Below are positions 1 to 64,000 of a stretch of 64,000 nt of DNA, one piece after another. The notes under the pieces are model-generated. The model saw nothing but the letters and a program-made list of their open reading frames with translations. It was not told where the DNA came from and ran no database searches. The translations under genes were made by a program, and so were the position numbers. The stretch lies in contig JAFLBV010000002.1 of assembly GCA_017302895.1 (NCBI GenBank), forward strand, positions 496,001 through 560,000, given 5' to 3'. This stretch comes from Ignavibacteria bacterium (GTDB lineage Bacteria > Bacteroidota > Ignavibacteria > Ignavibacteriales > Ignavibacteriaceae). Within the stretch, counting starts at the first letter, position 1, and each line of letters opens with the position of its first letter.

Positions 1-149
1 GCCGAATAATTCTCATCGAGATACGAATCCAAATCCTCTGCAGGGATGTAAGCATATGCATCGTGCCATGTTGTGCGGAGCAGTTCCCTGATTTTATCGA
101 TATCTTTGTTTTCTGCTGGTCTGATATTGATTACATTCTCGATCGGCAT
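1..149 (-). CDS. GNAT-family N-acetyltransferase, N-terminal fragment
   Basis: Only the first 49 codons are inside the window; the rest lies beyond the left edge. The start is the ATG whose complement is at 147-149. The peptide begins MPIENVINIRPAENKDID and continues through a segment with W-x-x-A-Y, which matches the beta1-alpha1 opening of the GNAT fold (IRPA..D...I..L...TW..AY). These enzymes move an acetyl group from acetyl-CoA to an amine, but the substrate cannot be told from this fragment. It lies downstream of citrate synthase on the same strand, but a good terminator separates them, so it is probably transcribed on its own. The family call rests on about 49 residues. Confidence 0.6.
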   Translation of the reverse strand, partial: MPIENVINIRPAENKDIDKIRELLRTTWHDAYAYIPAEDLDSYLDENYS

Positions 150-264
150 AATAATTTTTCGTTTGAATAATTAAATATTTTTTTCATTTTGCAATATATG
201 TATTTCCATTTGATTAGAAAATCCACACATTTTGTCTTTTCTAAATCATCAAACATTTAAACTT

Positions 265-297
265 AAAAGAGGCTGCTACAATGCAACAGCCTCTTTT
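265..297 (-). terminator. Intrinsic terminator downstream of citrate synthase
   Basis: A perfect 11-bp inverted repeat (265-275 with 287-297, core AAAGAGGCTG/CAGCCTCTTT) has an 11-nt loop. It starts 34 nt past the stop codon of the leftward citrate synthase gene. Read leftward, the stem ends in a U-tract. It also has T residues on the other side, so it could work in both directions. Confidence 0.65.
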
Positions 298-330
298 TCA
301 AATTAGCACGAGGTTTTCAGAAAACCCGGT

Positions 331-1611
331 TTACTTTATTACCTGACTCTTCAACCATGAAGTGGTAACTGATTTTGGTCGAACGATCGGTAGGCCCATA
401 GCTCTGTTCATAACCGCTTGTGAGGCTAAACCAATTGATCTTGACAGCGCGAAAATCACGGTATAGTAGGAAAATTCCCTTAGACCGTAATGATACAGGA
501 GTGAACCTGTAACGGCATCAACATTGGGCCAAGGATTCTGAATTTTGGGGATTCCTTTCAATACTTCAGGCACAACTTCGAAGGTGTTTACAACTGTTTT
601 GAAAACAGGATCATCGGGACAGTGAACTTTTCCGAATTCAAGAAAAGCTGTAAATCTTGGATCTACAACTCTAAGAACTGCATGGCCATAACCCGGAATC
701 ACCTGACCTGATGCCAAAGTTTCGTTCACAACCTCTTCAATCTCTTCTTTTGTTGGTGTTCCATTATACTTCTTCATTACATCCAACACCCATTTGAGGG
801 CTTCCTGATTTGCAAGACCGTGAAGCGGGCCTGCAAGTCCGTTGAATCCTGCAGAGATTGAATAATAGAGATCCGATAACGCCGAGTTCACAATTGAAGC
901 TGTAAACGAGCTCACATTACCACCTTCATGGTCGGAATGAGCGACGAGAAACAAGGTCATCAATTTCAAAAATTCATCGCCGGAGGCTTCCAATCCCAAC
1001 ATATGAACAAAATCTTCCGAGAGTCTCATATCTGGATCCGGTTGAATCAGTTCACCTTTGTTGTATCTGATTCGGTAAATTGCTGCAGCGATTGCCGGAA
1101 GTTTCGCGATGATATTTAGCGCATCTTCCAGAGTGTACCGCCAGTATTCACTTTTGTGAATTCCTTCATCGTGATGACGGGCGAAAGATGACTCCTTCTG
1201 CATGGAAAGCACCGCTGTCGAAAGCATTGTCATCGGGTGAGAATCTTTAGGCATTGCCTTGAGTATCTCCCAGACATAATACGGGACAAATTTCCTTATT
1301 CTTAGAGCCACCTGAAATTCATGGAGTTCTTCCTCATTTGGCAAATCCCCCGTAAGAAGGAGATAAAACACCTGCACTCCGGTGATATCAGTAAGTTCAG
1401 CAACCGGTTTTCCACGGATTATGAGACCCTGATCCTTGGGAACAACTGAGGTGTCACACCAAAGAGATGTTACTCCGCGCATTCCACCCATTATCTGCGA
1501 AACGGTAATGTCAGAAACTTTTTGATCTCCACTTTCCTTTAAAAATGCTGACATGTCGGAACGCCAGAACTCTATTTTTGCCGCCATTGTATCGAAAATA
1601 TTTGGTGCCAT
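331..1611 (-). CDS. gltA: Citrate synthase, eukaryote-like (Si) type
   Basis: Condenses oxaloacetate and acetyl-CoA to citrate, the entry step of the TCA cycle, in the cytoplasm. The 426-residue protein spans the whole citrate synthase fold. The catalytic residues are visible: His264 in GPLHGLANQE, His310 in PGYGHAVLR, and Asp365 in WPNVDAVTG. The blocks HSDHEGGNVS (225-234), GPLHGLANQE and PWPNVDA read like mitochondrial citrate synthase rather than the usual GltA of Proteobacteria. The gene is flanked by terminators on both sides (265-297 and 1686-1715), so it is probably monocistronic. The ATG at 1611 is preceded only by a weak purine stretch. The function is secure; the eukaryote-type label comes from motif recognition and not from a tree. 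Confidence 0.95.
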   Translation of the reverse strand: MAPNIFDTMAAKIEFWRSDMSAFLKESGDQKVSDITVSQIMGGMRGVTSLWCDTSVVPKDQGLIIRGKPVAELTDITGVQVFYLLLTGDLPNEEELHEFQVALRIRKFVPYYVWEILKAMPKDSHPMTMLSTAVLSMQKESSFARHHDEGIHKSEYWRYTLEDALNIIAKLPAIAAAIYRIRYNKGELIQPDPDMRLSEDFVHMLGLEASGDEFLKLMTLFLVAHSDHEGGNVSSFTASIVNSALSDLYYSISAGFNGLAGPLHGLANQEALKWVLDVMKKYNGTPTKEEIEEVVNETLASGQVIPGYGHAVLRVVDPRFTAFLEFGKVHCPDDPVFKTVVNTFEVVPEVLKGIPKIQNPWPNVDAVTGSLLYHYGLREFSYYTVIFALSRSIGLASQAVMNRAMGLPIVRPKSVTTSWLKSQVIK

Positions 1612-1685
1612 ATGTTCTTTCGAAGTTTATTGGATTTATGATTTAAACATAAACATTTTAATTAATTCATTAATTCAAAATGTTT

Positions 1686-1715
1686 AAAAAACAAGGAGGC
1701 ATCGCCTCCTTGTTT
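1686..1715 (-). terminator. Intrinsic terminator of htpG
   Basis: A perfect 12-bp stem (1689-1700 with 1704-1715, core ACAAGGAGGC/GCCTCCTTGT) has a 3-nt loop. Read leftward it runs into six U residues. It begins 10 nt after the htpG stop codon. Confidence 0.8.
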
Positions 1716-1724
1716 AAAATATCT

Positions 1725-3629
1725 CTATTTTATTATGGTGTACGAACCGGTGAAAGTTTCAAGTATCGAGTTCATCTCCTTCACAAGCACAAAAGGATCT
1801 TTTAGATCACCCGACCCGAGCTCTGCGGAAAGGTAAAGCACATTCACAACTCTCGGAATAACCGGAGATTTTTTGTCTCCCTTATAAATGTTGAGAAGGT
1901 TCCTGATCACGGCACTGTTCTTGTTTATCTCCATAACTTTGGAGGCACCAAAAGAATCAAACATCGGATTGCTTCCTTTCATCATGCGTCTGAAAGATGC
2001 TGAGAACATTTCATTCTCGCCTGAAAGCCAAACAGCATGGTCGCTTAGTCTCTTGGATATTTTCACTTCCTTGATCTTCTCACCGAGAATTTCCTTGATT
2101 TTCGTTGCCATATCCTCGAGCACTTTTTCATCAGCTTCAGTTAATTCCGGTAATTTGTTCTCATTTTCCTCAATATCCACGAATGCATCCAGTTTGCTGA
2201 CATCCGCCTTTTCAACTGAAACGAAATCAAGTTCACCATATTTTCCGCACATGCTGAGAGCATATTCATCAACAGGATCCATCAGGAAAAGGACATCGAT
2301 TCCTTTTTTCTTAAAGATCTCGATTGCAGGGTCTGCCAGAAGCGATTCTCGGGTAGTACCTAACGCATAGTATATTTCCTTCTGATCTGCTTTTAATCCT
2401 GATTTGTAATCTTCAAGTGAAACAAGTTTTTCAGGATCAGTATTGTTCAGAGAGTCAAATCTGAGAAGTTCGAGGTATTTTTCCCGGTTATTGTGATCAT
2501 TGAAACCAAGCTTTATTTGCTTACCGTGCTCTTTGTAAATTCGCTTGTACTGCTCTGGTTCGTCTTTTGCCCTTTTAATGAGGTCATTGAGAACGGCTTT
2601 TGTCACTTCTCTCGAAATTTTTCCAAAAACAGCATTCTCCTGAAGTGTCTCCCTCGAAACATTGAGTGGAAGATCCTCGGAATCAACAACACCCTTCACA
2701 AAACTCAAAAACTCAGGCAGCAGGTCCTTTGACTGGTGTTGAATCAACACTTTCCTCACATACAAATCGAGACCGTAGTTCTCCCTGTTCATACCAAACA
2801 AATCAAAATTCCGTTTGGGGATAAAGAGAAGTGCATTAAACTGAATCGGTGCTTCTATAGAATAGTGGATGTGGCATTCAGGATCCTCGAAATCGTGGGA
2901 TACGAATTTGTAAAACTCATTATACTGCTCAGGTTTGATAGTGGATTTTGGCTCTTTCCACAAGGCAGTTATTGTGTTTACTCTTTCGGCTGCAAGATAA
3001 ATCGGGTAGGAAATGAATCCGGAGTGTTTCTTGATAATTCCCTCAAGTCTCTCCTTGGTTGCAAATTCCACAGCGTCATCCTTTAAGTAAATCTCAATTG
3101 TCGTTCCGCGATTAATCGATTCTTCCATTTCGGAGATGGTGAAGTCGCCACTTCCCGATGAACGCCAAACGAAACCGGTCTCATCAGGCAGATATGATCT
3201 GGTCTTAATCTTCACTTCGTGAGCAACCATGAAAACAGAATAGAACCCTACACCGAACCTGCCAATAATTTCTTTCGCATCAGTTTCACCTGCTTTTAAA
3301 GCTTTGATGAACTCAGAACTTCCTGATTTTGCAATTGTGCCGATATTTTTTACAAGTTCATCCTTGGTCATTCCGATACCTGTATCGGTGATAACCAGCA
3401 TTTTTGCTTCCTGATCGAAGGATATTTTTATTTCGAATGGCAGGTCTTTTTGATGATATTCATCGCCGCGGAGAGAGATTATTCTTAATTTATCGATTGC
3501 ATCGGATGCATTCGATATCAGCTCCCTTAAAAATATTTCGCGGCTGCTGTACAGGGAATGAACTAAGATATCGAGAAGTTGTGTGATTTCCGCTTGAAAT
3601 GTGAACTTTTCTTGTACTTTGGCTTCCAT
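1725..3629 (-). CDS. htpG: Molecular chaperone HtpG (Hsp90)
   Basis: ATP-dependent homodimeric cytosolic chaperone of the Hsp90 family. At 634 residues it has the usual HtpG length. The N-terminal GHKL ATPase domain shows the ATP-binding helix EIFLRELISNASDA (residues 31-44, with catalytic Glu36 and Asn40), the DTGIGMT box at 82-88 and the lid/G-rich box GRFGVGFYS at 123-131. Middle and C-terminal domains follow with no interruption. The start at 3629 is supported by an AAAGGA ribosome-binding site about ten bases upstream. The gene has its own terminator and is divergent from the PHP-domain gene; a possible -7 element (TATATTTG on the minus strand, 3697-3704) lies in the shared intergenic region. 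No heat-shock operator such as CIRCE was seen. Confidence 0.97.
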   Translation of the reverse strand: MEAKVQEKFTFQAEITQLLDILVHSLYSSREIFLRELISNASDAIDKLRIISLRGDEYHQKDLPFEIKISFDQEAKMLVITDTGIGMTKDELVKNIGTIAKSGSSEFIKALKAGETDAKEIIGRFGVGFYSVFMVAHEVKIKTRSYLPDETGFVWRSSGSGDFTISEMEESINRGTTIEIYLKDDAVEFATKERLEGIIKKHSGFISYPIYLAAERVNTITALWKEPKSTIKPEQYNEFYKFVSHDFEDPECHIHYSIEAPIQFNALLFIPKRNFDLFGMNRENYGLDLYVRKVLIQHQSKDLLPEFLSFVKGVVDSEDLPLNVSRETLQENAVFGKISREVTKAVLNDLIKRAKDEPEQYKRIYKEHGKQIKLGFNDHNNREKYLELLRFDSLNNTDPEKLVSLEDYKSGLKADQKEIYYALGTTRESLLADPAIEIFKKKGIDVLFLMDPVDEYALSMCGKYGELDFVSVEKADVSKLDAFVDIEENENKLPELTEADEKVLEDMATKIKEILGEKIKEVKISKRLSDHAVWLSGENEMFSASFRRMMKGSNPMFDSFGASKVMEINKNSAVIRNLLNIYKGDKKSPVIPRVVNVLYLSAELGSGDLKDPFVLVKEMNSILETFTGSYTIIK

Positions 3630-3660
3630 ATAAGTTAGTCCTTTCGCTTTAAATTGAATC

Positions 3661-3690
3661 TTGAAATGATCATAAATTTTCGTAAATTTG
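3661..3690 (+). promoter_or_regulatory. Candidate Bacteroidetes-type -33/-7 promoter
   Basis: TTG at 3661-3663, a 19-nt spacer, then TAAATTTG at 3683-3690. This matches the TTG-N19-TAnnTTTG consensus of the primary sigma factor in Bacteroidetes. The predicted start would give a 5' UTR of roughly 45 nt for the rightward PHP-domain gene. Assigned by eye. Confidence 0.45.
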
Positions 3691-3742
3691 TAGTTACAAA
3701 TATAATATTTTTCAGCCCTGCTTCCACCCCAAAAATTACAAA

Positions 3743-4930
3743 ATGAACTTTAAAAAATTACTGTTGACACCTGTATTCATCGTTACAATCCTCTTATTGC
3801 TGATTGTCGCGATTGCAATGTTCCCTTACATATTTACAAATGTCTACAAATTCCCTGCGATGAAGCCGTTTTCAGGAACAGAGTGGTATAACCCGTATGC
3901 CGACACTTCAGGCAGGTGGTTTAAAACCAATTTTCATGCACATGCACAGGCATGGGGAGGATTGACCAACGGCACACTTACACCGGAGCAGGTGGATTCC
4001 GTTTATAAATCCCTCGGTTACGATTTTGCCGGAATCTCTGACTATCATAAAATTACCAGATCGAAAAATATCAAAGATGATGAATTCATCCCTTTATATG
4101 AGCACGGTTTAAATGTCTGGAAAAGACATCAACATCCGATCGGAGCAAAAGAGGTTGTAAATTTTGACTATCCCCTCTTCCAGTCATTACACCATAAACA
4201 GGATATCATCGAAAGATTAAGGCAGACTACCAAACTGCTGGCTATTAATCACCCTGAATTCCTTGAAGGCTATCATCCCGATGACTTTCAGTATTTATCA
4301 AATTATACTCACATAGAAATTCTTAACCACTACAGGACTTCCGTTCATCACTGGGATGCCGCCCTCTCTGCGGGCTATCCGGCGTTTGGTTACGGAAACG
4401 ATGATTCCCACAATCAAACCAGAAAAGATGAAACCGGACGGTACTGGACTATGGTCCGTGCAGGTTCACTGCTCGGAAACCTGATTGTGGATGCTTTACG
4501 AAAAGGAAATTCTGTGGCAGTCAAAGGTAATAATGCTGAACTTGACAACGAGTTGAGATATTTACGGGTGGAAAACGATTCGATGAAATTGCGGCTCATG
4601 ACACCTGCTGATTCCATCCTTTTGATTGGTAACTACGGTGAGGTGCTGGCATCCTTTCATAAAACCGACTCCCTCGTCTTTCCTCTTAAAAAAGTAAAAA
4701 CCTATTTAAGAACCGAGGTTTACAACCCGAAAACCACATTCTTTCTCAATCCTTTGATCAGAACCGACGGCATCCTGCCCGCATACAAACCGGTGAAAAA
4801 TGCTGCGTTTTCCTTTGTGGTCAGAATTGTCGGAATAGCAGTTTATGCCTTCTACCTCGTATTCTTCTTCAGAGTTGTCAGACGAATGTATCGTTATATG
4901 ATGAATAAAACGGTTGTCAGAATAATCTAA
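3743..4930 (+). CDS. Membrane-anchored PHP-domain metal-dependent phosphoesterase-like protein
   Basis: A 395-residue protein with a hydrophobic segment near the N terminus (about 6-30) and a second near the C terminus (about 355-377). The soluble middle would lie between two anchors. That middle carries PHP-type metal ligands in order: NFHAHA (His65, His67), SDYH (Asp100, His102), KE at Glu137, INHP (His170), and GNDDSH (Asp220/Asp221, His223). PHP enzymes are usually phosphoesterases using two or three metal ions. The substrate is unknown; a nucleotide, sugar phosphate or lipid phosphate are all possible. The stop codon overlaps that of the convergent antiporter gene by 4 nt. The family call is firm; the activity is inferred. 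Confidence 0.8.
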   Translation: MNFKKLLLTPVFIVTILLLLIVAIAMFPYIFTNVYKFPAMKPFSGTEWYNPYADTSGRWFKTNFHAHAQAWGGLTNGTLTPEQVDSVYKSLGYDFAGISDYHKITRSKNIKDDEFIPLYEHGLNVWKRHQHPIGAKEVVNFDYPLFQSLHHKQDIIERLRQTTKLLAINHPEFLEGYHPDDFQYLSNYTHIEILNHYRTSVHHWDAALSAGYPAFGYGNDDSHNQTRKDETGRYWTMVRAGSLLGNLIVDALRKGNSVAVKGNNAELDNELRYLRVENDSMKLRLMTPADSILLIGNYGEVLASFHKTDSLVFPLKKVKTYLRTEVYNPKTTFFLNPLIRTDGILPAYKPVKNAAFSFVVRIVGIAVYAFYLVFFFRVVRRMYRYMMNKTVVRII

Positions 4931-6393
4931 TCGAAAGACGACTTAAAAAATCCTGCGACAAGTTCTATGTCCGACTTGTCAACCAGAAGGATAATCAAAT
5001 CATCCTCCTCAATTATTGTACTTCCCGACGGAATTACATATTTCCCTTTTCGTTCTATCAAAACAATCAGAACACCAACCGGAAGTCCAATCTCCACAAT
5101 CTTGTTACCACAGGCAGGAGACCCCGGTTGAACAAAAAGATCGAACAATGTTTTATTGTCGTCCCTTCCTGTCTCAAGGTCCATCAGCACTTTTTTGCTT
5201 AAATTTTTGACATTTCGTAGTTTAAGAAGTTTGGACACTGCAGGTATGGACCATCCCTGACCGATGGCTGAAAATATCACAACAAAAAAGACAAGGTTCA
5301 GCACCTTTTGTCCGTCAGGCAGATTCGAGGTCAGCGCAAATGTAGCAAGGATGATAGGCACTGCCCCCCTCAAACCACCCCACATGATAAACACTTTCTC
5401 TTTCAAATTAAAATTGCTGAATAACAGTGACACCATCACTGCTACAGGTCTGGCAACGAACATCAAAAACAGTGCAAAGAGGCTCCCGATAAGAGCAACT
5501 TCAGGTAACTGTGAAGGAAATATCAGCAATCCCAGGGTGAGAAACATGCCAATCTGACTCAACCAGGCGAGTCCTTCAAAAAACCTGATTGTGTTTGTTT
5601 TGTGTTGAAATTCATGACTGTTGGCCACAATTCCCGCTATATAAACAGCTAAAAATCCACTTCCTGATATTAATGCTGTCCCACTGTAAATCAGTAAAGC
5701 ACCTGAAAGAACAAATACAGGATAAAACCCTGGGGTAATAAAATCCAGTTTGTTCATTATAACCGACATAACTCTTCCTCCTGCATATCCCGCGACCGCG
5801 CCAATTCCAAATTGCGACACAAAAAATACCACATGTTCGACAGCGGTTTTTTCAGGTTCAGTAAGAATGGAAATCATCAGCATGGTCAGAAATATTGCCA
5901 TGGGATCATTGCTGCCGCTTTCAAGCTCCAAAACGGGTTGAATATCACCCGATAAATTTAAATCCTTGGCTTTCAGAACCGAGAAAATTGCTGCGGCATC
6001 TGTTGACGATATTACCGCACCGATGAAAAAAGAAAAACCGGCAGAGTAACCGGCTACATAATACAGGAATGCCCCCATCAGAACTGCTGTAATAACCACC
6101 CCGAGAGTAGCCAGTGAAAGAGATGACTTAATACCATTTTTTACTGACTGTATGCTTGTCTCCAACCCTCCCGAAAACAAAATAAATACCAGAGCGATGG
6201 TGCCTATCGACTGGGCAAGGGAAGCATCACTAAATTCGATTCCCCCCGGTCCGTCTGAACCGGCAAGCATTCCAAGACCCAAAAAAAGAAGCAGTGTGGG
6301 GACTCCGTAATTCCTGGTAAGTCTCGTTACCAGCAACGAGAGAACAATCAGCACGGAGAGAATAAAAATTTTATGTTCCAGCAGGTGTATCAT
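4927..6393 (-). CDS. K+(Na+)/H+ antiporter, CPA1 family, NhaP2/CvrA-like with TrkA-C domain
   Basis: A 488-residue inner-membrane antiporter. Residues 1 to about 385 form a continuous series of hydrophobic helices typical of the Na+/H+ exchanger fold. They include a pair of helices with GAVISSTDAAAIFSVL and ELESGSNDPMAIF, where the D/ND-containing positions fit the ion-binding site. Residues from about 400 to the end form a cytoplasmic TrkA-C (RCK-C) domain ending in EEDDLIILLVDKSDI, which in relatives binds a ligand that gates transport. That arrangement matches NhaP2/CvrA, which exports potassium in exchange for protons. It is convergent with the PHP-domain gene, with a 4-bp stop overlap. 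Cation specificity cannot be read from sequence. Confidence 0.9.
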   Translation of the reverse strand: MIHLLEHKIFILSVLIVLSLLVTRLTRNYGVPTLLLFLGLGMLAGSDGPGGIEFSDASLAQSIGTIALVFILFSGGLETSIQSVKNGIKSSLSLATLGVVITAVLMGAFLYYVAGYSAGFSFFIGAVISSTDAAAIFSVLKAKDLNLSGDIQPVLELESGSNDPMAIFLTMLMISILTEPEKTAVEHVVFFVSQFGIGAVAGYAGGRVMSVIMNKLDFITPGFYPVFVLSGALLIYSGTALISGSGFLAVYIAGIVANSHEFQHKTNTIRFFEGLAWLSQIGMFLTLGLLIFPSQLPEVALIGSLFALFLMFVARPVAVMVSLLFSNFNLKEKVFIMWGGLRGAVPIILATFALTSNLPDGQKVLNLVFFVVIFSAIGQGWSIPAVSKLLKLRNVKNLSKKVLMDLETGRDDNKTLFDLFVQPGSPACGNKIVEIGLPVGVLIVLIERKGKYVIPSGSTIIEEDDLIILLVDKSDIELVAGFFKSSFD

Positions 6394-6475
6394 TTAAGTA
6401 ATAAAAAGTTTTTGTTTATTTATATTTACATTTAATTTCATCAAAAAATTATCCAAGAAAATCTTCACTGAATAA

Positions 6476-8047
6476 ATGAGCAAGAAAAAGTCCCCGGCTC
6501 CATCGTTTGATGTTTACCGGAAGAATTTAAGACAGAATATTTTTTCTTCCATTGCCTCAAATTTGAGAAGCAATATAACAATTGCAGTCGGAAATTTAGA
6601 CATCATTTCAGAATCGAACCAAAATCGTTTCACCTCCGAATCACTAACTGCCTTAAAAAATTCACTTTCAAATATAGAAAATCTCGCTTCTCAGATCAAT
6701 ACTTTAAGCTATATGGCGTTCCCGGCATTTGTTCAAAAAAATGTTGATCTGATAAAAATTCTTAATATTATCACAGAGAACCTGAAAGGATTGGCATCGC
6801 AAAAAAACATAGAAATTGTGCTTCTAAGCGAGAGAACTCACTATTTTACCAGATGCTCCCCCTTGATGGTGGACAGAATAGTTGGACATCTTATAATGAT
6901 GGTGTTGAGAGTTTCATTAACATCTGAAATTGTAAATCTGATCGTTCAAAGAGATGAGAAAAGATATTTCTGTTTGCAGGTTACTTTCACCCCGGGTTAT
7001 AAAATAAGTGAAAATTCCGATTCGGAAAGCCTTATGGAACAGGTATTTTCAAAACCGTCGAATCTGATCGACTCGGTATTGCTGAAAACGATTTGTGACA
7101 CTTACGGAATCATGATGTCAATGAGTTCATTCAATGGCAGGCTGATATTTTCGATTCCCCTGCCACCACAGAGTGACTCGAAAGTTGAGGATGATTTTCT
7201 TGATGAGTTCAATCTTTGGAATACTTTCCAGATTGCAGAGGAATACGGAAGCCAGGAGGAACCCGTCATCGACAGTTCATCCGGAGACAATGAATCACAG
7301 ATTATCCTGATTATAGAAGATAATCATGAAGTTGGCAGGTTGTTGAAAAAAACCTTCCAAAAGGAATTTAAGATAGTTGAAGCGCTAAACGGATTCGAAG
7401 GACTCAGAAAGGCGATTTCTTTTATTCCTGATTTGATCCTTTCAGACATACACATGCCTGGAGTAAATGGAATTGACCTGACCAGAATTATTAAAAATGA
7501 TGAAAAGACCTCGCACATTCCCGTCATTCTTCTTACAGCAGACACATATGAAGCTAACAAAATAAAGGCGATCGAATCAGGTGCAGATGAAATCCTTATT
7601 AAACCGGTTTCTCTGAAAGAACTAAGGGTTAGAGTGGCTCTATTGCTGGAAAACAGAGAAAAATTGCGGAAGACCATGGTAACCGAGGTTGCAGAACCCA
7701 GGGTAACCGGAAGCACTTACATCGACAAGTTTATGATCAAAGTAAACAATATTCTCAGTGAGAATTTCTCCGATGAAGACTTTGGTGTTGAAAATCTGAG
7801 CGACCTGATCGGGATGAGTCCAAGACAACTTCAGAGAAAAGTAAGGGCTGTTACCGGCAAATCCCCAAATAACCTGATCAGGTCATACAGACTGACTCAG
7901 GCAAGAGAGATGATTGTGAGCAGTAAAATGTCTGTCAGTGAGGCAGCTTATTCGGCCGGATTTAGCAATCTCTCTTATTTTGCGAAATGTTTTAAGGAAG
8001 AATTTGGCGAATCTCCATCAGATTCCACTGATTTGGAACAGGAATAA
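6476..8047 (+). CDS. Response regulator with AraC-type output and a degenerate histidine-kinase-like N-terminus
   Basis: A 523-residue soluble protein in three parts. Residues about 15-235 resemble a HisKA plus HATPase_c pair, but the H-box reads ASNLRSNIT where SHELRTPLT is expected, putting Ser28 at the phospho-acceptor position. The ATPase part lacks recognisable N, G1 and G2 boxes. Residues about 275-395 are a complete receiver domain with acidic EDN, phospho-acceptor Asp324 (LSDIHMPG), Thr354 and Lys376. Residues about 415-515 are an AraC-type double helix-turn-helix ending GFSNLSYFAKCFKEEFGESP. It therefore looks like a cytoplasmic relative of hybrid two-component regulators in which the kinase module has become a sensor or scaffold. 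Another kinase would have to phosphorylate Asp324. Targets are unknown. Confidence 0.85.
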   Translation: MSKKKSPAPSFDVYRKNLRQNIFSSIASNLRSNITIAVGNLDIISESNQNRFTSESLTALKNSLSNIENLASQINTLSYMAFPAFVQKNVDLIKILNIITENLKGLASQKNIEIVLLSERTHYFTRCSPLMVDRIVGHLIMMVLRVSLTSEIVNLIVQRDEKRYFCLQVTFTPGYKISENSDSESLMEQVFSKPSNLIDSVLLKTICDTYGIMMSMSSFNGRLIFSIPLPPQSDSKVEDDFLDEFNLWNTFQIAEEYGSQEEPVIDSSSGDNESQIILIIEDNHEVGRLLKKTFQKEFKIVEALNGFEGLRKAISFIPDLILSDIHMPGVNGIDLTRIIKNDEKTSHIPVILLTADTYEANKIKAIESGADEILIKPVSLKELRVRVALLLENREKLRKTMVTEVAEPRVTGSTYIDKFMIKVNNILSENFSDEDFGVENLSDLIGMSPRQLQRKVRAVTGKSPNNLIRSYRLTQAREMIVSSKMSVSEAAYSAGFSNLSYFAKCFKEEFGESPSDSTDLEQE

Positions 8048-8364
8048 CTAAAATGTCACGCAGGTTCGAGAATAATAACGGGAAAGAATTATTAGATTTT
8101 TCAGTCATAATTTCATATGTCCGAAATATGTTAAAATTTGACTGATTTCTGTTATCAAAGCATTTTCCCGCACCTTATTTTTGAATCGTGTTTAATGACA
8201 TTTTAATACAGGTTTAACACCATTTAATCGATTTTAATAGTGCAAAAGATCCCGACGGGCTATAAAAAGCCCGTTTTTTATTTTAAATACCCTCCCCCCT
8301 CATTTCCAACTAATCTTTTTCTTACATTTTGCTATCAAATCATTTTAATTTTGGAGATCAATTA
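8048..8364. other. Intergenic region with a possible small RNA
   Basis: There is no protein-coding gene in these 317 bases. The only terminator lies about 208 nt beyond the preceding stop codon, unusually far for an mRNA end. A TAnnTTTG-like element (TATTTTTG, 8176-8183) precedes it by about 70 nt. The two could bound a short independent transcript, but no -33 element was found at the right spacing. Confidence 0.25.
8255..8279 (+). terminator. Intrinsic terminator
   Basis: A 7-bp stem ACGGGCT/AGCCCGT (8255-8261 with 8268-8274) has a 6-nt loop and is followed by six T residues. It ends rightward transcription ahead of the aldo/keto reductase gene. Confidence 0.75.
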
Positions 8365-9249
8365 ATGAAGTTTGAACTGCGTGATTTTGGGTTCACCGGA
8401 CTAAAAGTATCGCCTCTCGGTTTTGGTGCAGGCAGAATTGGCGGAAAAGAGATGACAGATAAAAAGGTTGAAAAACTTTTGAATTCAGTACTTGACCTGG
8501 GGATTAACCTTATCGATACAGCAAGAAGTTATGGCGAGTCCGAACACAGAATTGGTAAATTCCTTCACAACAGAAGACAGGAGTTTATTCTCTCCACTAA
8601 AATCGGATACGATGTCGAAGGAACTCAGGACTGGACATACGACAGTATAATTAAGGGTGTAGAGAAGGCACTCAGAATTCTTCAGACTGATTATATTGAT
8701 ATAGTGCACCTTCATTCCTGTAACAAAGATATTCTCGAGAAAGGTGAAGTTATCGAAGCTCTGACGAGGATGACCCAGGAAGGGAAAGTTCGTGTACCCG
8801 CTTATTCCGGCGATAACGATGCTCTTGAATATGCAATATATAGTGATTCTTTCGCTGCATTTCAGTCATCAATCAATGTTTGTGACCAAAAGACCATAAA
8901 TTCATTTCTTCACCCTGCCAAGCAAAAATACATGGGTGTAATTGCAAAAAGACCTCTCGCAAATTTCGCATGGCACGAAAATGCCAATGTCTCCGACCCC
9001 GTGGTTGCAGAGTATAAAAGGCGAATCTACGAAATGAATATCGATTATGGCATGTCTCTCGAAGAAGTAATGATCAGGTTTACCGCTTTCACTTATGGAG
9101 TTGATTCAATTCTGATTGGTACAAACGATCTGAGTCATTTGAAAGCCAACATAAAACTGGTTCAAAAAGGAAAATTACCCGACGAGCTCATAACCCGCAT
9201 AAAGTCAAGATTTGATGAAATCGGTAAAGACTGGTTGACCCTTACCTGA
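8365..9249 (+). CDS. Aldo/keto reductase
   Basis: A 294-residue NAD(P)H-dependent oxidoreductase with the (beta/alpha)8 barrel of the aldo/keto reductase superfamily. The catalytic tetrad is visible: Asp51 and Tyr56 (NLIDTARSYGESE), Lys79 (STKIGYD) and His117 (IDIVHLHS). The C-terminal cofactor region has SILIGTNDLSHLKANI. I place the start at the ATG at 8365, because GGAG sits about eight bases upstream. A longer in-frame extension back to 8329 has no ribosome-binding site and no family match. The substrate cannot be inferred. The gene appears to stand alone between a terminator and the next promoter. Confidence 0.9.
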   Translation: MKFELRDFGFTGLKVSPLGFGAGRIGGKEMTDKKVEKLLNSVLDLGINLIDTARSYGESEHRIGKFLHNRRQEFILSTKIGYDVEGTQDWTYDSIIKGVEKALRILQTDYIDIVHLHSCNKDILEKGEVIEALTRMTQEGKVRVPAYSGDNDALEYAIYSDSFAAFQSSINVCDQKTINSFLHPAKQKYMGVIAKRPLANFAWHENANVSDPVVAEYKRRIYEMNIDYGMSLEEVMIRFTAFTYGVDSILIGTNDLSHLKANIKLVQKGKLPDELITRIKSRFDEIGKDWLTLT

Positions 9250-9276
9250 TCTTTTTTTCAGGAAGTATTTTTTGAT

Positions 9277-9284
9277 TAAATTTG
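9277..9284 (+). promoter_or_regulatory. Candidate -7 promoter element
   Basis: TAAATTTG, a full match to the Bacteroidetes -7 box, lies 39 nt before the preferred ATG of the barrel gene. The -33 position (19-nt spacing) has TTT instead of TTG, so this is only a moderate candidate. Confidence 0.35.
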
Positions 9285-9323
9285 AATCAGACTTTTTTAT
9301 TCCTTTTAAACTCAAGGACTTTT

Positions 9324-10529
9324 ATGCGAAATCATATCCTTTTATTTGTTGCTTTTCTATTTTTTGCTCCTCACACTTTTGGGCAATTAACCGTAAAATT
9401 TAATGGAGAACTGAGAACCAGACTCGAAGTGGATGAACTCGATTTTAACGCTAACACGGGTTTCCATCACTACATCAACAACAGAGCAAGGCTGGGTGCC
9501 GTCATCAGCAATAATGACGATCTCGAATTTGTTTTCCGTATTATCGATGCGAGAGTTTTCGGACAGGAAGCATCGGTTCAGTCGAATTCGGCAAATCTCG
9601 ATCTCAATGAAGGTTATCTGAAAATTAAAAAAGGCAACTGGGAATTCCTGCTCGGAAGACAGGAGGCAAGATACAACAACGCCAGATTGATTGGACAATC
9701 AGACTGGGGAAACACCCCTATCACCTTCGATGGGGCAACTGTCAGATATGCCGGAAAAGGTTATCAGATTTCTGCTTTCGCTTTCAGAGTTGCTGACAAA
9801 CAACTTGTTGGTGACAGCTTGGATCAAAATCTCTTTGGTGTATTTTCAGAATTTAGACTCGCGGACAATCTTAAGTTGAACCCGTTCGTAATGTTCGACC
9901 GGAAAGTCCCGGTTGAAAATCTCGCACGGTTAACTCTCGGTGTCAATTTGACAGGATCATTCGGTCCCCTTTCACACGACATCGATTTTGCCTACCAAAC
10001 CGGCAATATTAAAACAAACAAGGAAATGGATATTTCGGCTTTTCTCGCTGCCATAAATCTGGAGTTTTCATTCCAGGTACAGTCGAAAGCTGCCCTCGGT
10101 GCAGGATTCGCATACTATTCGGGTGACAAAGATGCAGCCGATAACAAGTATGAAGTTTTCGACAACTCCTACGCAACAAAACACGCTTACCTTGGAGATA
10201 TGGATCTCTTCAAAGTTGTTCCAGCTTCCACTTACAATCTTGGTATAACTGATATTTATGGATATTACAAAATGGCGCTTGCAGAGTGGCTTGCCGGTAA
10301 ACTAAGTGGTCACCTCTTCGGTTCTGCACAACCATATAAGCTTGCTACCGGAACCGAAAGCAACGCATTCGGTACTGAAATCGATCTCGCTTTTATGGCT
10401 AAATACAATGAATATCTGAATTTCAATTTCGGAGCTGCCACTTTCCTCCCCGGAGACATCTTCAAAGAGAAAAAAGGTCAGGATTCCGCTTTCTGGTTTT
10501 ATGCCGGTTTTCACCTGAATCTGAAGTAA
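9324..10529 (+). CDS. Outer-membrane beta-barrel porin, alginate-export-like
   Basis: A 401-residue exported protein. The signal peptide (MRNHILLFVAFLFFAPHTFGQ) is followed by a barrel made of alternating strands and ending in an aromatic-rich strand (WFYAGFHLNLK). The segments RTRLEVDELDF, NNRARLGA and LNEGYLKIKKGNWEFLLGRQE resemble the alginate_exp/porin family, in which a barrel passes sugars or other small solutes. The start is the ATG at 9324 with AAGGA just upstream; an upstream TTG at 9282 would add residues ahead of the signal peptide. A candidate -7 box precedes it and a terminator follows, so it is likely monocistronic. The solute is unknown. Confidence 0.7.
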   Translation: MRNHILLFVAFLFFAPHTFGQLTVKFNGELRTRLEVDELDFNANTGFHHYINNRARLGAVISNNDDLEFVFRIIDARVFGQEASVQSNSANLDLNEGYLKIKKGNWEFLLGRQEARYNNARLIGQSDWGNTPITFDGATVRYAGKGYQISAFAFRVADKQLVGDSLDQNLFGVFSEFRLADNLKLNPFVMFDRKVPVENLARLTLGVNLTGSFGPLSHDIDFAYQTGNIKTNKEMDISAFLAAINLEFSFQVQSKAALGAGFAYYSGDKDAADNKYEVFDNSYATKHAYLGDMDLFKVVPASTYNLGITDIYGYYKMALAEWLAGKLSGHLFGSAQPYKLATGTESNAFGTEIDLAFMAKYNEYLNFNFGAATFLPGDIFKEKKGQDSAFWFYAGFHLNLK

Positions 10530-10540
10530 AATTATCAGAT

Positions 10541-10573
10541 GAGGCTGTTTCATTCGAGGCAGCCTCTTTTTTT
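10541..10573 (+). terminator. Intrinsic terminator of the porin gene
   Basis: The stem GAGGCTG/CAGCCTC (10541-10547 with 10560-10566) has a 12-nt loop and is followed by seven T residues. It begins 11 nt after the stop codon. Confidence 0.8.
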
Positions 10574-10593
10574 ATCTTTTCTCTTTCCTTATA

Positions 10594-11709
10594 TTGAATT
10601 CTCATTTATTTTCGGTTCCGTTGCAACTCTTCTACCTGATCGTAATTATTTTCTTTCTTCTGGCGTACTTCCTTTTCGTAACAGGACTTATTCGCGCGAA
10701 AAAGTCAGTACGAATCAGAAATTCGAATTCCGGTACCGGAAGTTACTCAATCGTTATTGCTGCAAGGAATGAAGAAGCCAACCTCCCCGATCTGCTGAAG
10801 TCGCTCCCAAAACTGGACTACCCCTCCGAGAATTTCGAAATTCTGATTTGTGACGACGGATCTACGGACGGTACCCGCGACATCATAACGGCATTTTTGC
10901 CTTCTTTCAAGAATCTGCAACTTATCGAACACAATCCTGATGACCCCCACGGAAAACGAAATGCACTCGAAAGGGGTATAACCAAGGCAAAATTTGACCG
11001 GATAATGATTACCGATGCCGATTGTATCGTTCAGCCATGCTGGTTGAAAGAGGTTGACAGGTATTTCACCGAAGATTCACAATTCCTGATCGGAATCGCT
11101 CCGCTGATAAGGGATCATGGTTTTTTTAATGGACTCTCCTGTTTCGAAAATCTGAGGTCATTCCTTCTAATTTCGGCTTCCTTCGGCTGGGGTCACCCCG
11201 TGTCGGCTACCGCAAGAAACATGGGTTTCGTCAAAAGCGTATTCCACAGTGAGGGGGGATACAATTCCACCAGAAAATCTCTTGGTGGTGATGATGACCT
11301 TTTACTTAAAAATTTTCTCGATAAAGGATATCAAATAAACCTCTGTCCCTCAGCAAGTGCGGCTGTCTTTTCAAAAACGAATCATCTTCCTAAGGATTAT
11401 TTGAGGCAAAAAGCCAGACACACTGCAGCTTCAAAGTTTTATTCGAAACTTTCAAAGTGGATACTTGTTTTTTGGCATTTGCCAAATCTATATGCACAAT
11501 CCTCAATCCTTTTACTCCCCTGGTTTCCGGAAGTGGTGTACACATTTTTTATCAAGATTACACTCGACACTATTCTGGTGCTGGCAATGCAAAAAAAATT
11601 AAATTACAAATTTTCTCTCCCGGAGATCATTTTCTACCAGATTTTCTATGAGATTTTCTTGATAATTAACTATTTTGCATCTCGTTTTACAAAATTTAAT
11701 TGGAAATAG
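10594..11709 (+). CDS. Membrane-bound family 2 glycosyltransferase
   Basis: A 371-residue processive-type GT2 enzyme. One N-terminal membrane helix (about 10-32) is followed by the GT-A domain and one or two C-terminal helices (about 290-360). The expected motifs are present: SIVIAARNEE, CDDGSTDG (Asp87/Asp88), TDADC (DxD at 141-143), GGDDDLLLKN (231-240) and QKARH (272-276) in the place of QxxRW. It transfers a sugar from a nucleotide-sugar at the cytoplasmic face. The product could be a polysaccharide or a glycolipid. No ATG occurs before the catalytic domain, so the start must be a TTG, at 10594 or 10621, and neither has a clear ribosome-binding site. The 5' end is therefore the uncertain part. 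Confidence 0.85.
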   Translation: MNSHLFSVPLQLFYLIVIIFFLLAYFLFVTGLIRAKKSVRIRNSNSGTGSYSIVIAARNEEANLPDLLKSLPKLDYPSENFEILICDDGSTDGTRDIITAFLPSFKNLQLIEHNPDDPHGKRNALERGITKAKFDRIMITDADCIVQPCWLKEVDRYFTEDSQFLIGIAPLIRDHGFFNGLSCFENLRSFLLISASFGWGHPVSATARNMGFVKSVFHSEGGYNSTRKSLGGDDDLLLKNFLDKGYQINLCPSASAAVFSKTNHLPKDYLRQKARHTAASKFYSKLSKWILVFWHLPNLYAQSSILLLPWFPEVVYTFFIKITLDTILVLAMQKKLNYKFSLPEIIFYQIFYEIFLIINYFASRFTKFNWK

Positions 11710-11731
11710 TTTTATTATTTAGGCTTCACTT

Positions 11732-13084
11732 ATGGATATAGTTTCAATACTTCGTGGAATTCTTGGTATCGGTGTGCTCCTTGGCATTGCTTTTCTTCTT
11801 TCAAACAACAAGAAAAGGGTTGACTGGCGTTTGGTCTCCGGAGGGCTCTCAATACAGTTTGTTCTTGCCATCTTTCTTATTAAAGGCGATGACATGGCAA
11901 CATTTTTTGCCCCCTTGGGATGGGTGAAAGATTTTTTTAGCTGGGTCAGTTCTTTCTTTGTAATCATTCTGCAGTATTCCGAAAAAGGTGCATCTTTTGT
12001 GTTCGGAAATCTTGCAATCAGCCCCGGCAAGGAAGGAAGCCTTGGGTTCTTTTTCGCGTTCCAGGTACTGCCTACCATAATTTTCTTTGCTGCTCTGATG
12101 GCTATCCTCTATTACCTCGGTATTATGCAGAAGGTGGTCCAGGCAATGGCGTGGGTGATGGCAAAAATAATGGGAACAAGCGGTGCTGAATCGCTTTCAT
12201 GTACCGCGAATATTTTCGTAGGTCAGACAGAGGCTCCGTTGATTATAAAGCCCTACCTCGATAAAATGACCAAAAGTGAAATGCTCACTGTCATGGTGGG
12301 AGGTATGGCAACGATTGCCGGTGGCGTAATGGCGGCATATATTCAGATGCTTGGTCAGTCTTATTCCGCCGCTAAGGGTATATCAATCACCGAGGGACAG
12401 TTCCTCTTTGCAAAGCAACTTTTGAGTGCTTCCGTTCTGGCGGCTCCTGCAGCACTTCTTATCTCAAAAATTATCTATCCGGAAGTTGAAGAACCCGCAA
12501 CCCGCGGTGTGGTTAAACTCAGTGTTGAGAAAAACGGCTCCAATGTTATTGAGGCTGCTTCTAACGGAGCGATCGACGGCCTTCAACTCGCCATAAATGT
12601 TGGCGGTATGCTGATAGCCTTTATTTGCCTTATTGCTCTTTTCAACGGAATGTTGGGATGGGTCGGTGATGTTACCGGATTAAGCGCTATAATGCAGGAT
12701 CAATATGGTAAACCACTCAGTTTTGAGTTGCTAATCGGTTTTATTCTTCAACCTGTTGCATTCGCTATCGGTATCCCTTTTGAAGATGCATTAAACTTTG
12801 GCAGTCTGCTCGGAACAAAAACAGTATTGAATGAATTTGTGGCATACCTTGAGCTTTCACGCATGGTTGAGATGAAAGAGATGATCAATCCTAAAGTGAT
12901 TTTCATGTCCTCGTATGCACTTTGTGGATTTGCTAATTTTTCCTCCATTGCCATCCAGGTTGGCGGCATCGGTGCCCTCGCTCCACACAGAAAAGCTGAT
13001 CTTGCCCAACTCGGCATCAAAGCGGTGATCGGCGGAACTCTTTCTACTCTTCTTTCGGCAACTATTGCAGGAATCTTTTTCTAA
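11732..13084 (+). CDS. nupC: Concentrative nucleoside transporter (CNT/NupC family)
   Basis: A 450-residue inner-membrane symporter that brings nucleosides in with H+ or Na+. The family's three parts are visible: an N-terminal helix pair, a central gate region (GIMQKVVQAMAWVMAKIMG, then GTSGAESLSCTANIFVGQTE) and a C-terminal nucleoside-recognition/gate region (GALAPHRKADLAQLG near the end). GQTEAPLIIKPYL and the later helical hairpin are CNT signatures. It lies one base ahead of punA, so importer and phosphorylase are co-transcribed as a salvage unit. The symbol is by family; which cation couples transport is not determined. Confidence 0.92.
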   Translation: MDIVSILRGILGIGVLLGIAFLLSNNKKRVDWRLVSGGLSIQFVLAIFLIKGDDMATFFAPLGWVKDFFSWVSSFFVIILQYSEKGASFVFGNLAISPGKEGSLGFFFAFQVLPTIIFFAALMAILYYLGIMQKVVQAMAWVMAKIMGTSGAESLSCTANIFVGQTEAPLIIKPYLDKMTKSEMLTVMVGGMATIAGGVMAAYIQMLGQSYSAAKGISITEGQFLFAKQLLSASVLAAPAALLISKIIYPEVEEPATRGVVKLSVEKNGSNVIEAASNGAIDGLQLAINVGGMLIAFICLIALFNGMLGWVGDVTGLSAIMQDQYGKPLSFELLIGFILQPVAFAIGIPFEDALNFGSLLGTKTVLNEFVAYLELSRMVEMKEMINPKVIFMSSYALCGFANFSSIAIQVGGIGALAPHRKADLAQLGIKAVIGGTLSTLLSATIAGIFF

Positions 13085-13085
13085 G

Positions 13086-13907
13086 ATGTTTGATTTCGAA
13101 TTCTATTACAAAGACCTGATTGAGATCCTGAAAAAGGATATCAAAGACGATATCAAACTTTCAATTGTTCTTGGTTCGGGTCTGGGTAAATTCCCGGAAA
13201 CAATTAATATTATTAAGACCTGGGATGGTGATTCACTTCCAAACTATCCCCGTTCCACAGTCGAAGGTCACTCAGGGAAACTTATCCTTGGCGAAATAAA
13301 CGGGAAAAAGTGTCTCGTATTCCAGGGGCGTTTCCATTTTTATGAGGGCTACCAGCTCTATGAGACCATCGTCCCTTCAATTATTACAAAAGGTCTGGGT
13401 ATCCCCTATCTTTTGCTTACAAATGCCGCAGGCGGCGTCGACTACGCCTTCGAACCGGGCGACTTGATGCTTTGCACTTCATTCATCGGGATCAACATCA
13501 AAAATGAAATCAACGAGGTGATGCGGGCTGCCACTCCCGATCAAAAAAACATGTTCCTGAAAACTCCCGATCCCGATTTTAACGATATTATTATCTGGTC
13601 GGCACTCGAGGAAAAGGTTCACTTGAAAGAGGGCATCTACTGGTATAACAAGGGTCCGACTTACGAAACCCCTGCTGAAATTCGAATGGTGGACAAATTT
13701 GGTGCCCATGCGGTAGGAATGTCAACTGTTGCAGAAGCTTACTGGGCTTCAGCCAATGGCATAAAGGTAAGTTGTATTTCTTGTATAACGAACTACGCTG
13801 CAGGTCTTTCGCCTCACAAACTGAGTCATGAAGATGTGACTGTTGCAGCAAAACTTGTTGAGAACAAATTCAACAGACTTGTTCAAAGAATTGTCGAGTA
13901 TTTTTAG
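13086..13907 (+). CDS. punA: Purine nucleoside phosphorylase (trimeric, PNP family 2)
   Basis: Splits inosine, guanosine and their deoxy forms with phosphate to give the base and (deoxy)ribose-1-phosphate. At 273 residues it matches the trimeric class. The phosphate site shows GSGLG (Ser31), TVEGHSG (His62) and GRFHFYEG (His84). The purine/ribose site shows GPTYETPAE (190-198), GMSTVAEA (Met212) and CITNYAAG (Asn236). The ATG at 13086 is chosen over an upstream TTG inside nupC because it restores the normal family N terminus. The nupC stop is immediately upstream. Its stop codon overlaps that of convergent rsmE by 4 nt. Confidence 0.95.
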   Translation: MFDFEFYYKDLIEILKKDIKDDIKLSIVLGSGLGKFPETINIIKTWDGDSLPNYPRSTVEGHSGKLILGEINGKKCLVFQGRFHFYEGYQLYETIVPSIITKGLGIPYLLLTNAAGGVDYAFEPGDLMLCTSFIGINIKNEINEVMRAATPDQKNMFLKTPDPDFNDIIIWSALEEKVHLKEGIYWYNKGPTYETPAEIRMVDKFGAHAVGMSTVAEAYWASANGIKVSCISCITNYAAGLSPHKLSHEDVTVAAKLVENKFNRLVQRIVEYF

Positions 13908-14608
13908 AAAAATCTGGTTATCAGAAAAGCAGAATAGAGAATTGCTGTCTCACTTCTCAACCGGTTACCGGTGAGTTGAAAAAGATTCTCTTTTCTGAAC
14001 TTGGCTAACTCTTTTTTGCTAAGACCTCCCTCGGGACCAGTAACGAGAATGTAGTTTACTCCCCTTTCAGGCTGGAAACCGGCAAAACTGTTTTCAGCCT
14101 CCAAATCAAATCCAATCACCTCTCTCCCCGTTTTGAAAAGTTCATCAAATTTACTTACTGAGCGTAATTCCACAGTAAAAGGATTAAAAGACTGCTTGGA
14201 TGCGGATATCGCAATCTTTTCCCATCTGTCGAGTTTGAATCCTTTCCCTACGCAATTGTCAGATTCGAAGAATACGAATTTTGTAAATCCCGTCTCAACA
14301 AGTTTTTCGATAACCAGTTCAATTTTATCGCTGTTTTTCAGTCTCGGAATCGCAATCTCTATATTCGAGAGTTTATTCAGACACTCAAATTTGTCAAGTG
14401 GCATCACTTTGATCAAATCATCTGACTCTGAAATTATTTCTACTTTTAAAATAATACCGTCACCGGAAGTCACATGAATGATATCGCCCGCCTTATGACG
14501 CATTACCTTTGTTATATGCCTGATATCGCTTCCGGTGAGAACCAGGTTCCCTCCGTCCTCCATTCCGATGTTACACCGGAAGAGTTCCTGACCCGCGAAA
14601 TGACTCAT
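13904..14608 (-). CDS. rsmE: 16S rRNA (uracil-1498-N3)-methyltransferase RsmE
   Basis: A SPOUT-class methyltransferase that methylates U1498 of 16S rRNA using S-adenosylmethionine. At 234 residues it fits the family. The N-terminal PUA-like part has GSDIRHITKVMRHKAGD. The C-terminal knot shows the two diagnostic loops, ILVTGPEGGLSKKE and LTGNRLRSETAILYS. The next gene on the same strand lies just upstream with a 3-nt gap to its stop, suggesting co-transcription with the small barrel gene. Confidence 0.95.
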   Translation of the reverse strand: MSHFAGQELFRCNIGMEDGGNLVLTGSDIRHITKVMRHKAGDIIHVTSGDGIILKVEIISESDDLIKVMPLDKFECLNKLSNIEIAIPRLKNSDKIELVIEKLVETGFTKFVFFESDNCVGKGFKLDRWEKIAISASKQSFNPFTVELRSVSKFDELFKTGREVIGFDLEAENSFAGFQPERGVNYILVTGPEGGLSKKELAKFRKENLFQLTGNRLRSETAILYSAFLITRFF

Positions 14609-14611
14609 ATA

Positions 14612-15064
14612 TTACTGGAAATAGTATCTGACACCAATTGCGCCGTTAAAATCGAATTGAGTGTCGGGAATCAGATCGAGTAAAGGCACGATCTCAACAA
14701 AAAGATCAACAGGAGCTTTGGGGAACTGATAGGCTATTCCAACAGGGACCCTTACCCCAAATCTGCTCTTGTCCTGCAATTTCAGTCTTCCACCAAAACC
14801 GAAATAAACGGGCAGTTTTCCTGTTTTAACATTAAAAAAGGAGTTGTCATGATAGAGATAATCGGCATGAATATGAAGTGCTGCAACTTTCTTAAAAGAC
14901 CAGGCAACAGCGGCATCTATGGCATTGTTTTCATTTAGAAAATATTTACCAGACAGCCCTGTCGGTTCCCCGACTATAATCCCCAGTCCGAACCCTGAAT
15001 TTTGTGAAAAAATATTTACAGATGTAAAAATCAAACAGATCGCTAAAAATCTGAATATTTTCAT
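14612..15064 (-). CDS. Small outer-membrane beta-barrel protein
   Basis: A 150-residue exported protein. The signal peptide (MKIFRFLAICLIFTSVNIFSQ) precedes a Gly- and aromatic-rich barrel beginning GFGLGIIVGEPTGLSGKYF and ending in the terminal strand GAIGVRYYFQ. It resembles the small DUF3996-type membrane barrels. The start at 15064 is favoured because it gives a perfect signal peptide and has AAGGA eight bases upstream; a longer reading frame to 15181 adds a second, unlikely hydrophobic leader. No function can be assigned. Confidence 0.75.
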   Translation of the reverse strand: MKIFRFLAICLIFTSVNIFSQNSGFGLGIIVGEPTGLSGKYFLNENNAIDAAVAWSFKKVAALHIHADYLYHDNSFFNVKTGKLPVYFGFGGRLKLQDKSRFGVRVPVGIAYQFPKAPVDLFVEIVPLLDLIPDTQFDFNGAIGVRYYFQ

Positions 15065-15153
15065 GTTTTGATTCCTTACTTTGTTATTTTCAATTTTCAA
15101 AATTACGAAAAATATATTTGACAGCCTTTTTATCAAACAAATAGACAAAGCAA

Positions 15154-15552
15154 ATGTTTTCCACCGAAAAGTATATTTCATTCAGTGAGTGTGATCCGGC
15201 AGGTATAATGTTTTTTTCCCGTGCATTTGAAATAGCTCATATTGCTTATGAACAGTTTTTGTATAACAATGGACTGGGGAGCTATTTTGAAGGGAAAGGG
15301 GTGATAATCCCCTTGGTTCACGCAGAAGCAGACTATAAAATTCCGCTAAAAGCGGGTAGCAGAGTGACTGTTATGGTGAAACTGGGCGAGATAAAGGAAA
15401 ATTCATTCTCTCTTGCCTACAATATCTATAACTCTGCGAATGAGATTGCAATAAAGGTAAAAACAGTACATGTAATGTTCATGCCGGAGGAAAACAGGAA
15501 GTGCGGTGTACCTGAGGATTTACGAAATGCCCTGATTAAACTCGAACTTTAG
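15154..15552 (+). CDS. Hotdog-fold acyl-CoA thioesterase, candidate DHNA-CoA hydrolase
   Basis: A 132-residue 4-hydroxybenzoyl-CoA-type thioesterase. The catalytic signature is SECDPAGIMFFSRAFEIAH, with Asp14 in the nucleophile/base position and the helix that follows. It sits directly against the menaquinone operon, and menaquinone synthesis needs a hydrolase to release 1,4-dihydroxy-2-naphthoate from its CoA ester after MenB. That role is my inference from position and family. A general acyl-CoA thioesterase remains possible. It is convergent with menE, and their stop codons overlap by 4 nt in the middle of an inverted repeat. Confidence 0.75.
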   Translation: MFSTEKYISFSECDPAGIMFFSRAFEIAHIAYEQFLYNNGLGSYFEGKGVIIPLVHAEADYKIPLKAGSRVTVMVKLGEIKENSFSLAYNIYNSANEIAIKVKTVHVMFMPEENRKCGVPEDLRNALIKLEL

Positions 15553-16964
15553 CGTTCGAACAGAATTTCTCTCGATCTTACAGGATCGTATTTACCGATT
15601 GCAGATACCGGGATTTCATCAACAATGCGGTAATATTTGGGGATTTTATGTGCCGACATCCTGCCCTTTAAGAATTTGTGGAACTCCATTATATCAAACT
15701 CCTCCACGGTTTTTAGCAAAGCTGATACCGCCTCACCCCATTTTTCGTTTGTGACTGAGAAAACAAAGACTTCGATAATACCCGAATACTCTTTTATTGC
15801 TGCCTCCACCTCAAGAGGATCCACATTTATTCCACCTGAGATTATGAAACGACTCATCCTGCCGGTAATCGAGAAAGAACCATCATCAAAGATCATGGCT
15901 TCGTCACCTGTATGATAAGTATCATCTATCTTCCTCGAGGCAGTAAGCCCGGGGTCGTCAAGGTATCTGTCGAATAGCTGATCACTTTTTACTGTGAGCT
16001 CTCCGTTATCCAGATCGACTCTTACTCCTTTCAGAGGTTTATAGTCACCTTGATGCCCTGTTTTTTTTGATTCCAAATCGCGCCCGGCAATAAAAGCAGC
16101 AGTTTCACTCGAACCGTAAACTTTGTAAAGCCTCAGTTTGCGGTCGATTGAATCCTTTAAAAGTTTATCATCGATTGCACTGCCACCAACAAGAATCATT
16201 TTGTAACTTGTTTGTGACAAACTGATGTTTTCGATGTACCCTTTTAACTGTGTCGCAACAAATGATACCAGATTTGGTTTACGGATTTCAGCTTCATAGA
16301 ATTCAGGGTTTTCCGGGTTGTTTGAGGTGGTAAGCACCAGATTTACTCCCCCGACAATCGAACGCATAAGAATGGAAAATCCAGAAATATGGTATATTGG
16401 CAGGCTTAGCAACCATTTATCCTCTACTTTTAATTGGCACGCGAGATTGCTCCTTCTGGCTGCATTCATCAATGAATCAAATGTGTGGACTACCGCCTTG
16501 GGCTTGCCTGAACTGCCCGAAGTGAGAATCACAACCGCATCATCATCCAAAACGGGATTCAGAGTATCTTCAAAGCTGGTCAAAACGAGTAAACCTTTAG
16601 TGATCACTCCCCCGGGTTTGAATCTCGAAAGTAATTCCCTGAACTCATTTTCAGTCACCGATGGAGAAACCAAGAGAGGAAGTAGACCGTTAGACCAGGA
16701 TAAGAAGATCGAAAAGATGCACTGAAGAGGATTTTCTTCCCGGATGAAAACAAGTCTGTTTTTGAGATCCCGCTCAGACCTTTGTGTAGTGTAGTCCGAT
16801 AGCTTTTCAGTGGAAAAAATGAAATAGCCCTCTTCCAAAACCGAACCACCCAAAATCAGTTTCCGCAATTTTTCAGACTTTAAAGAATGTACCATACTTG
16901 CAGGAGATTCGATCACGAGGGTATGGAAAAGCTTTAAAATTTTACTTTTTGCCACAACGGTCAT
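15549..16964 (-). CDS. menE: o-Succinylbenzoate-CoA ligase
   Basis: Adenylate-forming enzyme that joins CoA to o-succinylbenzoate, a middle step of menaquinone synthesis. In the 471-residue protein the ATP loop VVILTSGSSGKPKAVVHTF, the KVYGSSETA motif, the TGDEAMI motif, the hinge GRMSRFIISGGINV and the catalytic lysine (Lys458 in SAIGKYD) are all present. Position in the men operon separates it from other acyl-CoA ligases. The gap to menA is 10 nt. It is the last gene of the operon; no terminator was seen beyond it. Confidence 0.92.
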   Translation of the reverse strand: MTVVAKSKILKLFHTLVIESPASMVHSLKSEKLRKLILGGSVLEEGYFIFSTEKLSDYTTQRSERDLKNRLVFIREENPLQCIFSIFLSWSNGLLPLLVSPSVTENEFRELLSRFKPGGVITKGLLVLTSFEDTLNPVLDDDAVVILTSGSSGKPKAVVHTFDSLMNAARRSNLACQLKVEDKWLLSLPIYHISGFSILMRSIVGGVNLVLTTSNNPENPEFYEAEIRKPNLVSFVATQLKGYIENISLSQTSYKMILVGGSAIDDKLLKDSIDRKLRLYKVYGSSETAAFIAGRDLESKKTGHQGDYKPLKGVRVDLDNGELTVKSDQLFDRYLDDPGLTASRKIDDTYHTGDEAMIFDDGSFSITGRMSRFIISGGINVDPLEVEAAIKEYSGIIEVFVFSVTNEKWGEAVSALLKTVEEFDIMEFHKFLKGRMSAHKIPKYYRIVDEIPVSAIGKYDPVRSREILFER

Positions 16965-16974
16965 TTAATAATCC

Positions 16975-17850
16975 TTAGAGACAGAGACCGAGAGAGAACA
17001 GAAACCCAAAAAGTGCGGATATTTTAGCCGAAAGCTCCAGAGCTGAATTCAGTTCCGAACCTTTAAGGCTCAGCAACATCAGTATCGCTTTATATGCGAA
17101 AGGGAGGGTTAAATAAGGGAGAAATACCCAGTAGGTCAGATCATAGTAGAGATACATGATTAGAGGCACTGAAAATGAGGAAACAAGTAGAATAAAATAT
17201 TCTGCCAGCGCGAAATTCTTCCCAAGCAGCACAGCGAGAGTTTTCTTTCCGGCTTTTTTATCCTGATCCACATCTCTATAATTGTTTACAACCAGTATAT
17301 TCGTGACCAAGGCTCCCACAGGTATCGACGAAATCAGGGCCTGACTTGTGATGGTATGGGTATTAATAAAATATGTCCCTACAGTGCCCACAAAACCGTA
17401 GAAAAGGAAAACAAAAAGATCACCCAGCCCGTTGTAAGCAAATGGAAACGGTCCGGCAGTGTACATAAATCCTGCAATTATGGAGAGAATACCTATCGCT
17501 AAAATAAGCGGACCACCAAGGTAGACAAGATACAACCCCAGAATGAAAGCCAGTCCGAATGTAAGGTAAATAGCAAGTTTCATCTCCCCGACCGAAACCC
17601 ATCCTTCATTCAAAGCTCTTTGGGGACCCACCCTTTCTTTGGTGTCTGCACCTTTGAGGTGATCATAAAGATCGTTTGTAAAATTCGTTGCAATCTGGAT
17701 CAGTATTGAACAAATCAAAGCAACAAAAGCCGCAACAAGATGGTACTCCTTCTCTGCAACCGCCAGTGAGGTACCAACAATCACCGGGACGAATGCGGCA
17801 AGAAGAGTTTTAGGTCTTGCCGCCAGAATCCAGACATTCAATTTACTCAT
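16975..17850 (-). CDS. menA: 1,4-dihydroxy-2-naphthoate polyprenyltransferase
   Basis: UbiA-superfamily membrane enzyme that attaches a polyprenyl chain to DHNA, giving demethylmenaquinone. The 291 residues contain eight or nine hydrophobic helices. The two Asp-rich prenyl-diphosphate motifs are NFTNDLYDHLKGAD and NNYRDVDQDKKAGKKTL. ARPKTLLAAFVPVIVG at the N terminus is typical of MenA. The gap to menB is 5 nt. Confidence 0.95.
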   Translation of the reverse strand: MSKLNVWILAARPKTLLAAFVPVIVGTSLAVAEKEYHLVAAFVALICSILIQIATNFTNDLYDHLKGADTKERVGPQRALNEGWVSVGEMKLAIYLTFGLAFILGLYLVYLGGPLILAIGILSIIAGFMYTAGPFPFAYNGLGDLFVFLFYGFVGTVGTYFINTHTITSQALISSIPVGALVTNILVVNNYRDVDQDKKAGKKTLAVLLGKNFALAEYFILLVSSFSVPLIMYLYYDLTYWVFLPYLTLPFAYKAILMLLSLKGSELNSALELSAKISALFGFLFSLGLCL

Positions 17851-17855
17851 AAATT

Positions 17856-18689
17856 CTACGGCAGTTTGGGAAATTTATTGAAATCGGGCTTTCTCTTCTC
17901 CAAGTAAGCTTTTTTACCTTCCTGAGCTTCCTCGGTCATGTAATATAGAAGTGTTGCGTTTCCGGCAAGTTCCTGAATACCCTGTTGTCCGTCGAGCTCG
18001 GCATTGAATGCGGATTTTAACAAACGGATGGATAGGGGGCTTTTTTCAAGAATCTCTCTCGCCCACTGAACTCCTTCAGCCTCAAGTTCTTCGACGGGTA
18101 CAACTTTGTTCACGAGTCCCATTTCATATGCCTCAGCTGCATTGTACTGGCGGCAAAGATACCAGATTTCACGGGCTCTTTTCTGTCCGACAAGTCTGGC
18201 AAGATAGGATGCACCAAAACCACCATCGAAACTTCCGACCTTCGGACCGGTCTGCCCGAATATCGCATTATCAGCGGCTATGGTGAGGTCACAAACCACA
18301 TGGAGAACATGACCGCCACCAATTGCGTAACCGGCCACGAGGGCTATTACAGGCTTTGGGATACTTCGTATCATTTTCTGCAAATCAAGCACATTAAGTC
18401 TCGGAACTCCATCTGAACCGATGTAACCCTGATCTCCTCTGATCCTCTGATCACCACCCGAACAGAAAGCGTATTTGCCATCCTCGGCAGGCCCCTTGCC
18501 TGTCAATAGAATGACACCGATCTCCTGATCCTCTCTGGCATCAACAAAGGCATTGTACATTTCTATTACAGTGTCAGGACGGAATGCATTTCGTACCTCA
18601 GGTCTGTTGATGGTAATTTTTGCAATGCCTTCAGCTTTTTCGTAAATGATGTCTTTATAATTTCCGGTCTGTTTCCATTCAATCAGCAT
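17856..18689 (-). CDS. menB: 1,4-dihydroxy-2-naphthoyl-CoA synthase
   Basis: Crotonase-fold enzyme that closes the second ring of the naphthoquinone from o-succinylbenzoyl-CoA. The 277-residue protein has the oxyanion-hole segments [14 protein letters not shown] and [17 protein letters not shown], and the MenB-specific run [15 protein letters not shown]. The early Gly-Gly-Asp-Gln segment that binds the aromatic part is intact. It is fourth from the end of the clpS-to-menE operon. Confidence 0.96.
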
Positions 18690-18706
18690 AAAATTTCCAA
18701 ATGGTT

Positions 18707-19528
18707 TTAGTTCAATTCAGTTAAAAAATTTTCTATCAAACGGGCGGTCTCTTCCGGTTTCTCCAAATAAAGAGTATGCCACGCTCCTTCTATAACAAAA
18801 TGTTTAAATTTATTGTTCAACCTGATGACACGGTTCCCTATTTCACAATATTTTTCATCATTCCCGCCGGAGATCAGAAGTCCCGGAAGCGTTGATTCTC
18901 TCAATAGTGGTTGAAGTGGTTCCTGAATACCGAGCCCGGAATGTAACAAATACTTCTGCAGCACCTCGGTATTATTCTTAAGCCTTCTTTTCCTGTACTC
19001 TTCATTGAACTCTGGTGAAAGATACTTCAATCCCTCAAACAGGTCAAGATTTAGCCAGTTTTCGACCCACTCGTCAATTCCATGTTCAGCAATCATTTTC
19101 GCATGATGGATATCACCTTCCCGTCTATCCTGTCTCATCGCTTTATCCGGAATACCGGGAGTGGTGGAAATGGCGACAAATCCTGCTTGTGATTTTACCA
19201 GATTATGGGCGGTGATGTAGTAAACAAGTCTTCCTCCCGCAGAGTAACCGCAGATGACCGGTGATTTAATACTTAAGCAATCAATCAGACTCGATATTAA
19301 TCCACCAAGTCCCTCGAAAGTGTAAAAAGCGCTATCCGATGTAAACTCAGACTGCCCGCAGCCGGGCAGGTCAATCAGCAGGTAATTCTGTTTTTCACCG
19401 AGTACTTCAACGAACGGTTCCCAGTCAGCGGAACTGCCACCAAAACCGTGGATTAAGACAAGAGTATGCCTGCTTCCCCTCTCCTCATATTTGTAAAAAC
19501 ACTTGATTCCGTTATAATCGTAAAACAT
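18707..19528 (-). CDS. menH: Alpha/beta hydrolase, MenH-type SHCHC synthase
   Basis: A 273-residue alpha/beta hydrolase expected to eliminate pyruvate from the MenD product, giving SHCHC. The nucleophile is Ser96 in CGYSAGGR, the acid is Asp224 (SGGNDEK), and the base is His251 (GAWHTLYLE). [14 protein letters not shown] near the start forms the oxyanion hole. The sequence alone fits many hydrolases; its place in the men operon makes MenH likely. menD, menF and menC are not in this window. Confidence 0.82.
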
Positions 19529-19531
19529 TGC

Positions 19532-20524
19532 CTAATTAATTTTAAGTGAATATAAAAATCCTGTTAGTACCCTGCCGAGGTCGTACAATGTGGTTATGCT
19601 GATATTCCTCATATCGTCATTCAATGTATGCCAGTAGTTTCTTCGGGGATTGGCGGAATTGGCTCCAACCAGTCCGGCATCAATTATGTTCAAAGTCTTG
19701 ATGCCTGATTCATTTAACGGGATATGGTCATCATATATCGGTTGTGAGACAAAATCCTTGAATCTTGTGTTACCTGAACTCTGGGCATATTGCCAAAGCA
19801 ATTCCACTACATCCCCTGCATACTGCATCGAAGCCGGCTCCCGCATATAAACAGCTTCCATATCACCAACAAGATCGAGCAGAATCCCGAATTTTGGCTT
19901 TACAGGCAGAGGATAATTGGAGGCAAAGTGTTTTGAACCGAGACAATATCCCTCGAGACTGTTCGAAAGTCCATAATCTTCCCCGTCGAACAGTACAATA
20001 TCGACACCGAATTCCAGTTTGTTTTTTCCGATTACATTTGCCAGTTCAAGTAAGACTCCGGTACCACTGGCGCCGTCATTGGCTCCGGGAATCGGAGTTT
20101 TGTGTTTACTGCTGTCAACTTCTTTATCAGCATGGGGTCTGCTGTCCCAGTGAGCACAAAGCAGCACTCTCTTAGTGGCATCAGGATTAAAACTTCCGAT
20201 GATATTTGTAAACTTCAATTTGTCTCCCCATGGGACAACAGCTTCAAAGTCCTGAACTGTAACTTTCGCTCCCGATTTTTGCAGCCGCTCGATAAGATAC
20301 TTTTTTGCATTCTCCCAGGAAGGAAGTCCCGAAACCCTCGGACCAAATTCTGTCTGTCTTTTTACATACTCGTAAACATTTAGACTGTCATAAACCGGCA
20401 TATTATCTCTTTTTTGAATTTCAAATTGAGGCGGTTGAACGGCGGGAGGTTCTTCTTTTTTCTTGCAGGAAGTAAAAATAAATGCGAAAAGAATCAATGC
20501 TACTGTTACTTTCCCAAAATTCAT
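19532..20524 (-). CDS. Lipoprotein glutaminyl-peptide cyclotransferase-like enzyme (M28 family)
   Basis: A 330-residue secreted lipoprotein. The lipobox FTSC puts the lipidated Cys at position 20. The body is an M28 zinc fold: AHWDSRPHAD (His125, Asp127), PGANDGASGTG (Asp150), DGEDYG (Glu182), then YDDHIPL (265-269) and YWHTLNDD (His299). The DDHIP element, LGSKHFA, LLDLVGD and WHTLNDD together look like glutaminyl cyclase, which turns N-terminal glutamine of exported proteins into pyroglutamate. A plain aminopeptidase is the alternative. It sits 3 nt from menH and 9 nt from dacB in the same operon. Confidence 0.8.
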   Translation of the reverse strand: MNFGKVTVALILFAFIFTSCKKKEEPPAVQPPQFEIQKRDNMPVYDSLNVYEYVKRQTEFGPRVSGLPSWENAKKYLIERLQKSGAKVTVQDFEAVVPWGDKLKFTNIIGSFNPDATKRVLLCAHWDSRPHADKEVDSSKHKTPIPGANDGASGTGVLLELANVIGKNKLEFGVDIVLFDGEDYGLSNSLEGYCLGSKHFASNYPLPVKPKFGILLDLVGDMEAVYMREPASMQYAGDVVELLWQYAQSSGNTRFKDFVSQPIYDDHIPLNESGIKTLNIIDAGLVGANSANPRRNYWHTLNDDMRNISITTLYDLGRVLTGFLYSLKIN

Positions 20525-20533
20525 AATTTCACC

Positions 20534-21958
20534 TCAATTATTCTGTGCAATTATTTCACAAATGGCGTCCTGAAAACCTCTTGCTTTTGAGGAACTGCCG
20601 GGAAAGTTCTGCATCATTATAGAGAACGAAATCATATCTCCACTTTTTGCTCTTAAATAACCCGAGAGGCTGCTCACTCCTGAAAGTGTGCCCGTTTTTG
20701 CATGGAGATTGTTGTAGCACAATCCTGTTTTCATTCTTGAAGCCAGAGTACCATCCACCCCTGCGATTGGTAATGAATTGTAGTAAATATCGAACAGTTC
20801 ACCGCCTGTTTCGTAAATTTTGTTTGTGAGAGCCAGTAGAAGAGAGGCACTGACAACATTGTATCGGGAGACACCTGAACCATCCGACAGTCTGTAATCT
20901 GCCGGATTCTTCCCCGCCCACTTTATGATACTGTCCTGGTATTTCTTTCCGTCAGCGAAAGAGACATTTTTGTTTCTTGAAATACCACCTAACGCAAGAA
21001 GCACCATTTCAGCATACAGATTATCACTTTTTTTGTTTAACTGATTAATCAATTTTGAATAAGGATGCTGAAACTCATACAGTTGAGTCATCTTGTAGTC
21101 GTGGTAGATGATTCTTGCTTTCCCTGAAACCTTGATTCCGCCCCTCTCAAGTTTTTCTTTCAGAAGGGTTGCGAAATAGAATTCCGGTTGCCAGACATTA
21201 AATATATAGACTGCCGGCTGGGAACCGTAACTCATTTTACCCTTTACAAAAATTTTATTTGTTCTCTCGAGGTAATCACGCCAGACTCTTAAATCAGTTC
21301 CATCATTGCTCATCGATGCGGAATTTACAATTTCAAAATAATTAGTTACCGGATAAACGGAAACATGAGGTCTTCCACCCCCAGCAACCGGCGAAACGGT
21401 AACTTTCACTGTGTTTCCGTAAATATTCAGAGCTGACATAAAAGGTGAAGTTACGGCACCGTCGTCATCCCACATCCAGCCCTCACCCCAAAAAAGAGAG
21501 TCTTTGTATGAAACATCAAGCAAAATATCTCCCTTTATCTCTTTTATGCCAAAAGCACTTAGCAGGTCATAGCATTTATTCAGACTGTCCATCTTGAAGT
21601 CAGGGTCACCATATCCCACAATTACAATATCGCCATTCAAAACTGAATTTTCTATCTGACCGGTGTACCCAATTTTTGTTTTGAAAGTGTAGTCTTTTCC
21701 GAGATATACAAGCCCTGCAATTGAAGTGATAACCTTCATGTTGGATGCCGGGTTCATCAATTTAAGCCGGTCACGGGAATACAACGACTTTTTCTGCGAT
21801 AGATTGTAAACTTCGATCCCCGCATTACAGGAGGTGAAAAAGGTATCATTAAGAATGGTATTTAACTCTGAGAGGAATTTCTCCTCCTGAGCTGAGACCC
21901 TGGTGAATGAAAGACACATCACCAAAAAGAAAAACTTTATAGATATTTTAGTATACAA
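20534..21958 (-). CDS. dacB: D-alanyl-D-alanine carboxypeptidase/endopeptidase (PBP4, S13)
   Basis: Periplasmic penicillin-binding protein that trims or cuts peptidoglycan cross-bridges. The 474 residues begin with a signal peptide ending about position 23. The motifs are SNMK (Ser72 to Lys75), the second motif within SDGSGVSRYN, and KTG (Lys421) in HAKTGTLSGVS. Its start lies inside the end of clpS (11-nt overlap), so the two are translationally coupled. No other wall gene is in this operon; the rod genes are farther along. Confidence 0.93.
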   Translation of the reverse strand: MYTKISIKFFFLVMCLSFTRVSAQEEKFLSELNTILNDTFFTSCNAGIEVYNLSQKKSLYSRDRLKLMNPASNMKVITSIAGLVYLGKDYTFKTKIGYTGQIENSVLNGDIVIVGYGDPDFKMDSLNKCYDLLSAFGIKEIKGDILLDVSYKDSLFWGEGWMWDDDGAVTSPFMSALNIYGNTVKVTVSPVAGGGRPHVSVYPVTNYFEIVNSASMSNDGTDLRVWRDYLERTNKIFVKGKMSYGSQPAVYIFNVWQPEFYFATLLKEKLERGGIKVSGKARIIYHDYKMTQLYEFQHPYSKLINQLNKKSDNLYAEMVLLALGGISRNKNVSFADGKKYQDSIIKWAGKNPADYRLSDGSGVSRYNVVSASLLLALTNKIYETGGELFDIYYNSLPIAGVDGTLASRMKTGLCYNNLHAKTGTLSGVSSLSGYLRAKSGDMISFSIMMQNFPGSSSKARGFQDAICEIIAQNN

Positions 21959-22286
21959 TTTCTGTCCTCAGTGCAATTTCTTCCAAAACTGATGAAACTT
22001 TTATACATTTTAAATACTCTCCCTTAAAAACAACCGCCTTCCCTTCGCTGTGAGCCTTCATAGTCAAATAAACTGCCCTCGCAGAGGAACAATTCAGGGC
22101 TTTTATCAGTTGTCCTATTACTTCCTCAAAGGAATGAAAGTCATCATTGTATAAAATGACCCTCGCAGCATATTTCGAGGAAGAGCCCGAGTCGATGTCC
22201 TCGGATATCTCAGGTGATTGAACTTCCTGACCTTCGGTTCCTGGATTTCCTCCAAAAATGGTCAAGATTCTTTCAAATTTGGTCAT
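21948..22286 (-). CDS. clpS: ClpS adaptor protein
   Basis: Adaptor that delivers N-degron proteins to the ClpAP/ClpC protease. The 112-residue protein has an unstructured N-terminal stretch of about 40 residues, then the ClpS core: VILYNDDFHSFEEVIGQL with the NDD motif that contacts the substrate N terminus, and MKAHSEGKAVVFKG holding the conserved histidine. It appears to be the first gene of the clpS-to-menE operon. The N-terminal tail is longer than in the E. coli protein. Confidence 0.88.
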   Translation of the reverse strand: MTKFERILTIFGGNPGTEGQEVQSPEISEDIDSGSSSKYAARVILYNDDFHSFEEVIGQLIKALNCSSARAVYLTMKAHSEGKAVVFKGEYLKCIKVSSVLEEIALRTEIVY

Positions 22287-22361
22287 TTTATTTCAGATAT
22301 TTCGTAGTAAAATAATTTAAAACATAAAACGGTAATTTAAAGAAAAAACCATCATCTTTCT

Positions 22362-22369
22362 TATTTTTG
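22362..22369 (+). promoter_or_regulatory. Candidate -7 element for etfBA
   Basis: TATTTTTG (TAnnTTTG) lies 40 nt before the etfB ATG, which has a strong ACGGAGGTC ribosome-binding site. No TTG occurs at the -33 spacing. Confidence 0.3.
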
Positions 22370-22409
22370 TAAGTCATTCCTTAACAAATTCATACAATAC
22401 GGAGGTCAA

Positions 22410-23156
22410 ATGAAAATAGCTGTTTGCGTCAGCAATGTACCCGATACAGCTACCAAAATAAAGATTGCTGCCGGCGGTAAAGAGATCGATAAAACCGGTG
22501 TATCTTTTATAGTTAATCCCTACGACGAGTTCGCCATTGAAGAGGCAGTTAAAACCAAAGAGAAATTCGGTGGTGAGACTGTTGTTATCAGTGTCGGTGA
22601 TGACTCAAACAAGGCGATTATGACGAAAGCATTAGCCATGGGAATTGATTCCGGCTTGCTTTTAAAAACACAGGATACACTCGACTCTAACGGTGTGGCA
22701 ACACTTCTTGCAGAGGAAATCAAAGCGAGCGGATACGATATTGTATTCATGGGCAAACAGTCTGTAGATTATGATACTTCGATGGTGGGACAACTCGCCG
22801 CTGCAAAAGCCGGCTTGAATTGCATAACTGTCTGCGTGTCGTTGAATATTGAAAATGGCTCTGTTACTGCGGAAAGAGAGATTGAAGGCGGAAGAGAAGT
22901 AGTAAAATCGTCCCTTCCTGTCGTGATAACTGCTCAAAAAGGGCTGAATGATCCAAGATATCCAAATCTCAAAGGGATTATGGATGCCAAAAGGAAAAAA
23001 CTTGAAGAGAGACCTGTCACCGCACCTGCCCCGTTGGTGGAAGTGGTTGAAATGTTTCTCCCAAATCCAAAAGCACCCGGGAGAATTCTTGGAACCGATT
23101 CATCAGCAGTACCCGAACTGGTACGCCTTTTAAGAGAAGAAGCAAAAGTTATCTAA
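22410..23156 (+). CDS. etfB: Electron transfer flavoprotein, beta subunit
   Basis: Small subunit of the ETF heterodimer, which carries electrons from acyl-CoA dehydrogenases to the quinone pool. The 248 residues show the ETF beta fold: MKIAVCVSNVPDTATKI at the start, NPYDEFAIEEAVK, then GKQSVDYDTSMVGQLAA and the region EIEGGREVVKSSLPVV. AMP binds in this subunit in other ETFs. The ATG has a strong ribosome-binding site. etfA follows after 11 nt. Confidence 0.95.
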   Translation: MKIAVCVSNVPDTATKIKIAAGGKEIDKTGVSFIVNPYDEFAIEEAVKTKEKFGGETVVISVGDDSNKAIMTKALAMGIDSGLLLKTQDTLDSNGVATLLAEEIKASGYDIVFMGKQSVDYDTSMVGQLAAAKAGLNCITVCVSLNIENGSVTAEREIEGGREVVKSSLPVVITAQKGLNDPRYPNLKGIMDAKRKKLEERPVTAPAPLVEVVEMFLPNPKAPGRILGTDSSAVPELVRLLREEAKVI

Positions 23157-23167
23157 GGAGATTATTT

Positions 23168-24136
23168 ATGTCAAAAATGATTTTAGCAGTTATTGAACAA
23201 AGAGATGGAAAAATAAAGAAATCCGGGTTGGAAGCAGCTTCAAAAGCCTCTGTGCTGGCTGCAACTTTCGGATGTGAAGCCCTGGCTGTAATCCCTGCGG
23301 CTTCTGTTGAGAACTCTCAATTACTGTCACAGTATGGTATCAAAAAAGCCGTTACCCTCTCTGATCCGGCTTTCGAGAAATATTCGCCGTCTGGATATGC
23401 CCAATCGATCGTCGATTATGCAAAAGGATGTGGAGCCGATACTCTGATTTTCGCAAACACCGCAATGGGAAAAGATCTTGCACCCAGAGTTGCAGCAGGT
23501 TTGAATGCTGCAATTATTTCTGATGCCACCTCTCTCGAAGTTGAAGGCGGTGAACTGATTGCCGTAAGACCCGTATTTGCAGGAAAGGCTTTACAAAAAG
23601 TAAAATCTGCTGCCGGTGTCAAGGTGTTTACACTTCGTCCGAATGTATTTCCTTTAGTTGATTCCCCGGTAGAGACAGTTTTTGAGACTGTTACGCTTTC
23701 AGGTTCTGATCTCTCGACCATCGTGAGCGAGATCAAAAAATCTGAAGGCAAACTTGATGTCGCTGAAGCAAATATCATCGTTTCAGGCGGAAGAGGTTTG
23801 AAAGAATCAGGCAATTTCCATATGGTGGAAGAACTTGCAGAGGTTTTGGGTGCCGCAGTGGGTGCCTCAAGAGCAGTAGTTGATGCAGGCTGGAGACCTC
23901 ACGGTGAACAAGTGGGCCAGACGGGTAAAACTGTGACTCCTTCTCTTTATATTGCATGTGGGATTTCCGGTGCCATTCAGCATCTTGCAGGCATGGCTTC
24001 TTCAAAGTATATTGTCGCTATTAACAAAGACAAGGATGCACCGATCTTCACTATTGCAGACTATGGTATAGTCGGCGATGTTTTCGAAGTATTGCCTGCA
24101 TTAAAAGACGAGTTAAAGAAAGTGATCGCAAATTGA
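23168..24136 (+). CDS. etfA: Electron transfer flavoprotein, alpha subunit
   Basis: FAD-binding subunit of ETF. The 322 residues contain an N-terminal domain and the conserved C-terminal FAD site: SGGRGLKESGNF, GASRAVVDAGWRPHGEQVGQTGK, then LYIACGISGAIQHLAGM and AINKDKDAPIF. No acyl-CoA dehydrogenase is in the window, so the electron donor is elsewhere. The stop codon overlaps the TTG start of the next gene. Confidence 0.96.
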   Translation: MSKMILAVIEQRDGKIKKSGLEAASKASVLAATFGCEALAVIPAASVENSQLLSQYGIKKAVTLSDPAFEKYSPSGYAQSIVDYAKGCGADTLIFANTAMGKDLAPRVAAGLNAAIISDATSLEVEGGELIAVRPVFAGKALQKVKSAAGVKVFTLRPNVFPLVDSPVETVFETVTLSGSDLSTIVSEIKKSEGKLDVAEANIIVSGGRGLKESGNFHMVEELAEVLGAAVGASRAVVDAGWRPHGEQVGQTGKTVTPSLYIACGISGAIQHLAGMASSKYIVAINKDKDAPIFTIADYGIVGDVFEVLPALKDELKKVIAN

Positions 24137-24714
24137 ACAAAATAGAATGTGAAGTTCTCGGTATTTCTACAAGTCCGGCAGGCGGAGGAGCTTTTGTTTT
24201 GCTTCTTAAAGAAGTGGATGGAGAGCGTAAACTGCCAATTATCATCGGACACTTCGAAGCTCAGTCGATTGCCTTTGTAATTGAACGGCAGGCTCTGGAA
24301 AGACCAAATACTTACGATCTATTGAAATCTGTGATTGATAACCTCGGCGCTTCTGTCGTCGAGGTTGTCATTCATGAACTCCTCCAAAACACATATTATG
24401 CCAATATCGTACTCGATGTATCCGGTTTTACTAATGAAGTTGATGCCCGTCCCTCGGATGCAATCAATCTCGCAATCAGATGTCAGGTACCAATTTATGT
24501 CGCTGAAAAAGTGATGGATGAGGCGGGATTTTATCCGGCAAAAGAAACACCCAAGGATGATGAATCAGGCGATCCTTCTGAAAGATCAACAATCAGGGAA
24601 ACCAAACTTGCGGCACTCCAGGACAGACTCAGGGAATTGCTCGAAAATGAAGATTATGAACAGGCTGCAAAAGTACGCGATGAGATTAATAAACTCGGAG
24701 GGAAGAGTAACTGA
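24133..24714 (+). CDS. DUF151 bifunctional-nuclease domain protein with C-terminal UVR motif
   Basis: A 193-residue protein. Residues 1 to about 130 are a DUF151 (BFN) domain, known for DNase/RNase activity in plant relatives; its core is LPIIIGHFEAQSIAFVIE and RPSDAINLAIRC. Residues about 155-187 are a UVR motif (LQDRLRELLENEDYEQAAKVRDEI) of the kind found in UvrB/UvrC that mediates protein pairing. The start is a TTG that overlaps the etfA stop in TTGA, so expression is probably coupled to etfA. The nuclease role is from family knowledge only. Confidence 0.88.
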   Translation: MNKIECEVLGISTSPAGGGAFVLLLKEVDGERKLPIIIGHFEAQSIAFVIERQALERPNTYDLLKSVIDNLGASVVEVVIHELLQNTYYANIVLDVSGFTNEVDARPSDAINLAIRCQVPIYVAEKVMDEAGFYPAKETPKDDESGDPSERSTIRETKLAALQDRLRELLENEDYEQAAKVRDEINKLGGKSN

Positions 24715-24829
24715 GCAATTCATGAAAACAGGAAATCCTCCTCAATCATGGCGAAAAAAGGGAAATCAAAATATTTCGTTGATTAGTTTCCCAACCCATC
24801 AGGCAAAACAGAAACCTGAAAAGTCTCTC

Positions 24830-26311
24830 CTATTCTGAAAAGACCTTCTCTCCAATCAAACACTGGTCACATTTGTCTTTGGAACATTTGTTTCTGAAGA
24901 GTTCCAGCATTCCTTGATAGATCAGTGGTCCATGCTTGTGTGAATCCAGATTCAAAGCTGAAGACACTTCACTAACAAGTGTGTTATCGATTTCCATATC
25001 CACTTCACTAAACAGTTTCAATGTTTTAGCCGCAAATTTATGCTTGCCAAACAACTCGTAATAGATATAAAGTATCGGAAGTACCACATTAAGCACCATT
25101 TCGTCAGCACGGTTTTTTCCGACAAAGAAATTTATATACGGCTTGGCTTCCGTATCGAACATATAGTGCCGGCTCCAGTATCCATGTCCTTTTGTTACAA
25201 AGATGCTTCTTATGCAAACTTTTAGAGTGTTAAGATTGTGAATGTCGATAAATTTACGGTGTAATCCGCCGATCAGATTATGATTAATAATTTCATTCAG
25301 AAGTCTCACACCACCAGCAAGGCGCACAGTTGGATAATTTTGAGGTCTCATACGATAAAATGACCAGTCTTCCGAAGAAAAAGTCTTTCCATCGTATATC
25401 TCTTCAAGCTCGAGCCACTTTTCATGCAGCGATCTGATGTAACCTGAAGTTTCCTCTGACTCCCCTTTATGCGTTAACTCAAGCAAACCGGACACATGGA
25501 AGAAGAGTGCTTCAGCATTGTGAATAAAATCTGCATCCTGCCCCAGTGTTTTCAGATATTTTAATTCGACAGCCTTCGCAAGTCTTAGCATAATCTCTTT
25601 GTTTCGGGAGTAGCCCAAAGCCTCAAATATCCCTTCATAGAATAACTGTTCCCATACGGCTTTGTTATTCATTTCCTTTCGTGTCAGTTTTCTTTCAAGA
25701 TACTCAAGTGGTACATCGTATCCATGTTCAGGTTCACATATCTTCATCTCCTCAAGGAAAAGTATCTCCTTCATCCTGTATGCCACTTTTTCACATTTTC
25801 GCTTGAACCGCTCAATTCCGAGTCTCTTCAAAAATTGAAGTTTTTCTTCCTCTGTAACAAGCAGAGTCAACTGTTTGCACGAAATTTTATTGATACTGCT
25901 TAATCTGAAATTTGCTATCTGCTTTCGGAGCGATGTACTTAAAGATTGATCAATAAAATCAATTACACTTATGGAGGGGACTTTTCTGCCGTCTTTGGTT
26001 GTAACAAAAATTCGCTGATCAGAATCGTCAAGAATTACATGAAGGATAACTTTGTTAAACTTTGGATTTTTTGAGTGACCGTGATTTTTCCAGTCGGTAT
26101 GAAAATTGTCTATTTCGATATCACCGACAAATGTCAGACTGCCTATTTGGATATGAGCATTCCTGAAATCAGGACCTCCCAGTTCAGTGGATTCAACACC
26201 CCTGTCGAGAACACGAATCCTCTCGCCATCTCTTGTATAAATATCAGACTTGAACTCCTGATTTTTCCAAATTTCATAAATCAGTTTTTCGGGTAATGCA
26301 GCAGTTTTCAT
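24830..26311 (-). CDS. DUF2851 family protein
   Basis: A 493-residue protein of unknown function widespread in Bacteroidota. The N-terminal segment GPDFRNAHIQIG, then DIEIDNFHTDWKNHGH and FNKVILHVI, identifies the family. The C terminus carries a Cys pattern CSKDKCDQC that could bind a metal. The start has GGAGAGAG directly upstream. It lies 137 nt beyond pyrF on the same strand and may have its own promoter. No reaction can be proposed from the sequence. Confidence 0.85.
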   Translation of the reverse strand: MKTAALPEKLIYEIWKNQEFKSDIYTRDGERIRVLDRGVESTELGGPDFRNAHIQIGSLTFVGDIEIDNFHTDWKNHGHSKNPKFNKVILHVILDDSDQRIFVTTKDGRKVPSISVIDFIDQSLSTSLRKQIANFRLSSINKISCKQLTLLVTEEEKLQFLKRLGIERFKRKCEKVAYRMKEILFLEEMKICEPEHGYDVPLEYLERKLTRKEMNNKAVWEQLFYEGIFEALGYSRNKEIMLRLAKAVELKYLKTLGQDADFIHNAEALFFHVSGLLELTHKGESEETSGYIRSLHEKWLELEEIYDGKTFSSEDWSFYRMRPQNYPTVRLAGGVRLLNEIINHNLIGGLHRKFIDIHNLNTLKVCIRSIFVTKGHGYWSRHYMFDTEAKPYINFFVGKNRADEMVLNVVLPILYIYYELFGKHKFAAKTLKLFSEVDMEIDNTLVSEVSSALNLDSHKHGPLIYQGMLELFRNKCSKDKCDQCLIGEKVFSE

Positions 26312-26448
26312 TCTCTCTCCATCGAAATACGATAATAGCCGACAGTATTATCTATCAATTATTAGAATATATTCCCATTTACGAGAAATATATCTTTCCT
26401 CCGGCTTACTATACCGGGTTAATTACTCTTTGATTACTCTCCTGTTGA

Positions 26449-27273
26449 TCACACGCTTTCAGAAATTTGATTCACTTCTCTGTTAAGTTTTTGAAGTTCG
26501 TCAAATGCAGATGAAGCAAAATCTTCTTCTTGTGATGCGTAAATGATATTTCTGCTGGAATTAATCAGAAAATTTCTGTGTCCTGCAGAATTAAATATTG
26601 AAGCGACCTCACCGGCACTGCCACCTTGCGCTCCGACGCCCGGCACTAGAACCGTGGTACCTTTCAAATCAACAATATCTTCCTTCAAGTTTTCGATCCT
26701 TGTTGCTCCAAAAACTGTGCCAAGTTGATTTGCCGGGTACCAGCTTTTGATTTTTCGCAGCACAGATTTATAGAGAGCTGTTCCGTCGCTCAACAACATT
26801 TTTTCAAAATCTTCCGAACCTTTGTTCGAGGTGAGTACGAGTATGAAATTAATTTTCCCTTCGTACTCAAAAAATGGATCAAGGGAATCCTTCCCCATAT
26901 ACGGAGCCAGGGTTGAACAATCGAATCCCAGTTCATCGAAGATTGCTTTGGCATACATCATGGAAGTATTTCCGATGTCCCCCCTTTTGGCATCTCCAAT
27001 TATCAGTACATCCTCACTCCTGGAGCGGATTAACTCCACAGTTTTCCTTAAAACCTTAAAACCTTCCATTCCATGACTTTCATAAAAGGCAAAATTAAGC
27101 TTGTATGCTGCGGCTTCAGTTATTGTTGATTCAACAATTAGTCTGTTAAATTCATACAGAGGATTTAAAGATTTTCTAACAACAGCAGGGATTTTTTTGA
27201 TGTCGGTATCCAAACCAACGCAGATATGTTTTCCCTGTTTTACAAGTGCTTCCAGTTTTTCAAACGAATTCAT
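26449..27273 (-). CDS. pyrF: Orotidine 5'-phosphate decarboxylase (type 2)
   Basis: Last step of UMP synthesis, releasing CO2 from OMP. The 274-residue length and the opening VGLDTDIKKIP fit the longer type 2 class. The catalytic Asp/Lys set is in GDAKRGDIGNTS (Asp94, Lys96, Asp99), and the phosphate loop is in LVPGVGAQGG. It follows rodA by 8 nt at the end of the rod operon. Confidence 0.95.
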   Translation of the reverse strand: MNSFEKLEALVKQGKHICVGLDTDIKKIPAVVRKSLNPLYEFNRLIVESTITEAAAYKLNFAFYESHGMEGFKVLRKTVELIRSRSEDVLIIGDAKRGDIGNTSMMYAKAIFDELGFDCSTLAPYMGKDSLDPFFEYEGKINFILVLTSNKGSEDFEKMLLSDGTALYKSVLRKIKSWYPANQLGTVFGATRIENLKEDIVDLKGTTVLVPGVGAQGGSAGEVASIFNSAGHRNFLINSSRNIIYASQEEDFASSAFDELQKLNREVNQISESV

Positions 27274-27281
27274 TCACCACC

Positions 27282-28511
27282 TCAATTAATTGCGTGACGG
27301 CTTTTGGCTATGTTAAATACAATTCCGAGCATAATAAAATTTGACAGAAGTGACGACCCCCCATAGCTAACGAAAGGCAACGGAATTCCGATAACAGGAA
27401 CTATTCCAATAACCATTCCGATATTGATGGCAAAATGTATCACAAAAATTGATAGTATTCCTACAACGACCAGACTGAAAAAGTCACTCTTTGTTTCACT
27501 TGCTATCTTGAGGATTCTGAGAAATATTAGCACGAATAATGAAATCACTGCAATCGTGCCTAAAAAGCCGAATTCCTCTCCCACCACGCAGAAAATAAAG
27601 TCCGACCACAATTCGGGTATGAACTGTAACTGAGTCTGGCTGCCCGACATGAATCCCTTGCCCCAAAGTCCTCCGGAGCCTATGGCTATCTGCGCCTGAA
27701 TGGCATTATAACCTGCACCAAGTGGATCTGAGTTCGGATCGACAAATGTAAGAATTCTCTTTTTTTGGTGAGGGCTCAGGATGTTAAAGAAATACTTTAC
27801 AAAGAATGCCGAAGCAAAATTTACACCCAGAAGGGCTGTTGTGATGAAAATATTTTTTTTAAATACAAACAGAAAAGCAATAACAACAGCAAATGCGCCT
27901 GCAATGTACCAAACCCCGAACAGGGAACTGATCATTACTAGAGGTGGAGCTAGAACGACAAACAAACCAAATGCACTTATTCCCCGCCAAAAAAGCAGGG
28001 TAAGGATCATCCCAAAATAAACCAGCGAACTTCCCAGATCGGGCTCAAGCATTATCAGAGCAACAGGAAAAAGTCCGATTGCCAGATATTTCAAAATTAC
28101 TTTTATATCCTCGATATCATTCCCTTTTTCTTCCAGAAATGATGCCAGGGCAAGAAGTGTTGCAATTTTCGAAAATTCAGCCGGCTGGAGATTCAGAGGG
28201 CCCAAACTTATCCAAGCTTTGGCACCACCAATTGTTTTACCAAAGATGAGTACTGCTATCAGCAAAAAGATGCTTAACCCGTAAGCCCATGGGATTGCAG
28301 TTCTTATAAGTGTGCTGGGAAGGTTATAGATTACAACAAAAATTATGATTGAGAGAACAAGAGCAACTATCTGTTTTTCAAAATTGTTTCGAACCTGGGT
28401 TACATTCTGAGTTGAACTGTAAATCGCCAGTAACCCGAATGTTAAAAGAATAATAACAGCACCAAAAATCAGGAAATCGAATCTCCCGGATATTTTCCCG
28501 CCTAACTTCAT
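27282..28511 (-). CDS. rodA: Rod-shape SEDS glycan polymerase RodA
   Basis: Inner-membrane peptidoglycan polymerase that works with PBP2 in the elongasome. The 409 residues form ten hydrophobic helices. Conserved SEDS parts are visible: NLQPAEFSKIATLL, EPDLGSSLVYFG, FIPELWSDFIFCVVGEEFG (containing the extracellular Glu/Asp region) and the terminal IPLPFVSYGGSSLLS. The start abuts the mrdA stop. Confidence 0.95.
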   Translation of the reverse strand: MKLGGKISGRFDFLIFGAVIILLTFGLLAIYSSTQNVTQVRNNFEKQIVALVLSIIIFVVIYNLPSTLIRTAIPWAYGLSIFLLIAVLIFGKTIGGAKAWISLGPLNLQPAEFSKIATLLALASFLEEKGNDIEDIKVILKYLAIGLFPVALIMLEPDLGSSLVYFGMILTLLFWRGISAFGLFVVLAPPLVMISSLFGVWYIAGAFAVVIAFLFVFKKNIFITTALLGVNFASAFFVKYFFNILSPHQKKRILTFVDPNSDPLGAGYNAIQAQIAIGSGGLWGKGFMSGSQTQLQFIPELWSDFIFCVVGEEFGFLGTIAVISLFVLIFLRILKIASETKSDFFSLVVVGILSIFVIHFAINIGMVIGIVPVIGIPLPFVSYGGSSLLSNFIMLGIVFNIAKSRHAIN

Positions 28512-30347
28512 CTAATCCCCGTTTTCAATGTTAGTGAGAAGTTGGGTTGTATCCCCTGATTTTGAAGGTTTTTTCGGTTTCTCTTCCTTTTCTTTCTGTT
28601 TTATTACTCCTGAAGAACGAAGATATGCAAGAATGACCTGTTCAGCCACCGGTGCAGCCACATCAGCTCCGTAACCTGCATTTTCAAAAAGAACTGCGAC
28701 TGCTATTTTGGGATCATCATAGGGGGCAAACCCGACAAACAGTGAGTGGTTTCTCCCGTGGATATTCTGCACTGTTCCTGTCTTGCCCGCTATTACCACA
28801 TCGGTACTCCGGATGTTCTTGGCAGTTCCCCCGCCACCATTGACCACGAGCCACATCCCTTTTTTGATAATCCTTACATTGCTCTCACTGACTCCGGTAT
28901 TGATTTCTTCGAACCGGAAAGGAACAAATTTTCTCTTCTCATCGAGATAGCCTTTAACAAGATGAGGGACAAATGACTTGCCGTTGTTTGCAACAATTGC
29001 GGTCATCAGAGCCAGTTGAAGCGGTGTCATACTCACCTCGCCCTGTCCGATACCAACACTAACCAAAATACCTTTGGGCCAGCCTTTCCCGTATATTTTT
29101 TCATAATACTGAGTGGAGGGTATCAAACCTTTAGATTCTTCCAGAAGATCAATTCCTGTCTTGGTTCCAATCCGGAATTTCTTTGCAAATTCATTAAGAC
29201 GGTCCACTCCAATTTCAAAAATCAATTTGTAGAAAAACACATTGCATGAACCCTCAAGCGCCCTGTAAACTGTTGTCGCGCCATGAGCACCGTGGCACTT
29301 GAATGTTCTGTTTCCATAGGTGAATGATCCGGGGCAGTAAATTGTGCTGTTTTCGTTTAACACACCGAGTTCCAGCGCACACAAAGCCACAATTACTTTA
29401 AATGTGGACCCGGGAGAATGGGTTGACATGGTAGCTCTGTTAAACTGCGGTTTAAGTGGATTTGAAATCAGTTCCCTCATATAATCTGCGGGAGTAATAT
29501 CGGAAAACTTCGAAAGGTCGTATCCGGGTGAGCTTGAAAACGCCAGTATCTCACCTGACGAAGGTTCTATTGCAACTATCGCTCCGCTCCTTCCGTGCAT
29601 CACCTGTTCGGCAGTAAGTTGAGCGGCAGAGTCAAGAGAAAGTACGAGGTCTTTCCCCTTTATCGAAGGTTTGTCGGCATTCCCTTCCTTAAATCTTGCA
29701 ATTTTCTTCCTTGATGCATTTACAAGAATGTAGTTGTACCCCTTTTCACCGCGAAGGTAGGTTTCATAGCTCTTTTCAATACCATTCATGCCGATGTTAT
29801 CACCAAGAGTATAGAAGCTGTCTTTTTTCAAGTCGTTATCGTTCGTCTCTTTTAGATAACCAAGGACATGGGATGCACCAAAAATATTTGTGTAACCCCG
29901 CTTTATTTCGATTATGTAATCGACTCCGGGGAATCGTTCAGAATTCTCTTCCAGCCAACCGATTTCCTGAAATGTAGCACCCTTCTTGATACGGACAGGT
30001 TGATACTTCCCGTATTTTTTGTGCTTCAGAAGTATGCGTGAAATAGTGTCTTTGGGAAGTTGGAGGAGCGATTCGAGCATCGAATTTTTCGTGGTGTCGT
30101 ATTCGTAAGGAGTAATTCTTACAGTGTACGACGGCACATTGTCAACCAACAATCTAAAATTACGGTCATAAAGAACACCCCTGAGGGGCATCTGTTCAAT
30201 CGCCTTAATACTGTTGTCGGTAGATTTATTTTCAAATTTACTGTTGAAAACTATCTGCATCTGAAATAGCTTTAAACCGTAAACAAGAAAAAGACCTAGT
30301 ATAATAGAGGCGAGCACAGTCTTTCTTGTCGAGGAAAGTAGTGTCAT
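28512..30347 (-). CDS. mrdA: Penicillin-binding protein 2
   Basis: Class B transpeptidase for cell elongation, anchored by an N-terminal helix (about 10-30). The 611 residues contain a dimerisation/pedestal part and a transpeptidase domain with SPGSTFK (Ser314, Lys317), SCN (367-369) and KTG (522-524). The tail of about 35 residues is charged and Lys/Glu rich. Overlaps mreD by 4 nt. Confidence 0.95.
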   Translation of the reverse strand: MTLLSSTRKTVLASIILGLFLVYGLKLFQMQIVFNSKFENKSTDNSIKAIEQMPLRGVLYDRNFRLLVDNVPSYTVRITPYEYDTTKNSMLESLLQLPKDTISRILLKHKKYGKYQPVRIKKGATFQEIGWLEENSERFPGVDYIIEIKRGYTNIFGASHVLGYLKETNDNDLKKDSFYTLGDNIGMNGIEKSYETYLRGEKGYNYILVNASRKKIARFKEGNADKPSIKGKDLVLSLDSAAQLTAEQVMHGRSGAIVAIEPSSGEILAFSSSPGYDLSKFSDITPADYMRELISNPLKPQFNRATMSTHSPGSTFKVIVALCALELGVLNENSTIYCPGSFTYGNRTFKCHGAHGATTVYRALEGSCNVFFYKLIFEIGVDRLNEFAKKFRIGTKTGIDLLEESKGLIPSTQYYEKIYGKGWPKGILVSVGIGQGEVSMTPLQLALMTAIVANNGKSFVPHLVKGYLDEKRKFVPFRFEEINTGVSESNVRIIKKGMWLVVNGGGGTAKNIRSTDVVIAGKTGTVQNIHGRNHSLFVGFAPYDDPKIAVAVLFENAGYGADVAAPVAEQVILAYLRSSGVIKQKEKEEKPKKPSKSGDTTQLLTNIENGD

Positions 30348-30850
30348 TCCAGCCAGTCACCTTTTTTTGTTGGAGTTGCAAAGATCCAAATTGCGCTTAT
30401 GAATCCTGTGTAAAGTGCGGGAGTAATTCCCTGCTCAAAAATAAGTTTAAGAAGATTATTATTCAGGTCGAAATTTGTTACCAGAGCGAAAGTTGAAGAG
30501 TTGATGAAGGCTGCAAGCAGAATTATAAATATAAATCTGTAGGACTTTAAATTAATGTCAATTCTGTTTGTACTGAAGTAACCTGCTACGAATCCCGCGA
30601 CAGTTTTGGCAAGAGCAGCACTTCCCAGTAAATTTCCTGTAACAAGGTCAAATATCAGCCCGGCACCAAATCCAAACACCGTACCCGGTATCTGTCCCTG
30701 TTTCACTGCATAGTAAACTACAAGTATCAGGATAAGGTCCGGAACTATGGTTTCAATTGAAATAAGGGGAACGAAAACGACCTGCACAAACAGAAGAGGT
30801 ATTAGATATAAAACCGGAAGAAGGTACTTGAAATATTTGTTATTTGTCAT
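30344..30850 (-). CDS. mreD: Rod-shape determining protein MreD
   Basis: A 168-residue protein with five or six hydrophobic helices, between mreC and mrdA. Its sequence is weakly conserved, as usual for MreD, and the identification depends on size, topology and position. The segment QVVFVPLISIETIVPDLILI near the start fits. It overlaps both neighbours by 4 nt. Confidence 0.88.
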   Translation of the reverse strand: MTNNKYFKYLLPVLYLIPLLFVQVVFVPLISIETIVPDLILILVVYYAVKQGQIPGTVFGFGAGLIFDLVTGNLLGSAALAKTVAGFVAGYFSTNRIDINLKSYRFIFIILLAAFINSSTFALVTNFDLNNNLLKLIFEQGITPALYTGFISAIWIFATPTKKGDWLE

Positions 30851-31680
30851 TTCGTCTTCAGATAATTCAGTTCGTAATTGTCCACTTTTTTACTCTGCAC
30901 CATACGCATAACAAACACATTCAGGGTACTGTTCAGATCGACATACGGATCGATGAGGATATCGTTGAACAAACCGCTCTCGGGATTCAATATCTTAACA
31001 ACTTCTCCTACCGGCAAATTTATTCCGATTAATGAACTGATTTCAGAAGTGATAATTCTCTCCCCTTTCTTCAATTGCAAGGTTTTTGGAATCCCTTGCA
31101 TAATCAGTTCTGTGCCGTTCCACTTGAGGATACCGGGGGTTCCCGAATTCAACAATTTCACGATGATTTTCAGATTGACATTTTTGTAAGTTCTTACGAT
31201 CGAGTAGTTTTCTGTGGAAGTGTAGACGATTCCCAGAAGTCCGTTGTGCGATATCACGGGCATCCCGGGTTTTACAGAATCTTTTGTACCTTTATTGATG
31301 GTGAAATTAACCTGATCTGCAAGGTATGATTTGGAAATGACTTCTGAGGCTATCAATTCGTATGAGCTCGTATCCTGAAATGCAAGCATTTCTCTCAACT
31401 CACTGTTTTCCAGACCGAACTCCCGCAACTGATTATTTTCGAGCATCAACTCCGCATTTCTTCGCCTGAGTTCCTCATTGTCGGACCGGAGATCAGTGAT
31501 GAAATTGACATATCCAAATACCCCGGAAACTCTCGAGAAAGTCGATAAAGCGAGTGCTCTAAGCTTCTGTGTCGATTCGGATTCACTTAACGACATCAGA
31601 AAAAATGAAATGATTATGAGAATTATCAGGATTAGATAAGACTTGAAAGATTGAAAAAGTGAATAGAAAAATTCTCTCAT
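30847..31680 (-). CDS. mreC: Rod-shape determining protein MreC
   Basis: Periplasmic scaffold that activates PBP2-RodA. The 277 residues show an N-terminal membrane helix (about 12-30), a coiled coil (about 60-100, SDNEELRRRNAELMLENNQL) and a double beta-barrel with KPGMPVISHNGLLGIV. It overlaps mreD by 4 nt and lies 1 nt after mreB. Confidence 0.93.
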   Translation of the reverse strand: MREFFYSLFQSFKSYLILIILIIISFFLMSLSESESTQKLRALALSTFSRVSGVFGYVNFITDLRSDNEELRRRNAELMLENNQLREFGLENSELREMLAFQDTSSYELIASEVISKSYLADQVNFTINKGTKDSVKPGMPVISHNGLLGIVYTSTENYSIVRTYKNVNLKIIVKLLNSGTPGILKWNGTELIMQGIPKTLQLKKGERIITSEISSLIGINLPVGEVVKILNPESGLFNDILIDPYVDLNSTLNVFVMRMVQSKKVDNYELNYLKTK

Positions 31681-31681
31681 T

Positions 31682-32707
31682 CTAATAGCGACGGTGCCTT
31701 ATCAAAACTGCAGAATATCCATTCAGATTATCAATGACCCTTCCGGCACCGCGAACCACTGCAGTAAGGGGTTCCTCCGCAATGTGAACGGGCAGATTTG
31801 TCTCCAATCTTATTCTTTTATCAAGACCCTTCAGGAGCGCACCACCTCCCGACAACATAATTCCGGAACTGTGAATATCGGCTGAGTGCTCGGCTCCGGT
31901 TCTCTCGAGTAATCTCCTGACTGCCTCAAGAATCTGAACTACAGGTCCCTCGAGGGCATCCCTGATTTCCACAGATGAAACTTCAACTTTCTTTGGAACA
32001 CCGCCTACAAGATCCCGTCCCTTTACTTCGATGGTAAGTTCTTCCGGTAACGCCATGGCAGAACCGACCTGACATTTTATTGCTTCAGCCGTCCTTTCTC
32101 CAATCAGAATATTGTAGTTCCTTCTGAAGAAGCTTACAATTGCTTCATTCATTTCATCACCGGCAACCTTGATCGATTCTTCAACCACGATACCTGAAAG
32201 TGCAATTACAGCAATTTCAGTAGTTCCACCACCAATATCGATAACCATGTTACCTTCGGGTCTGGAAACATCGATTCCTATACCTATGGCAGCAGACATT
32301 GGTTCAGAAATAAGGTGAACCTCTTTTGCCCCTGCATGCTCGGCACTGTCTCTAACAGCCCTTTTTTCAACTTCGGTTACGCCGCTCGGAACAGCTATTA
32401 CCACTTTTCTGGCAGAAACAATACCTGAATTAACTTTTTTGATGAAAGCACGAATCATCCCTTCGGCAATTTCGAAATCGGCGATTACTCCGTCTTTCAT
32501 CGGTCTGGTTACAGCAATCTCACGGTGCTCTCTGCCCATCATCTCTTTGGCTTTATTGCCAAGGGCGATGATTTTCCTGGTGTTGCGGTCGTAGGCCACG
32601 ATTGAGGGCTCGTTTAACACGATTCCCTTACCTTTGACATGAATAAGAGTATTCGCTGTCCCAAGGTCGATTGCTATATCATTTGCTAAAAAATCCAATA
32701 ATCCCAT
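31682..32707 (-). CDS. mreB: Rod-shape determining actin homolog MreB
   Basis: Bacterial actin that guides wall growth along the long axis. The 341 residues have the nucleotide-binding blocks IDLGTANTL, VVIAVPSGVTEVEKRA, MVIDIGGGTTEIAV and GIMLSGGGALLKG. It is the first rod gene, 10 nt after purH, so the rod genes may be co-transcribed with purine genes. Confidence 0.97.
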   Translation of the reverse strand: MGLLDFLANDIAIDLGTANTLIHVKGKGIVLNEPSIVAYDRNTRKIIALGNKAKEMMGREHREIAVTRPMKDGVIADFEIAEGMIRAFIKKVNSGIVSARKVVIAVPSGVTEVEKRAVRDSAEHAGAKEVHLISEPMSAAIGIGIDVSRPEGNMVIDIGGGTTEIAVIALSGIVVEESIKVAGDEMNEAIVSFFRRNYNILIGERTAEAIKCQVGSAMALPEELTIEVKGRDLVGGVPKKVEVSSVEIRDALEGPVVQILEAVRRLLERTGAEHSADIHSSGIMLSGGGALLKGLDKRIRLETNLPVHIAEEPLTAVVRGAGRVIDNLNGYSAVLIRHRRY

Positions 32708-32717
32708 CTAAGAAACC

Positions 32718-34250
32718 TCAGTGTTTAAAGTGTCTGACTTTTGTAAATATCATAGAGATCGCATGCCTGTCCGCAGCTTCAATACTCTCTTTGTCGCGTA
32801 CCGACCCCCCGGGTTGTACGATCACTGTAATTCCAGCCTCCGCAAGAAGATTCACTCCATCCTCAAACGGGAAAAATGCGTCTGATGCAGCAATAGCCCC
32901 TTTGGTGTCGAATCCGAACTCTTCAGCTTTTTTGATTGCAATTTTTACTGAATCCACTCTGGAAACCTGTCCGGCACCAATCCCGATTGACCTGCCTTCC
33001 TTTACCAGCACGATGGCATTCGACTTTACATTTGCACAGATTTTCCAGGCTAAAAGAATATCCTTTTCAGCCCCTTTCTCAGGCATTTTTCTGGTTACTG
33101 TTTCAAAATTCTCGAGTTCACCCCGGTATGAATCCTTTTCCTGAACGAGATAGCCCCCTGCTGCATTTCTGATAACGAAGGGAATATCCACTTTTTTCTT
33201 CTGAAGAAGCACTCTTCTTTGTTTTTTTCTGTTCAAAATCTCTATAGCCTCTTCCGTGAATGAAGGGGCAACCACGAGTTCAAGGAAAATCTCGTTTAGT
33301 TTTTCCGCTGTTTCGGCATCAACGATACTGTTAAATACCACAATTCCACCGAATGCAGAGACCGGATCGCATGACAAAGCTTTTGTGTATGCATCCAGTG
33401 AATTTTCACCTGTTCCGACTCCACAGGGATTGCTGTGTTTGATAATGGCGCACACAACTCCGTCAAGTTCAGATACGAGCTCTGAAGCTGCCGAGAGGTC
33501 AAGTATATTGTTGTATGAGAGCTCCTTGCCAATAAGCTGTTCAAAGTATTCGTTGAAGTCACCGAAAAAATATCCCTTTTGGTGAGGGTTTTCACCATAT
33601 CTTAAAACCCTCCGCTCAGGTTCAAATATCGAAAGTGTTCCTTTTTCACCGGTAGTTCTCCTCTCAAGAGTTGAGGAGATCAGTGAATCATACTGAGCGG
33701 TAACCTTGAATGCTTCAATTGCTAAAAACTGCCGGTAAGGTTCGTCAATTTCTCCTTTTCCCGCTCTTTCAAGAAACTCGAGGTACTGATGTGGAGCAGT
33801 GAGTATCGAGACAAATCTAAAATTCTTGGCAGCAGCCCGTATCAGTGAAACCCCGCCAATATCAATCTTTTCAACAAGTTCCGGAATTGATGAGTCAACA
33901 TTTGAGGCAGCCCCTGAAAAATTGTACAAATTTACAACCACTACATCGATATCTACAATTCCGTGTTGTGCCATCTCGGCAAGGTCATCTTTGTTATCCC
34001 TTCTCGCCAAAATTCCGCCGAAAACTTTTGGGTTAATTGTCTTTACTCTTCCTCCCAGGATTTCAGGGAAACCCGTAAAATCACTTATTTCAACACATTC
34101 GACTTTCGACTCCCTTAACAGCCGGGCTGTGTTTCCTGTTGAAACGATTGTATATCCCAAACCTGACAAACCGGATGCCAGTTCGACACAACCGGTTTTA
34201 TCCGTCAGTGAGACAAGAGCATATTTCTTCAATTTTATTCTTTCTGTCAA
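32718..34250 (-). CDS. purH: Bifunctional AICAR formyltransferase/IMP cyclohydrolase
   Basis: Last two steps of de novo IMP synthesis. In the 510-residue protein the N-terminal MGS-like cyclohydrolase part has ALVSLTDKTG and VSTGNTARLL. The AICAR transformylase part has CAIIKHSNPCGVG with its Lys-His pair, ALSCDPVSAFGGI and the end ITVIVQPGGSVRD. It is 21 nt downstream of purN. Confidence 0.96.
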   Translation of the reverse strand: MTERIKLKKYALVSLTDKTGCVELASGLSGLGYTIVSTGNTARLLRESKVECVEISDFTGFPEILGGRVKTINPKVFGGILARRDNKDDLAEMAQHGIVDIDVVVVNLYNFSGAASNVDSSIPELVEKIDIGGVSLIRAAAKNFRFVSILTAPHQYLEFLERAGKGEIDEPYRQFLAIEAFKVTAQYDSLISSTLERRTTGEKGTLSIFEPERRVLRYGENPHQKGYFFGDFNEYFEQLIGKELSYNNILDLSAASELVSELDGVVCAIIKHSNPCGVGTGENSLDAYTKALSCDPVSAFGGIVVFNSIVDAETAEKLNEIFLELVVAPSFTEEAIEILNRKKQRRVLLQKKKVDIPFVIRNAAGGYLVQEKDSYRGELENFETVTRKMPEKGAEKDILLAWKICANVKSNAIVLVKEGRSIGIGAGQVSRVDSVKIAIKKAEEFGFDTKGAIAASDAFFPFEDGVNLLAEAGITVIVQPGGSVRDKESIEAADRHAISMIFTKVRHFKH

Positions 34251-34271
34251 TTAACTACTCGTGGAACGAAT

Positions 34272-34877
34272 TCAGACGATTCTGACTCTGCCGTCCACAA
34301 TCTTTATCCTTTGTTCTGCAAAAAGTGCAACTGTGGCGGGCAGCAGTTTATGCTCCTCTACCAGCACTTTTTCGGCTATCTCATCAGGAGATTTCACCAT
34401 GGATATATCAACTGCAGACTGAGCAATTATATATCCTTTGTCATATTCATTGTTCACAAAATGTACTGTCGGACCTGATATTTTGGCACCTGAATCAAAT
34501 ACTGACTCATGGACAAAATGCCCGTACATTCCCTTCCCGCCAAAAGACGGAAGTAGTGCGGGGTGAATGTTTATAATACGGTTTTCAAACTTTGCCACAA
34601 ACCCGGCAGGAACCAGTTTAAGAAAACCTGCAAGCACAACAAGCCCGATTCCCTGATCAACCAGTATTCCAGCAATTTCATCAAAACTTAAACCGTGTTT
34701 TCCAACTGTCAGGGTCTTGATCCCTTTGGAATGAGCAAACTCAAACGCCTTACAATCAGGTTTGTCACTAATGACATAACTCGTTTCAACTAAATCAGTT
34801 AACAAGTCGCTGTTAACGATGGCCTGAAGGTTTGATCCCCTGCCTGAAACAAAAATTGCCAGTTTCAGTTTTGCCAT
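34272..34877 (-). CDS. purN: Phosphoribosylglycinamide formyltransferase
   Basis: Transfers the formyl group from 10-formyl-THF to GAR in purine synthesis. The 201 residues show FVSGRGSNLQAI, the catalytic Asn/His in IINIHPALLPSFGG and the catalytic Asp loop GPTVHFVNNEYDKG. It lies 6 nt from pyrG. Confidence 0.95.
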   Translation of the reverse strand: MAKLKLAIFVSGRGSNLQAIVNSDLLTDLVETSYVISDKPDCKAFEFAHSKGIKTLTVGKHGLSFDEIAGILVDQGIGLVVLAGFLKLVPAGFVAKFENRIINIHPALLPSFGGKGMYGHFVHESVFDSGAKISGPTVHFVNNEYDKGYIIAQSAVDISMVKSPDEIAEKVLVEEHKLLPATVALFAEQRIKIVDGRVRIV

Positions 34878-34883
34878 AAAATG

Positions 34884-36503
<1,620 letters not shown>

Positions 36504-36566
36504 TTAAATAATTTAAACTTCTAATATAGTTAGAATGGCAACCTTTTTCAAAGTTAATGGATGTGT

Positions 36567-37163
36567 TTACCCAATTACTTTTTCCTTGATATTCATTGCC
36601 CAGCGGGAGTAGGCATCACCGTTCAAATGAAGTCCGTCTGATGTAAAATCGAGCGACAAGTTGCCTGAAATGTCCTTTAAAAGAGCGTTATTGTCTAAAA
36701 ACTGAATATTTAATTCTCTCGCCATTACAGCAAGTGAGGCATTTACTTCATCAATTGTGCTGTTTTTTATTCCTGTTTGAAGCATCATTTCCCTGACAGG
36801 AAGTATCGATTGAAGAAAAATTATTGCACCTGTGGAACCGGAAAGTTTTAAAATAATTTCTCTGATATTGGAAATCACTTCATCCATTGGGTAGTGTCTC
36901 TGTAAATCGTTTACACCAATGGTTAAAAATATTTTTTCAGGATTTAATCCGATAATCTGATCCAACCGGTTCAATACTCCGGCAGTACTGTCGCCGGAGA
37001 TTCCCCTGTTTATGATTCTGATTTCGGGGAAAAATTCCTGCCACTCACACATTTCTGTTATACTGTCACCTAAAAAAACGACACACTCTCCATCGCTTCC
37101 GTACATTGAAAACAAAGTTGTGCGATGAATATAGTGTGAATCGATCTCAAGTTTTCTGCTCAT
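36567..37163 (-). CDS. SGNH/GDSL hydrolase
   Basis: A 198-residue single-domain esterase/lipase of the SGNH class. The four blocks are seen: VVFLGDSITE, NRGISGDST, LTIGVNDL and the terminal SDGLHLN with Asp and His. There is no signal peptide, so it is cytoplasmic. It is 78 nt from pyrG on the same strand and divergent from the Omp28-like gene. The substrate is unknown; acyl or acetyl esters are typical. Confidence 0.85.
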   Translation of the reverse strand: MSRKLEIDSHYIHRTTLFSMYGSDGECVVFLGDSITEMCEWQEFFPEIRIINRGISGDSTAGVLNRLDQIIGLNPEKIFLTIGVNDLQRHYPMDEVISNIREIILKLSGSTGAIIFLQSILPVREMMLQTGIKNSTIDEVNASLAVMARELNIQFLDNNALLKDISGNLSLDFTSDGLHLNGDAYSRWAMNIKEKVIG

Positions 37164-37251
37164 GTTGTTTTCTGATCTCTCAAATTTTTTGTAATTTCAA
37201 GATATAAATTTAATTAATACTTATTCGCCCAACCCATAATTCCGGTGTTCA

Positions 37252-38343
37252 ATGCAAAATATTTTTACTGTTTGTCTCGTATTCATAACCTTGGTAATTC
37301 CTCTTTCCGCCCAGTTTGATACACATGCCGTTGAAAATGTTACTTCCGGATTCAGACGATACCCCCTCTATGAGGAAGTGACGAATGCCTCGTGTGGTCC
37401 GTGTGCACAGAGTAATCCTGCCCTGAATTCATACATGGAGACAATGAAAGACTCATTGATTGGTGTAACCTATCATGCATGGTGGCCCGGGGTCAGCGAT
37501 CCGATGTATCAGCACAATATTCAGCAAAACCGTGATCGGATTCAATTTATGAAGGGAAATGTGAATGCGACACCGTGGTTGAATGTCGATGGAATAATTG
37601 TAGATGTCTGGCCATTTTCTCCCTCAAACTTGTCAGGAGCCTACAAGACCAGAATGGCTATCTCCTCCCCGCTCGGACTTGAAGTGAGCCAGTCACGAAT
37701 TTCGCCTGATTCCATTGAAGTGAGAGTGAAGGCATATTTGTTGTCAAACCTCCCGGCAGGTACATGGAAGTTAAGAGTTTATGCAGTTGAACACCCGGTT
37801 AATTTCACTACTGCACCCGGTTCGAATGGGGAAAAGTATTTCCCTCATGTATTCAGAAAATCGATCCCAAATTCTTCCGGTGAGCTTTTCCCGTCTTCGA
37901 AGGGTATATATGAGTTTACCTGGAGATATAAATTCGAAACTGCGTGGAAGGATTCAAATCAATATTCCATAGCTGTTGTTCAGGATGATATTACGAAAGA
38001 AGTGGTTAACGCCGGAAGCAGCAGGATACCACTCCAGTTTCCAGTCGGCCTGAAAGATGATGAAACAGGACACCTTCCTTCAACAGTAACGCTTTACGAC
38101 AATTACCCGAATCCATTTAATCCGTCAACAGTGATTTCTTATTCACTACCTGAGGCAACAGAAGTTAATCTCAGCGTATTTAATGCTGCAGGTGAATTTA
38201 TTAAATCCCTGCATAGCGGTTACAAAACTGCGGGTCATTACAAAATTGAATTTGAAGCCACCGGTTTTTCATCAGGAGTATATTTTGTTATTTTGAACAC
38301 ACCTGTTGGAAGATCGGTGAAAAAGATCAGTCTGCTGAAATAG
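37252..38343 (+). CDS. Omp28-like thioredoxin-fold protein with T9SS sorting domain
   Basis: A 363-residue exported protein. The signal peptide ends at about residue 21 (PLSAQ). Residues about 30-150 resemble the Omp28/thioredoxin-like family, with a CGPC motif (Cys48, Cys51) in VTNASCGPCAQSNPAL, followed by TPWLNVDG, which fits the cis-Pro loop. The last 80 residues (284-363) are a T9SS domain starting NYPNPFNPST and ending KKISLLK. I infer a cell-surface or secreted thiol-disulfide or ligand-binding protein. Confidence 0.85.
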   Translation: MQNIFTVCLVFITLVIPLSAQFDTHAVENVTSGFRRYPLYEEVTNASCGPCAQSNPALNSYMETMKDSLIGVTYHAWWPGVSDPMYQHNIQQNRDRIQFMKGNVNATPWLNVDGIIVDVWPFSPSNLSGAYKTRMAISSPLGLEVSQSRISPDSIEVRVKAYLLSNLPAGTWKLRVYAVEHPVNFTTAPGSNGEKYFPHVFRKSIPNSSGELFPSSKGIYEFTWRYKFETAWKDSNQYSIAVVQDDITKEVVNAGSSRIPLQFPVGLKDDETGHLPSTVTLYDNYPNPFNPSTVISYSLPEATEVNLSVFNAAGEFIKSLHSGYKTAGHYKIEFEATGFSSGVYFVILNTPVGRSVKKISLLK

Positions 38344-38371
38344 TTGATAACCTTAGGATTAGCCTAAAATA

Positions 38372-38872
38372 TCATTTCTTGTCGTCAGCACTGGGCCCAT
38401 AGAGTCCCGGTACTCTCAGATCATTCATCCGCAAATAAACTGTCAATTGCCCTCTGTGATGAATCATGTGATTCATCACTGAGGACCTAAGCACTGAATG
38501 CCTCGGCTCTCCAAAAAACGGTTTCCCGTTATAATATAGAGTCCATATTTCATCCATTTGCTCCTTATTCATCCCACGAAGCACATCAAGAAATTTTCTC
38601 ACATTTTCGTCAAATTTTCTGAGCATCTCCTCCTTTCTTTCAGGGGCATTAATATCTGGATTAACTTCGGAATCTTTTAGATGATATTTATCCGTGGTCA
38701 GAGTCATTAATCCCCAGTATGAAATGTTAGCAAGATGCATGGCAAGGTGCTTTAATGAGAATGACCTGGGATGCGGTTTGAAATCGAATTTACTAAAATC
38801 GAGAATTTCGAGCACTTTCCTTGTTCCTTTGAATTCCTGTTCAAATTCACGATAGAATTCGTCAACGATCAT
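38372..38872 (-). CDS. DinB-like metal-binding four-helix protein
   Basis: A 166-residue protein of the DinB/YfiT superfamily. The likely metal ligands are His46 (KHLAMHLANI), His135 and His139 (MNHMIHHRGQL). Members are often thiol transferases or damage-linked proteins, but most are uncharacterised. A dyad at 38353-38367 (TTAGG/CCTAA) lies between it and the convergent neighbour. Confidence 0.85.
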   Translation of the reverse strand: MIVDEFYREFEQEFKGTRKVLEILDFSKFDFKPHPRSFSLKHLAMHLANISYWGLMTLTTDKYHLKDSEVNPDINAPERKEEMLRKFDENVRKFLDVLRGMNKEQMDEIWTLYYNGKPFFGEPRHSVLRSSVMNHMIHHRGQLTVYLRMNDLRVPGLYGPSADDKK

Positions 38873-38931
38873 TTTTCTGTCCTTTTCTTTGGCTGTCTTG
38901 TGTCAACATTTAGTAAAAATTTAGACTTGCT

Positions 38932-40290
38932 TCATTTTTGAATTATGATAAACTCTGTTCTTCTGTTCACGGCCCTGCCCTCTTCCGTCTTGTTGTCTGC
39001 AACAGGTTTGGTGTCGCCGAACCCGATCGCTTTTATCCTGTTACCGTCAATTCCCCTGTTGATAAGTTCGGTCTTGACCGCATCAGCCCGCTGTTGCGAA
39101 AGTTTCAGATTGTAACCCTTGTCCCCGACATTATCAGTGTGGCCATGAATTTCAATATCAAAAAGCGGGTTCTTAACCAGAAGCTCAACAACGGTTTGAA
39201 CAGCCCGCTCCGAGGATGGTTTTAGATCATACTTGTTGAATTCAAAATTAATGTTAAGCAACACAGGTACATTCGCTTCGGGGGTATTGTTGAAATTGGC
39301 AAATGTTTCTATCTCATATTGTGGCATGCAGAATTTGATACTGACAGTGTGCTGTCCATACTCAACGGGCCTGTACTGAAGGATGTAGGCATGCTGCAAC
39401 CGGCTGTAAATATCCGCATACACTCTGCTGAATTCGGACGAAAGGTACATGTGATTATATGTTCCTCCGGTCGAGACTGCCAGTTCTTTCAGAAAATTTT
39501 CATTCACATCCCGGCCAAAGTCGATCGCACAGATTATAACATCATTATCAAGAGCGTATTCTGTGAGGCTGTCAAGAAAATTCGCTCCTTCGGTTCCATC
39601 CGTATAGACAATCACTATCTTGCTCTTGACAGGTGCATTCTTCACAGCGTCAATTCCTGTCATAATGGCTTTTGAGAGAGATGATTTTCCACCGTAACCG
39701 GTCAGCCCTGAAGGATTTAATTTATTCAGAAGAATTGAAGCATCAGTTGTGAGAGGAACCTCAATAACCGCCTTGTCGTCATATTTTACGATGGAAACAG
39801 CGTCAGCCTTGTTTTTAATCTTTATCAGATCTGCAGCAGCAGCTTGAATGATATTTGCACGATCTTCCCCGATGGATCCGCTGTGATCCATTACGAGCGA
39901 AACAGCTATCGGTTCAACAATTGCACCCGGAATCTCGGCGAGCTTAAAGTCATCTATTTTATATGTTTTACCGTTCACTTCCTCAGAAACACTGCACCAC
40001 TTCTTCAACCACTCACCTTCGAGTGCATTAGTCAGCATTATGCCATCAGAATTTAGAATATTCATATATATTGAAATCAAATCTGCTTGAGATGCATCGA
40101 CACGACTCACGGTGAGTACAGGATTTTGGGCATTCATTTCACTTATTCGGCTTATTCCACTAACATAGAGTGGTTTGTAGTTTGCCGGAGGTGTCGAGTC
40201 ATCTTTTACGGCTTCAACCGGGGTTGAACAACCGGTCAAAAAGACTATTAGTAATAGAGAGTTAATGACAAGAAGAATTTTCGTTTTCAT
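38932..40290 (-). CDS. VWA and OmpA domain lipoprotein
   Basis: A 452-residue lipoprotein (lipobox LTGC, Cys21). Residues about 127-300 are a von Willebrand A domain with an intact MIDAS motif (DHSGS, Asp135, Ser137, Ser139), suggesting metal-dependent protein binding. Residues about 335-452 are an OmpA-C domain (HGHTDNVGDKGYNLKLSQQR, then GFGDTKPVADN), which binds peptidoglycan. It therefore probably links a surface or periplasmic partner to the wall. It is 65 nt from the DinB gene on the same strand. Confidence 0.9.
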   Translation of the reverse strand: MKTKILLVINSLLLIVFLTGCSTPVEAVKDDSTPPANYKPLYVSGISRISEMNAQNPVLTVSRVDASQADLISIYMNILNSDGIMLTNALEGEWLKKWCSVSEEVNGKTYKIDDFKLAEIPGAIVEPIAVSLVMDHSGSIGEDRANIIQAAAADLIKIKNKADAVSIVKYDDKAVIEVPLTTDASILLNKLNPSGLTGYGGKSSLSKAIMTGIDAVKNAPVKSKIVIVYTDGTEGANFLDSLTEYALDNDVIICAIDFGRDVNENFLKELAVSTGGTYNHMYLSSEFSRVYADIYSRLQHAYILQYRPVEYGQHTVSIKFCMPQYEIETFANFNNTPEANVPVLLNINFEFNKYDLKPSSERAVQTVVELLVKNPLFDIEIHGHTDNVGDKGYNLKLSQQRADAVKTELINRGIDGNRIKAIGFGDTKPVADNKTEEGRAVNRRTEFIIIQK

Positions 40291-40482
40291 ATCTGATCCG
40301 ATTGAATAACTGATGATTAAAAGTTGTTAACTGTTAAATTGACGATTGAATGATTTGAAAAAACGAGTTGTATCTGCTAACAAATCGACATTAATCTGCT
40401 ATTTATCAGATCGCAATCTACATTTATTTCATTTAAAACTCAAGAAACTGCCTGAAATAGTTTTTGGAGAACAAAAAAAAAC

Positions 40483-40499
40483 ATTTGTTAGTAGCAAAT
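40483..40499. promoter_or_regulatory. Candidate operator dyad upstream of the metal cluster
   Basis: A 17-bp near-palindrome, ATTTGTTAGTAGCAAAT. The arms ATTTGnTA and TAnCAAAT match exactly apart from one position. It sits 20 nt before the ATG at 40520. The regulator is unknown and the rest of the 228-nt gap shows nothing clear. Confidence 0.35.
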
Positions 40500-40519
40500 A
40501 TCTCGTTACATTAGGAGGT

Positions 40520-40987
40520 ATGAAAAGAAAATTTCTTATTTCCATTCTAATTTTTGTATTTTTCCTGTCCGCAACAGGTTTTCCCGTTGTAATTCACACT
40601 TGTGAATCTTCGGGCGTCAGTACATTATTCGGATGTGAAATGTGTGATGACGCAGTTGAGGTTTCCGAACCGGAATCGTGTTGCGATCAAAACACTGATG
40701 AAAAGAAATCAGATTTTAATCAGTTCGAAACAATCAAGTCACTTGAAGGTGAGTCCTGTTGCTTCGAAAAAGTCGATTTTCACCAAATTTCATACGATGT
40801 TTCAATATTTAACCTGTCAAATCTCTTCGTAAGTGAATTTGATGCGGTTACAGTCTCTTCTGACCTTACCGGTGAACAGGAAATTACTCAGATTCTCAGG
40901 AATACTGATGATCTTCCTCCTCCTTCATTCGGTAAATCCCTTCTGACTTCTATCCACCAACTAAAAATAGCCTTACCTCTAAGCTAA
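40520..40987 (+). CDS. HYC_CC_PP-type small exported protein
   Basis: A 155-residue protein with an N-terminal signal or anchor (about 3-20). It carries the metal-style Cys pattern HTC (His26, Cys28), Cys39/Cys42, CC at 54-55, CC at 80-81, and a PPP at 133-135. This matches the HYC_CC_PP family of Bacteroidota, often found beside heavy-metal efflux or TonB genes. The ATG at 40520 has an ideal TAGGAGGT site; a longer frame starting at 40346 has none. It is the first of three apparently linked genes. A role in copper or related metal handling is inferred. Confidence 0.75.
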   Translation: MKRKFLISILIFVFFLSATGFPVVIHTCESSGVSTLFGCEMCDDAVEVSEPESCCDQNTDEKKSDFNQFETIKSLEGESCCFEKVDFHQISYDVSIFNLSNLFVSEFDAVTVSSDLTGEQEITQILRNTDDLPPPSFGKSLLTSIHQLKIALPLS

Positions 40988-41093
40988 ACGCTTATCAATA
41001 GACTGTTCCTGGCATTGCTCCATCCTTCGTGGGCATAAAGGACTGTCAAACAACCCACTATTATTGATTTCTCATAAAGAGAAGAGGTTCAAA

Positions 41094-43292
41094 TTGAAAT
41101 TTAAATATTTATTACAGATGATGATTCTGCTAAGCGCGGTTACCGTCGCACAGAATCTAAAAGGTTTTGTTTACGAACTCGATCAACAAAACAAAAAAGT
41201 CCCTCTTGTTTCAGCCAATCTGTTTTGGAAGGATACCAAAATCGGAACGGTCACCGACCTCAATGGGTTTTTCTCGGTCAAGAAACCGGTGGGCAAAACT
41301 GCATTCCTGGTTGTAAGTTATACCGGATATGTAGCAGACACAATAGAGGTCTCAAGCACCAAGGATTCCATCGAGATCGTTCTCACTCTAAATGCCCAAC
41401 TTAAGGAAGTTCTTATTTCTGCTGAAAGATCTTCACGCTTTTTGGATGATCTTGAACCCGCACAGGTCGAAATTATCACCGGAAAAGAGCTTCTAAAAGC
41501 TGCCTGCTGTAACCTTGGCGAAAGTTTTACCACCAATGCCTCGGTTGATGTTCAGTATCAGGATGCAGTGTCGGGTGCACGGCAGATCCAGTTACTCGGA
41601 CTTGCAGGTGCGTATACCCAAATGCTCTTCGAAAATATCCCATCGATGAATGGTATCGGAAATTCATTCGGACTTGGTTTCGTACCCGGACCCTGGATAT
41701 CACAAATCAGCGTTTCTAAAGGGTCCGCTTCGGTTGTGAATGGATATGAATCGATCACAGGACAGATAAATGTCGGATATAAAAGTGCAACTGACGCCGA
41801 GAGGTACTACTTCAACGCTTTCCAAAGTTCACATTACAAAACAGACATAAATGCAAATGCTGCAATTGAACTTAGTGATCATGTCAGCACAATATTCCTG
41901 GCTCATTCAAACTTTGTATCGAAAATGGTGGATGACAATTTTGATTCATTCACAGATGACCCAAAAACCATGCAATACAATGTTATGAACAGATGGAAAA
42001 TTCATACCGATTTTGGTTTGGAATCCCAGTTTGGTATTCACTATCTTTCTGAAAAGCGGACGGGCGGACAAATGCTTCCGATGCTCTCGGGAAAGCAGTA
42101 TAAAATTGACATTGACTCGAGACACTTCGATTTCTACTCTAAAACAGGTTATGTTTTCACCGCGGAGCCATACATCAGTCTCGGTTTGATGCTTGATGCA
42201 CATTCCCACGACCAAAACACCATGTTCGGAGAGAGAAAATATGATGCAGCGCAAAAAATCTTTTTCTCGAAACTGATTTTTGAAATGCGTTCGATCGACA
42301 ATATTCATTCTGTAATAACCGGACTGAGCTATACCCATGATGAGATTAATGAGTCGCTTAACGCATCAAGTTCAACGAAGAAAGAATCAGTCCCGGGTGT
42401 ATTCCTTGAGTACAACTACTCCCCTGACAATCTTCTTTCCATAGTTCCCGGCGTTAGAGTTGATTTTCACAATCTTTTTGGTACACTTGTTACACCCAGA
42501 ATTCATATTAAGTACAGTCTTGACGAAAACACATCAATTCGTGCCTCTGCAGGAAAAGGTTACAGAGCGGTAAACATCTACTCAAATAATATGAGTTATC
42601 TTGCCAGTTCAAGAAATTTTGTACTTAATAACACCAACTCATACGAAGAAGCTTACAACTACGGACTGAATTTCACCCGTTACTTTATGCTTTCAGGAAG
42701 AGAGTTGAGGTTGACTCTTGATTACTACAGAACCGACTTCATCAAACAGGTTGTTACAGACATCGATACCGATCCCTCCAGCATTTTGTTTTATGATTTG
42801 AACGGTTCTTCATTCTCAAACAGCTATCAGGTTGAACTCGCTTATGAACTGCTCCCCCGCCTTGATATATCGACGGCTTACAGGTACACCGATGTGAGAA
42901 CCACCTATAACGGTACTCTTAATATTGTCCCTCTGCACAGCAGATATAAAGTGCTGACCACTGTCTCATATTCTACACCCGAGCGTGGATGGGTTTTTGA
43001 TGCCAGTTTTCTGGTTAACGGACCGGGAAGAATCCCTTCAACTTCCACCAACCCCGCACAGTATCAAAGACCTGAAACCTTCGATGCATTTGTGAATATC
43101 AATGCACAAATCAGCAAAAAGTTTGATATCTTCGAACTTTATGTTGGTGCTGAAAATTTAACAGACTTTAAACAGGCAAATCCTGTAATAGCTTCAGATG
43201 ATCCGTTCGGAAAATATTTCGACGCTTCAATGGTCTGGGGTCCTGTTTCAGGAAGAAAATTTTATGCCGGTATCCGGTTAAGTGTATTTTAA
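41094..43292 (+). CDS. TonB-dependent receptor with CarboxypepD_reg domain, metal-cluster type
   Basis: A 732-residue outer-membrane receptor. The signal peptide ends at about residue 20 (SAVTVAQ). Residues about 21-105 form a CarboxypepD_reg domain, followed by a plug with AACCNLGESFTTNASVDV and AGAYTQMLFENIP, then a large beta-barrel ending in KFYAGIRLSVF. The CC-containing plug is the version commonly seen next to HYC_CC_PP genes. A TTG at 41094 with GAGG seven bases upstream is the likely start. Import of a metal or metal complex is inferred from neighbours. Confidence 0.85.
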   Translation: MKFKYLLQMMILLSAVTVAQNLKGFVYELDQQNKKVPLVSANLFWKDTKIGTVTDLNGFFSVKKPVGKTAFLVVSYTGYVADTIEVSSTKDSIEIVLTLNAQLKEVLISAERSSRFLDDLEPAQVEIITGKELLKAACCNLGESFTTNASVDVQYQDAVSGARQIQLLGLAGAYTQMLFENIPSMNGIGNSFGLGFVPGPWISQISVSKGSASVVNGYESITGQINVGYKSATDAERYYFNAFQSSHYKTDINANAAIELSDHVSTIFLAHSNFVSKMVDDNFDSFTDDPKTMQYNVMNRWKIHTDFGLESQFGIHYLSEKRTGGQMLPMLSGKQYKIDIDSRHFDFYSKTGYVFTAEPYISLGLMLDAHSHDQNTMFGERKYDAAQKIFFSKLIFEMRSIDNIHSVITGLSYTHDEINESLNASSSTKKESVPGVFLEYNYSPDNLLSIVPGVRVDFHNLFGTLVTPRIHIKYSLDENTSIRASAGKGYRAVNIYSNNMSYLASSRNFVLNNTNSYEEAYNYGLNFTRYFMLSGRELRLTLDYYRTDFIKQVVTDIDTDPSSILFYDLNGSSFSNSYQVELAYELLPRLDISTAYRYTDVRTTYNGTLNIVPLHSRYKVLTTVSYSTPERGWVFDASFLVNGPGRIPSTSTNPAQYQRPETFDAFVNINAQISKKFDIFELYVGAENLTDFKQANPVIASDDPFGKYFDASMVWGPVSGRKFYAGIRLSVF

Positions 43293-43315
43293 TTTAAAAA
43301 AAAGAAAGTATTATC

Positions 43316-43660
43316 ATGAAAAAGCAATTATTTCACGTATTGTTCGTATTCCTGACCGTTAGTGGATTAGCCCTTGCTCAGGAAAAACCAGACTCGACCA
43401 AATCAAAGGCATGTACTACAGAAAAATCGGATTGTTGTGATTCGACGGTAGCAAAAACGGCAGAAGTGCCGACTACTCCATGGAATACAGTTTGCCCGGT
43501 TATGGGAAACAAGGTAAATCCTAAAATAAAGCTCGAAGTCTACAACGGAAAAGCCTATGGTTTCTGCTGCGCAGGTTGTGATGCCAAATTCGCAAAAGAC
43601 CCGGAGAAATATTCAAAAAATCTGAATGAGGCCGGAACCCGTTTCATCGGTAAAAAGTAA
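43316..43660 (+). CDS. Exported YHS-domain protein
   Basis: A 114-residue protein. A signal peptide (to about 22, ALAQ) and a Cys-containing linker (CTTEKSDCCDS) precede a YHS domain. The domain shows CPVMGNKVNP (Cys60), YNGKAYGFCCAGC (Cys84, Cys85, Cys88) and KDPEKYSKNL. YHS domains bind metals, often copper or iron, in periplasmic and membrane metal proteins. It follows the TonB receptor by 23 nt, so co-transcription is likely. Confidence 0.85.
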   Translation: MKKQLFHVLFVFLTVSGLALAQEKPDSTKSKACTTEKSDCCDSTVAKTAEVPTTPWNTVCPVMGNKVNPKIKLEVYNGKAYGFCCAGCDAKFAKDPEKYSKNLNEAGTRFIGKK

Positions 43661-43727
43661 CCCGATTTGATGAGTTGGATAACTCTGAAGTAACAATTAT
43701 CTTGCATTAAGATTTTTATTCTTTCAT

Positions 43728-43755
43728 CGATTGTGAACTTATAAAGTCACAATCG
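43728..43755 (+). repeat. 9-bp perfect inverted repeat just before a start codon
   Basis: CGATTGTGA and TCACAATCG (43728-43736 with 43747-43755) are separated by 10 nt. They end 3 nt before the ATG at 43759, where the ribosome binds. There is no U-run, so this is not a standard terminator. It may be a translation-control hairpin or a DNA-binding site. Confidence 0.5.
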
Positions 43756-43758
43756 GAA

Positions 43759-45255
43759 ATGCCGGGTTTTATGTTCAGAGTTATCCAGCTTTTTATTTTT
43801 ATATTCATACTCACCTCCACATCATATTCTCAGATTGATCCGGGTGCAAGAGGTCAGTACCCACAAGGGTGGTTTAGTCAGACCATTTCCCGTGAGGGGA
43901 GGAATATGAACTGCAGAATTTATTACCCCTCCTTTTCAGACGGTGAAAACAGCCAGATCGACACTGTTAACGGTCCCTGGCCAATAGTGGCATTTGGACA
44001 CGGCTTTTTCATGCAGACAAACTACTACCTCTCACTATTCAGACAACTCGCCTCTCACGGATTCATCGTTATTGCTCCTCAGTTTACAGATACACAACAC
44101 GGAGAACTCGGAAAAGACCTTATCTTCTGTCTGAATTTCATCAAATCATCTTCCACAGTCCCAGGTAACAGATTTTACAAACTCGCCGACACTTCAAAAA
44201 CGGGTGTCTCAGGACATTCAATGGGAGGTGGGGCCTCTCTGTTGTCCACAATCTATGACTCGACTATAACGATTTCTGCACCGTTTGCCGCTGCCGAAAC
44301 TGTACCGTCAATTATTTCGACCATTAATTCAACCAAATCGATTATCTACCTGATCTCCTCACAAAACGACGGAATCACTCCACCCGCAACAACTCAGATT
44401 CCAATGTATGAGAATACACCTGACAATAAGGCACTCCTCACGATCAAGGGTGGTAACCACACGAAATTTATGGATACTAATATTTGGGATTGGACTGATG
44501 CAGGTGGATATATTAACAGAAATCTCCAAATCTATCTTTCGCAAAAGTATTTGACTGCTGTTTTAAAACTGTTCCTGCATGAAGATAAAAGCTATTGGAA
44601 TTATGCCTTTGGTGATTCTGTAAATGCTGATACTTCCATTGTTTTAAGGAAATCGGTGAATCGACTTCCATTAAAATCATTTAAATTGCTAACCGAAGAG
44701 GGATCGGTAACCAACCAAAACATTTATATCAGGTGGGAGAAATCTTCGACACTGAATCCTCTCGAGAACATCAGATACAATGTGGAATTTGCACTTGATT
44801 CACTGTTTGAATCACTTTTTTATGTTTCGCCTGCTGTAGCGGATTCCTCTATTATTATCGATTCCATCCCCCCGGGAGATCTTTATGTACGGATTGTCGC
44901 TTCGACCCCCGGCGGGATTCAAAAGTTCAGCAATAATTCGATCAAACTGACACTTTCACCTCCATTATCTGTGGCAGATGGTTCTCCTGATTTGAGTACA
45001 CTTAGAATTTCCGGTGTTTTCCCCAATCCATTTAATCCAGCATTCTCCATCACCATCGATAATCAGAATACGACAGATATTCTTTTTGAGTTGTATGATA
45101 TCAGCGGAAAAAGGATTTTATCATCTGAAAAAGTAATTTATCCCGGCATTTCAAAAGAGTACTTCGATCTTTCAGGTAATCCATCGGGTATCTATTTCCT
45201 GTCGGTCAGAGTTGAAGGAAGGTCGTTTGTTAAAAAAGTAGTGCTACAGAAGTAA
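43759..45255 (+). CDS. Secreted alpha/beta hydrolase (chlorophyllase/PAF-hydrolase-like) with T9SS domain
   Basis: A 498-residue exported protein. After a signal peptide (to about 24) the hydrolase covers about 30-280. Its elements are VAFGHGFFMQTNYYL, the nucleophile elbow SGHSMGGGAS, the acid in SSQNDGITPP and the His in GGNHTKF. This layout resembles chlorophyllase-like and PAF-acetylhydrolase-like lipases/esterases. Residues 300 to about 415 form a beta-rich linker, and the last 79 residues are a T9SS domain (VFPNPFNPAF). The ATG at 43759 is favoured, but one at 43771 is possible. Confidence 0.82.
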   Translation: MPGFMFRVIQLFIFIFILTSTSYSQIDPGARGQYPQGWFSQTISREGRNMNCRIYYPSFSDGENSQIDTVNGPWPIVAFGHGFFMQTNYYLSLFRQLASHGFIVIAPQFTDTQHGELGKDLIFCLNFIKSSSTVPGNRFYKLADTSKTGVSGHSMGGGASLLSTIYDSTITISAPFAAAETVPSIISTINSTKSIIYLISSQNDGITPPATTQIPMYENTPDNKALLTIKGGNHTKFMDTNIWDWTDAGGYINRNLQIYLSQKYLTAVLKLFLHEDKSYWNYAFGDSVNADTSIVLRKSVNRLPLKSFKLLTEEGSVTNQNIYIRWEKSSTLNPLENIRYNVEFALDSLFESLFYVSPAVADSSIIIDSIPPGDLYVRIVASTPGGIQKFSNNSIKLTLSPPLSVADGSPDLSTLRISGVFPNPFNPAFSITIDNQNTTDILFELYDISGKRILSSEKVIYPGISKEYFDLSGNPSGIYFLSVRVEGRSFVKKVVLQK

Positions 45256-45282
45256 ACCGGACTGATTGTTTATTAACTGCAT

Positions 45283-45320
45283 AAAAAAACCGGACTGGGA
45301 ATTTCCAATCCGGTTTTTTT
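45283..45320. terminator. Bidirectional intrinsic terminator
   Basis: A-run, then an imperfect stem centred on CCGGA...TCCGG (about 45290-45313, with GGGA/TCCA continuing the pairing), then a seven-T run. It lies between two converging genes and can serve both. Confidence 0.8.
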
Positions 45321-45334
45321 CTAAATTACAACCT

Positions 45335-45571
45335 TTAGGCAGGTGGATTCCATGTCTCAAGAATCAATTTCGCATCTTTTTCGAGTTGTTTCTTGATCTC
45401 ATTAACTCTCAATGCAGTAGTGTTAAGAGTTGCATAAATATTGTCAACATAGAGTCTTAGATCTTCAATGTCATTTCCGTCGGGTTTCATGTGAATTGCC
45501 TCGACCATGTCCTGAAAAATCAGATCCAGCACTTCGACTTCTTTTTCGAATTTTATTGTTTTATTATCCAT
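45335..45571 (-). CDS. Small conserved-looking hypothetical protein
   Basis: A 78-residue acidic, helical protein starting MDNKTIKFEKEVEVLD and ending LILETWNPPA. The long helix has heptad-like spacing (LYVDNIYATLNTTALRVNEI), so a coiled coil or helical bundle is likely. It has its own ribosome-binding sequence and a good terminator beyond its stop, which makes it more credible than a chance frame. I do not recognise the family. No hydrophobic segment, Cys or catalytic pattern stands out. Confidence 0.6.
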   Translation of the reverse strand: MDNKTIKFEKEVEVLDLIFQDMVEAIHMKPDGNDIEDLRLYVDNIYATLNTTALRVNEIKKQLEKDAKLILETWNPPA

Positions 45572-45659
45572 TTTTCGTCCAAATTATTAATTAAGGTACA
45601 GTGAAATATAACTATTTCCGCCCAATAAGAGAGGAAAACGGAAAGATTTTACTGTTTGA

Positions 45660-47699
45660 TCATTTGTTCAGGATCAATTTGATGGTCTTCATCACATCGT
45701 TAAATGTTAAGCGCAAAAAGTAGATTCCGGAAGAGAGACTGCCACTTTGGAAAGTTAGAGAATGTTGTCCGGCGGTGATCTCTTCACAGAATAGTCTTCT
45801 GATCAACAACCCGCGAATATCAAACAATTCCAGTTTCATCTCCCCTGCTCTACCGGCTTCATAAACGATTTTAGTGGAATAAGTGAATGGATTTGGAAAG
45901 GCAGTCACCTTCAGGTTGTCTTTTTCTGAATTATTTTGGGCCTCGAAGATTCCTTCCGGTTTGACTCCGGTGGGATCAGCAGTTACAAATCTTTTTTGGG
46001 CGAGGTTGTATCCCCGTCCGTAGTTATTGGAAGCGGAAATTCTGAATGAATTAAGTGCAACCACCTGTCTCGGACCGGTACTGCTCGAAGCCCTGTACAC
46101 CGATGAGTCCCGAAGTGAAGCTTCTGTTGCATCAATTAAAAAAAACGGAAATCGTGAAAAGACAATTGAGGAGTCAGCAATAATGAATTTTGTTATGCCA
46201 TTTCCATTGCTGTAAATCCCGAGGGGTACCTGCGACTTAAAAATTGACCACAGTACGGATGCCATCCTGTTTTCATAATAATCGCTGTTTGCGAAAGTGA
46301 GTGATTGAATTGAAAATCCCGGTAAAACCCTAAAACCCTCATTTAATGTCATCTTACCGCGGTACGCAGCATACGGATCACTGTTCAAATTGTCAGCAAA
46401 AGAAGTCGAGGCAAGTTTTGACATTTCACCGAAATAGAAAGATGGACATCGGGAGTTAATCAATTTTTGTCGAAGCAGATTACCAACCAAAGAAGTCGAT
46501 GAAGTGATGTTTTTAATGGCTGTAAGGTCATCACCGGCAAAAATGAATGCCGAAGCTCCCAGTATTTTCTGATGGACCAGAGTATCAGTCTCGGATCCTG
46601 GAGTATAGAGTATCAGTTTAGCCAAGGGTGCATAAGCTGCAACTTCGTTAAGAATCGAATTTGCTTTTGCCTCATAGGCAGGATATGAGACAATTAAAAC
46701 ATCCGGAGTATTCGCCCTTGATACAAATGCTGAAAGCGCAGCCAGCCACGATGTTGCAACCCAGTTACTCCCCGTCAATGTCACATCTCCTGTCGGGGTT
46801 TCAGATAATGTCGCATTAAATGCTTTTGCTGAGGCAGGTACAAAACTGATATTTTTACTGTTAAGATCATAAACCCAGTTTTTTGTAAGCTGCCGGGCAT
46901 GAAGATTTTCGAGTTCGTACAGATTTCCAGACGACCAGAGTCTTGTAAGGGAATCCGCCCGATAAATAGAAACAGAACCACTTCCCATCACCACCCCTTT
47001 TCCATCGGGTGAGATACAAAAAGCGGTTCTGTCATCCAAACCAACGCCTGTAACATTTTGAATTCCCTGCAATCCAAGTTTGAGAAGGACAGATGCAAGT
47101 CGCGCCTGCCGTCCTCTTTCGATAAAATGAGTATCAAAAATAACATCCGGAACCAGGCCGAGAAAGTTGTCTTCAATGTTTGAAGTCTGTATGAAAGGAT
47201 TTACAAGTGCATCATCGGGATAAAGCGAACCATATCTCGCCGAGAGTATAAATTTCCCGAGCACCATTGCTCCTGCGGAAGTGCCTGATACAACTCCTCC
47301 CCGGGCATAAACCTGCTTTATGGCAGATTCAACGAGAGTACCTTTCCAGTAATTTATGTAATTGTACTGGTCGCCACCCTTGATAAAAACAGCAGATGCT
47401 GCGAGAATTGAATCTGCAACGGATTGTGTATTCGCTAATGTTCTGGAGTTTATTTTGAGATTGTATGAGGAACGGGAGCCCAGTGAACGGAAATAGTCGG
47501 GTATCCATGAAGTCTCGTCATTGACTGAAAGTACAACAACTGCACCTGAATCAGCTTTCTGAACTATCCATGAATAAGGTTCGCGGTTCCAGTCATTTAC
47601 ACCCTCGCCACCACCACCGACTGCACAGATATAACCCTGAGAGAACAACTGAAGCGAGCACGCTATCATCAACAAAACCAACCAGTTAGCGCCTCTCAT
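45660..47699 (-). CDS. Secreted cyanophycinase-like S51 peptidase with a degenerate second copy and T9SS domain
   Basis: A 679-residue exported protein. After the signal peptide, residues about 22-245 are a full S51 domain: FIKGGDQY, the nucleophile Ser141 in SGTSAGAMVL, His190 in FDTHFIERGRQARL, and VGLDDRTAF. Residues about 332-560 repeat the plan in weak form: FIFAGDD (384-390), YFGEMS (421-426) where GTSAG should be, YENRMASVLW for the His block, and GNGITKFII for the last. The last 80 residues are a T9SS domain (AFPNPFTYST). S51 enzymes include cyanophycinase and dipeptidase E, so it may cut beta-Asp or Asp peptides outside the cell. Confidence 0.85.
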   Translation of the reverse strand: MRGANWLVLLMIACSLQLFSQGYICAVGGGGEGVNDWNREPYSWIVQKADSGAVVVLSVNDETSWIPDYFRSLGSRSSYNLKINSRTLANTQSVADSILAASAVFIKGGDQYNYINYWKGTLVESAIKQVYARGGVVSGTSAGAMVLGKFILSARYGSLYPDDALVNPFIQTSNIEDNFLGLVPDVIFDTHFIERGRQARLASVLLKLGLQGIQNVTGVGLDDRTAFCISPDGKGVVMGSGSVSIYRADSLTRLWSSGNLYELENLHARQLTKNWVYDLNSKNISFVPASAKAFNATLSETPTGDVTLTGSNWVATSWLAALSAFVSRANTPDVLIVSYPAYEAKANSILNEVAAYAPLAKLILYTPGSETDTLVHQKILGASAFIFAGDDLTAIKNITSSTSLVGNLLRQKLINSRCPSFYFGEMSKLASTSFADNLNSDPYAAYRGKMTLNEGFRVLPGFSIQSLTFANSDYYENRMASVLWSIFKSQVPLGIYSNGNGITKFIIADSSIVFSRFPFFLIDATEASLRDSSVYRASSSTGPRQVVALNSFRISASNNYGRGYNLAQKRFVTADPTGVKPEGIFEAQNNSEKDNLKVTAFPNPFTYSTKIVYEAGRAGEMKLELFDIRGLLIRRLFCEEITAGQHSLTFQSGSLSSGIYFLRLTFNDVMKTIKLILNK

Positions 47700-47725
47700 C
47701 TCATTCTCTCAGGGTATAATTAGAA

Positions 47726-48718
47726 CTAAAACCTTAACCCGACGGAAATCCTTTGGACATTTGGAAGGATATCGTAAATGGAATAAGCATAATCAAACGA
47801 AACGACAGATTCTCCCAAAGGCAGGTTTGCTCCGGCTCCGAAAGTTATCTTTTCATCATCATAATTATATCTGTAACCGCCTCTCAGAAACACCCTGTCA
47901 AATACCGAGATCTCGGTACCAAAATTTACTCTTTCGAGGTTGTCATTCGGGTGTGTTACATCAAGGGCGGCACGCATCTTAACGAAATCAATTTTGAAGA
48001 TGTCCATCGCTATACCAACCTGAAAGTGAAGCGGAAGCGAGAAATCTTCTGTGCCGAGTTTCGCGGGTGCAAGTCTCGAAAGCGGTATGTTCTCGTCCCT
48101 CAAGTAGGTAACATTCAAGTCGGGTCCGTCAAATCTCATGTCAGGTCCAAAATTTGTCATGCTCATTGCAATTGTCAGATTTTGGAAATCGAGAGTATAT
48201 TGAGTTCCGATGTCGAAAGCTATACCTGTTGCTGTTTCATTCCAGATTCTTTGAGATACATACTTGACTGTGATACCGGTTCTGAACCTGTCAGTTATAG
48301 CCCGGGAATAAGTCAAACCAAGAGCAATATCCTGTGCATCGTAAAACCGTCCTGTTCCGTTTGGTTTCTTTTCAGTCGTAATCTCTATTTTACCTGTTGA
48401 AAAAGAGATAAAATGAACACCCAAAACACCCGCATCACCTCCAAGTTTGTAGGCTCCGGCTGCAGCGTTCAGGTCGAATAACCCGAACCAGTTCAGATTC
48501 GTGAAATGAAAATCAACATTGGAAACGCTTGAGAGTCCTGCCGGATTCCAAAATATGGATGAGGCATCATCGGTTAGAGCAATCGAAGCACCACCCATTG
48601 CCGCCTGTCTTGCTCCAAGTGGAATCTGCAGAAATTGTGCACCTGATGTCCCAAGATTGGAATACTGCGCAGCGAGAGTAAACGACATTAAGATTGAGAT
48701 AAATATCAGTTTTTTCAT
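47726..48718 (-). CDS. PorV/PorQ-family outer-membrane protein
   Basis: A 330-residue barrel with signal peptide. The N-terminal segment FLQIPLGARQAAMGGASIAL, followed by DDASSIFWNPAGLSSV, is the hallmark of the PorV/PorQ family. PorV helps release and attach T9SS cargo. The barrel ends in SVGLRF. It lies between the large T9SS protein (15-nt gap) and the S51 gene, so it may be a shuttle or attachment partner for this locus. The specific PorV role is inferred; many paralogues exist. Confidence 0.88.
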   Translation of the reverse strand: MKKLIFISILMSFTLAAQYSNLGTSGAQFLQIPLGARQAAMGGASIALTDDASSIFWNPAGLSSVSNVDFHFTNLNWFGLFDLNAAAGAYKLGGDAGVLGVHFISFSTGKIEITTEKKPNGTGRFYDAQDIALGLTYSRAITDRFRTGITVKYVSQRIWNETATGIAFDIGTQYTLDFQNLTIAMSMTNFGPDMRFDGPDLNVTYLRDENIPLSRLAPAKLGTEDFSLPLHFQVGIAMDIFKIDFVKMRAALDVTHPNDNLERVNFGTEISVFDRVFLRGGYRYNYDDEKITFGAGANLPLGESVVSFDYAYSIYDILPNVQRISVGLRF

Positions 48719-48733
48719 TTTATGCTCCGTTGA

Positions 48734-51592
48734 TCACTTGATTACGGCGAAGCGGTCGATGAACTCGCCTCCGCTGGTTTTTACAACATATATGTACATT
48801 CCGGCTGAAATCTCTCTTCCACCCTCGGAACGGAGATCCCACACCTCTGTACCGTTGGATGAAGAATGATTAATCGTCTTGACCAGATCGGCATCAATCG
48901 TGAAGATATGAATTGTACATTCAGGTGGCAGATTGATGAATTGTATCTGACGAAGCGGTTCACGCCGCAATTCACCAAACTCAGGTTCATACAATGATGA
49001 GACCACATACGGATTTGGTACAACTCTTATTTTGTTCAACGATGTATTGGCGACTTCATTATTTACCACAGGGGCTCTGAATGTAAATGCATATTTGTCT
49101 TTTAGTGTCGGTGCCTTTGGTTTTACTGTCTCCAGAGAATAAAGATTGCCCGCCTGTGGAGGGTTGGCAGGATTAAATTCTATCCGGCCCCTCACACCAC
49201 CAAATGTAAATGTTGACAGAGTGTAAACGGTATCAAACTTCACTATTGCTGAATTTGTTGAAGTGTCTTTTATCTCCAGTGAAACAAATCCCGCTCCACC
49301 TGTTCCGAATCCTCTGTTTTTCACTTCAACGAAATATAGAGTGGATTTCAGATTCACTTCATTTTCAAGTGAAAAACCGAGTGAAAAGATATCGGTCCCG
49401 CCTATTTTCGAAAGGGATTTTACGGCACCGGGTTTTGTCATACTGAATACAATACCATCAGAAGTTGCCTGAGTTTTCTCAAACAAAAACGGTCTTGGCT
49501 TAATCAGTGTATCATTATCCTTTGTGGCGTACACACCAAAACTGAGCGTAAGCAAGTCACCCTTTCTCGGTAAATACTCGGGAGCAGTACCGGGAGGTGT
49601 AACTATTCTGATCCTCAACCCTGTTCCGGGGACTGAAATAATCTGATTAGGGTTTGTCCAGACATAGCTGTTATCAGTTTTTATATCTTCCCCGGTTGTG
49701 AGATTAACAAAATCGAATACAGTCGGCGACTTGAAGTAAACACCGTATTTTTCCGGTTTCGTGTTTGCCGAGTCAGTGATCACCGGAACGAGCTGTGTTT
49801 TCAGGACACCTCTTTCTGTCCTGCTGACATAATTGAATCCGACATTATACTCGCCTGAAGCAAGTTTTACATCATCGACCGGAGTCACATTGAATACATA
49901 ATTTGAAGTGCCTTTTCCGATTTGTCTGATATTATCAAGAGTAACCGGCGTTCTGCCTGCAGCCGATGAGACAGGAGTAAGACTGACAATGTTTAACTGA
50001 TCAAGATTCTTCCCGAGCGGACTTTCAAGCGGCTCAAGAAGAGAATCACCTCTGTCGTACGCGGTGATAGTGTACCAGTATTCAAAACCGTTTGTTACAG
50101 TTGAGTCGATAAAAGAATATTGTATCCCTTTGTCGATACCTATCTCATTTGGAACATCGAATTCGGCTAATTTTGTCCACTGGATTCCTTTATCAATACT
50201 TCTGTAGAGTCTGTAACCTTCGAAATCATACTGACCTGAAAATGAATCAAATGACCTTTCTGCAGCATCATCCCAGTAAAGCATGGTTTTGTTGTCACTT
50301 GGGACACCCGAAAGTTTTGGCGTAACAGGTGGTTTTGCAATATCATAGTTAAATGAATGAATTACCTGTGCCTGAGCAAGAGCTGTTTTCAACTCATTCA
50401 GGTTTTCTCCTGCCACAAGTACCGTATAAAATGAGAGTGTGTCTCCCCTTTTAATGAAATAAGGACCCGAAGAAAAAGTCGTCAACAGATCCAAACCGGA
50501 TGCTGGTATGGTAGAAACATCATCATAGTTCAGTGAGGTGTTGTTTCCAAGGTGGAAGTACTTGTTCCTCAGGTTGGAGTTGTAAAGCGAAGGTGCTGAT
50601 GTCATTCGACCGAAAAGGACGGAGTCGAGATCGGAAAGTTCATCATCATCATAGAGTGCATAATGGAAATCGGTAAGTCCAAGTTCACTCCCGTTTACTT
50701 TGGGAGTCTGAAGAAATGCAACACCCATCATACCTGTTTTGCCGTTAGGCCATTCTGCAGAAACCCCGTCATCATAGAACCATACAAAATTATTGCTTTT
50801 GTCGAAATCTATTTTATCGTCAGCATATTCAGGATCACCACCTGAAACATTACCAACATCAATATCAGTATAGAGTGTAAAAAAGAGACTGTCGTAATCT
50901 TTGGGTCCGTTGTTTATGATATCATATTTAAAAAAGAGCAGATTCTGCGCAAATTTAACTCCATATGCATATCCGGTTTGTGCGAGGGTGATGCCGAGTA
51001 TCTGCTTTGTGTTATTGGAATCGTTATAAACACAATATGAATCCTGATCCGATTTGAAGACCGGATTACCATTCGCATCCTTCACAGGCCAACCTTTTAC
51101 GGGGTGCCACGAAGCAGGATTATCGGAGAAGGCAATTCTGGCACCTTCATTATTGTGATAACCGGAAGCAGCCTCCCACTCCTCATTGGTTGTGTATCTT
51201 CCTTGAATAACATTTCCGGGGATTCCCACATAAGGATTCATCCTGTAGATGTAGTGCTTTCCGCTGTTGATTGGAAACTCGCCGGAGGGACCTTGTGAAA
51301 GCCTTCTCGGATAGAGTTTTCCTCGGTTTTCGAAGAAGAGCCCGATGGCTGATGCGTTATGCACACCTCCGGCTCTGTCCCGAATGGAAAGTACCGAGTT
51401 ATCTCCTCCCCCCGCCTTTTTGGTCTGGGTGTGAAGAAGCGGTGATGCAAGCAAAAAGAATACAAGTACCAGAAGAGCTTTGCCTGACATTGAAAAAACG
51501 GGTTTGTTATTCATCAATTTATTCTGTCTTTCGATTTCCGAGTGTTTTACCGGTTTCATGAATTTTGATGTCATTTCTTTTGTAAATTTCAT
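48734..51592 (-). CDS. Large T9SS-dependent surface protein
   Basis: A 952-residue exported protein. The signal segment (SGKALLVLVFFLLASPLLHTQ) is preceded by about 36 residues, an unusually long N-region. The ATG at 51592 has GGGAG eight bases upstream, whereas an internal ATG at codon 27 has a poorer site. Residues about 60-460 are beta-rich with no family I can name. A fibronectin-III-like stretch (about 460-560, YDFEGYRLYRSIDKGIQW then WYTITAYDRGDS) follows. The last 90-100 residues are a T9SS-type domain (VVPNPYV, then SAGMYIYVVKTSGGEF). It follows the TonB receptor by 17 nt, so it may be its surface partner. Confidence 0.78.
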   Translation of the reverse strand: MKFTKEMTSKFMKPVKHSEIERQNKLMNNKPVFSMSGKALLVLVFFLLASPLLHTQTKKAGGGDNSVLSIRDRAGGVHNASAIGLFFENRGKLYPRRLSQGPSGEFPINSGKHYIYRMNPYVGIPGNVIQGRYTTNEEWEAASGYHNNEGARIAFSDNPASWHPVKGWPVKDANGNPVFKSDQDSYCVYNDSNNTKQILGITLAQTGYAYGVKFAQNLLFFKYDIINNGPKDYDSLFFTLYTDIDVGNVSGGDPEYADDKIDFDKSNNFVWFYDDGVSAEWPNGKTGMMGVAFLQTPKVNGSELGLTDFHYALYDDDELSDLDSVLFGRMTSAPSLYNSNLRNKYFHLGNNTSLNYDDVSTIPASGLDLLTTFSSGPYFIKRGDTLSFYTVLVAGENLNELKTALAQAQVIHSFNYDIAKPPVTPKLSGVPSDNKTMLYWDDAAERSFDSFSGQYDFEGYRLYRSIDKGIQWTKLAEFDVPNEIGIDKGIQYSFIDSTVTNGFEYWYTITAYDRGDSLLEPLESPLGKNLDQLNIVSLTPVSSAAGRTPVTLDNIRQIGKGTSNYVFNVTPVDDVKLASGEYNVGFNYVSRTERGVLKTQLVPVITDSANTKPEKYGVYFKSPTVFDFVNLTTGEDIKTDNSYVWTNPNQIISVPGTGLRIRIVTPPGTAPEYLPRKGDLLTLSFGVYATKDNDTLIKPRPFLFEKTQATSDGIVFSMTKPGAVKSLSKIGGTDIFSLGFSLENEVNLKSTLYFVEVKNRGFGTGGAGFVSLEIKDTSTNSAIVKFDTVYTLSTFTFGGVRGRIEFNPANPPQAGNLYSLETVKPKAPTLKDKYAFTFRAPVVNNEVANTSLNKIRVVPNPYVVSSLYEPEFGELRREPLRQIQFINLPPECTIHIFTIDADLVKTINHSSSNGTEVWDLRSEGGREISAGMYIYVVKTSGGEFIDRFAVIK

Positions 51593-51609
51593 TGTTTATT
51601 CTCCCTCAC

Positions 51610-54066
51610 TTAAAATCTTAAAGTAGCCCCAAGACGGATTCGCCTCGGTGCCCCGTAATTTGAAGGATCTTCCATGTATTCTTTCGAGTGACCACCTACA
51701 TATGTGAAGTCGGGCTCTCCTGTATCGGGATAAACATAAACGATGTTTCTGTTATCTGTCAGGTTAAGTATCTCGGCAAAAAGACGCAGACGGATATTAT
51801 TGAATATCGTTACATCTTTTCCGATAAGCAGATCCATCGACCAGGTTGAAGGCTGTCTTAACGAATTCTTCACAACAAAACCGACATCTCTTCCCGAAGG
51901 TGTATAGGGATAACCCGAAGACCATGAAAATATGAATGAGAAATCCATATTTTCAAACCATGGTGAACCAAACACCTTTGGACCTTCACCATTTGGTATG
52001 GTGAATGATGCTGTTCCGTTAATCACATGCGTTTTGTCGAAATCCAGATAATAAAGGAGTGTGGATTCCGAAGTGCCGGGGTACTGTTCTGTTTCTGAGG
52101 AAGCACTTCCCTTTGCAACTGAATATGTGTAAGTCAAACCACCGGAGAAGTATTTGTCGGGTCTGATATCCAGATTTACTTCAAATCCTTTCATGTTGGC
52201 ATAGTCTTCGTTCACATAGAGAGTGTAACCGACATATCTGCCCTCAGTAAAGGGGAAGAAATAGCGGGTTCCAATCAGTCCGGTTACATCCTTATAATAT
52301 GCAGTAACAGAAACTGCAGCCCGGTCAGAGAACTGATGCGAAACACCCACTTCATAAGCAATCGTGCGTTGAGCATCAAGATCAGGCTGACCAAACAACG
52401 GTTCCCTTACCTGGATATCATATTGCTTGTTCTGGAAAAGGAACTGATACTCGGGATTCTGGAAGAAGTGGCCGTATGCGAAATGCAGCTTTGTCTTATC
52501 GGAGATCGGATGAGCAATACCAATTCTTGGACTGAACTGTGAACGCGATTTCACCTTTACCACTGATGCAGGATCAAGAGGATTTGCCCTGAACTCCACA
52601 TTTGCATTCATAAAATCATAACGGAGTCCGAGATTGATTACCAAATATGCAAGTTCAATTTTGTCCTGTACATAAGTGGCAATTTCGAAAGGAGATGTTG
52701 TATAATTGTTCTTGTAAGGGAAATTTCTCTTTGGATCCTCGATACTGTAAAGCATCAGGTTGTGAGTCTTGAACTGGGCACCAAACTTCACTTCATTGTT
52801 GTTATTTATCTGCCAGACTGCATCACCTTTAAAATCGAGTGTTGTGGTCCTGCTGTCTGTAAGCACGGTCGGATCAGCGAGAGCATAAAACTCGAATCCG
52901 TTTCCTGCGTTTGACTGATACACTCTTGAACTCACAGGCAGATACTGCGATGTGTCTTTGTCAAGTCCGGAGTAGAATCCCTGATTGAAATACGAAAATC
53001 TTATATCATAGAATAAGGACTGGCTTACAGTATGAGTGGCAGTCAGTGCAGATTGCCAACTGTCGGTCCTTCTCTTTAAATACTGTTCCGGTATATACTT
53101 ATAGTCGTGATTGTAGCTCTGTCTCAATCCTCTGCTGCCTCTGTTAGAAATCGTCAGCCTGAACTGTGGAATTGCTGTCAGAGTCAGTTTCGTAAAAAAT
53201 GACTGGGCATTGTTATATCCGAATGGAAGATAACTTCCCTCATTCAACTGCTCACCCGAAAGGAAAAACCTTAGTGCATTAGGAATTATAGCCCCTTCAA
53301 GGCTTCCGCTTATTCTTAATTCATTCAATTTTGAATATCTCTCAACCCCAAAATTGGAAGACCGCACTTCAAGTTTTCCGGAAAACTTGTCTGCACCATC
53401 CCTGGTTACAATATTTACAACGCCACTGAGCGCATTCCCGTATTCTGCATTAAATGTTCCCGAAAGAAGGCTCATCTCCTGTATAGCATCATTATTTATT
53501 TGGGTCGCCAGACCTCCCAGTAACGGATCAGTAACATACATTCCATCGATCATGTAGGCAACTTCATTTGATCTCCCGCCTCTGATATGGAGATTGTTTC
53601 CACTTCCCACAACACCTGCCTGAAGTGCGAGCAGATCACTAAAATTACCAACAGGTAACAATTCAATTTCATCCCGTCCAACCACAGAAATGGAACTTGT
53701 AAGATCTTTTTGGATAAGAGGAGTATTCGCGGTAACTACAACTTCATCAGTTGTCATCGAAACAGGTTTCAATTTGAAGTCGATGGTTGTGGTCTGATCA
53801 ACCACAATCTTTACTCCCTCGAAGGTGAGGTGCTCATAACCTACATAGGTGATTTTTATCCTGTATACTCCCGGAGGAACATTCAAGATCACAAATCTGC
53901 CGTCCGTATCGGTCGAGGCTCCGAGTTTTGTACCCTCAATTACGATGGTGGCTGAGATTAACGGCTCTCCGGTGATGGCATCCGTAACCCTTCCTGCCAG
54001 CTTCCCGGTAATTCCGGCTTGTACGACAGGGACTAAAAACAATAGAAAAAGAATAAATCTTTTCAT
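51610..54066 (-). CDS. TonB-dependent receptor with CarboxypepD_reg domain
   Basis: An 818-residue outer-membrane receptor. Signal peptide to about 17, CarboxypepD_reg domain about 20-105 (GKLAGRVTDAITGEPLISA, VPPGVYRIKITYVGY), plug with LLALQAGVV and LHIRGGRSNEVAYMIDGMYV, then a large barrel ending in RIRLGATLRF. The ribosome-binding site GAGGAAATC is good. It sits 9 nt after rpiR. The plug has no SusC-specific signature. Import of peptides is inferred from the neighbouring peptidases and is not visible in the receptor itself. Confidence 0.93.
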   Translation of the reverse strand: MKRFILFLLFLVPVVQAGITGKLAGRVTDAITGEPLISATIVIEGTKLGASTDTDGRFVILNVPPGVYRIKITYVGYEHLTFEGVKIVVDQTTTIDFKLKPVSMTTDEVVVTANTPLIQKDLTSSISVVGRDEIELLPVGNFSDLLALQAGVVGSGNNLHIRGGRSNEVAYMIDGMYVTDPLLGGLATQINNDAIQEMSLLSGTFNAEYGNALSGVVNIVTRDGADKFSGKLEVRSSNFGVERYSKLNELRISGSLEGAIIPNALRFFLSGEQLNEGSYLPFGYNNAQSFFTKLTLTAIPQFRLTISNRGSRGLRQSYNHDYKYIPEQYLKRRTDSWQSALTATHTVSQSLFYDIRFSYFNQGFYSGLDKDTSQYLPVSSRVYQSNAGNGFEFYALADPTVLTDSRTTTLDFKGDAVWQINNNNEVKFGAQFKTHNLMLYSIEDPKRNFPYKNNYTTSPFEIATYVQDKIELAYLVINLGLRYDFMNANVEFRANPLDPASVVKVKSRSQFSPRIGIAHPISDKTKLHFAYGHFFQNPEYQFLFQNKQYDIQVREPLFGQPDLDAQRTIAYEVGVSHQFSDRAAVSVTAYYKDVTGLIGTRYFFPFTEGRYVGYTLYVNEDYANMKGFEVNLDIRPDKYFSGGLTYTYSVAKGSASSETEQYPGTSESTLLYYLDFDKTHVINGTASFTIPNGEGPKVFGSPWFENMDFSFIFSWSSGYPYTPSGRDVGFVVKNSLRQPSTWSMDLLIGKDVTIFNNIRLRLFAEILNLTDNRNIVYVYPDTGEPDFTYVGGHSKEYMEDPSNYGAPRRIRLGATLRF

Positions 54067-54075
54067 GATTTCCTC

Positions 54076-54930
54076 TTATTGGTTGATGAGGCGGCCTTGT
54101 TCAATTTCATTAAGTTTAAGCAACCAGTCCTTCGCTCTTTTTTTGTTAAGCCTTGCGGCTTCAGTGGTCAGAGCATTAATAAGGACAGAAATGGCTGCGA
54201 AAGAATTGGTATATAGCATATTTTCCGATCTTACAGTGAGAGAAATATCGGAATACATTGCTGCGGGTGAGGTCGATTTGTTTGTAATAGAAATAACCTT
54301 TATGCCTCGCATTTTTGCGGATTTCGCAAGATCAATAGTCTCGACAGAGTATGGAGGGAACGAGAAAACAATCAGTACACCTTTTTGCGATATAAAAAGG
54401 CTCTCTTCCTGAAACGAAGCCCAGCCATTTCTGAAATTGCGGGCTTTTATTCCGATCTGAGTGAGCTGATAACCCAACACTTCAGCCAGAAGATAGGATA
54501 TCCCCATACCTGCTGTAAAAACTTCGTCAGCACCCGAAAGGAGTGAAACAGCCGAGGAGAATTTCTCCCGGTCTATCAAATGAAGTGTTTCGTTAATGTT
54601 TTTTATGTCGAGGTTGGCTACCTCTGTCAGGGTGTTTTTATCACCGTCTTCCATCTCTATCAATGGAAAAAGGTCTTTGTTGCTGTTTATTTCAGTCTGT
54701 AGAAGTTCTGAAATTTCATCTCTTATTTCCGAAAAACCCGAAAAACCGAGATTCTGGGCAAATCTTACTATCGAGGCGACAGAGACATGAGAACTCCCGG
54801 ATATCTCCTGCACGCTCAAAAAAGGTATCCGGTCAAAGTTAATCAGAAAAAAATCGGCAATTTTCTTCTGATTCTTTGGGAGAGAGTTATACCTCTCCTC
54901 TATCAGCTCTTTTAACTGGCGGTAACGCAT
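54076..54930 (-). CDS. MurR/RpiR-family transcriptional regulator
   Basis: A 284-residue regulator. Residues 1 to about 75 are the HTH_6 domain (LPKNQKKIADFFLINFD, then HVSVASIVRFAQNLGFSGFSE), and about 120-260 a SIS domain (GADEVFTAGMGISYLLAEVLG, FSFPPYSVETIDLAKSAKMRG). SIS domains usually sense phosphosugars, but the ligand here may be something else. It lies inside the operon it probably controls, between two T9SS-related genes. A hairpin lies just upstream. Confidence 0.9.
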   Translation of the reverse strand: MRYRQLKELIEERYNSLPKNQKKIADFFLINFDRIPFLSVQEISGSSHVSVASIVRFAQNLGFSGFSEIRDEISELLQTEINSNKDLFPLIEMEDGDKNTLTEVANLDIKNINETLHLIDREKFSSAVSLLSGADEVFTAGMGISYLLAEVLGYQLTQIGIKARNFRNGWASFQEESLFISQKGVLIVFSFPPYSVETIDLAKSAKMRGIKVISITNKSTSPAAMYSDISLTVRSENMLYTNSFAAISVLINALTTEAARLNKKRAKDWLLKLNEIEQGRLINQ

Positions 54931-54950
54931 AGTCGTGGTTCAGAGGAGAA

Positions 54951-54988
54951 AGTGACGGGTTCAGGAATATCGATTCCGGCCCGCCACT
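54951..54988 (-). repeat. Imperfect hairpin in an operon gap
   Basis: Nested pairings AGTG/CACT, GGG/CCC and GGAAT/ATTCC form a 38-nt hairpin with a 4-nt loop (ATCG). It is in the 74-nt gap between the T9SS protein and rpiR. The leftward side has only a weak U-tract, so it could be an RNA-processing or partial-termination element. Confidence 0.45.
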
Positions 54989-55004
54989 CTTCGCTCGTCA
55001 CTCT

Positions 55005-56114
55005 TTACTTGCTTAAAATCATTTTGTTTGTTATTACGGTTGCCCCTGATCTCAAAGTGTAGAAATAGACTCCACTTGAAAGTTTTGAAGCATCAAAATT
55101 GACCGACTGTCTGCCGGCATTCTGATATCCGTTAACAAGTTCTGCCACTTTATTACCGAGCAGATCGTATACTGAAAGATTTACATTCGATGCCTGTGGT
55201 ACATCAAAAACTATCTTTGTTGATGGGTTGAAAGGATTTGGATAGTTCTGGTACATCTTGTAATCAGTGATTGAAGCAACAGGAGTTTCATCCAAAATGC
55301 CTGTCAACTGGTTGTATTTTGCGGTAGCAGAGTCGATGTTAGCATTCATTTCCAAAGAATCGAGTCCAACTGCTATAGCGATGTACATGACGGTTGAATC
55401 ATTTGGATTTGTAGCTACAGGTGAGGTTCCAAAAACTGCTGTTCCACCGTCAATTCCTGCCCAATGAAAATTCTCGTACTGACCGTCTGTCATCCATCTT
55501 GTAAGTGATGTATCAACATTGTATCCTTCATACCATTCGAAGTTGTGAGCCGAAGGCACCTGAAGATTCAATATTTTCAAACCGAAATAATTCGTTTTAC
55601 TGAAACTGAAAAGCCTTTTTGCCGGGTCGTATGTCATTATTTCGTTTCCGTAGGCACCTTCAACCTGAGGAATCATTTCGAGTCCGAATCTTCCCTGGTA
55701 GGCAGCGGTTTCCTGACTTTTTACCGTATACTTTACGATCGTATATCCTTTGTTTGCCCAGCCGTACATGTGAACATCAGCTTTGAGAAGTGGTGATTGA
55801 TTTGAATAGTCACTGTTTATCCTCGAAGCGAGTTCCACATCACCCCATGTTGGGTTGTCAACTGTATCAGGGAGTATTTCGTCGTCGGCATCCTCGAGAT
55901 AATCAAATGTTGCGGTATCCTGCATGTTGTAAAGCAATGATGCACGATCCAACTGACGAACATATGCGCCGTTGTTCATCATACCGATTCTCACTCTACC
56001 GTAGGTGCGGAGCGTAAGTTCGATCTTTCCTGACTGGTAAACGGCATTCTGTGCTGCAACATCAAAAAGCATGATTGCAACTAAAAAAGCAGAAAAAAGT
56101 AATGTTTTTTTCAT
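55005..56114 (-). CDS. Secreted protein with T9SS sorting domain
   Basis: A 369-residue exported protein. The signal peptide ends at about 21 (DVAAQ). The middle (about 25-285) is beta-rich with no domain I recognise; it includes GKIELTLRTYGRVRIGMMNNG and PLLKADVHMYGWANKGY. The last 80 residues (290-369) are a T9SS domain with NYPNPFNPST and SSGVYFYTLRS. The ATG at 56114 is preferred because GGAG lies seven bases ahead; an ATG 12 nt upstream is less likely. It is 19 nt after the S51 gene. Confidence 0.8.
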   Translation of the reverse strand: MKKTLLFSAFLVAIMLFDVAAQNAVYQSGKIELTLRTYGRVRIGMMNNGAYVRQLDRASLLYNMQDTATFDYLEDADDEILPDTVDNPTWGDVELASRINSDYSNQSPLLKADVHMYGWANKGYTIVKYTVKSQETAAYQGRFGLEMIPQVEGAYGNEIMTYDPAKRLFSFSKTNYFGLKILNLQVPSAHNFEWYEGYNVDTSLTRWMTDGQYENFHWAGIDGGTAVFGTSPVATNPNDSTVMYIAIAVGLDSLEMNANIDSATAKYNQLTGILDETPVASITDYKMYQNYPNPFNPSTKIVFDVPQASNVNLSVYDLLGNKVAELVNGYQNAGRQSVNFDASKLSSGVYFYTLRSGATVITNKMILSK

Positions 56115-56133
56115 GGGTAACTCCATTATTTGG

Positions 56134-56982
56134 TTATTTAGATAAAACTTTTCTGGTCTTCATGTCATATCTGTCACCATCCATTAAAAGATGCATTGTG
56201 ATGTCTGTGGCTGAAACCATTCCGTTTTTATTTTCTTTTTTTCTTTTACCTTTTGTCGGATCGATTACAAGAACCCCGCTCTCGCCTACTACCGTAAAAT
56301 ATCTCCCTTTATCAACAAGAATTGCTGTGGATTCATCAATTCCGATTCCGGGAAGTTTATGTTCTATGGTCGTGGTGATAAGCCGGTTCTGTCTTTTTCT
56401 TACAAGGAAATGCTGGTCGATAATTACATCTGTCAAAAAGCCAAATCCTTCTGTAGTCTCAACATTTTTTGCGTGAACAGTGAAAAAACTCAGCGTTGAG
56501 TCTTTCACAATCAGTTCCTCACCCGTTATCATTACTTTACTCATTACTGCAGCCCCTGCAGATGTGCCGCCGATTATTCCACCATTGTTATAAATTGCTT
56601 TTATCTTGTCGATGAATTTACTGTTCCCGACTTCTTTAAAAAGTTTTGCCTGATCACCGCCTGAGAAAAACACCCCGGTTACTCCGTCAAGCTCCGCAAG
56701 ATTCTGAGGAGAATCAACTTCCGCTCTCCCAAAATATAATGCCTTAACATTTTTACATCCAAGCTTTACAAATTCGGTGCTGTGATCCCATGCTTCATCC
56801 TTCGGAACAGAACTTGCATTCGGTACAATAACAATTTTCGCATCATATCCACCCGCCAATTCAATAAATTTCTTCATCATATATTCGGGACGGGATCCAC
56901 CGCCAATTATAAGGAGCTTACCTTTTGGTTGCGGAAGAAGAACGAAACTGAACAACACACATAAAATTAAAAGTTTTTTCAT
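56134..56982 (-). CDS. Exported cyanophycinase-like S51 peptidase
   Basis: A 282-residue S51 serine peptidase with a signal peptide (to about 18). Single-domain layout: FFSGGDQAKLF, nucleophile Ser141 in GGTSAGAAVMS, His191 in IDQHFLVRKRQNRL and GIGIDESTAILV. The DQHF...R block is the same as in cyanophycinase and its relatives, which cleave Asp-linked peptides from the chain end. Its start overlaps the M20 peptidase stop by 4 nt. Substrate preference is not proven by sequence. Confidence 0.88.
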   Translation of the reverse strand: MKKLLILCVLFSFVLLPQPKGKLLIIGGGSRPEYMMKKFIELAGGYDAKIVIVPNASSVPKDEAWDHSTEFVKLGCKNVKALYFGRAEVDSPQNLAELDGVTGVFFSGGDQAKLFKEVGNSKFIDKIKAIYNNGGIIGGTSAGAAVMSKVMITGEELIVKDSTLSFFTVHAKNVETTEGFGFLTDVIIDQHFLVRKRQNRLITTTIEHKLPGIGIDESTAILVDKGRYFTVVGESGVLVIDPTKGKRKKENKNGMVSATDITMHLLMDGDRYDMKTRKVLSK

Positions 56983-58085
56983 TTTTTCCTCACCAGATTT
57001 AATCCAATTTTTGCGGCTGCCATAAAGTCGTCAATTAACACAAATTCATCATTTGCATGAGGATTTTGAGCGCCAATTCCAATGTTCACTGATGGAATAC
57101 CAAGTCCGTTGAATGAATTGGCATCACTTCCACCAAAAGAGATTACAGGTTTAGCTTCCATCCCCGATTCTTCAATCGCCTTGTAAATCATTTTGTATGC
57201 CAGATGATCGGGTGAAAGTTCATAAGGAGTAAAATCTTCGTATGTGTCAATCTTGATAGTGGCTCCGGCATTGAAAACTTCCGTACCGAAAGTATCCAGC
57301 ACCCTCTCGAGTTCTTCGTCAAGACGGTCAGGTTTGAATGAACGGACCTCCCCGGTCAGAACAACTTTCTCCGGTACAACATTTACTGCAGTACCACCGG
57401 AGATTATACCAATGTTCATGGTGGTGTCTTCATCCAGCCGTCCCTGTTTCAGTTTTGAAATAGCGGCTGCTGCAATGGCAATGGCATTAATTCCGGCCTC
57501 TGGAGCTATTCCTGAATGAGAAGCCTTCCCGAAGATTTCAATTGTAAAAGTTTTTGAACCGGGAGCTCTGAAAACAAACTTCCCGGGGAGATGGGATGAA
57601 TCAAATACCAGACCCGCCTCCACCCATTTTGGAACCTGCAGATTCTTTGACCCTCCGAGAGTGGTCTCTTCGCATGTCGTGAACACCACTGTAAAATCAT
57701 CAATCTCGGGGTTGTTTTCAGCTATTTCCAGTAGGTAAAGAAGAATAGCCATCCCCTGACGGTTATCAGCACCCAGTATCGTTTTTCCATCGGAAGAAAT
57801 CTTTCCTGTTTTTTCATCAATAACAACTTTTATCCCTGCCGTTGTTCGTGCCGTATCCATGTGGGAGGTCAGCATCATCTTCCCGCCCTTTCCCCGCTTT
57901 ATAATAATATTACCTGAGTTGCTGCCTGTCGCACTTTTGGAATTGTCTTCCGAAATCACAACTTGTTTGCCGGCGAGAAATTCTCTGACAAAATCGGCAA
58001 CCGGTTTCTCGTTTTGAGATAATGCATCAATTTTTACAAGAGATGTAAATATCTCTATCAGTCTGTTTTTGTCTATTGTAATCAT
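56979..58085 (-). CDS. M20/PepT-like metallopeptidase
   Basis: A 368-residue cytoplasmic peptidase with no signal. The dinuclear zinc set is visible: SHMDTA, GADNRQGMAIL, TCEETTLGG and FDSSHLPG. ASHSGIAPEAGINAI is the lid/dimerisation region. Relatives are PepT-like tri- or dipeptidases. It is the first gene of the leftward eight-gene run, and likely finishes the breakdown of short peptides brought in by the other components. Confidence 0.9.
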   Translation of the reverse strand: MITIDKNRLIEIFTSLVKIDALSQNEKPVADFVREFLAGKQVVISEDNSKSATGSNSGNIIIKRGKGGKMMLTSHMDTARTTAGIKVVIDEKTGKISSDGKTILGADNRQGMAILLYLLEIAENNPEIDDFTVVFTTCEETTLGGSKNLQVPKWVEAGLVFDSSHLPGKFVFRAPGSKTFTIEIFGKASHSGIAPEAGINAIAIAAAAISKLKQGRLDEDTTMNIGIISGGTAVNVVPEKVVLTGEVRSFKPDRLDEELERVLDTFGTEVFNAGATIKIDTYEDFTPYELSPDHLAYKMIYKAIEESGMEAKPVISFGGSDANSFNGLGIPSVNIGIGAQNPHANDEFVLIDDFMAAAKIGLNLVRKK

Positions 58086-58121
58086 TGTTTCATTTTTAGG
58101 AAAGATTGTAATGTTTATTTC

Positions 58122-58150
58122 AAGTTACGAAATAAATATTTCACAGTCAA
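58122..58150 (-). promoter_or_regulatory. Candidate promoter of the peptide locus
   Basis: On the minus strand TTGACT (complement of 58145-58150) is followed by a 17-nt spacer and TAACTT (complement of 58122-58127). It is about 37 nt before the M20 start and has the sigma-70 style -35/-10 layout. It would drive the eight-gene run. Assigned by eye. Confidence 0.4.
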
Positions 58151-58230
58151 TAGGTTTGGAAAAATATTTTTCGGGAAAGTGATTTTTTTTTGCAAAATAA
58201 CTGAACACTCTTTTATTCAAATAATTTTAT

Positions 58231-58268
58231 TAAATTTGGCAGTCTTAAAAGATAATACTTGATTATCT
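58231..58268 (+). promoter_or_regulatory. Candidate -7 box with a downstream dyad
   Basis: TAAATTTG at 58231-58238 matches the Bacteroidetes -7 consensus. Twelve nt later is a 7-bp perfect dyad (AGATAAT/ATTATCT, 58250-58268, 5-nt loop) near the expected start of transcription, in a position to be an operator or a leader hairpin. Confidence 0.35.
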
Positions 58269-58307
58269 AATAATGTTTTGGATCAAATTAAATTGGCAGG
58301 TTAAAAT

Positions 58308-61300
58308 ATGAAAAAGCTGTTTACAGGAATTTTGCTTTGCTTGTGCATAAGCTCAGTCTATCCACAAAATGCAATCTTCAACAGTCCCTTTCCCGATGAT
58401 GACATCAAACGGCTGCACGGAGAAGTTGTTGACTTTGGCAATAATGAGATGTATGCTCTCTGGTCGAAGTTCGAATCAACCGGCAGAATTCAGTTTTTTA
58501 TGCGAAAGAGTACCGACGGCGGTAATCAGTGGCAAAATGAAGAAACTGTTTTTGATACCGTTATAAACGGTAGTATGGAAGATGCGTGGCGTGGTGCGCA
58601 CCTCATAAAAGGAAACAACAACAGATTGCTCCTTTTCATCAAGACGGGGTCGAGCAGGCATACAATCTACAAGTATTCCGATGACGGTGGAGTTACCTGG
58701 ACTCCAAACATTCGTATAATAATAGCGAATGGTACTTTCACAAGTCAGGCATACAGAATATTCTCAGTTGTCCACTTGGGCGAAGGGAAACTTATCCTTA
58801 CGAGCTCCAACTCAACAAGTCTTACAGGCACTGTCAGAAGTTCGGACAATGGCACAACCTGGCAAAACCTTGTTTCAACAGGATTTTCGCTGTTCATGAA
58901 TCCTTCTCTACTGAGTATCGGGAATGGCAGTTTCTATATGGCAGCTCAGCAAACTGCCGCCACATCAAGTAAAAGAATCTTTTTTGTCAAATATATTTCT
59001 ACAAATACCTGGCAGGATACCGTTATTGTCCACGAAGACACTTCAGCATCTCTTGCACTCCCCCGTTTGTTCAGGAACTCAAACAACGATCTTTATATCT
59101 TCTTCTCAAAGAGTGTAAAAGTTTTTGGGAAATACTCCCGCACTAATATCTTTTACTCCAAAAGCAGCAACGAAGGTGCAACATGGGGAACCCCGGTTCA
59201 GGTTACAAAATATCCGGGTGTTGATGCAAACCTGAACCTTAATTCACAATCCGTCAAACCCTTCATAACATTCTCAAGTGACAGGAACAACCTTCAAGGT
59301 GCCAAAAAATTGTTCTGGACAAATGCACTTGAACTCCAGGATAATTCAACTCCACCCGTTATTTACGACTATGAGGCGAATTCCGCGTCCGTAACTGCCG
59401 GAGATACGATTAAAATTAAAGTTTTTACGGGATCGGAATCCCCTGTTACAGAGGCAAAAATTACAGGATACTTGAACGATCTCCCTTATAACCTGCAACT
59501 ATTCGATGACGGAAACCATAACGATTCGCTGGCAGGAGACAAAATATTTGGAAATTTCATAAGGGTTGCTCAGGAGGGTGATCTGCTAAGATATTCTGTC
59601 TCAGTGCAAAATGCCTTTGGTACTTCAACCACTGCACAAAATATCATAGCTTGTCCTTTCAGTGACCTCCCAAGCAGTGCAGAATTGAAAACCGGGCGTC
59701 TAATCGTTCCATTTGACTATAACGGCACAATTGCGGATGTTGCAACTGCTTCGGGATCCGGATTGAAGTTTGATTCAGTGATGACCATTTTTTCCCAGGG
59801 CTTTTTGCTTTCGGGGCTGATAGAATCAAATGTCTGGGCTGCAGGTGAATTTAGCGCTTCAAGAATTAAGGATTTCAGAGCAGGACAGGTTGGTTACCCT
59901 GCAAACGATCCCAGAAATGGAATCTATAGAGTTGCACTCACAGATACCGCATTTGGAACTTCATGGCAACGATGGAAAGGTGCTGTATCCCTCGGTGCGA
60001 AATTCTGGGACGGAAACAACAATAACATCTATGACCCTGTCGATCTTAATCAAAACGGAAACTGGGAACCAAATGAAGATATGCCCGAAATTTTGGGAGA
60101 GGTATCTTATTTTACCGTTTTTAATGATGGTGTACCTTCAGCGTTAAGAAGATTTTTGGAGGAACCTAAAGGAATCGAAATAAGACAAACTCTTTATGCG
60201 TTCCCGAATTCAGATGCTCCGGCAATGAGAGATGCTGTATTTATAAGGTATGAAATGACTAAAAAAGGAAATGTTTCGCCTGCAATCCGTGACTTCATTT
60301 TCGGAATTCAAAGCGATCCTGACCTGGGTGATGCCAATGACGATCTCGTGGCTACTGATACACTAAGAAATTCCGTTGTTTGTTACAACGAATCTGCTGA
60401 CCCGTTATTTGGAGAGAACCCACCGGCAATCTATAATACCATGCTGTTTGGAAATCCGGTTTATATCCCCGGAGTCAGTTTTACTGATCTCAATAACAAC
60501 GGTACTTTTGAAAACGGAATTGATATCCCTCTCGATACGGCAGTCCTTCCGATGGGCAAACCTTTCAATAACATTCTTTATCCCGGAGCAATAAACAGCG
60601 GAATGAGAGTATCACAACACTATATACAGTCGCACCCGACGCATGGTGATCCGAATACTCCAGTGGATGTAAGGAACTACCACATCGGTAAAAATTTGAC
60701 AGGGCAATATCTCGATCCGTGTACCTGGACTTTCGGTGATGTAAGAGGAGGTGTGAATTGCAGTTTGGTCAATCCAATTTTTGTTTACTCTGGAGATCCA
60801 GTATTGAATAAAGGGTGGATTAATAATACCGGTTTAGATCAAAGAACCACTCTCGCAAGTTACATGTCACCTCTCGATGAACAAACAACTCTCACATACC
60901 ACACAGCTATAATCGTCGGAAGAGGGAACTCACCTCTCAACTCTATCACAGTAACTCAGGCAAATGTTGACACCATTTTTTCGAGAATGGGAGCCCGTTA
61001 TAATTTTATACCTGTTTCAACCAAAGAACCGGGCACGGGAATCCCGGGAGTGTATGAATTAAACCAAAATTACCCGAATCCCTTTAATCCGAATACAATT
61101 ATCACATTCAGCATACCCGAAAACGCACATATATCATTAAAAGTATATGACAACACCGGAGCTTTGGTGAAAACTCTGTTAAATGAAGAGTTGAGCCCCG
61201 GCAAACATTCAGTATCTTTTGACGCAGGTAAACTTTCGAGCGGTGTCTATTTCTACAGAATTGAATCTGAGAAATTCACCCAAACCCGAAAAATGCTTCT

Positions 61301-61310
61301 GATCAAATAA
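58308..61310 (+). CDS. Large secreted Asp-box propeller protein with T9SS domain
   Basis: A 1000-residue exported protein. After the signal peptide (to about 20) there are four Asp-box (BNR) motifs: STDGGNQWQ (68-76), SDDGGVTWT (124-132), SSDNGTTWQ (178-186) and SSNEGATWG (286-294). These mark a sialidase-like beta-propeller. The catalytic Arg triad of true sialidases is not obvious. A beta-rich middle follows, with repeated D-x-N-x-N patterns (DLNNNGTFENG, DLNQNGNWEPN) that suggest calcium-binding loops. The last 80 residues are a T9SS domain. Glycan binding or surface display is possible; no reaction is claimed. Confidence 0.85.
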   Translation: MKKLFTGILLCLCISSVYPQNAIFNSPFPDDDIKRLHGEVVDFGNNEMYALWSKFESTGRIQFFMRKSTDGGNQWQNEETVFDTVINGSMEDAWRGAHLIKGNNNRLLLFIKTGSSRHTIYKYSDDGGVTWTPNIRIIIANGTFTSQAYRIFSVVHLGEGKLILTSSNSTSLTGTVRSSDNGTTWQNLVSTGFSLFMNPSLLSIGNGSFYMAAQQTAATSSKRIFFVKYISTNTWQDTVIVHEDTSASLALPRLFRNSNNDLYIFFSKSVKVFGKYSRTNIFYSKSSNEGATWGTPVQVTKYPGVDANLNLNSQSVKPFITFSSDRNNLQGAKKLFWTNALELQDNSTPPVIYDYEANSASVTAGDTIKIKVFTGSESPVTEAKITGYLNDLPYNLQLFDDGNHNDSLAGDKIFGNFIRVAQEGDLLRYSVSVQNAFGTSTTAQNIIACPFSDLPSSAELKTGRLIVPFDYNGTIADVATASGSGLKFDSVMTIFSQGFLLSGLIESNVWAAGEFSASRIKDFRAGQVGYPANDPRNGIYRVALTDTAFGTSWQRWKGAVSLGAKFWDGNNNNIYDPVDLNQNGNWEPNEDMPEILGEVSYFTVFNDGVPSALRRFLEEPKGIEIRQTLYAFPNSDAPAMRDAVFIRYEMTKKGNVSPAIRDFIFGIQSDPDLGDANDDLVATDTLRNSVVCYNESADPLFGENPPAIYNTMLFGNPVYIPGVSFTDLNNNGTFENGIDIPLDTAVLPMGKPFNNILYPGAINSGMRVSQHYIQSHPTHGDPNTPVDVRNYHIGKNLTGQYLDPCTWTFGDVRGGVNCSLVNPIFVYSGDPVLNKGWINNTGLDQRTTLASYMSPLDEQTTLTYHTAIIVGRGNSPLNSITVTQANVDTIFSRMGARYNFIPVSTKEPGTGIPGVYELNQNYPNPFNPNTIITFSIPENAHISLKVYDNTGALVKTLLNEELSPGKHSVSFDAGKLSSGVYFYRIESEKFTQTRKMLLIK

Positions 61311-61318
61311 AAAGAACC

Positions 61319-61368
61319 TCAGAACCCCGGAACCGCAGATTACGCAGTTCCGGGTTCTGATTTTTTTT
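61319..61368 (+). terminator. Strong intrinsic terminator
   Basis: A stem of about 14 bp (61319-61333 with 61347-61360, core GGAAC/GTTCC inside CAGAACC/GGTTCTG, one bulged C) is followed by eight T residues. It begins 9 nt after the stop codon. Confidence 0.85.
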
Positions 61369-61459
61369 CATCCTTCATCCTTCAGCCCTCAGAAATTCAG
61401 CCATCATGCTTCATCCCTCATCCTTCAAAAACTCATAACTCATAAATCATAACTAATAA
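61369..61459. repeat. Imperfect short repeats (TTCATCC and CTCATAA types)
   Basis: Several imperfect copies of TTCATCC/TTCAGCC-like units are followed by CTCATAA-like units. They fill the gap between the terminator and cysK. No coding sense was found. Confidence 0.55.
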
Positions 61460-62371
61460 TTAATAAAGTCCTTCTATCGAAAGGTATCTTTCACCTGTAT
61501 CGTAGTTGAAAGTAAGGATTTTCGATCCGGCGGGTATCTCGGGAAGTTTTTTGGCAACGGCTGCAAGGGACGCTCCTGAAGAAACACCAATGAAAATTCC
61601 CTCTTCTGAAGCAGAGCGTTGAGCATAAGCATATGCTTCATCTTTTCCGACCTGGATTACTCCATCGAGTATCGGGAAATTCAGAATTGCAGGAACAAAT
61701 CCGGCACCAATTCCCTGAAGAGGATGTGGTGATGGTTTTCCACCGGAAAGCACCGGTGAGAGTTCGGGTTCTACAGCGAATACCTTAAGATTCGGAAATT
61801 TCTCTTTCAAAATTTCCGCGACACCTGTTATGTGACCGCCTGTTCCAACTCCTGTGATTATGTAGTCCAGACCGTCAGGAAAATCATTCAGTATCTCGAG
61901 GGCAGTGGTTTTTCTGTGAATTTCGCTGTTCGCCTCATTTTCAAATTGCTGTGGCATCCATGCATTTGGATTTACTGCAACGAGCTCCTTTGCTTTCTCG
62001 ATTGCTCCTGACATCCCCTTCTCTCTGGGAGTCAGTTCAAATTTTGCTCCATAAGCCGACATGATTTTTCTTCTCTCAATCGACATCGATTCCGGCATAA
62101 CCAGTACCAGTTCATAGCCTTTTACTGCCGCTACCATGGCGAGTCCGATTCCAGTATTACCGGAGGTGGGCTCAATTATTACACTTCCTTTTTTCAGGAG
62201 GCCCTTTTTTTCAGCATCTTCAATCATGGCGAGAGCGATTCTGTCCTTTATGCTGCCACCCGGGTTGGCTTTTTCGAGCTTGATCCAAACCTCATGATCA
62301 CTACCGTATAATTTGTTCAGTTTTACATGAGGGGTGTTTCCAATTGTCTCAAGAATATTATTGTATCTCAT
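61460..62371 (-). CDS. cysK: Cysteine synthase A (O-acetylserine sulfhydrylase)
   Basis: PLP enzyme that makes cysteine from O-acetylserine and sulfide. In the 303-residue protein the PLP lysine is Lys42 ([11 protein letters not shown]), and [15 protein letters not shown] and [12 protein letters not shown] hold the cofactor and substrate. I place the start at 62371 because GGAG lies seven bases upstream; an ATG 12 nt earlier overlaps that site. It follows cysE by 21 nt and completes the two-step pathway. Expression is probably set by the leader ORF upstream of cysE. Confidence 0.95.
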
Positions 62372-62392
62372 TTTATTCTCCATTTAATTTAG

Positions 62393-63235
62393 TTAAATTA
62401 CAAAATCAAGAACGGGATCGTGCTTCCCGTTAAATTTAAGTCTTACCTCACTTTTGTGCAGAACCACTGAATCCGGTGGAACACTCTCGGTCACCCAGGC
62501 ATTTCCACCAACAACACTGTTTCTTCCTATCACAGTTTCTCCTCCGAGAATGACCGCCTGTGCGTAGATAATCACATCATCCTCAATGGTTGGATGCCTC
62601 TTCTGACTTGCTAGTGATTTATCAACACTGACAGCACCGAGTGTAACACCCTGATAAATTTTCACGCGGGAGCCGATTATGGTAGTCTCCCCGATTACGA
62701 TTCCCGTCCCGTGATCGATGCAGAATGATTCCCCGATTTCAGCTCCGGGATGTATATCTATCCCCGATCTCTCGTGTGCGTATTCTGAAAGAATTCTCGG
62801 GATAACCGGAACACCCAAAAGGTAAAGCTCGTGCGAAAGCCTGTAGATTGTGATGGCGAAAAAACCCGGATATGCCAGAATGACCTCGTCCTGATTCTTT
62901 GCAGCGGGATCACCATTAAATATGGCCTCGGCATCCTTGTCGAGTTTTCTTATTATTTCCGGTAGTGCCGATGCAAACTGATCAACCGTTTGATCAACCT
63001 CCCTTTTATCTTCAATCACCGATCCGACAAGCTTCTTCAAATCATACATTAAAAGAATTGCAGCCGATTCTATTTCCTCAATTTTCTCGAATGATTTTTC
63101 GGAGTATTGCGGAAAAGCCAGTTTCAAAAATTTATCTATGAACTTCCTGCTCTCATCCTTAAGAGGAAGCATGCACTGATGATCTTCATATTTTTTTATC
63201 ACTTGAGAGGCAAACTCTCTGATCGCTTTGTTCAT
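62393..63235 (-). CDS. cysE: Serine O-acetyltransferase
   Basis: First step of cysteine synthesis: acetyl-CoA and serine give O-acetylserine. In the 280-residue protein the N-terminal helical part (to about 130) precedes a left-handed beta-helix with repeats typical of the family: GIDIHPGAEIGESFCIDHGTGIVIG, with the catalytic Asp-His pair, then YQGVTLGAVSV and KRHPTIEDDVIIYAQAVILG. The C-terminal tail is not the short Ile-ending tail of E. coli CysE. A poly-cysteine leader ORF lies 74 nt upstream. Confidence 0.95.
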   Translation of the reverse strand: MNKAIREFASQVIKKYEDHQCMLPLKDESRKFIDKFLKLAFPQYSEKSFEKIEEIESAAILLMYDLKKLVGSVIEDKREVDQTVDQFASALPEIIRKLDKDAEAIFNGDPAAKNQDEVILAYPGFFAITIYRLSHELYLLGVPVIPRILSEYAHERSGIDIHPGAEIGESFCIDHGTGIVIGETTIIGSRVKIYQGVTLGAVSVDKSLASQKRHPTIEDDVIIYAQAVILGGETVIGRNSVVGGNAWVTESVPPDSVVLHKSEVRLKFNGKHDPVLDFVI

Positions 63236-63309
63236 TTATTGCTCGGATTACGCCCAAAAGGGCAATTTTATGGAAATTAATTGTGTAAAAAGTTGGAAAT
63301 GGTGCTGTT
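63236..63309 (-). other. Leader-to-cysE spacer with short hairpin
   Basis: Seventy-four bases between the leader stop codon and the cysE start. It contains a small GCCC-TTTT-GGGC hairpin (63252-63263), ending about 17 nt before the ATG, and a five-U tract. A hexamer just after the leader stop (minus-strand ACAGCA, 63303-63308) can pair with Cys codons 26-27 (TGCTGT). No strong stem-plus-U terminator was seen. Confidence 0.4.
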
Positions 63310-63420
63310 TTAAGCTTGGAAGCTGCAACAACAACAGAGACAGCAACAACAGTTGCCGTTAAAGAGGGTGAAGCTTTTGGATTGTGCTTCGGTTTGAAAT
63401 GAGGATAATGTCGCTATCAT
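63310..63420 (-). CDS. Poly-cysteine leader peptide, candidate cysteine attenuator
   Basis: A 36-codon ORF (ATG at 63420, TAA at 63310-63312) directly upstream of cysE-cysK on the same strand. Codons 24 to 32 read CCCCLCCCC: eight Cys codons (six TGT, two TGC) in nine, at 63325-63351, four codons before the stop. The rest of the peptide (MIATLSSFQT... then NGN) has no other bias. Ribosomes short of charged Cys-tRNA would stall there, which is the logic of an attenuation leader for amino-acid synthesis genes. It has no clear ribosome-binding site, and a TATAAT overlaps its ATG, so a leaderless or internal start is possible. On the other strand the same bases read as a (CAR)n repeat, so chance cannot be fully excluded. 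Confidence 0.65.
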   Translation of the reverse strand: MIATLSSFQTEAQSKSFTLFNGNCCCCLCCCCSFQA

Positions 63421-63424
63421 TATA

Positions 63425-63452
63425 ATGTTGTAACATCGAAAATCTGTTTTCG
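63425..63452. promoter_or_regulatory. Two adjacent dyads upstream of the leader ORF
   Basis: ATGTTGTAACAT (63425-63436, arms ATGTT/AACAT) is directly followed by CGAAAA-TCTG-TTTTCG (63437-63452). They lie 5 to 32 nt before the leader ATG. They may be protein-binding sites or the end of a 5' leader; no regulator is known. Confidence 0.35.
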
Positions 63453-63517
63453 GTTCCCTGCTACTGATTTTTTCTTTAACACACTCTTCTGAAAACCGGA
63501 TATCGAAATTCCAAGTA

Positions 63518-63547
63518 TTGTATCTAACAAAAAAAATTGTATGTTTA
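63518..63547 (+). promoter_or_regulatory. Candidate -33/-7 promoter for the last gene
   Basis: TTG at 63518-63520, a 19-nt spacer, then TATGTTTA at 63540-63547 (seven of eight match TAnnTTTG). This is 34 nt before the ATG at 63582. Confidence 0.35.
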
Positions 63548-63581
63548 AAATTGTTATTTTCTCAGTTAGATTGATACTAAA

Positions 63582-64000
63582 ATGAGTTATCACACAATCG
63601 CGTATAGTAACAAACTCGCACTGCCCCTAAGGAAAGAGCTTGAAAGAATATTCTTTTTCAATCTGAACCAGTCATCCCACCTCGATAAAATTCAAAAAAC
63701 CATCGAATCCGACGGCTTGATAAGCATAATCGAAGAAAAGGATCACCTTAAACTTCAGTTTGAAAAAAGTGAGACGGAATCCCTGTTCGCCCTCGACAGT
63801 GAAAAAAATGACGCCGCACTTCTTGGTGTCATATGCTACAAGTTCCAAAACGAAAAATGTCATATTCTTCATATCGCCGTCGACCCCGATTGCGCTACTA
63901 AAGGACACTTTGAGTCGGAACTTCTTACCTACCGGTTAATCGAAAAAGTAAGAAAGATCGCCGTCAATAAACGGGTCGAAAGTCTTGTTCTCCCCTATAC
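63582..64000 (+). CDS. Unassigned protein, N-terminal part (possible GNAT-like)
   Basis: An ATG at 63582 opens a frame that stays open through the window edge (139 codons). The translation starts MSYHTIAYSNKLALPLRKEL. The later part LLGVICYKFQNEKCHILHIAV, then FESELLTYRLIEKVRKIAV, has the beta4-beta5-alpha pattern of an N-acetyltransferase, but lacks a clear acetyl-CoA loop (R/QxxGxG/A). The even codon use and upstream promoter candidate support a real gene. An overlapping minus-strand frame at 63672-63908 is judged a shadow. Confidence 0.6.
   Translation, partial: MSYHTIAYSNKLALPLRKELERIFFFNLNQSSHLDKIQKTIESDGLISIIEEKDHLKLQFEKSETESLFALDSEKNDAALLGVICYKFQNEKCHILHIAVDPDCATKGHFESELLTYRLIEKVRKIAVNKRVESLVLPY

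Follow-up and report, generated by a model that had tools for sequence, protein, structure and literature searches.

A conserved eight-gene run joining a cyanophycinase and an M20 peptidase in an Ignavibacteria bacterium, a candidate locus for cyanophycin scavenging

Genes of the run and their conservation

The window analyzed here is a stretch of 64,000 nucleotides from an Ignavibacteria bacterium (contig JAFLBV010000002.1, forward-strand positions 496,001 to 560,000). Eight open reading frames, all on the minus strand, lie within its positions 45660-58085 and are spaced, from the M20 peptidase gene downwards, by -4 (an overlap), 7, 74, 9, 17, 15 and 26 nt as calculated from the ORF coordinates. 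The original prediction had described a leftward eight-gene run with gaps mostly under 30 nt, and both statements held: every ORF was present, the gene order was kept in relatives, and the 74 nt spacing was the only wider one. The families it had named were likewise recovered, with Pfam and NCBIfam agreeing on M20 plus M20_dimer, S51 twice, an RpiR-type regulator (HTH_6 and SIS) and a TonB-dependent receptor (N-terminal CarboxypepD_reg, Plug and barrel), and with Pfam placing Por_Secre_tail on both the 373-aa and the 679-aa protein.

The first gene of the run (56979..58085, minus strand) encodes a PepT-like M20 peptidase of 368 aa. The Pfam domains and the presence of the metal ligands place it in peptidase family M20, and residues H75, D77, D107, E139, E140, D162 and H343 were invariant in 19 sequences. 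Against the PepT-like model TIGR01883 it scored 231.9 bits, below the cut-off of 274.25, and its nearest PDB entries were 3rza and 3gb0 (called tripeptidase and peptidase T). By eye, a signal peptide was absent. The inverted repeat GAAATATTTATTTC (58129..58142, minus strand), located 5' of this gene, is a candidate promoter or operator; the stretch surrounding it was conserved among three congeners, and the repeat matched once in the window and at least once in 11 of 100 shuffles.

Gene 7 (56134..56982, minus strand), whose first 4 nt overlap the end of the M20 gene, encodes a cyanophycinase-family protein of 282 aa for which cyanophycin hydrolysis is predicted. It scored 172.3 bits against TIGR02069 (curated cut-off 126.6), with 7uqv (2.7e-33) and 3en0 (2.9e-25) as nearest PDB entries. 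The motifs GGDQ, GTSAG (S141) and DQHF and the arginines R195/R197/R200 were conserved in 14 sequences, the catalytic serine S141 of GTSAG and residues D189-F192 of DQHF being invariant in all of them; gene 7 also aligned to 3en0. The protein is probably exported, judging from its N-terminus. A hydrophobic N-terminus was found in 48 of 50 scored cyanophycinases from M20 loci without CphA1 and in 0 of 26 CphA1-linked ones (36 of 207 rows were unscored), while other scorings gave a less clean contrast (40/47 versus 0/37; 52/52 versus 12/45).

At the other end of the run, the second S51 protein with a T9SS tag (679 aa; 45660..47699, minus strand) was borne out by Pfam matches to S51 (52 bits, cut-off 23.9) and Por_Secre_tail (29 bits). 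Its score against TIGR02069 was 88.4 bits (cut-off 126.6), and it is assigned to the S51 family only. It has a domain of cyanophycinase fold (structure model with Z 29.1 versus 7uqv and Z 27.9 versus 3en0, in a fold comparison which hardly probed the middle part) and a C-terminal sorting domain. A degenerate second S51-like domain is probable, the second half of the protein matching the cyanophycinase profile at 93% probability.

With respect to the remaining surface proteins, the T9SS-tagged surface or secreted protein of 373 aa (55005..56126, minus strand; Por_Secre_tail 47.5 bits, synteny) has a similar second gene alongside in some relatives and, in a profile comparison, weakly resembled the N-terminal portion of the 952-aa protein. 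The gene for this predicted 952-residue surface protein (48734..51592, minus strand) was present while its T9SS tag was only likely, since TIGR04183 gave 18.7 bits (cut-off 23) and no Pfam cut-off was reached, leaving the tag less than certain. From its sequence the protein is probably exported via T9SS; its N-terminus is predicted to form a beta-supersandwich, and we propose it as binding partner of the TonB-dependent receptor (818 aa; 51610..54066, minus strand), which was 62-71% identical in many syntenic relatives. The "PorV-like" outer-membrane barrel (47726..48718, minus strand) was upheld as a member of the PorV/PorQ family (NF033709, 215.7 bits, cut-off 90) but fell short of PorV proper (NF033710, 68 bits, cut-off 250). 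The RpiR-type regulator (54076..54930, minus strand), the only one of its type matched in this genome at E <= 0.001, carries SFPPYS in place of the usual phosphosugar loop; the phosphosugar motif was missing from 58 of 58 sequences, and sensing of a phosphosugar is unlikely.

Of 97 related genomes, counting that of the window, 37 held gene 7 or a relative. Of 45 stretches, again including the window, 15 carried all eight genes in unchanged order; many of the others ended at contig ends or had the second S51 gene alone. The order is not strain-specific; uniqueness to this strain was a condition under which the original prediction would have failed. It is very unlikely that the eight genes are chance neighbors or a sum of unrelated cassettes in which the receptor, surface protein and PorV are reused for other substrates. 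Such reuse would agree with the several further genes of this genome that match parts of the 952-aa protein, and with the separate location of the second S51 gene in certain relatives (G001, G010 and G070 among them). Against it, the whole order recurs in diverged genomes whose syntenic proteins are mostly 35-70% identical, and a chance neighborhood was rejected on this synteny.

An M20 gene in the position of IadA and IaaA

That no isoaspartyl dipeptidase could be seen in the run was confirmed using Pfam and NCBIfam: no known family of these enzymes, IadA and IaaA included, occurs there, and M20 is present instead. No homology of the M20 protein to TIGR01975 (IadA) or PF01112 (IaaA) was detected in Pfam or in the best 25 of 52 NCBIfam matches, and we propose it as a functional analogue only, not a homologue, of IadA/IaaA. 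None of the 97 genomes, this one among them, had a TIGR01975 match above the cut-off. No IaaA or IadA was found inside the related M20 stretches; PF01112-like genes turned up solely in L049 and L050, both of the CphA1 type, and in L073, where the second S51 is the one gene of the run present. Unlinked PF01112 (IaaA-type) genes were present in this genome, in 82 of the other 96, and in 9 of 9 M20 genomes checked from the phylum sample, so M20 need not be the sole dipeptidase. The best TIGR02068 match in this genome (113.5 bits, cut-off 850) was limited to the C-terminal portion of the model; it is probably a Mur ligase. With no cphA1 above the cut-off in this genome, scavenging fits better than storage.

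Among the 97 genomes, 35 of the 37 with a cyanophycinase or relative also had M20; in the other two (G064, G066), IaaA and CphA1 adjoin the cyanophycinase. For the phylum search, 100 places over the cut-off and outside these 97 relatives were taken, while G287:C1 (a long second-type S51), G432:C4 and G154, also over the cut-off, and all places below it were left out. Cyanophycinase genes adjoined IadA, IaaA or M20, never two kinds. The 175 non-redundant loci among the matches listed (180 before de-duplication; 209 including relatives) comprised 25 with M20, 68 with IaaA/IadA, none with both and 82 with neither (Fisher p 1.3e-6, with related loci treated as independent). Some IaaA rows scored only 172-183 bits; stricter IaaA and IadA thresholds gave 25 with M20, 44 with IaaA/IadA and none with both, and the two did not occur together at any score threshold tried. 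Four IadA profile seeds (L129, L170, L178, L181) were named by eye, and the profile's matches in G418, G315 and G181 were over the TIGR01975 cut-off. In one related stretch, L043, M20 is apparently cut by the contig start; its score was below the 250-bit threshold, and the stretch was entered among those with none. M20 and cyanophycinase were on the same strand in all 60 M20 loci, with M20 immediately upstream in 58. On the cyanophycinase tree, which holds the 124 of 207 rows with a labelled dipeptidase, the distribution of M20 and IaaA/IadA requires 6 changes between the two, at least 3 of these being forced by well-supported branches. The 82 loci with none of M20, IaaA and IadA were counted against the explanation of M20 as a dipeptidase.

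Related M20 genes (38-40% identity) also occurred without cyanophycinase, in L189, where an AbgT-type transporter and an M14 gene are present, and in L191, where YfcC is; this allows a broader dipeptidase. An M14 gene accompanies M20 in G074 (L071) as well. In L243 and L249, M20 and YfcC stand alongside a cyanophycinase and two CphA-like genes, whose matches to the cyanophycin synthetase model are partial and score far below its cut-off. The window's run has no inner-membrane transporter. A single YfcC copy, 58% identical to a locus YfcC, is encoded in this genome at C2:1034892-1036280, and 28 of the 36 related cyanophycinase stretches had a YfcC-type transporter inside the locus. In the named scan of the best 80 of 584 rows, which favors relatives of the window's cyanophycinase, the YfcC-containing loci included 16 with M20, 7 with IaaA/IadA, 3 with neither and 0 with both.

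A proposed scavenging pathway and its alternatives

We consider, at a probability of about 0.62, that the run is an operon with which the cell scavenges cyanophycin, or an isoaspartyl-amide polymer very like it, made by other microbes. The cyanophycin-type scavenging suggested in the original prediction gained support from the gene 7 score, the conserved order, YfcC in most relatives' loci, the lack of cphA1 above the cut-off and M20 in the IaaA/IadA position. We infer substrate, localization, each catalytic step and regulation as follows. The T9SS-tagged S51 protein and the 952-aa and 373-aa surface proteins would bind and open the insoluble polymer extracellularly, and soluble oligomers would enter through the TonB receptor. 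In the periplasm the exported cyanophycinase would convert these to beta-Asp-Arg (or beta-Asp-Lys) dipeptides, which a YfcC-type carrier, in this genome encoded outside the run, would take up. Cytoplasmic M20 would act as a beta-aspartyl dipeptidase unrelated to IadA/IaaA, releasing Asp and Arg, and the regulator would respond to a non-phosphosugar ligand, perhaps the dipeptide. We see in M20 the strongest candidate for the "missing" isoaspartyl dipeptidase of the run. We give an even chance to the joint proposal that M20 is such a structurally unrelated enzyme, a metallopeptidase swapped several times with IadA/IaaA and one of the isoaspartyl dipeptidases still sought in the Bacteroidota, and that the SIS domain of the regulator now senses isoaspartyl dipeptides.

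M20 could instead be an ordinary PepT-like peptidase of alpha-peptides, with an unlinked PF01112 enzyme cutting the isoaspartyl dipeptides and the locus serving mixed peptide scavenging. The resemblance to TIGR01883, PDB relatives named peptidase T, the PF01112 genes elsewhere in the genome and the M20 genes without cyanophycinase (L189, L191) point this way. Against this reading count the mutual exclusion of M20 and IaaA/IadA beside cyanophycinase, since avoidance of IaaA/IadA loci is not what one expects of a general peptidase, and the nearly constant position of M20 immediately upstream; we hold it to be unlikely. We are similarly doubtful that the same architecture handles another polymer, either with a non-arginine side chain or poly-aspartate, M20 cutting the matching isoaspartyl dipeptide. 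While for both S51 proteins 7uqv, an entry titled pseudo-CphB, is a closer match than the PCC6803 cyanophycinase, one PDB match of M20 (7ljh) is named poly(aspartic acid) hydrolase, and the CphA-like genes paired with M20 in L243 and L249 are partial matches far below the cut-off, gene 7 itself exceeds the cyanophycinase cut-off and the preference for 7uqv may be mere phylogeny. The literature searched gave no match for pseudo-cyanophycin and nothing useful on poly-aspartate hydrolase. Mobilization of the cell's own cyanophycin, for which the union of CphA-like genes, cyanophycinase and M20 in L243 and L249 could be cited, is scarcely credible given the TIGR02068 score in this genome, a cyanophycinase that is probably exported, and the outward-pointing TonB receptor and T9SS proteins.

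If cyanophycin scavenging is the correct reading, bacteria of the Ignavibacteria type, along with members of several further phyla, would live in part off nitrogen stored by cyanobacteria, and their enzymes could serve to produce or analyze beta-Asp-Arg dipeptides.

Comparison with known systems

Cyanophycin-utilization loci are already known, and the new point is M20 in the IadA/IaaA position. In PMC10206079 the isoaspartyl dipeptidases of Firmicutes and Bacteroidota are called undiscovered; M20 is a concrete candidate for this gap, and one which can be found by neighborhood in other genomes. An M20 isoaspartyl dipeptidase was not found in the cyanophycin literature searched, whose scope lay mostly outside subscription journals. 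PepT-like M20 peptidases (TIGR01883; 3rza, 3gb0) have domain structure and metal ligands in common with the window's M20, which differs in scoring below the curated cut-off and in its linkage to cyanophycinase. CphB (3en0, 7uqw) shares family, fold and the GGDQ, GTSAG and DQHF motifs with gene 7, whereas gene 7 has a signal-like N-terminus and the second S51 protein has DTHF, a probable extra degenerate domain and a T9SS tag. CphE of Pseudomonas alcaligenes DIP1 is described as an extracellular cyanophycinase of about 43.6 kDa with a leader peptide (PMC3235067), and resembles what is proposed for the S51 proteins here in being secreted and degrading cyanophycin, a likeness by description rather than sequence.

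The account of Citromicrobium sp. JLT1363 (PMC3400609, 2012) places a TonB transporter next to a cyanophycinase, with cyanophycin as proposed substrate. This adjacency of receptor and cyanophycinase is as in the window, in another phylum and in a description that mentions no M20/T9SS set. A cyanophycin utilization locus is ascribed in PMC10206079 to strain L21-Spi-D4, from the cyanobacteria-scavenging Bacteroidetes (Ben Hania 2017). The locus of Flammeovirga pacifica WPAGA1 (L174) has cyanophycinase, IaaA, YfcC and further S51 genes, all within 10 kb. The window's locus works like a cyanophycin utilization locus, and is not a strict member since its run has no IadA/IaaA. As far as the L21-Spi-D4 and F. 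pacifica loci are described, they have in common with the window's genome one or more cyanophycinases, a dipeptidase slot, a transporter and no cphA1, whereas the window has M20 for IadA/IaaA, no transporter in the locus, and its own set of T9SS, PorV and 952-aa surface proteins together with the RpiR-type regulator.

The eight-gene run and its conservation

Eight genes run leftward in the window from 58085 to 45660, as taken from the ORF listing, in the order M20 peptidase (PepT-like, 56979-58085, minus strand), exported S51 cyanophycinase (282 aa, 56134-56982, minus strand), 373-aa T9SS protein, RpiR-type regulator, TonB receptor, 952-aa surface protein, PorV/PorQ-family barrel and 679-aa T9SS-tagged S51 protein (45660-47699, minus strand). 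Gaps between consecutive genes are -4, 7, 74, 9, 17, 15 and 26 nt. The run has clear borders because the flanking genes, at 43759-45255 and 58308-61310, are both in the opposite orientation to it. The former (plus strand) encodes a T9SS-tagged alpha/beta hydrolase scoring above the Pfam cut-offs for PETase (PET hydrolase-like, 63.1 bits) and chlorophyllase, and by sequence its product is a candidate secreted hydrolase of polyester or lipid type. The latter (plus strand), divergent to the operon, encodes a 1000-aa T9SS protein with BNR (sialidase-type) repeats. A TonB receptor-like ORF was also observed at 41064-43660 (plus strand); after it comes an exported protein, small and rich in cysteine, which is YHS-like by eye.

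The cyanophycinase or a relative was found in 37 of 97 genomes, the window's own included, and 30 of these 37 also had a second S51 match. The complete set of eight, ordered as in the window, was present in 15 of 45 stretches (window included). Most relatives carry an extra DcuC/YfcC-type transporter gene between the cyanophycinase and 373-aa genes; three such genes scored 350-375 bits with Pfam DcuC and 374-413 bits with NCBIfam YfcC, under the cut-off of 500. YfcC lay within 10 kb in 28 of 36 related cyanophycinase stretches, and in one genome (G010) it adjoins the M20 gene on the opposite strand. In the window's genus no YfcC was found between the cyanophycinase and 373-aa genes; the single YfcC of the window's genome is placed elsewhere and is 58% identical to a locus YfcC.

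The 282-aa S51 protein scored 172.3 bits against the cyanophycinase model TIGR02069 (cut-off 126.6), its top PDB matches are cyanophycinases, and an alignment of 14 sequences shows no variation in its serine, GGDQ and DQHF motifs. The 679-aa protein scored 88.4 bits, under the same cut-off. The model of its first domain has a cyanophycinase fold (Z 29.1 and rmsd 2.0 over 248 residues against 7uqv; mean pLDDT 74). Its middle part matched the cyanophycinase profile with hhalign (93%, E 3.4e-7) and its own first domain at only 47%, the serine motif seems by eye to be absent from it, and it is probably a degenerate second S51 domain. In the M20 protein, the residues which we take to be metal ligands and general base are kept in 19 aligned sequences.

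M20 and the dipeptidase position beside cyanophycinase

M20 (E <= 1e-30) was present in 43 of the 97 genomes, including 35 of the 37 with cyanophycinase. In the two exceptions (G064 and G066), the cyanophycin synthetase CphA1 and the isoaspartyl dipeptidase IaaA adjoin cyanophycinase. Eight genomes had M20 without cyanophycinase; seven of these carry distant M20s only (34-40% identity), and in the eighth (G059) the match is 51%, in a short and possibly truncated frame. The M20 gene of G068 stops 51 bases short of a contig end.

Neighbours of cyanophycinase were scored with profiles built for this analysis in named genomes, where the best 80 of 584 loci gave M20 in 18, IaaA or IadA in 16, both in none and neither in 46. 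In a phylum sample, 99 of 395 genomes had TIGR02069 at E <= 1e-20, and the 100 loci read gave 9, 52, 0 and 39, respectively. De-duplicated, the phylum set and the best 80 of 584 named loci (n=175) gave M20 25, IaaA/IadA 68, both 0 and neither 82, with a Fisher p of 1.3e-6, a value which ignores kinship; with relatives added (n=209) the counts were 55, 70, 0 and 84. In a quickly built tree of 124 cyanophycinases, for which the program warned that some long branches meet, the M20 label changed at least six times, three of these changes being forced by well-supported branches. M20 shared the cyanophycinase strand in 60 of 60 M20 loci and lay directly upstream in 58 (not de-duplicated). From these counts, tree changes and positions, M20 and the two known dipeptidases therefore alternate beside cyanophycinase. 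Genes of the IaaA-type family PF01112 occurred in 83 of 97 genomes, including the window's own, where they lie away from the locus, and in 9 of 9 phylum-sample M20 genomes, so M20 is shown to replace the known dipeptidases in position but not to be required in their stead.

Two loci of the same class, L243 (1221-10188) and L249 (9096-16856), have cyanophycinase, two CphA-like genes, then M20 and YfcC. The L249 cyanophycinase scored 188.4 bits, and its CphA-like genes scored 340-364 bits against the cyanophycin synthetase model TIGR02068 (cut-off 850), each covering part of the model only; the cyanophycinases of both loci have no hydrophobic N-terminus. M20 thus also adjoins candidate polymer-making genes, and the arrangement is possibly a new polymer-making cluster.

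M20 relatives without cyanophycinase were found in loci L189 and L191. L189 (287-14556) holds the receptor, surface protein, PorV, M20 and RpiR set as in the window, alongside an AbgT-type transporter gene and a gene of the M14 family; its substrate is perhaps another amide or dipeptide. In the Cryosericum locus L112 (632-2688), cyanophycinase is directly followed by a 393-aa ORF resembling by eye a different M20-type amidohydrolase. Flavobacterium loci (L155, L171, L173 and others) have a conserved gene of ~730 aa after cyanophycinase, where the dipeptidase would be.

Regulator, surface proteins and comparison with known systems

The window's regulator (54076-54930, minus strand) reads SFPPYS where the SIS phosphosugar loop normally stands, and across the aligned regulators of these loci (58 of 58, window included) the loop follows S-[FIL]-x-P-Y-[ST]. 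The PDB relative 4ivn, unlike the locus regulators, has SSSGST at this loop; another, 3sho, is likewise without SSSGST there. No further match to the window's regulator was found in its own genome at E <= 0.001. We infer that the ligand is not a phosphosugar.

In the model of the 952-aa protein, in which residues 1-200 are largely of low confidence, the N-terminal domain, presumably a beta-supersandwich, resembles GH94, GH65 and GH116 enzymes (Z up to 18.1). Other genes of the genome match parts of this protein (14 matches in total, its own included), and the receptor, surface protein and barrel therefore look like a reusable set.

In the literature searched on cyanophycin and cyanophycinase loci, M20 in the dipeptidase position was not found. 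PMC10206079 describes scavenging clusters without cphA1 and states that in Firmicutes and Bacteroidota the isoaspartyl dipeptidases are still undiscovered, and PMC3400609 already places a TonB receptor beside cyanophycinase. The cyanophycin-scavenging locus is therefore, as an idea, already known.

Follow-up and report, generated by a model that had tools for sequence, protein, structure and literature searches.

Leader peptides rich in the amino acid made by the operon that follows them are textbook regulators in Proteobacteria, with the trp and his attenuators as the standard examples. For cysteine, the closest described systems are the leaderless, poly-Cys short ORFs of mycobacteria, which are cysteine-responsive attenuators (Canestrari et al. 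2020, as cited in PMC9031893 and PMC13236596). Cys leaders without terminators have also been predicted in Actinobacteria (Seliverstov et al. 2005, PMC1262725), and the uORFC-8-2 motif, found before cysS in Rhodobacterales, is a two-Cys leader with predicted ribosome-mediated attenuation (PMC8632094). Within the wider phylum of the DNA studied here, a general statement in part of PMC9723704 describes signs of leader-peptide attenuation in the amino-acid operons of Flavobacterium psychrophilum; the regulatory logic is the same as that considered below, but that part of the paper names neither a cysteine case nor a poly-Cys leader.

The window, that is the whole 64,000-nucleotide stretch that was analysed, contains a comparable arrangement on its minus strand. 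Here, a complete ORF of 36 codons (63310..63420; ATG at 63418-63420, stop TAA at 63310-63312) encodes the peptide MIATLSSFQTEAQSKSFTLFNGNCCCCLCCCCSFQA, in which codons 24-32 (63325..63351) read CCCCLCCCC. Codons 24-27 and 29-32 of this run are the Cys codons that form the proposed sensor. The leader stop lies 74 nt from the ATG (63235) of cysE (62393..63235), which is followed after 9 nt by cysK (61460..62383), so that the reading of the sequence bears out the ORF, run, spacing and common strand given in the original prediction. The 307-aa CysK is a cysteine synthase A (TIGR01139, 414 bits, over the cut-off). The 280-aa CysE is a serine O-acetyltransferase of the CysE/EpsC type: it exceeds the cut-off of NF041874 for EpsC-type serine acetyltransferases (160.7 against 150 bits), scores below that of TIGR01172 (168 against 210.65 bits) and matches Pfam SATase_N and hexapeptide repeats. 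The order cysE-cysK is retained in most of the leader-bearing loci examined. The intergenic region of the leader is shared with a divergent plus-strand gene (63582-63998), whose product has a weak, below-cut-off match to GNAT acetyltransferases (PF00583).

The leader therefore resembles each of the described systems in part. Like the trp and his attenuators, it places a cluster of codons for the product amino acid in a short, same-strand ORF upstream of the operon; it differs from them in having neither a terminator nor an antiterminator. Like the mycobacterial ORFs, it is short, has contiguous Cys codons near its stop, precedes cysteine genes and shows no obvious terminator, but it differs in phylum and in the genes that follow (cysE-cysK), and it starts with an ATG. 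It shares with uORFC-8-2 a leader ORF with Cys codons, although that motif has two such codons, precedes cysS rather than cysE, belongs to Alphaproteobacteria and includes a terminator. Two cautions attached to the original prediction also held: there is no U-tract terminator from the Cys run to cysE, and no clear ribosome-binding site was seen at the leader start. The branch to which the window belongs largely lacks Shine-Dalgarno initiation, and poly-Cys leaders, known in Actinobacteria, are now seen in such a branch. A search of Rfam found no element or riboswitch near cysE.

The leader was compared between the window genome and three congeners (G076, G075 and G074). CysE of G076 is 99% identical to that of the window in protein and 87% in DNA, and CysE of G075 is 80% and 72% identical, respectively. 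In both genomes a leader is found directly before cysE (MIKEFYPIHPEALTGVFTRSACNCCCCLCCCCGC in G076; NKTQNTTPEATIKSFTPSFGNHCCCRLCCCC in G075, preceded by its TTG start codon). The G075 leader has no in-frame ATG and requires the TTG. Codon 24 is where the Cys run begins in the window, G076 and G075 alike, and 74-77 nt separate the leader stop from cysE. Between the window and G076, codons 1-23 are identical at 41/69 nt and the Cys run at 27/27; the corresponding values are 22/69 and 22/27 for the window and G075, and 30/69 and 22/27 for the remaining pair. Only 1-7 of the 23 residues outside the run are alike in any pair, which is less than one third, and what is retained is therefore the run together with its frame and position. 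This is the outcome that the original prediction had looked for among relatives, with frame and nearby stop kept and flanks diverged. The Cys codons of the leader are under selection, and the ORF is conserved in place and frame and is associated with cysE. The fourth genome, G074 (L007), has three Cys-rich frames about 350 nt upstream of cysE. Within its CysE lies an insertion that contains a 27-nt tandem repeat (L007 1205-1335, 4.9 copies).

Beyond the genus, cysE homologues were collected at the family, order, class and phylum levels, and their upstream stretches were compared. With a first-round definition, which asked for an ORF that has a start codon and CCC among its final 16 residues, Cys-run leaders were found before cysE in 34 of 184 upstream regions, against a mean of 0.34 (maximum 2) in 100 dinucleotide shuffles and none on the antisense strand of the same 184 regions. 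With a wider definition, for which the antisense control gave 1/227, a Cys leader precedes 40 of the 42 cysE genes of the sister family (f2); 25 of these leaders are poly-Cys, and the other 15 belong to a second type described below. From the matching upstream sequences of two members, f2 is probably Melioribacteraceae. Leaders are present in 7/12 cases in family f5 and are absent before cysE in 29 genomes of other classes. In the family of the window, 4 of the 27 genomes with cysE have a leader, namely its own genus and one other genome, and the other 23 have none. In two leader-less loci of this family, L005 (G001) and L006 (G053), the gene adjoining cysE upstream resembles an ABC-transporter ATPase. 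In Melioribacteraceae, cysE appears to be controlled as a rule by a cysteine sensor, which also occurs in a single genus of a neighbouring family of Ignavibacteriales.

The second leader type ends in [Y/F]xTCxC-stop, with a consensus that is mostly [GS]Y[FLIY]x[TSA]C[ILVM]C-stop (for example GYFSTCIC, GYLFTCIC and GYYYTCIC, each followed by the stop). The 15 members are L110, L111, L116, L130, L131, L139, L140, L143, L149, L267, L268, L273, L274, L275 and L278. Their second Cys codon is always TGT. Elsewhere in the motif synonymous bases vary (TAT/TAC, TTT/TTC, GGA/GGT/GGG, ACT/ACC) and the peptide end is kept, and selection on the encoded peptide is therefore favoured. With this form the question arises whether cysteine could be sensed by a nascent chain. 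A broader proposal, rather unlikely as a whole, sees in this lineage a so far unreported family of cysE cysteine sensors, made up of poly-Cys and two-Cys (TCxC) leaders. On this view the TCxC nascent peptide would itself bring about ribosome arrest, which would then not depend solely on a shortage of Cys-tRNA, and Rho would mediate the action of the two terminator-less types.

Leaders of a different architecture occur in 12 relatives (e.g. L008, L041, L085, L115, L127, L129 and L153). Here, the Cys run is followed by several more codons of the ORF, and at a distance of 63-88 nt from the first Cys codon a strong hairpin begins that has a U-tract. The 5' arm of this terminator can be paired by a segment starting 4-23 nt past the Cys run better than by shuffled segments (Fisher p 1.4e-6 over the 12 relatives, some of which are close kin, and 8 of which taken singly fall short of p 0.05). 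About a dozen relatives, one of them in the family of the window, therefore carry Cys codons, an antiterminator segment and a Rho-independent terminator together. Judged from sequence, L008, L041, L085, L127, L129 and others have the geometry of the classical trp and his attenuators, including both the terminator and the antiterminator. In these forms, stalling of the ribosome at the Cys codons would leave the downstream segment free, and this would disarm the terminator.

In the genus of the window and in f2, the Cys run lies at the end of the ORF, abutting the stop, and there is no terminator; the distance from stop to start in f2 is mostly 50-60 nt. From the window leader to cysE no Rho-independent terminator was found and likewise no antiterminator, which would have nothing to pair with. 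In a quick CysE tree, terminator-bearing L008, which belongs to the family of the window, groups with terminator-less L112 and L122 with 99% support, and leader state agrees with the CysE gene tree more closely than in any of the shuffles. The two architectures are therefore best taken to be versions of a single system. Since both occur within one gene clade, comparative study can address how transcriptional attenuation is exchanged for other forms. The regulatory logic as such is known from mycobacteria. Within the searchable literature, no description seems to exist of its occurrence in this phylum, of forms that bear a terminator or of TCxC leaders; in that scope, the statement in the original prediction that no such case was known in the phylum agrees with the literature found. 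These terminator-bearing and TCxC forms are more novel than the window leader.

Taken together, the ORF is very probably a leader peptide gene, whose eight Cys codons sense the supply of charged tRNA-Cys and control the cysE-cysK operon. When cysteine is plentiful, the ribosome would reach the stop and depart, and expression of cysE-cysK would be held low. When cysteine is short, the Cys codons would be decoded slowly and the ribosome would stall in the run, its presence keeping expression on. Translation of the window ORF, the stalling and the output step are presumed in this scheme. Against control by the window leader stand the lack of a terminator and antiterminator there, folding in which the cysE start is not released, and the 23 of 27 leader-less genomes in the family. 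The original prediction had called the ORF a candidate cysteine-sensing attenuator. A cysteine-sensing leader is well supported because of conservation in the genus, the 40/42 in the sister family and the terminator/antiterminator apparatus in about a dozen relatives; in the strict sense of a terminator the word attenuator finds no support in the window leader, where the output step is one that we infer.

For that step, Rho-dependent termination in the spacer (63236..63309, minus strand) comes first, with close to an even chance of being correct. As in tnaC, the C-rich, G-poor spacer (C 18, G 8) would load Rho unless a ribosome stalled on the adjacent Cys codons blocked access. This output is favoured because terminator-less spacers have more C than G when compared to leader-less relatives (p about 1e-6) and because a rho gene is found in the genome. 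The Cys run abutting the stop in terminator-less forms and the absence of a Rho-independent terminator from the window are consistent with it. However, an excess of C over G is weak evidence for Rho sites, the spacers have no conserved motif, and the signal in the window is modest, its value ranking only 3rd among 26 local genes (3/26 as high).

The same spacer could instead be a zone of translational control, in which a stalled ribosome prevents the mRNA from folding over the cysE start; this is possible and more doubtful than Rho-dependent termination. Translational attenuation has reportedly been proposed for the mycobacterial poly-Cys short ORFs, with the stalled ribosome freeing the downstream start. 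In its favor, folding shows the cysE start region to be more occluded in the genus than in shuffled spacers (z 2.0, 2.6 and 1.65), and two hairpins on the minus strand recur with differing sequences in the window, G076 and G075, three being too few to call them conserved. P1 (63303..63333) joins the second Cys quartet to the sequence just past the stop and is similar in both G076 and G075 (p against shuffles 0.08 in the window, 0.01 in G076 and <0.01 in G075). P2, GCCCTTTTGGGC (63252..63263), ends 16 nt before the cysE ATG and is in the same place with a different sequence in the congeners (GCCTTCAAGGC and GTCCGATCCGGAC; p 0.05, 0.01 and 0.05). However, partition-function folding with and without a ribosome mask hardly opened the cysE start in the window (10.3 to 10.3 kcal/mol), so the mechanism reported for mycobacteria was not reproduced by folding there, although folding by itself could miss such a release. 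In addition, f2 leaders showed no excess occlusion of the cysE start in folding. A further difference from the mycobacterial ORFs is that relatives of the window carry true terminators. A search for conserved structure in the terminator-less f2 spacers with RNAalifold came back empty. The only terminator-like call in the leader region falls on the first Cys quartet, where a weak hairpin (GGCAAC/GUUGCU; 63340..63359, minus strand) may act as a pause hairpin.

It is very unlikely that the ORF instead encodes a functional small Cys-rich protein, with a metal or redox role, and is no cis-acting sensor. An intact ORF with many Cys codons would fit such a protein, but the number of Cys codons per leader ranges from 2 to 8 and the remainder of the peptide is barely conserved. 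A Pfam search with the leader peptide matched no family, the ORF is positioned just before cysE, and terminator switches accompany the leader in relatives.

The original prediction had also cautioned that the run is a (TGT/TGC)n repeat. Its codons are indeed TGT and TGC, but it is not a plain repeat because a CTC (Leu) codon interrupts it, in frame, in the window, G076 and G075. The 27-nt pattern (TGY)4NNN(TGY)4 has a single match in the 3.98-Mb genome, which is the window leader, and its reversed control has none. The other (TGY)4 tracts examined as further leaders are out of frame and in or near unrelated genes, and not one of them forms the leader of a cysteine gene; a (TGY)4-stop pattern searched across the order was uninformative. 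A (TGY)n microsatellite arising by chance or slippage, suggested by the TGT/TGC repeats and by such tracts elsewhere in the genome, can be practically dismissed, given 34 observed leaders against 0.34 expected, the frame and position kept in diverged congeners and the wider-definition leader counts in relatives, which contradict it.

Upstream of the window leader, the 12-mer GATGTTACAACA (63426..63437, minus strand) is a possible promoter or operator element. It also occurs at -206 from cysE in G075 and at -218 in L110 of the sister family, and thus lies upstream of three diverged leaders. The 12-mer contains the inverted repeat TGTT-AC-AACA. As a regulon site it was rejected: its core, ATGTTACAAC, has 10 matches in the genome compared to 15 for the reversed pattern, which is no enrichment. 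The Bacteroidota -7 box, TAnnTTTG, is placed at -12 to -5 in PMC9723704. This box was not found before the window leader. Of 51 leader starts, 18 have it within the preceding 75 nt, compared to 5.4% of background windows. In L130, L139 and L275 it begins 12 nt before the ATG, and with the published position (PMC9723704) a leaderless start is therefore predicted for these three.
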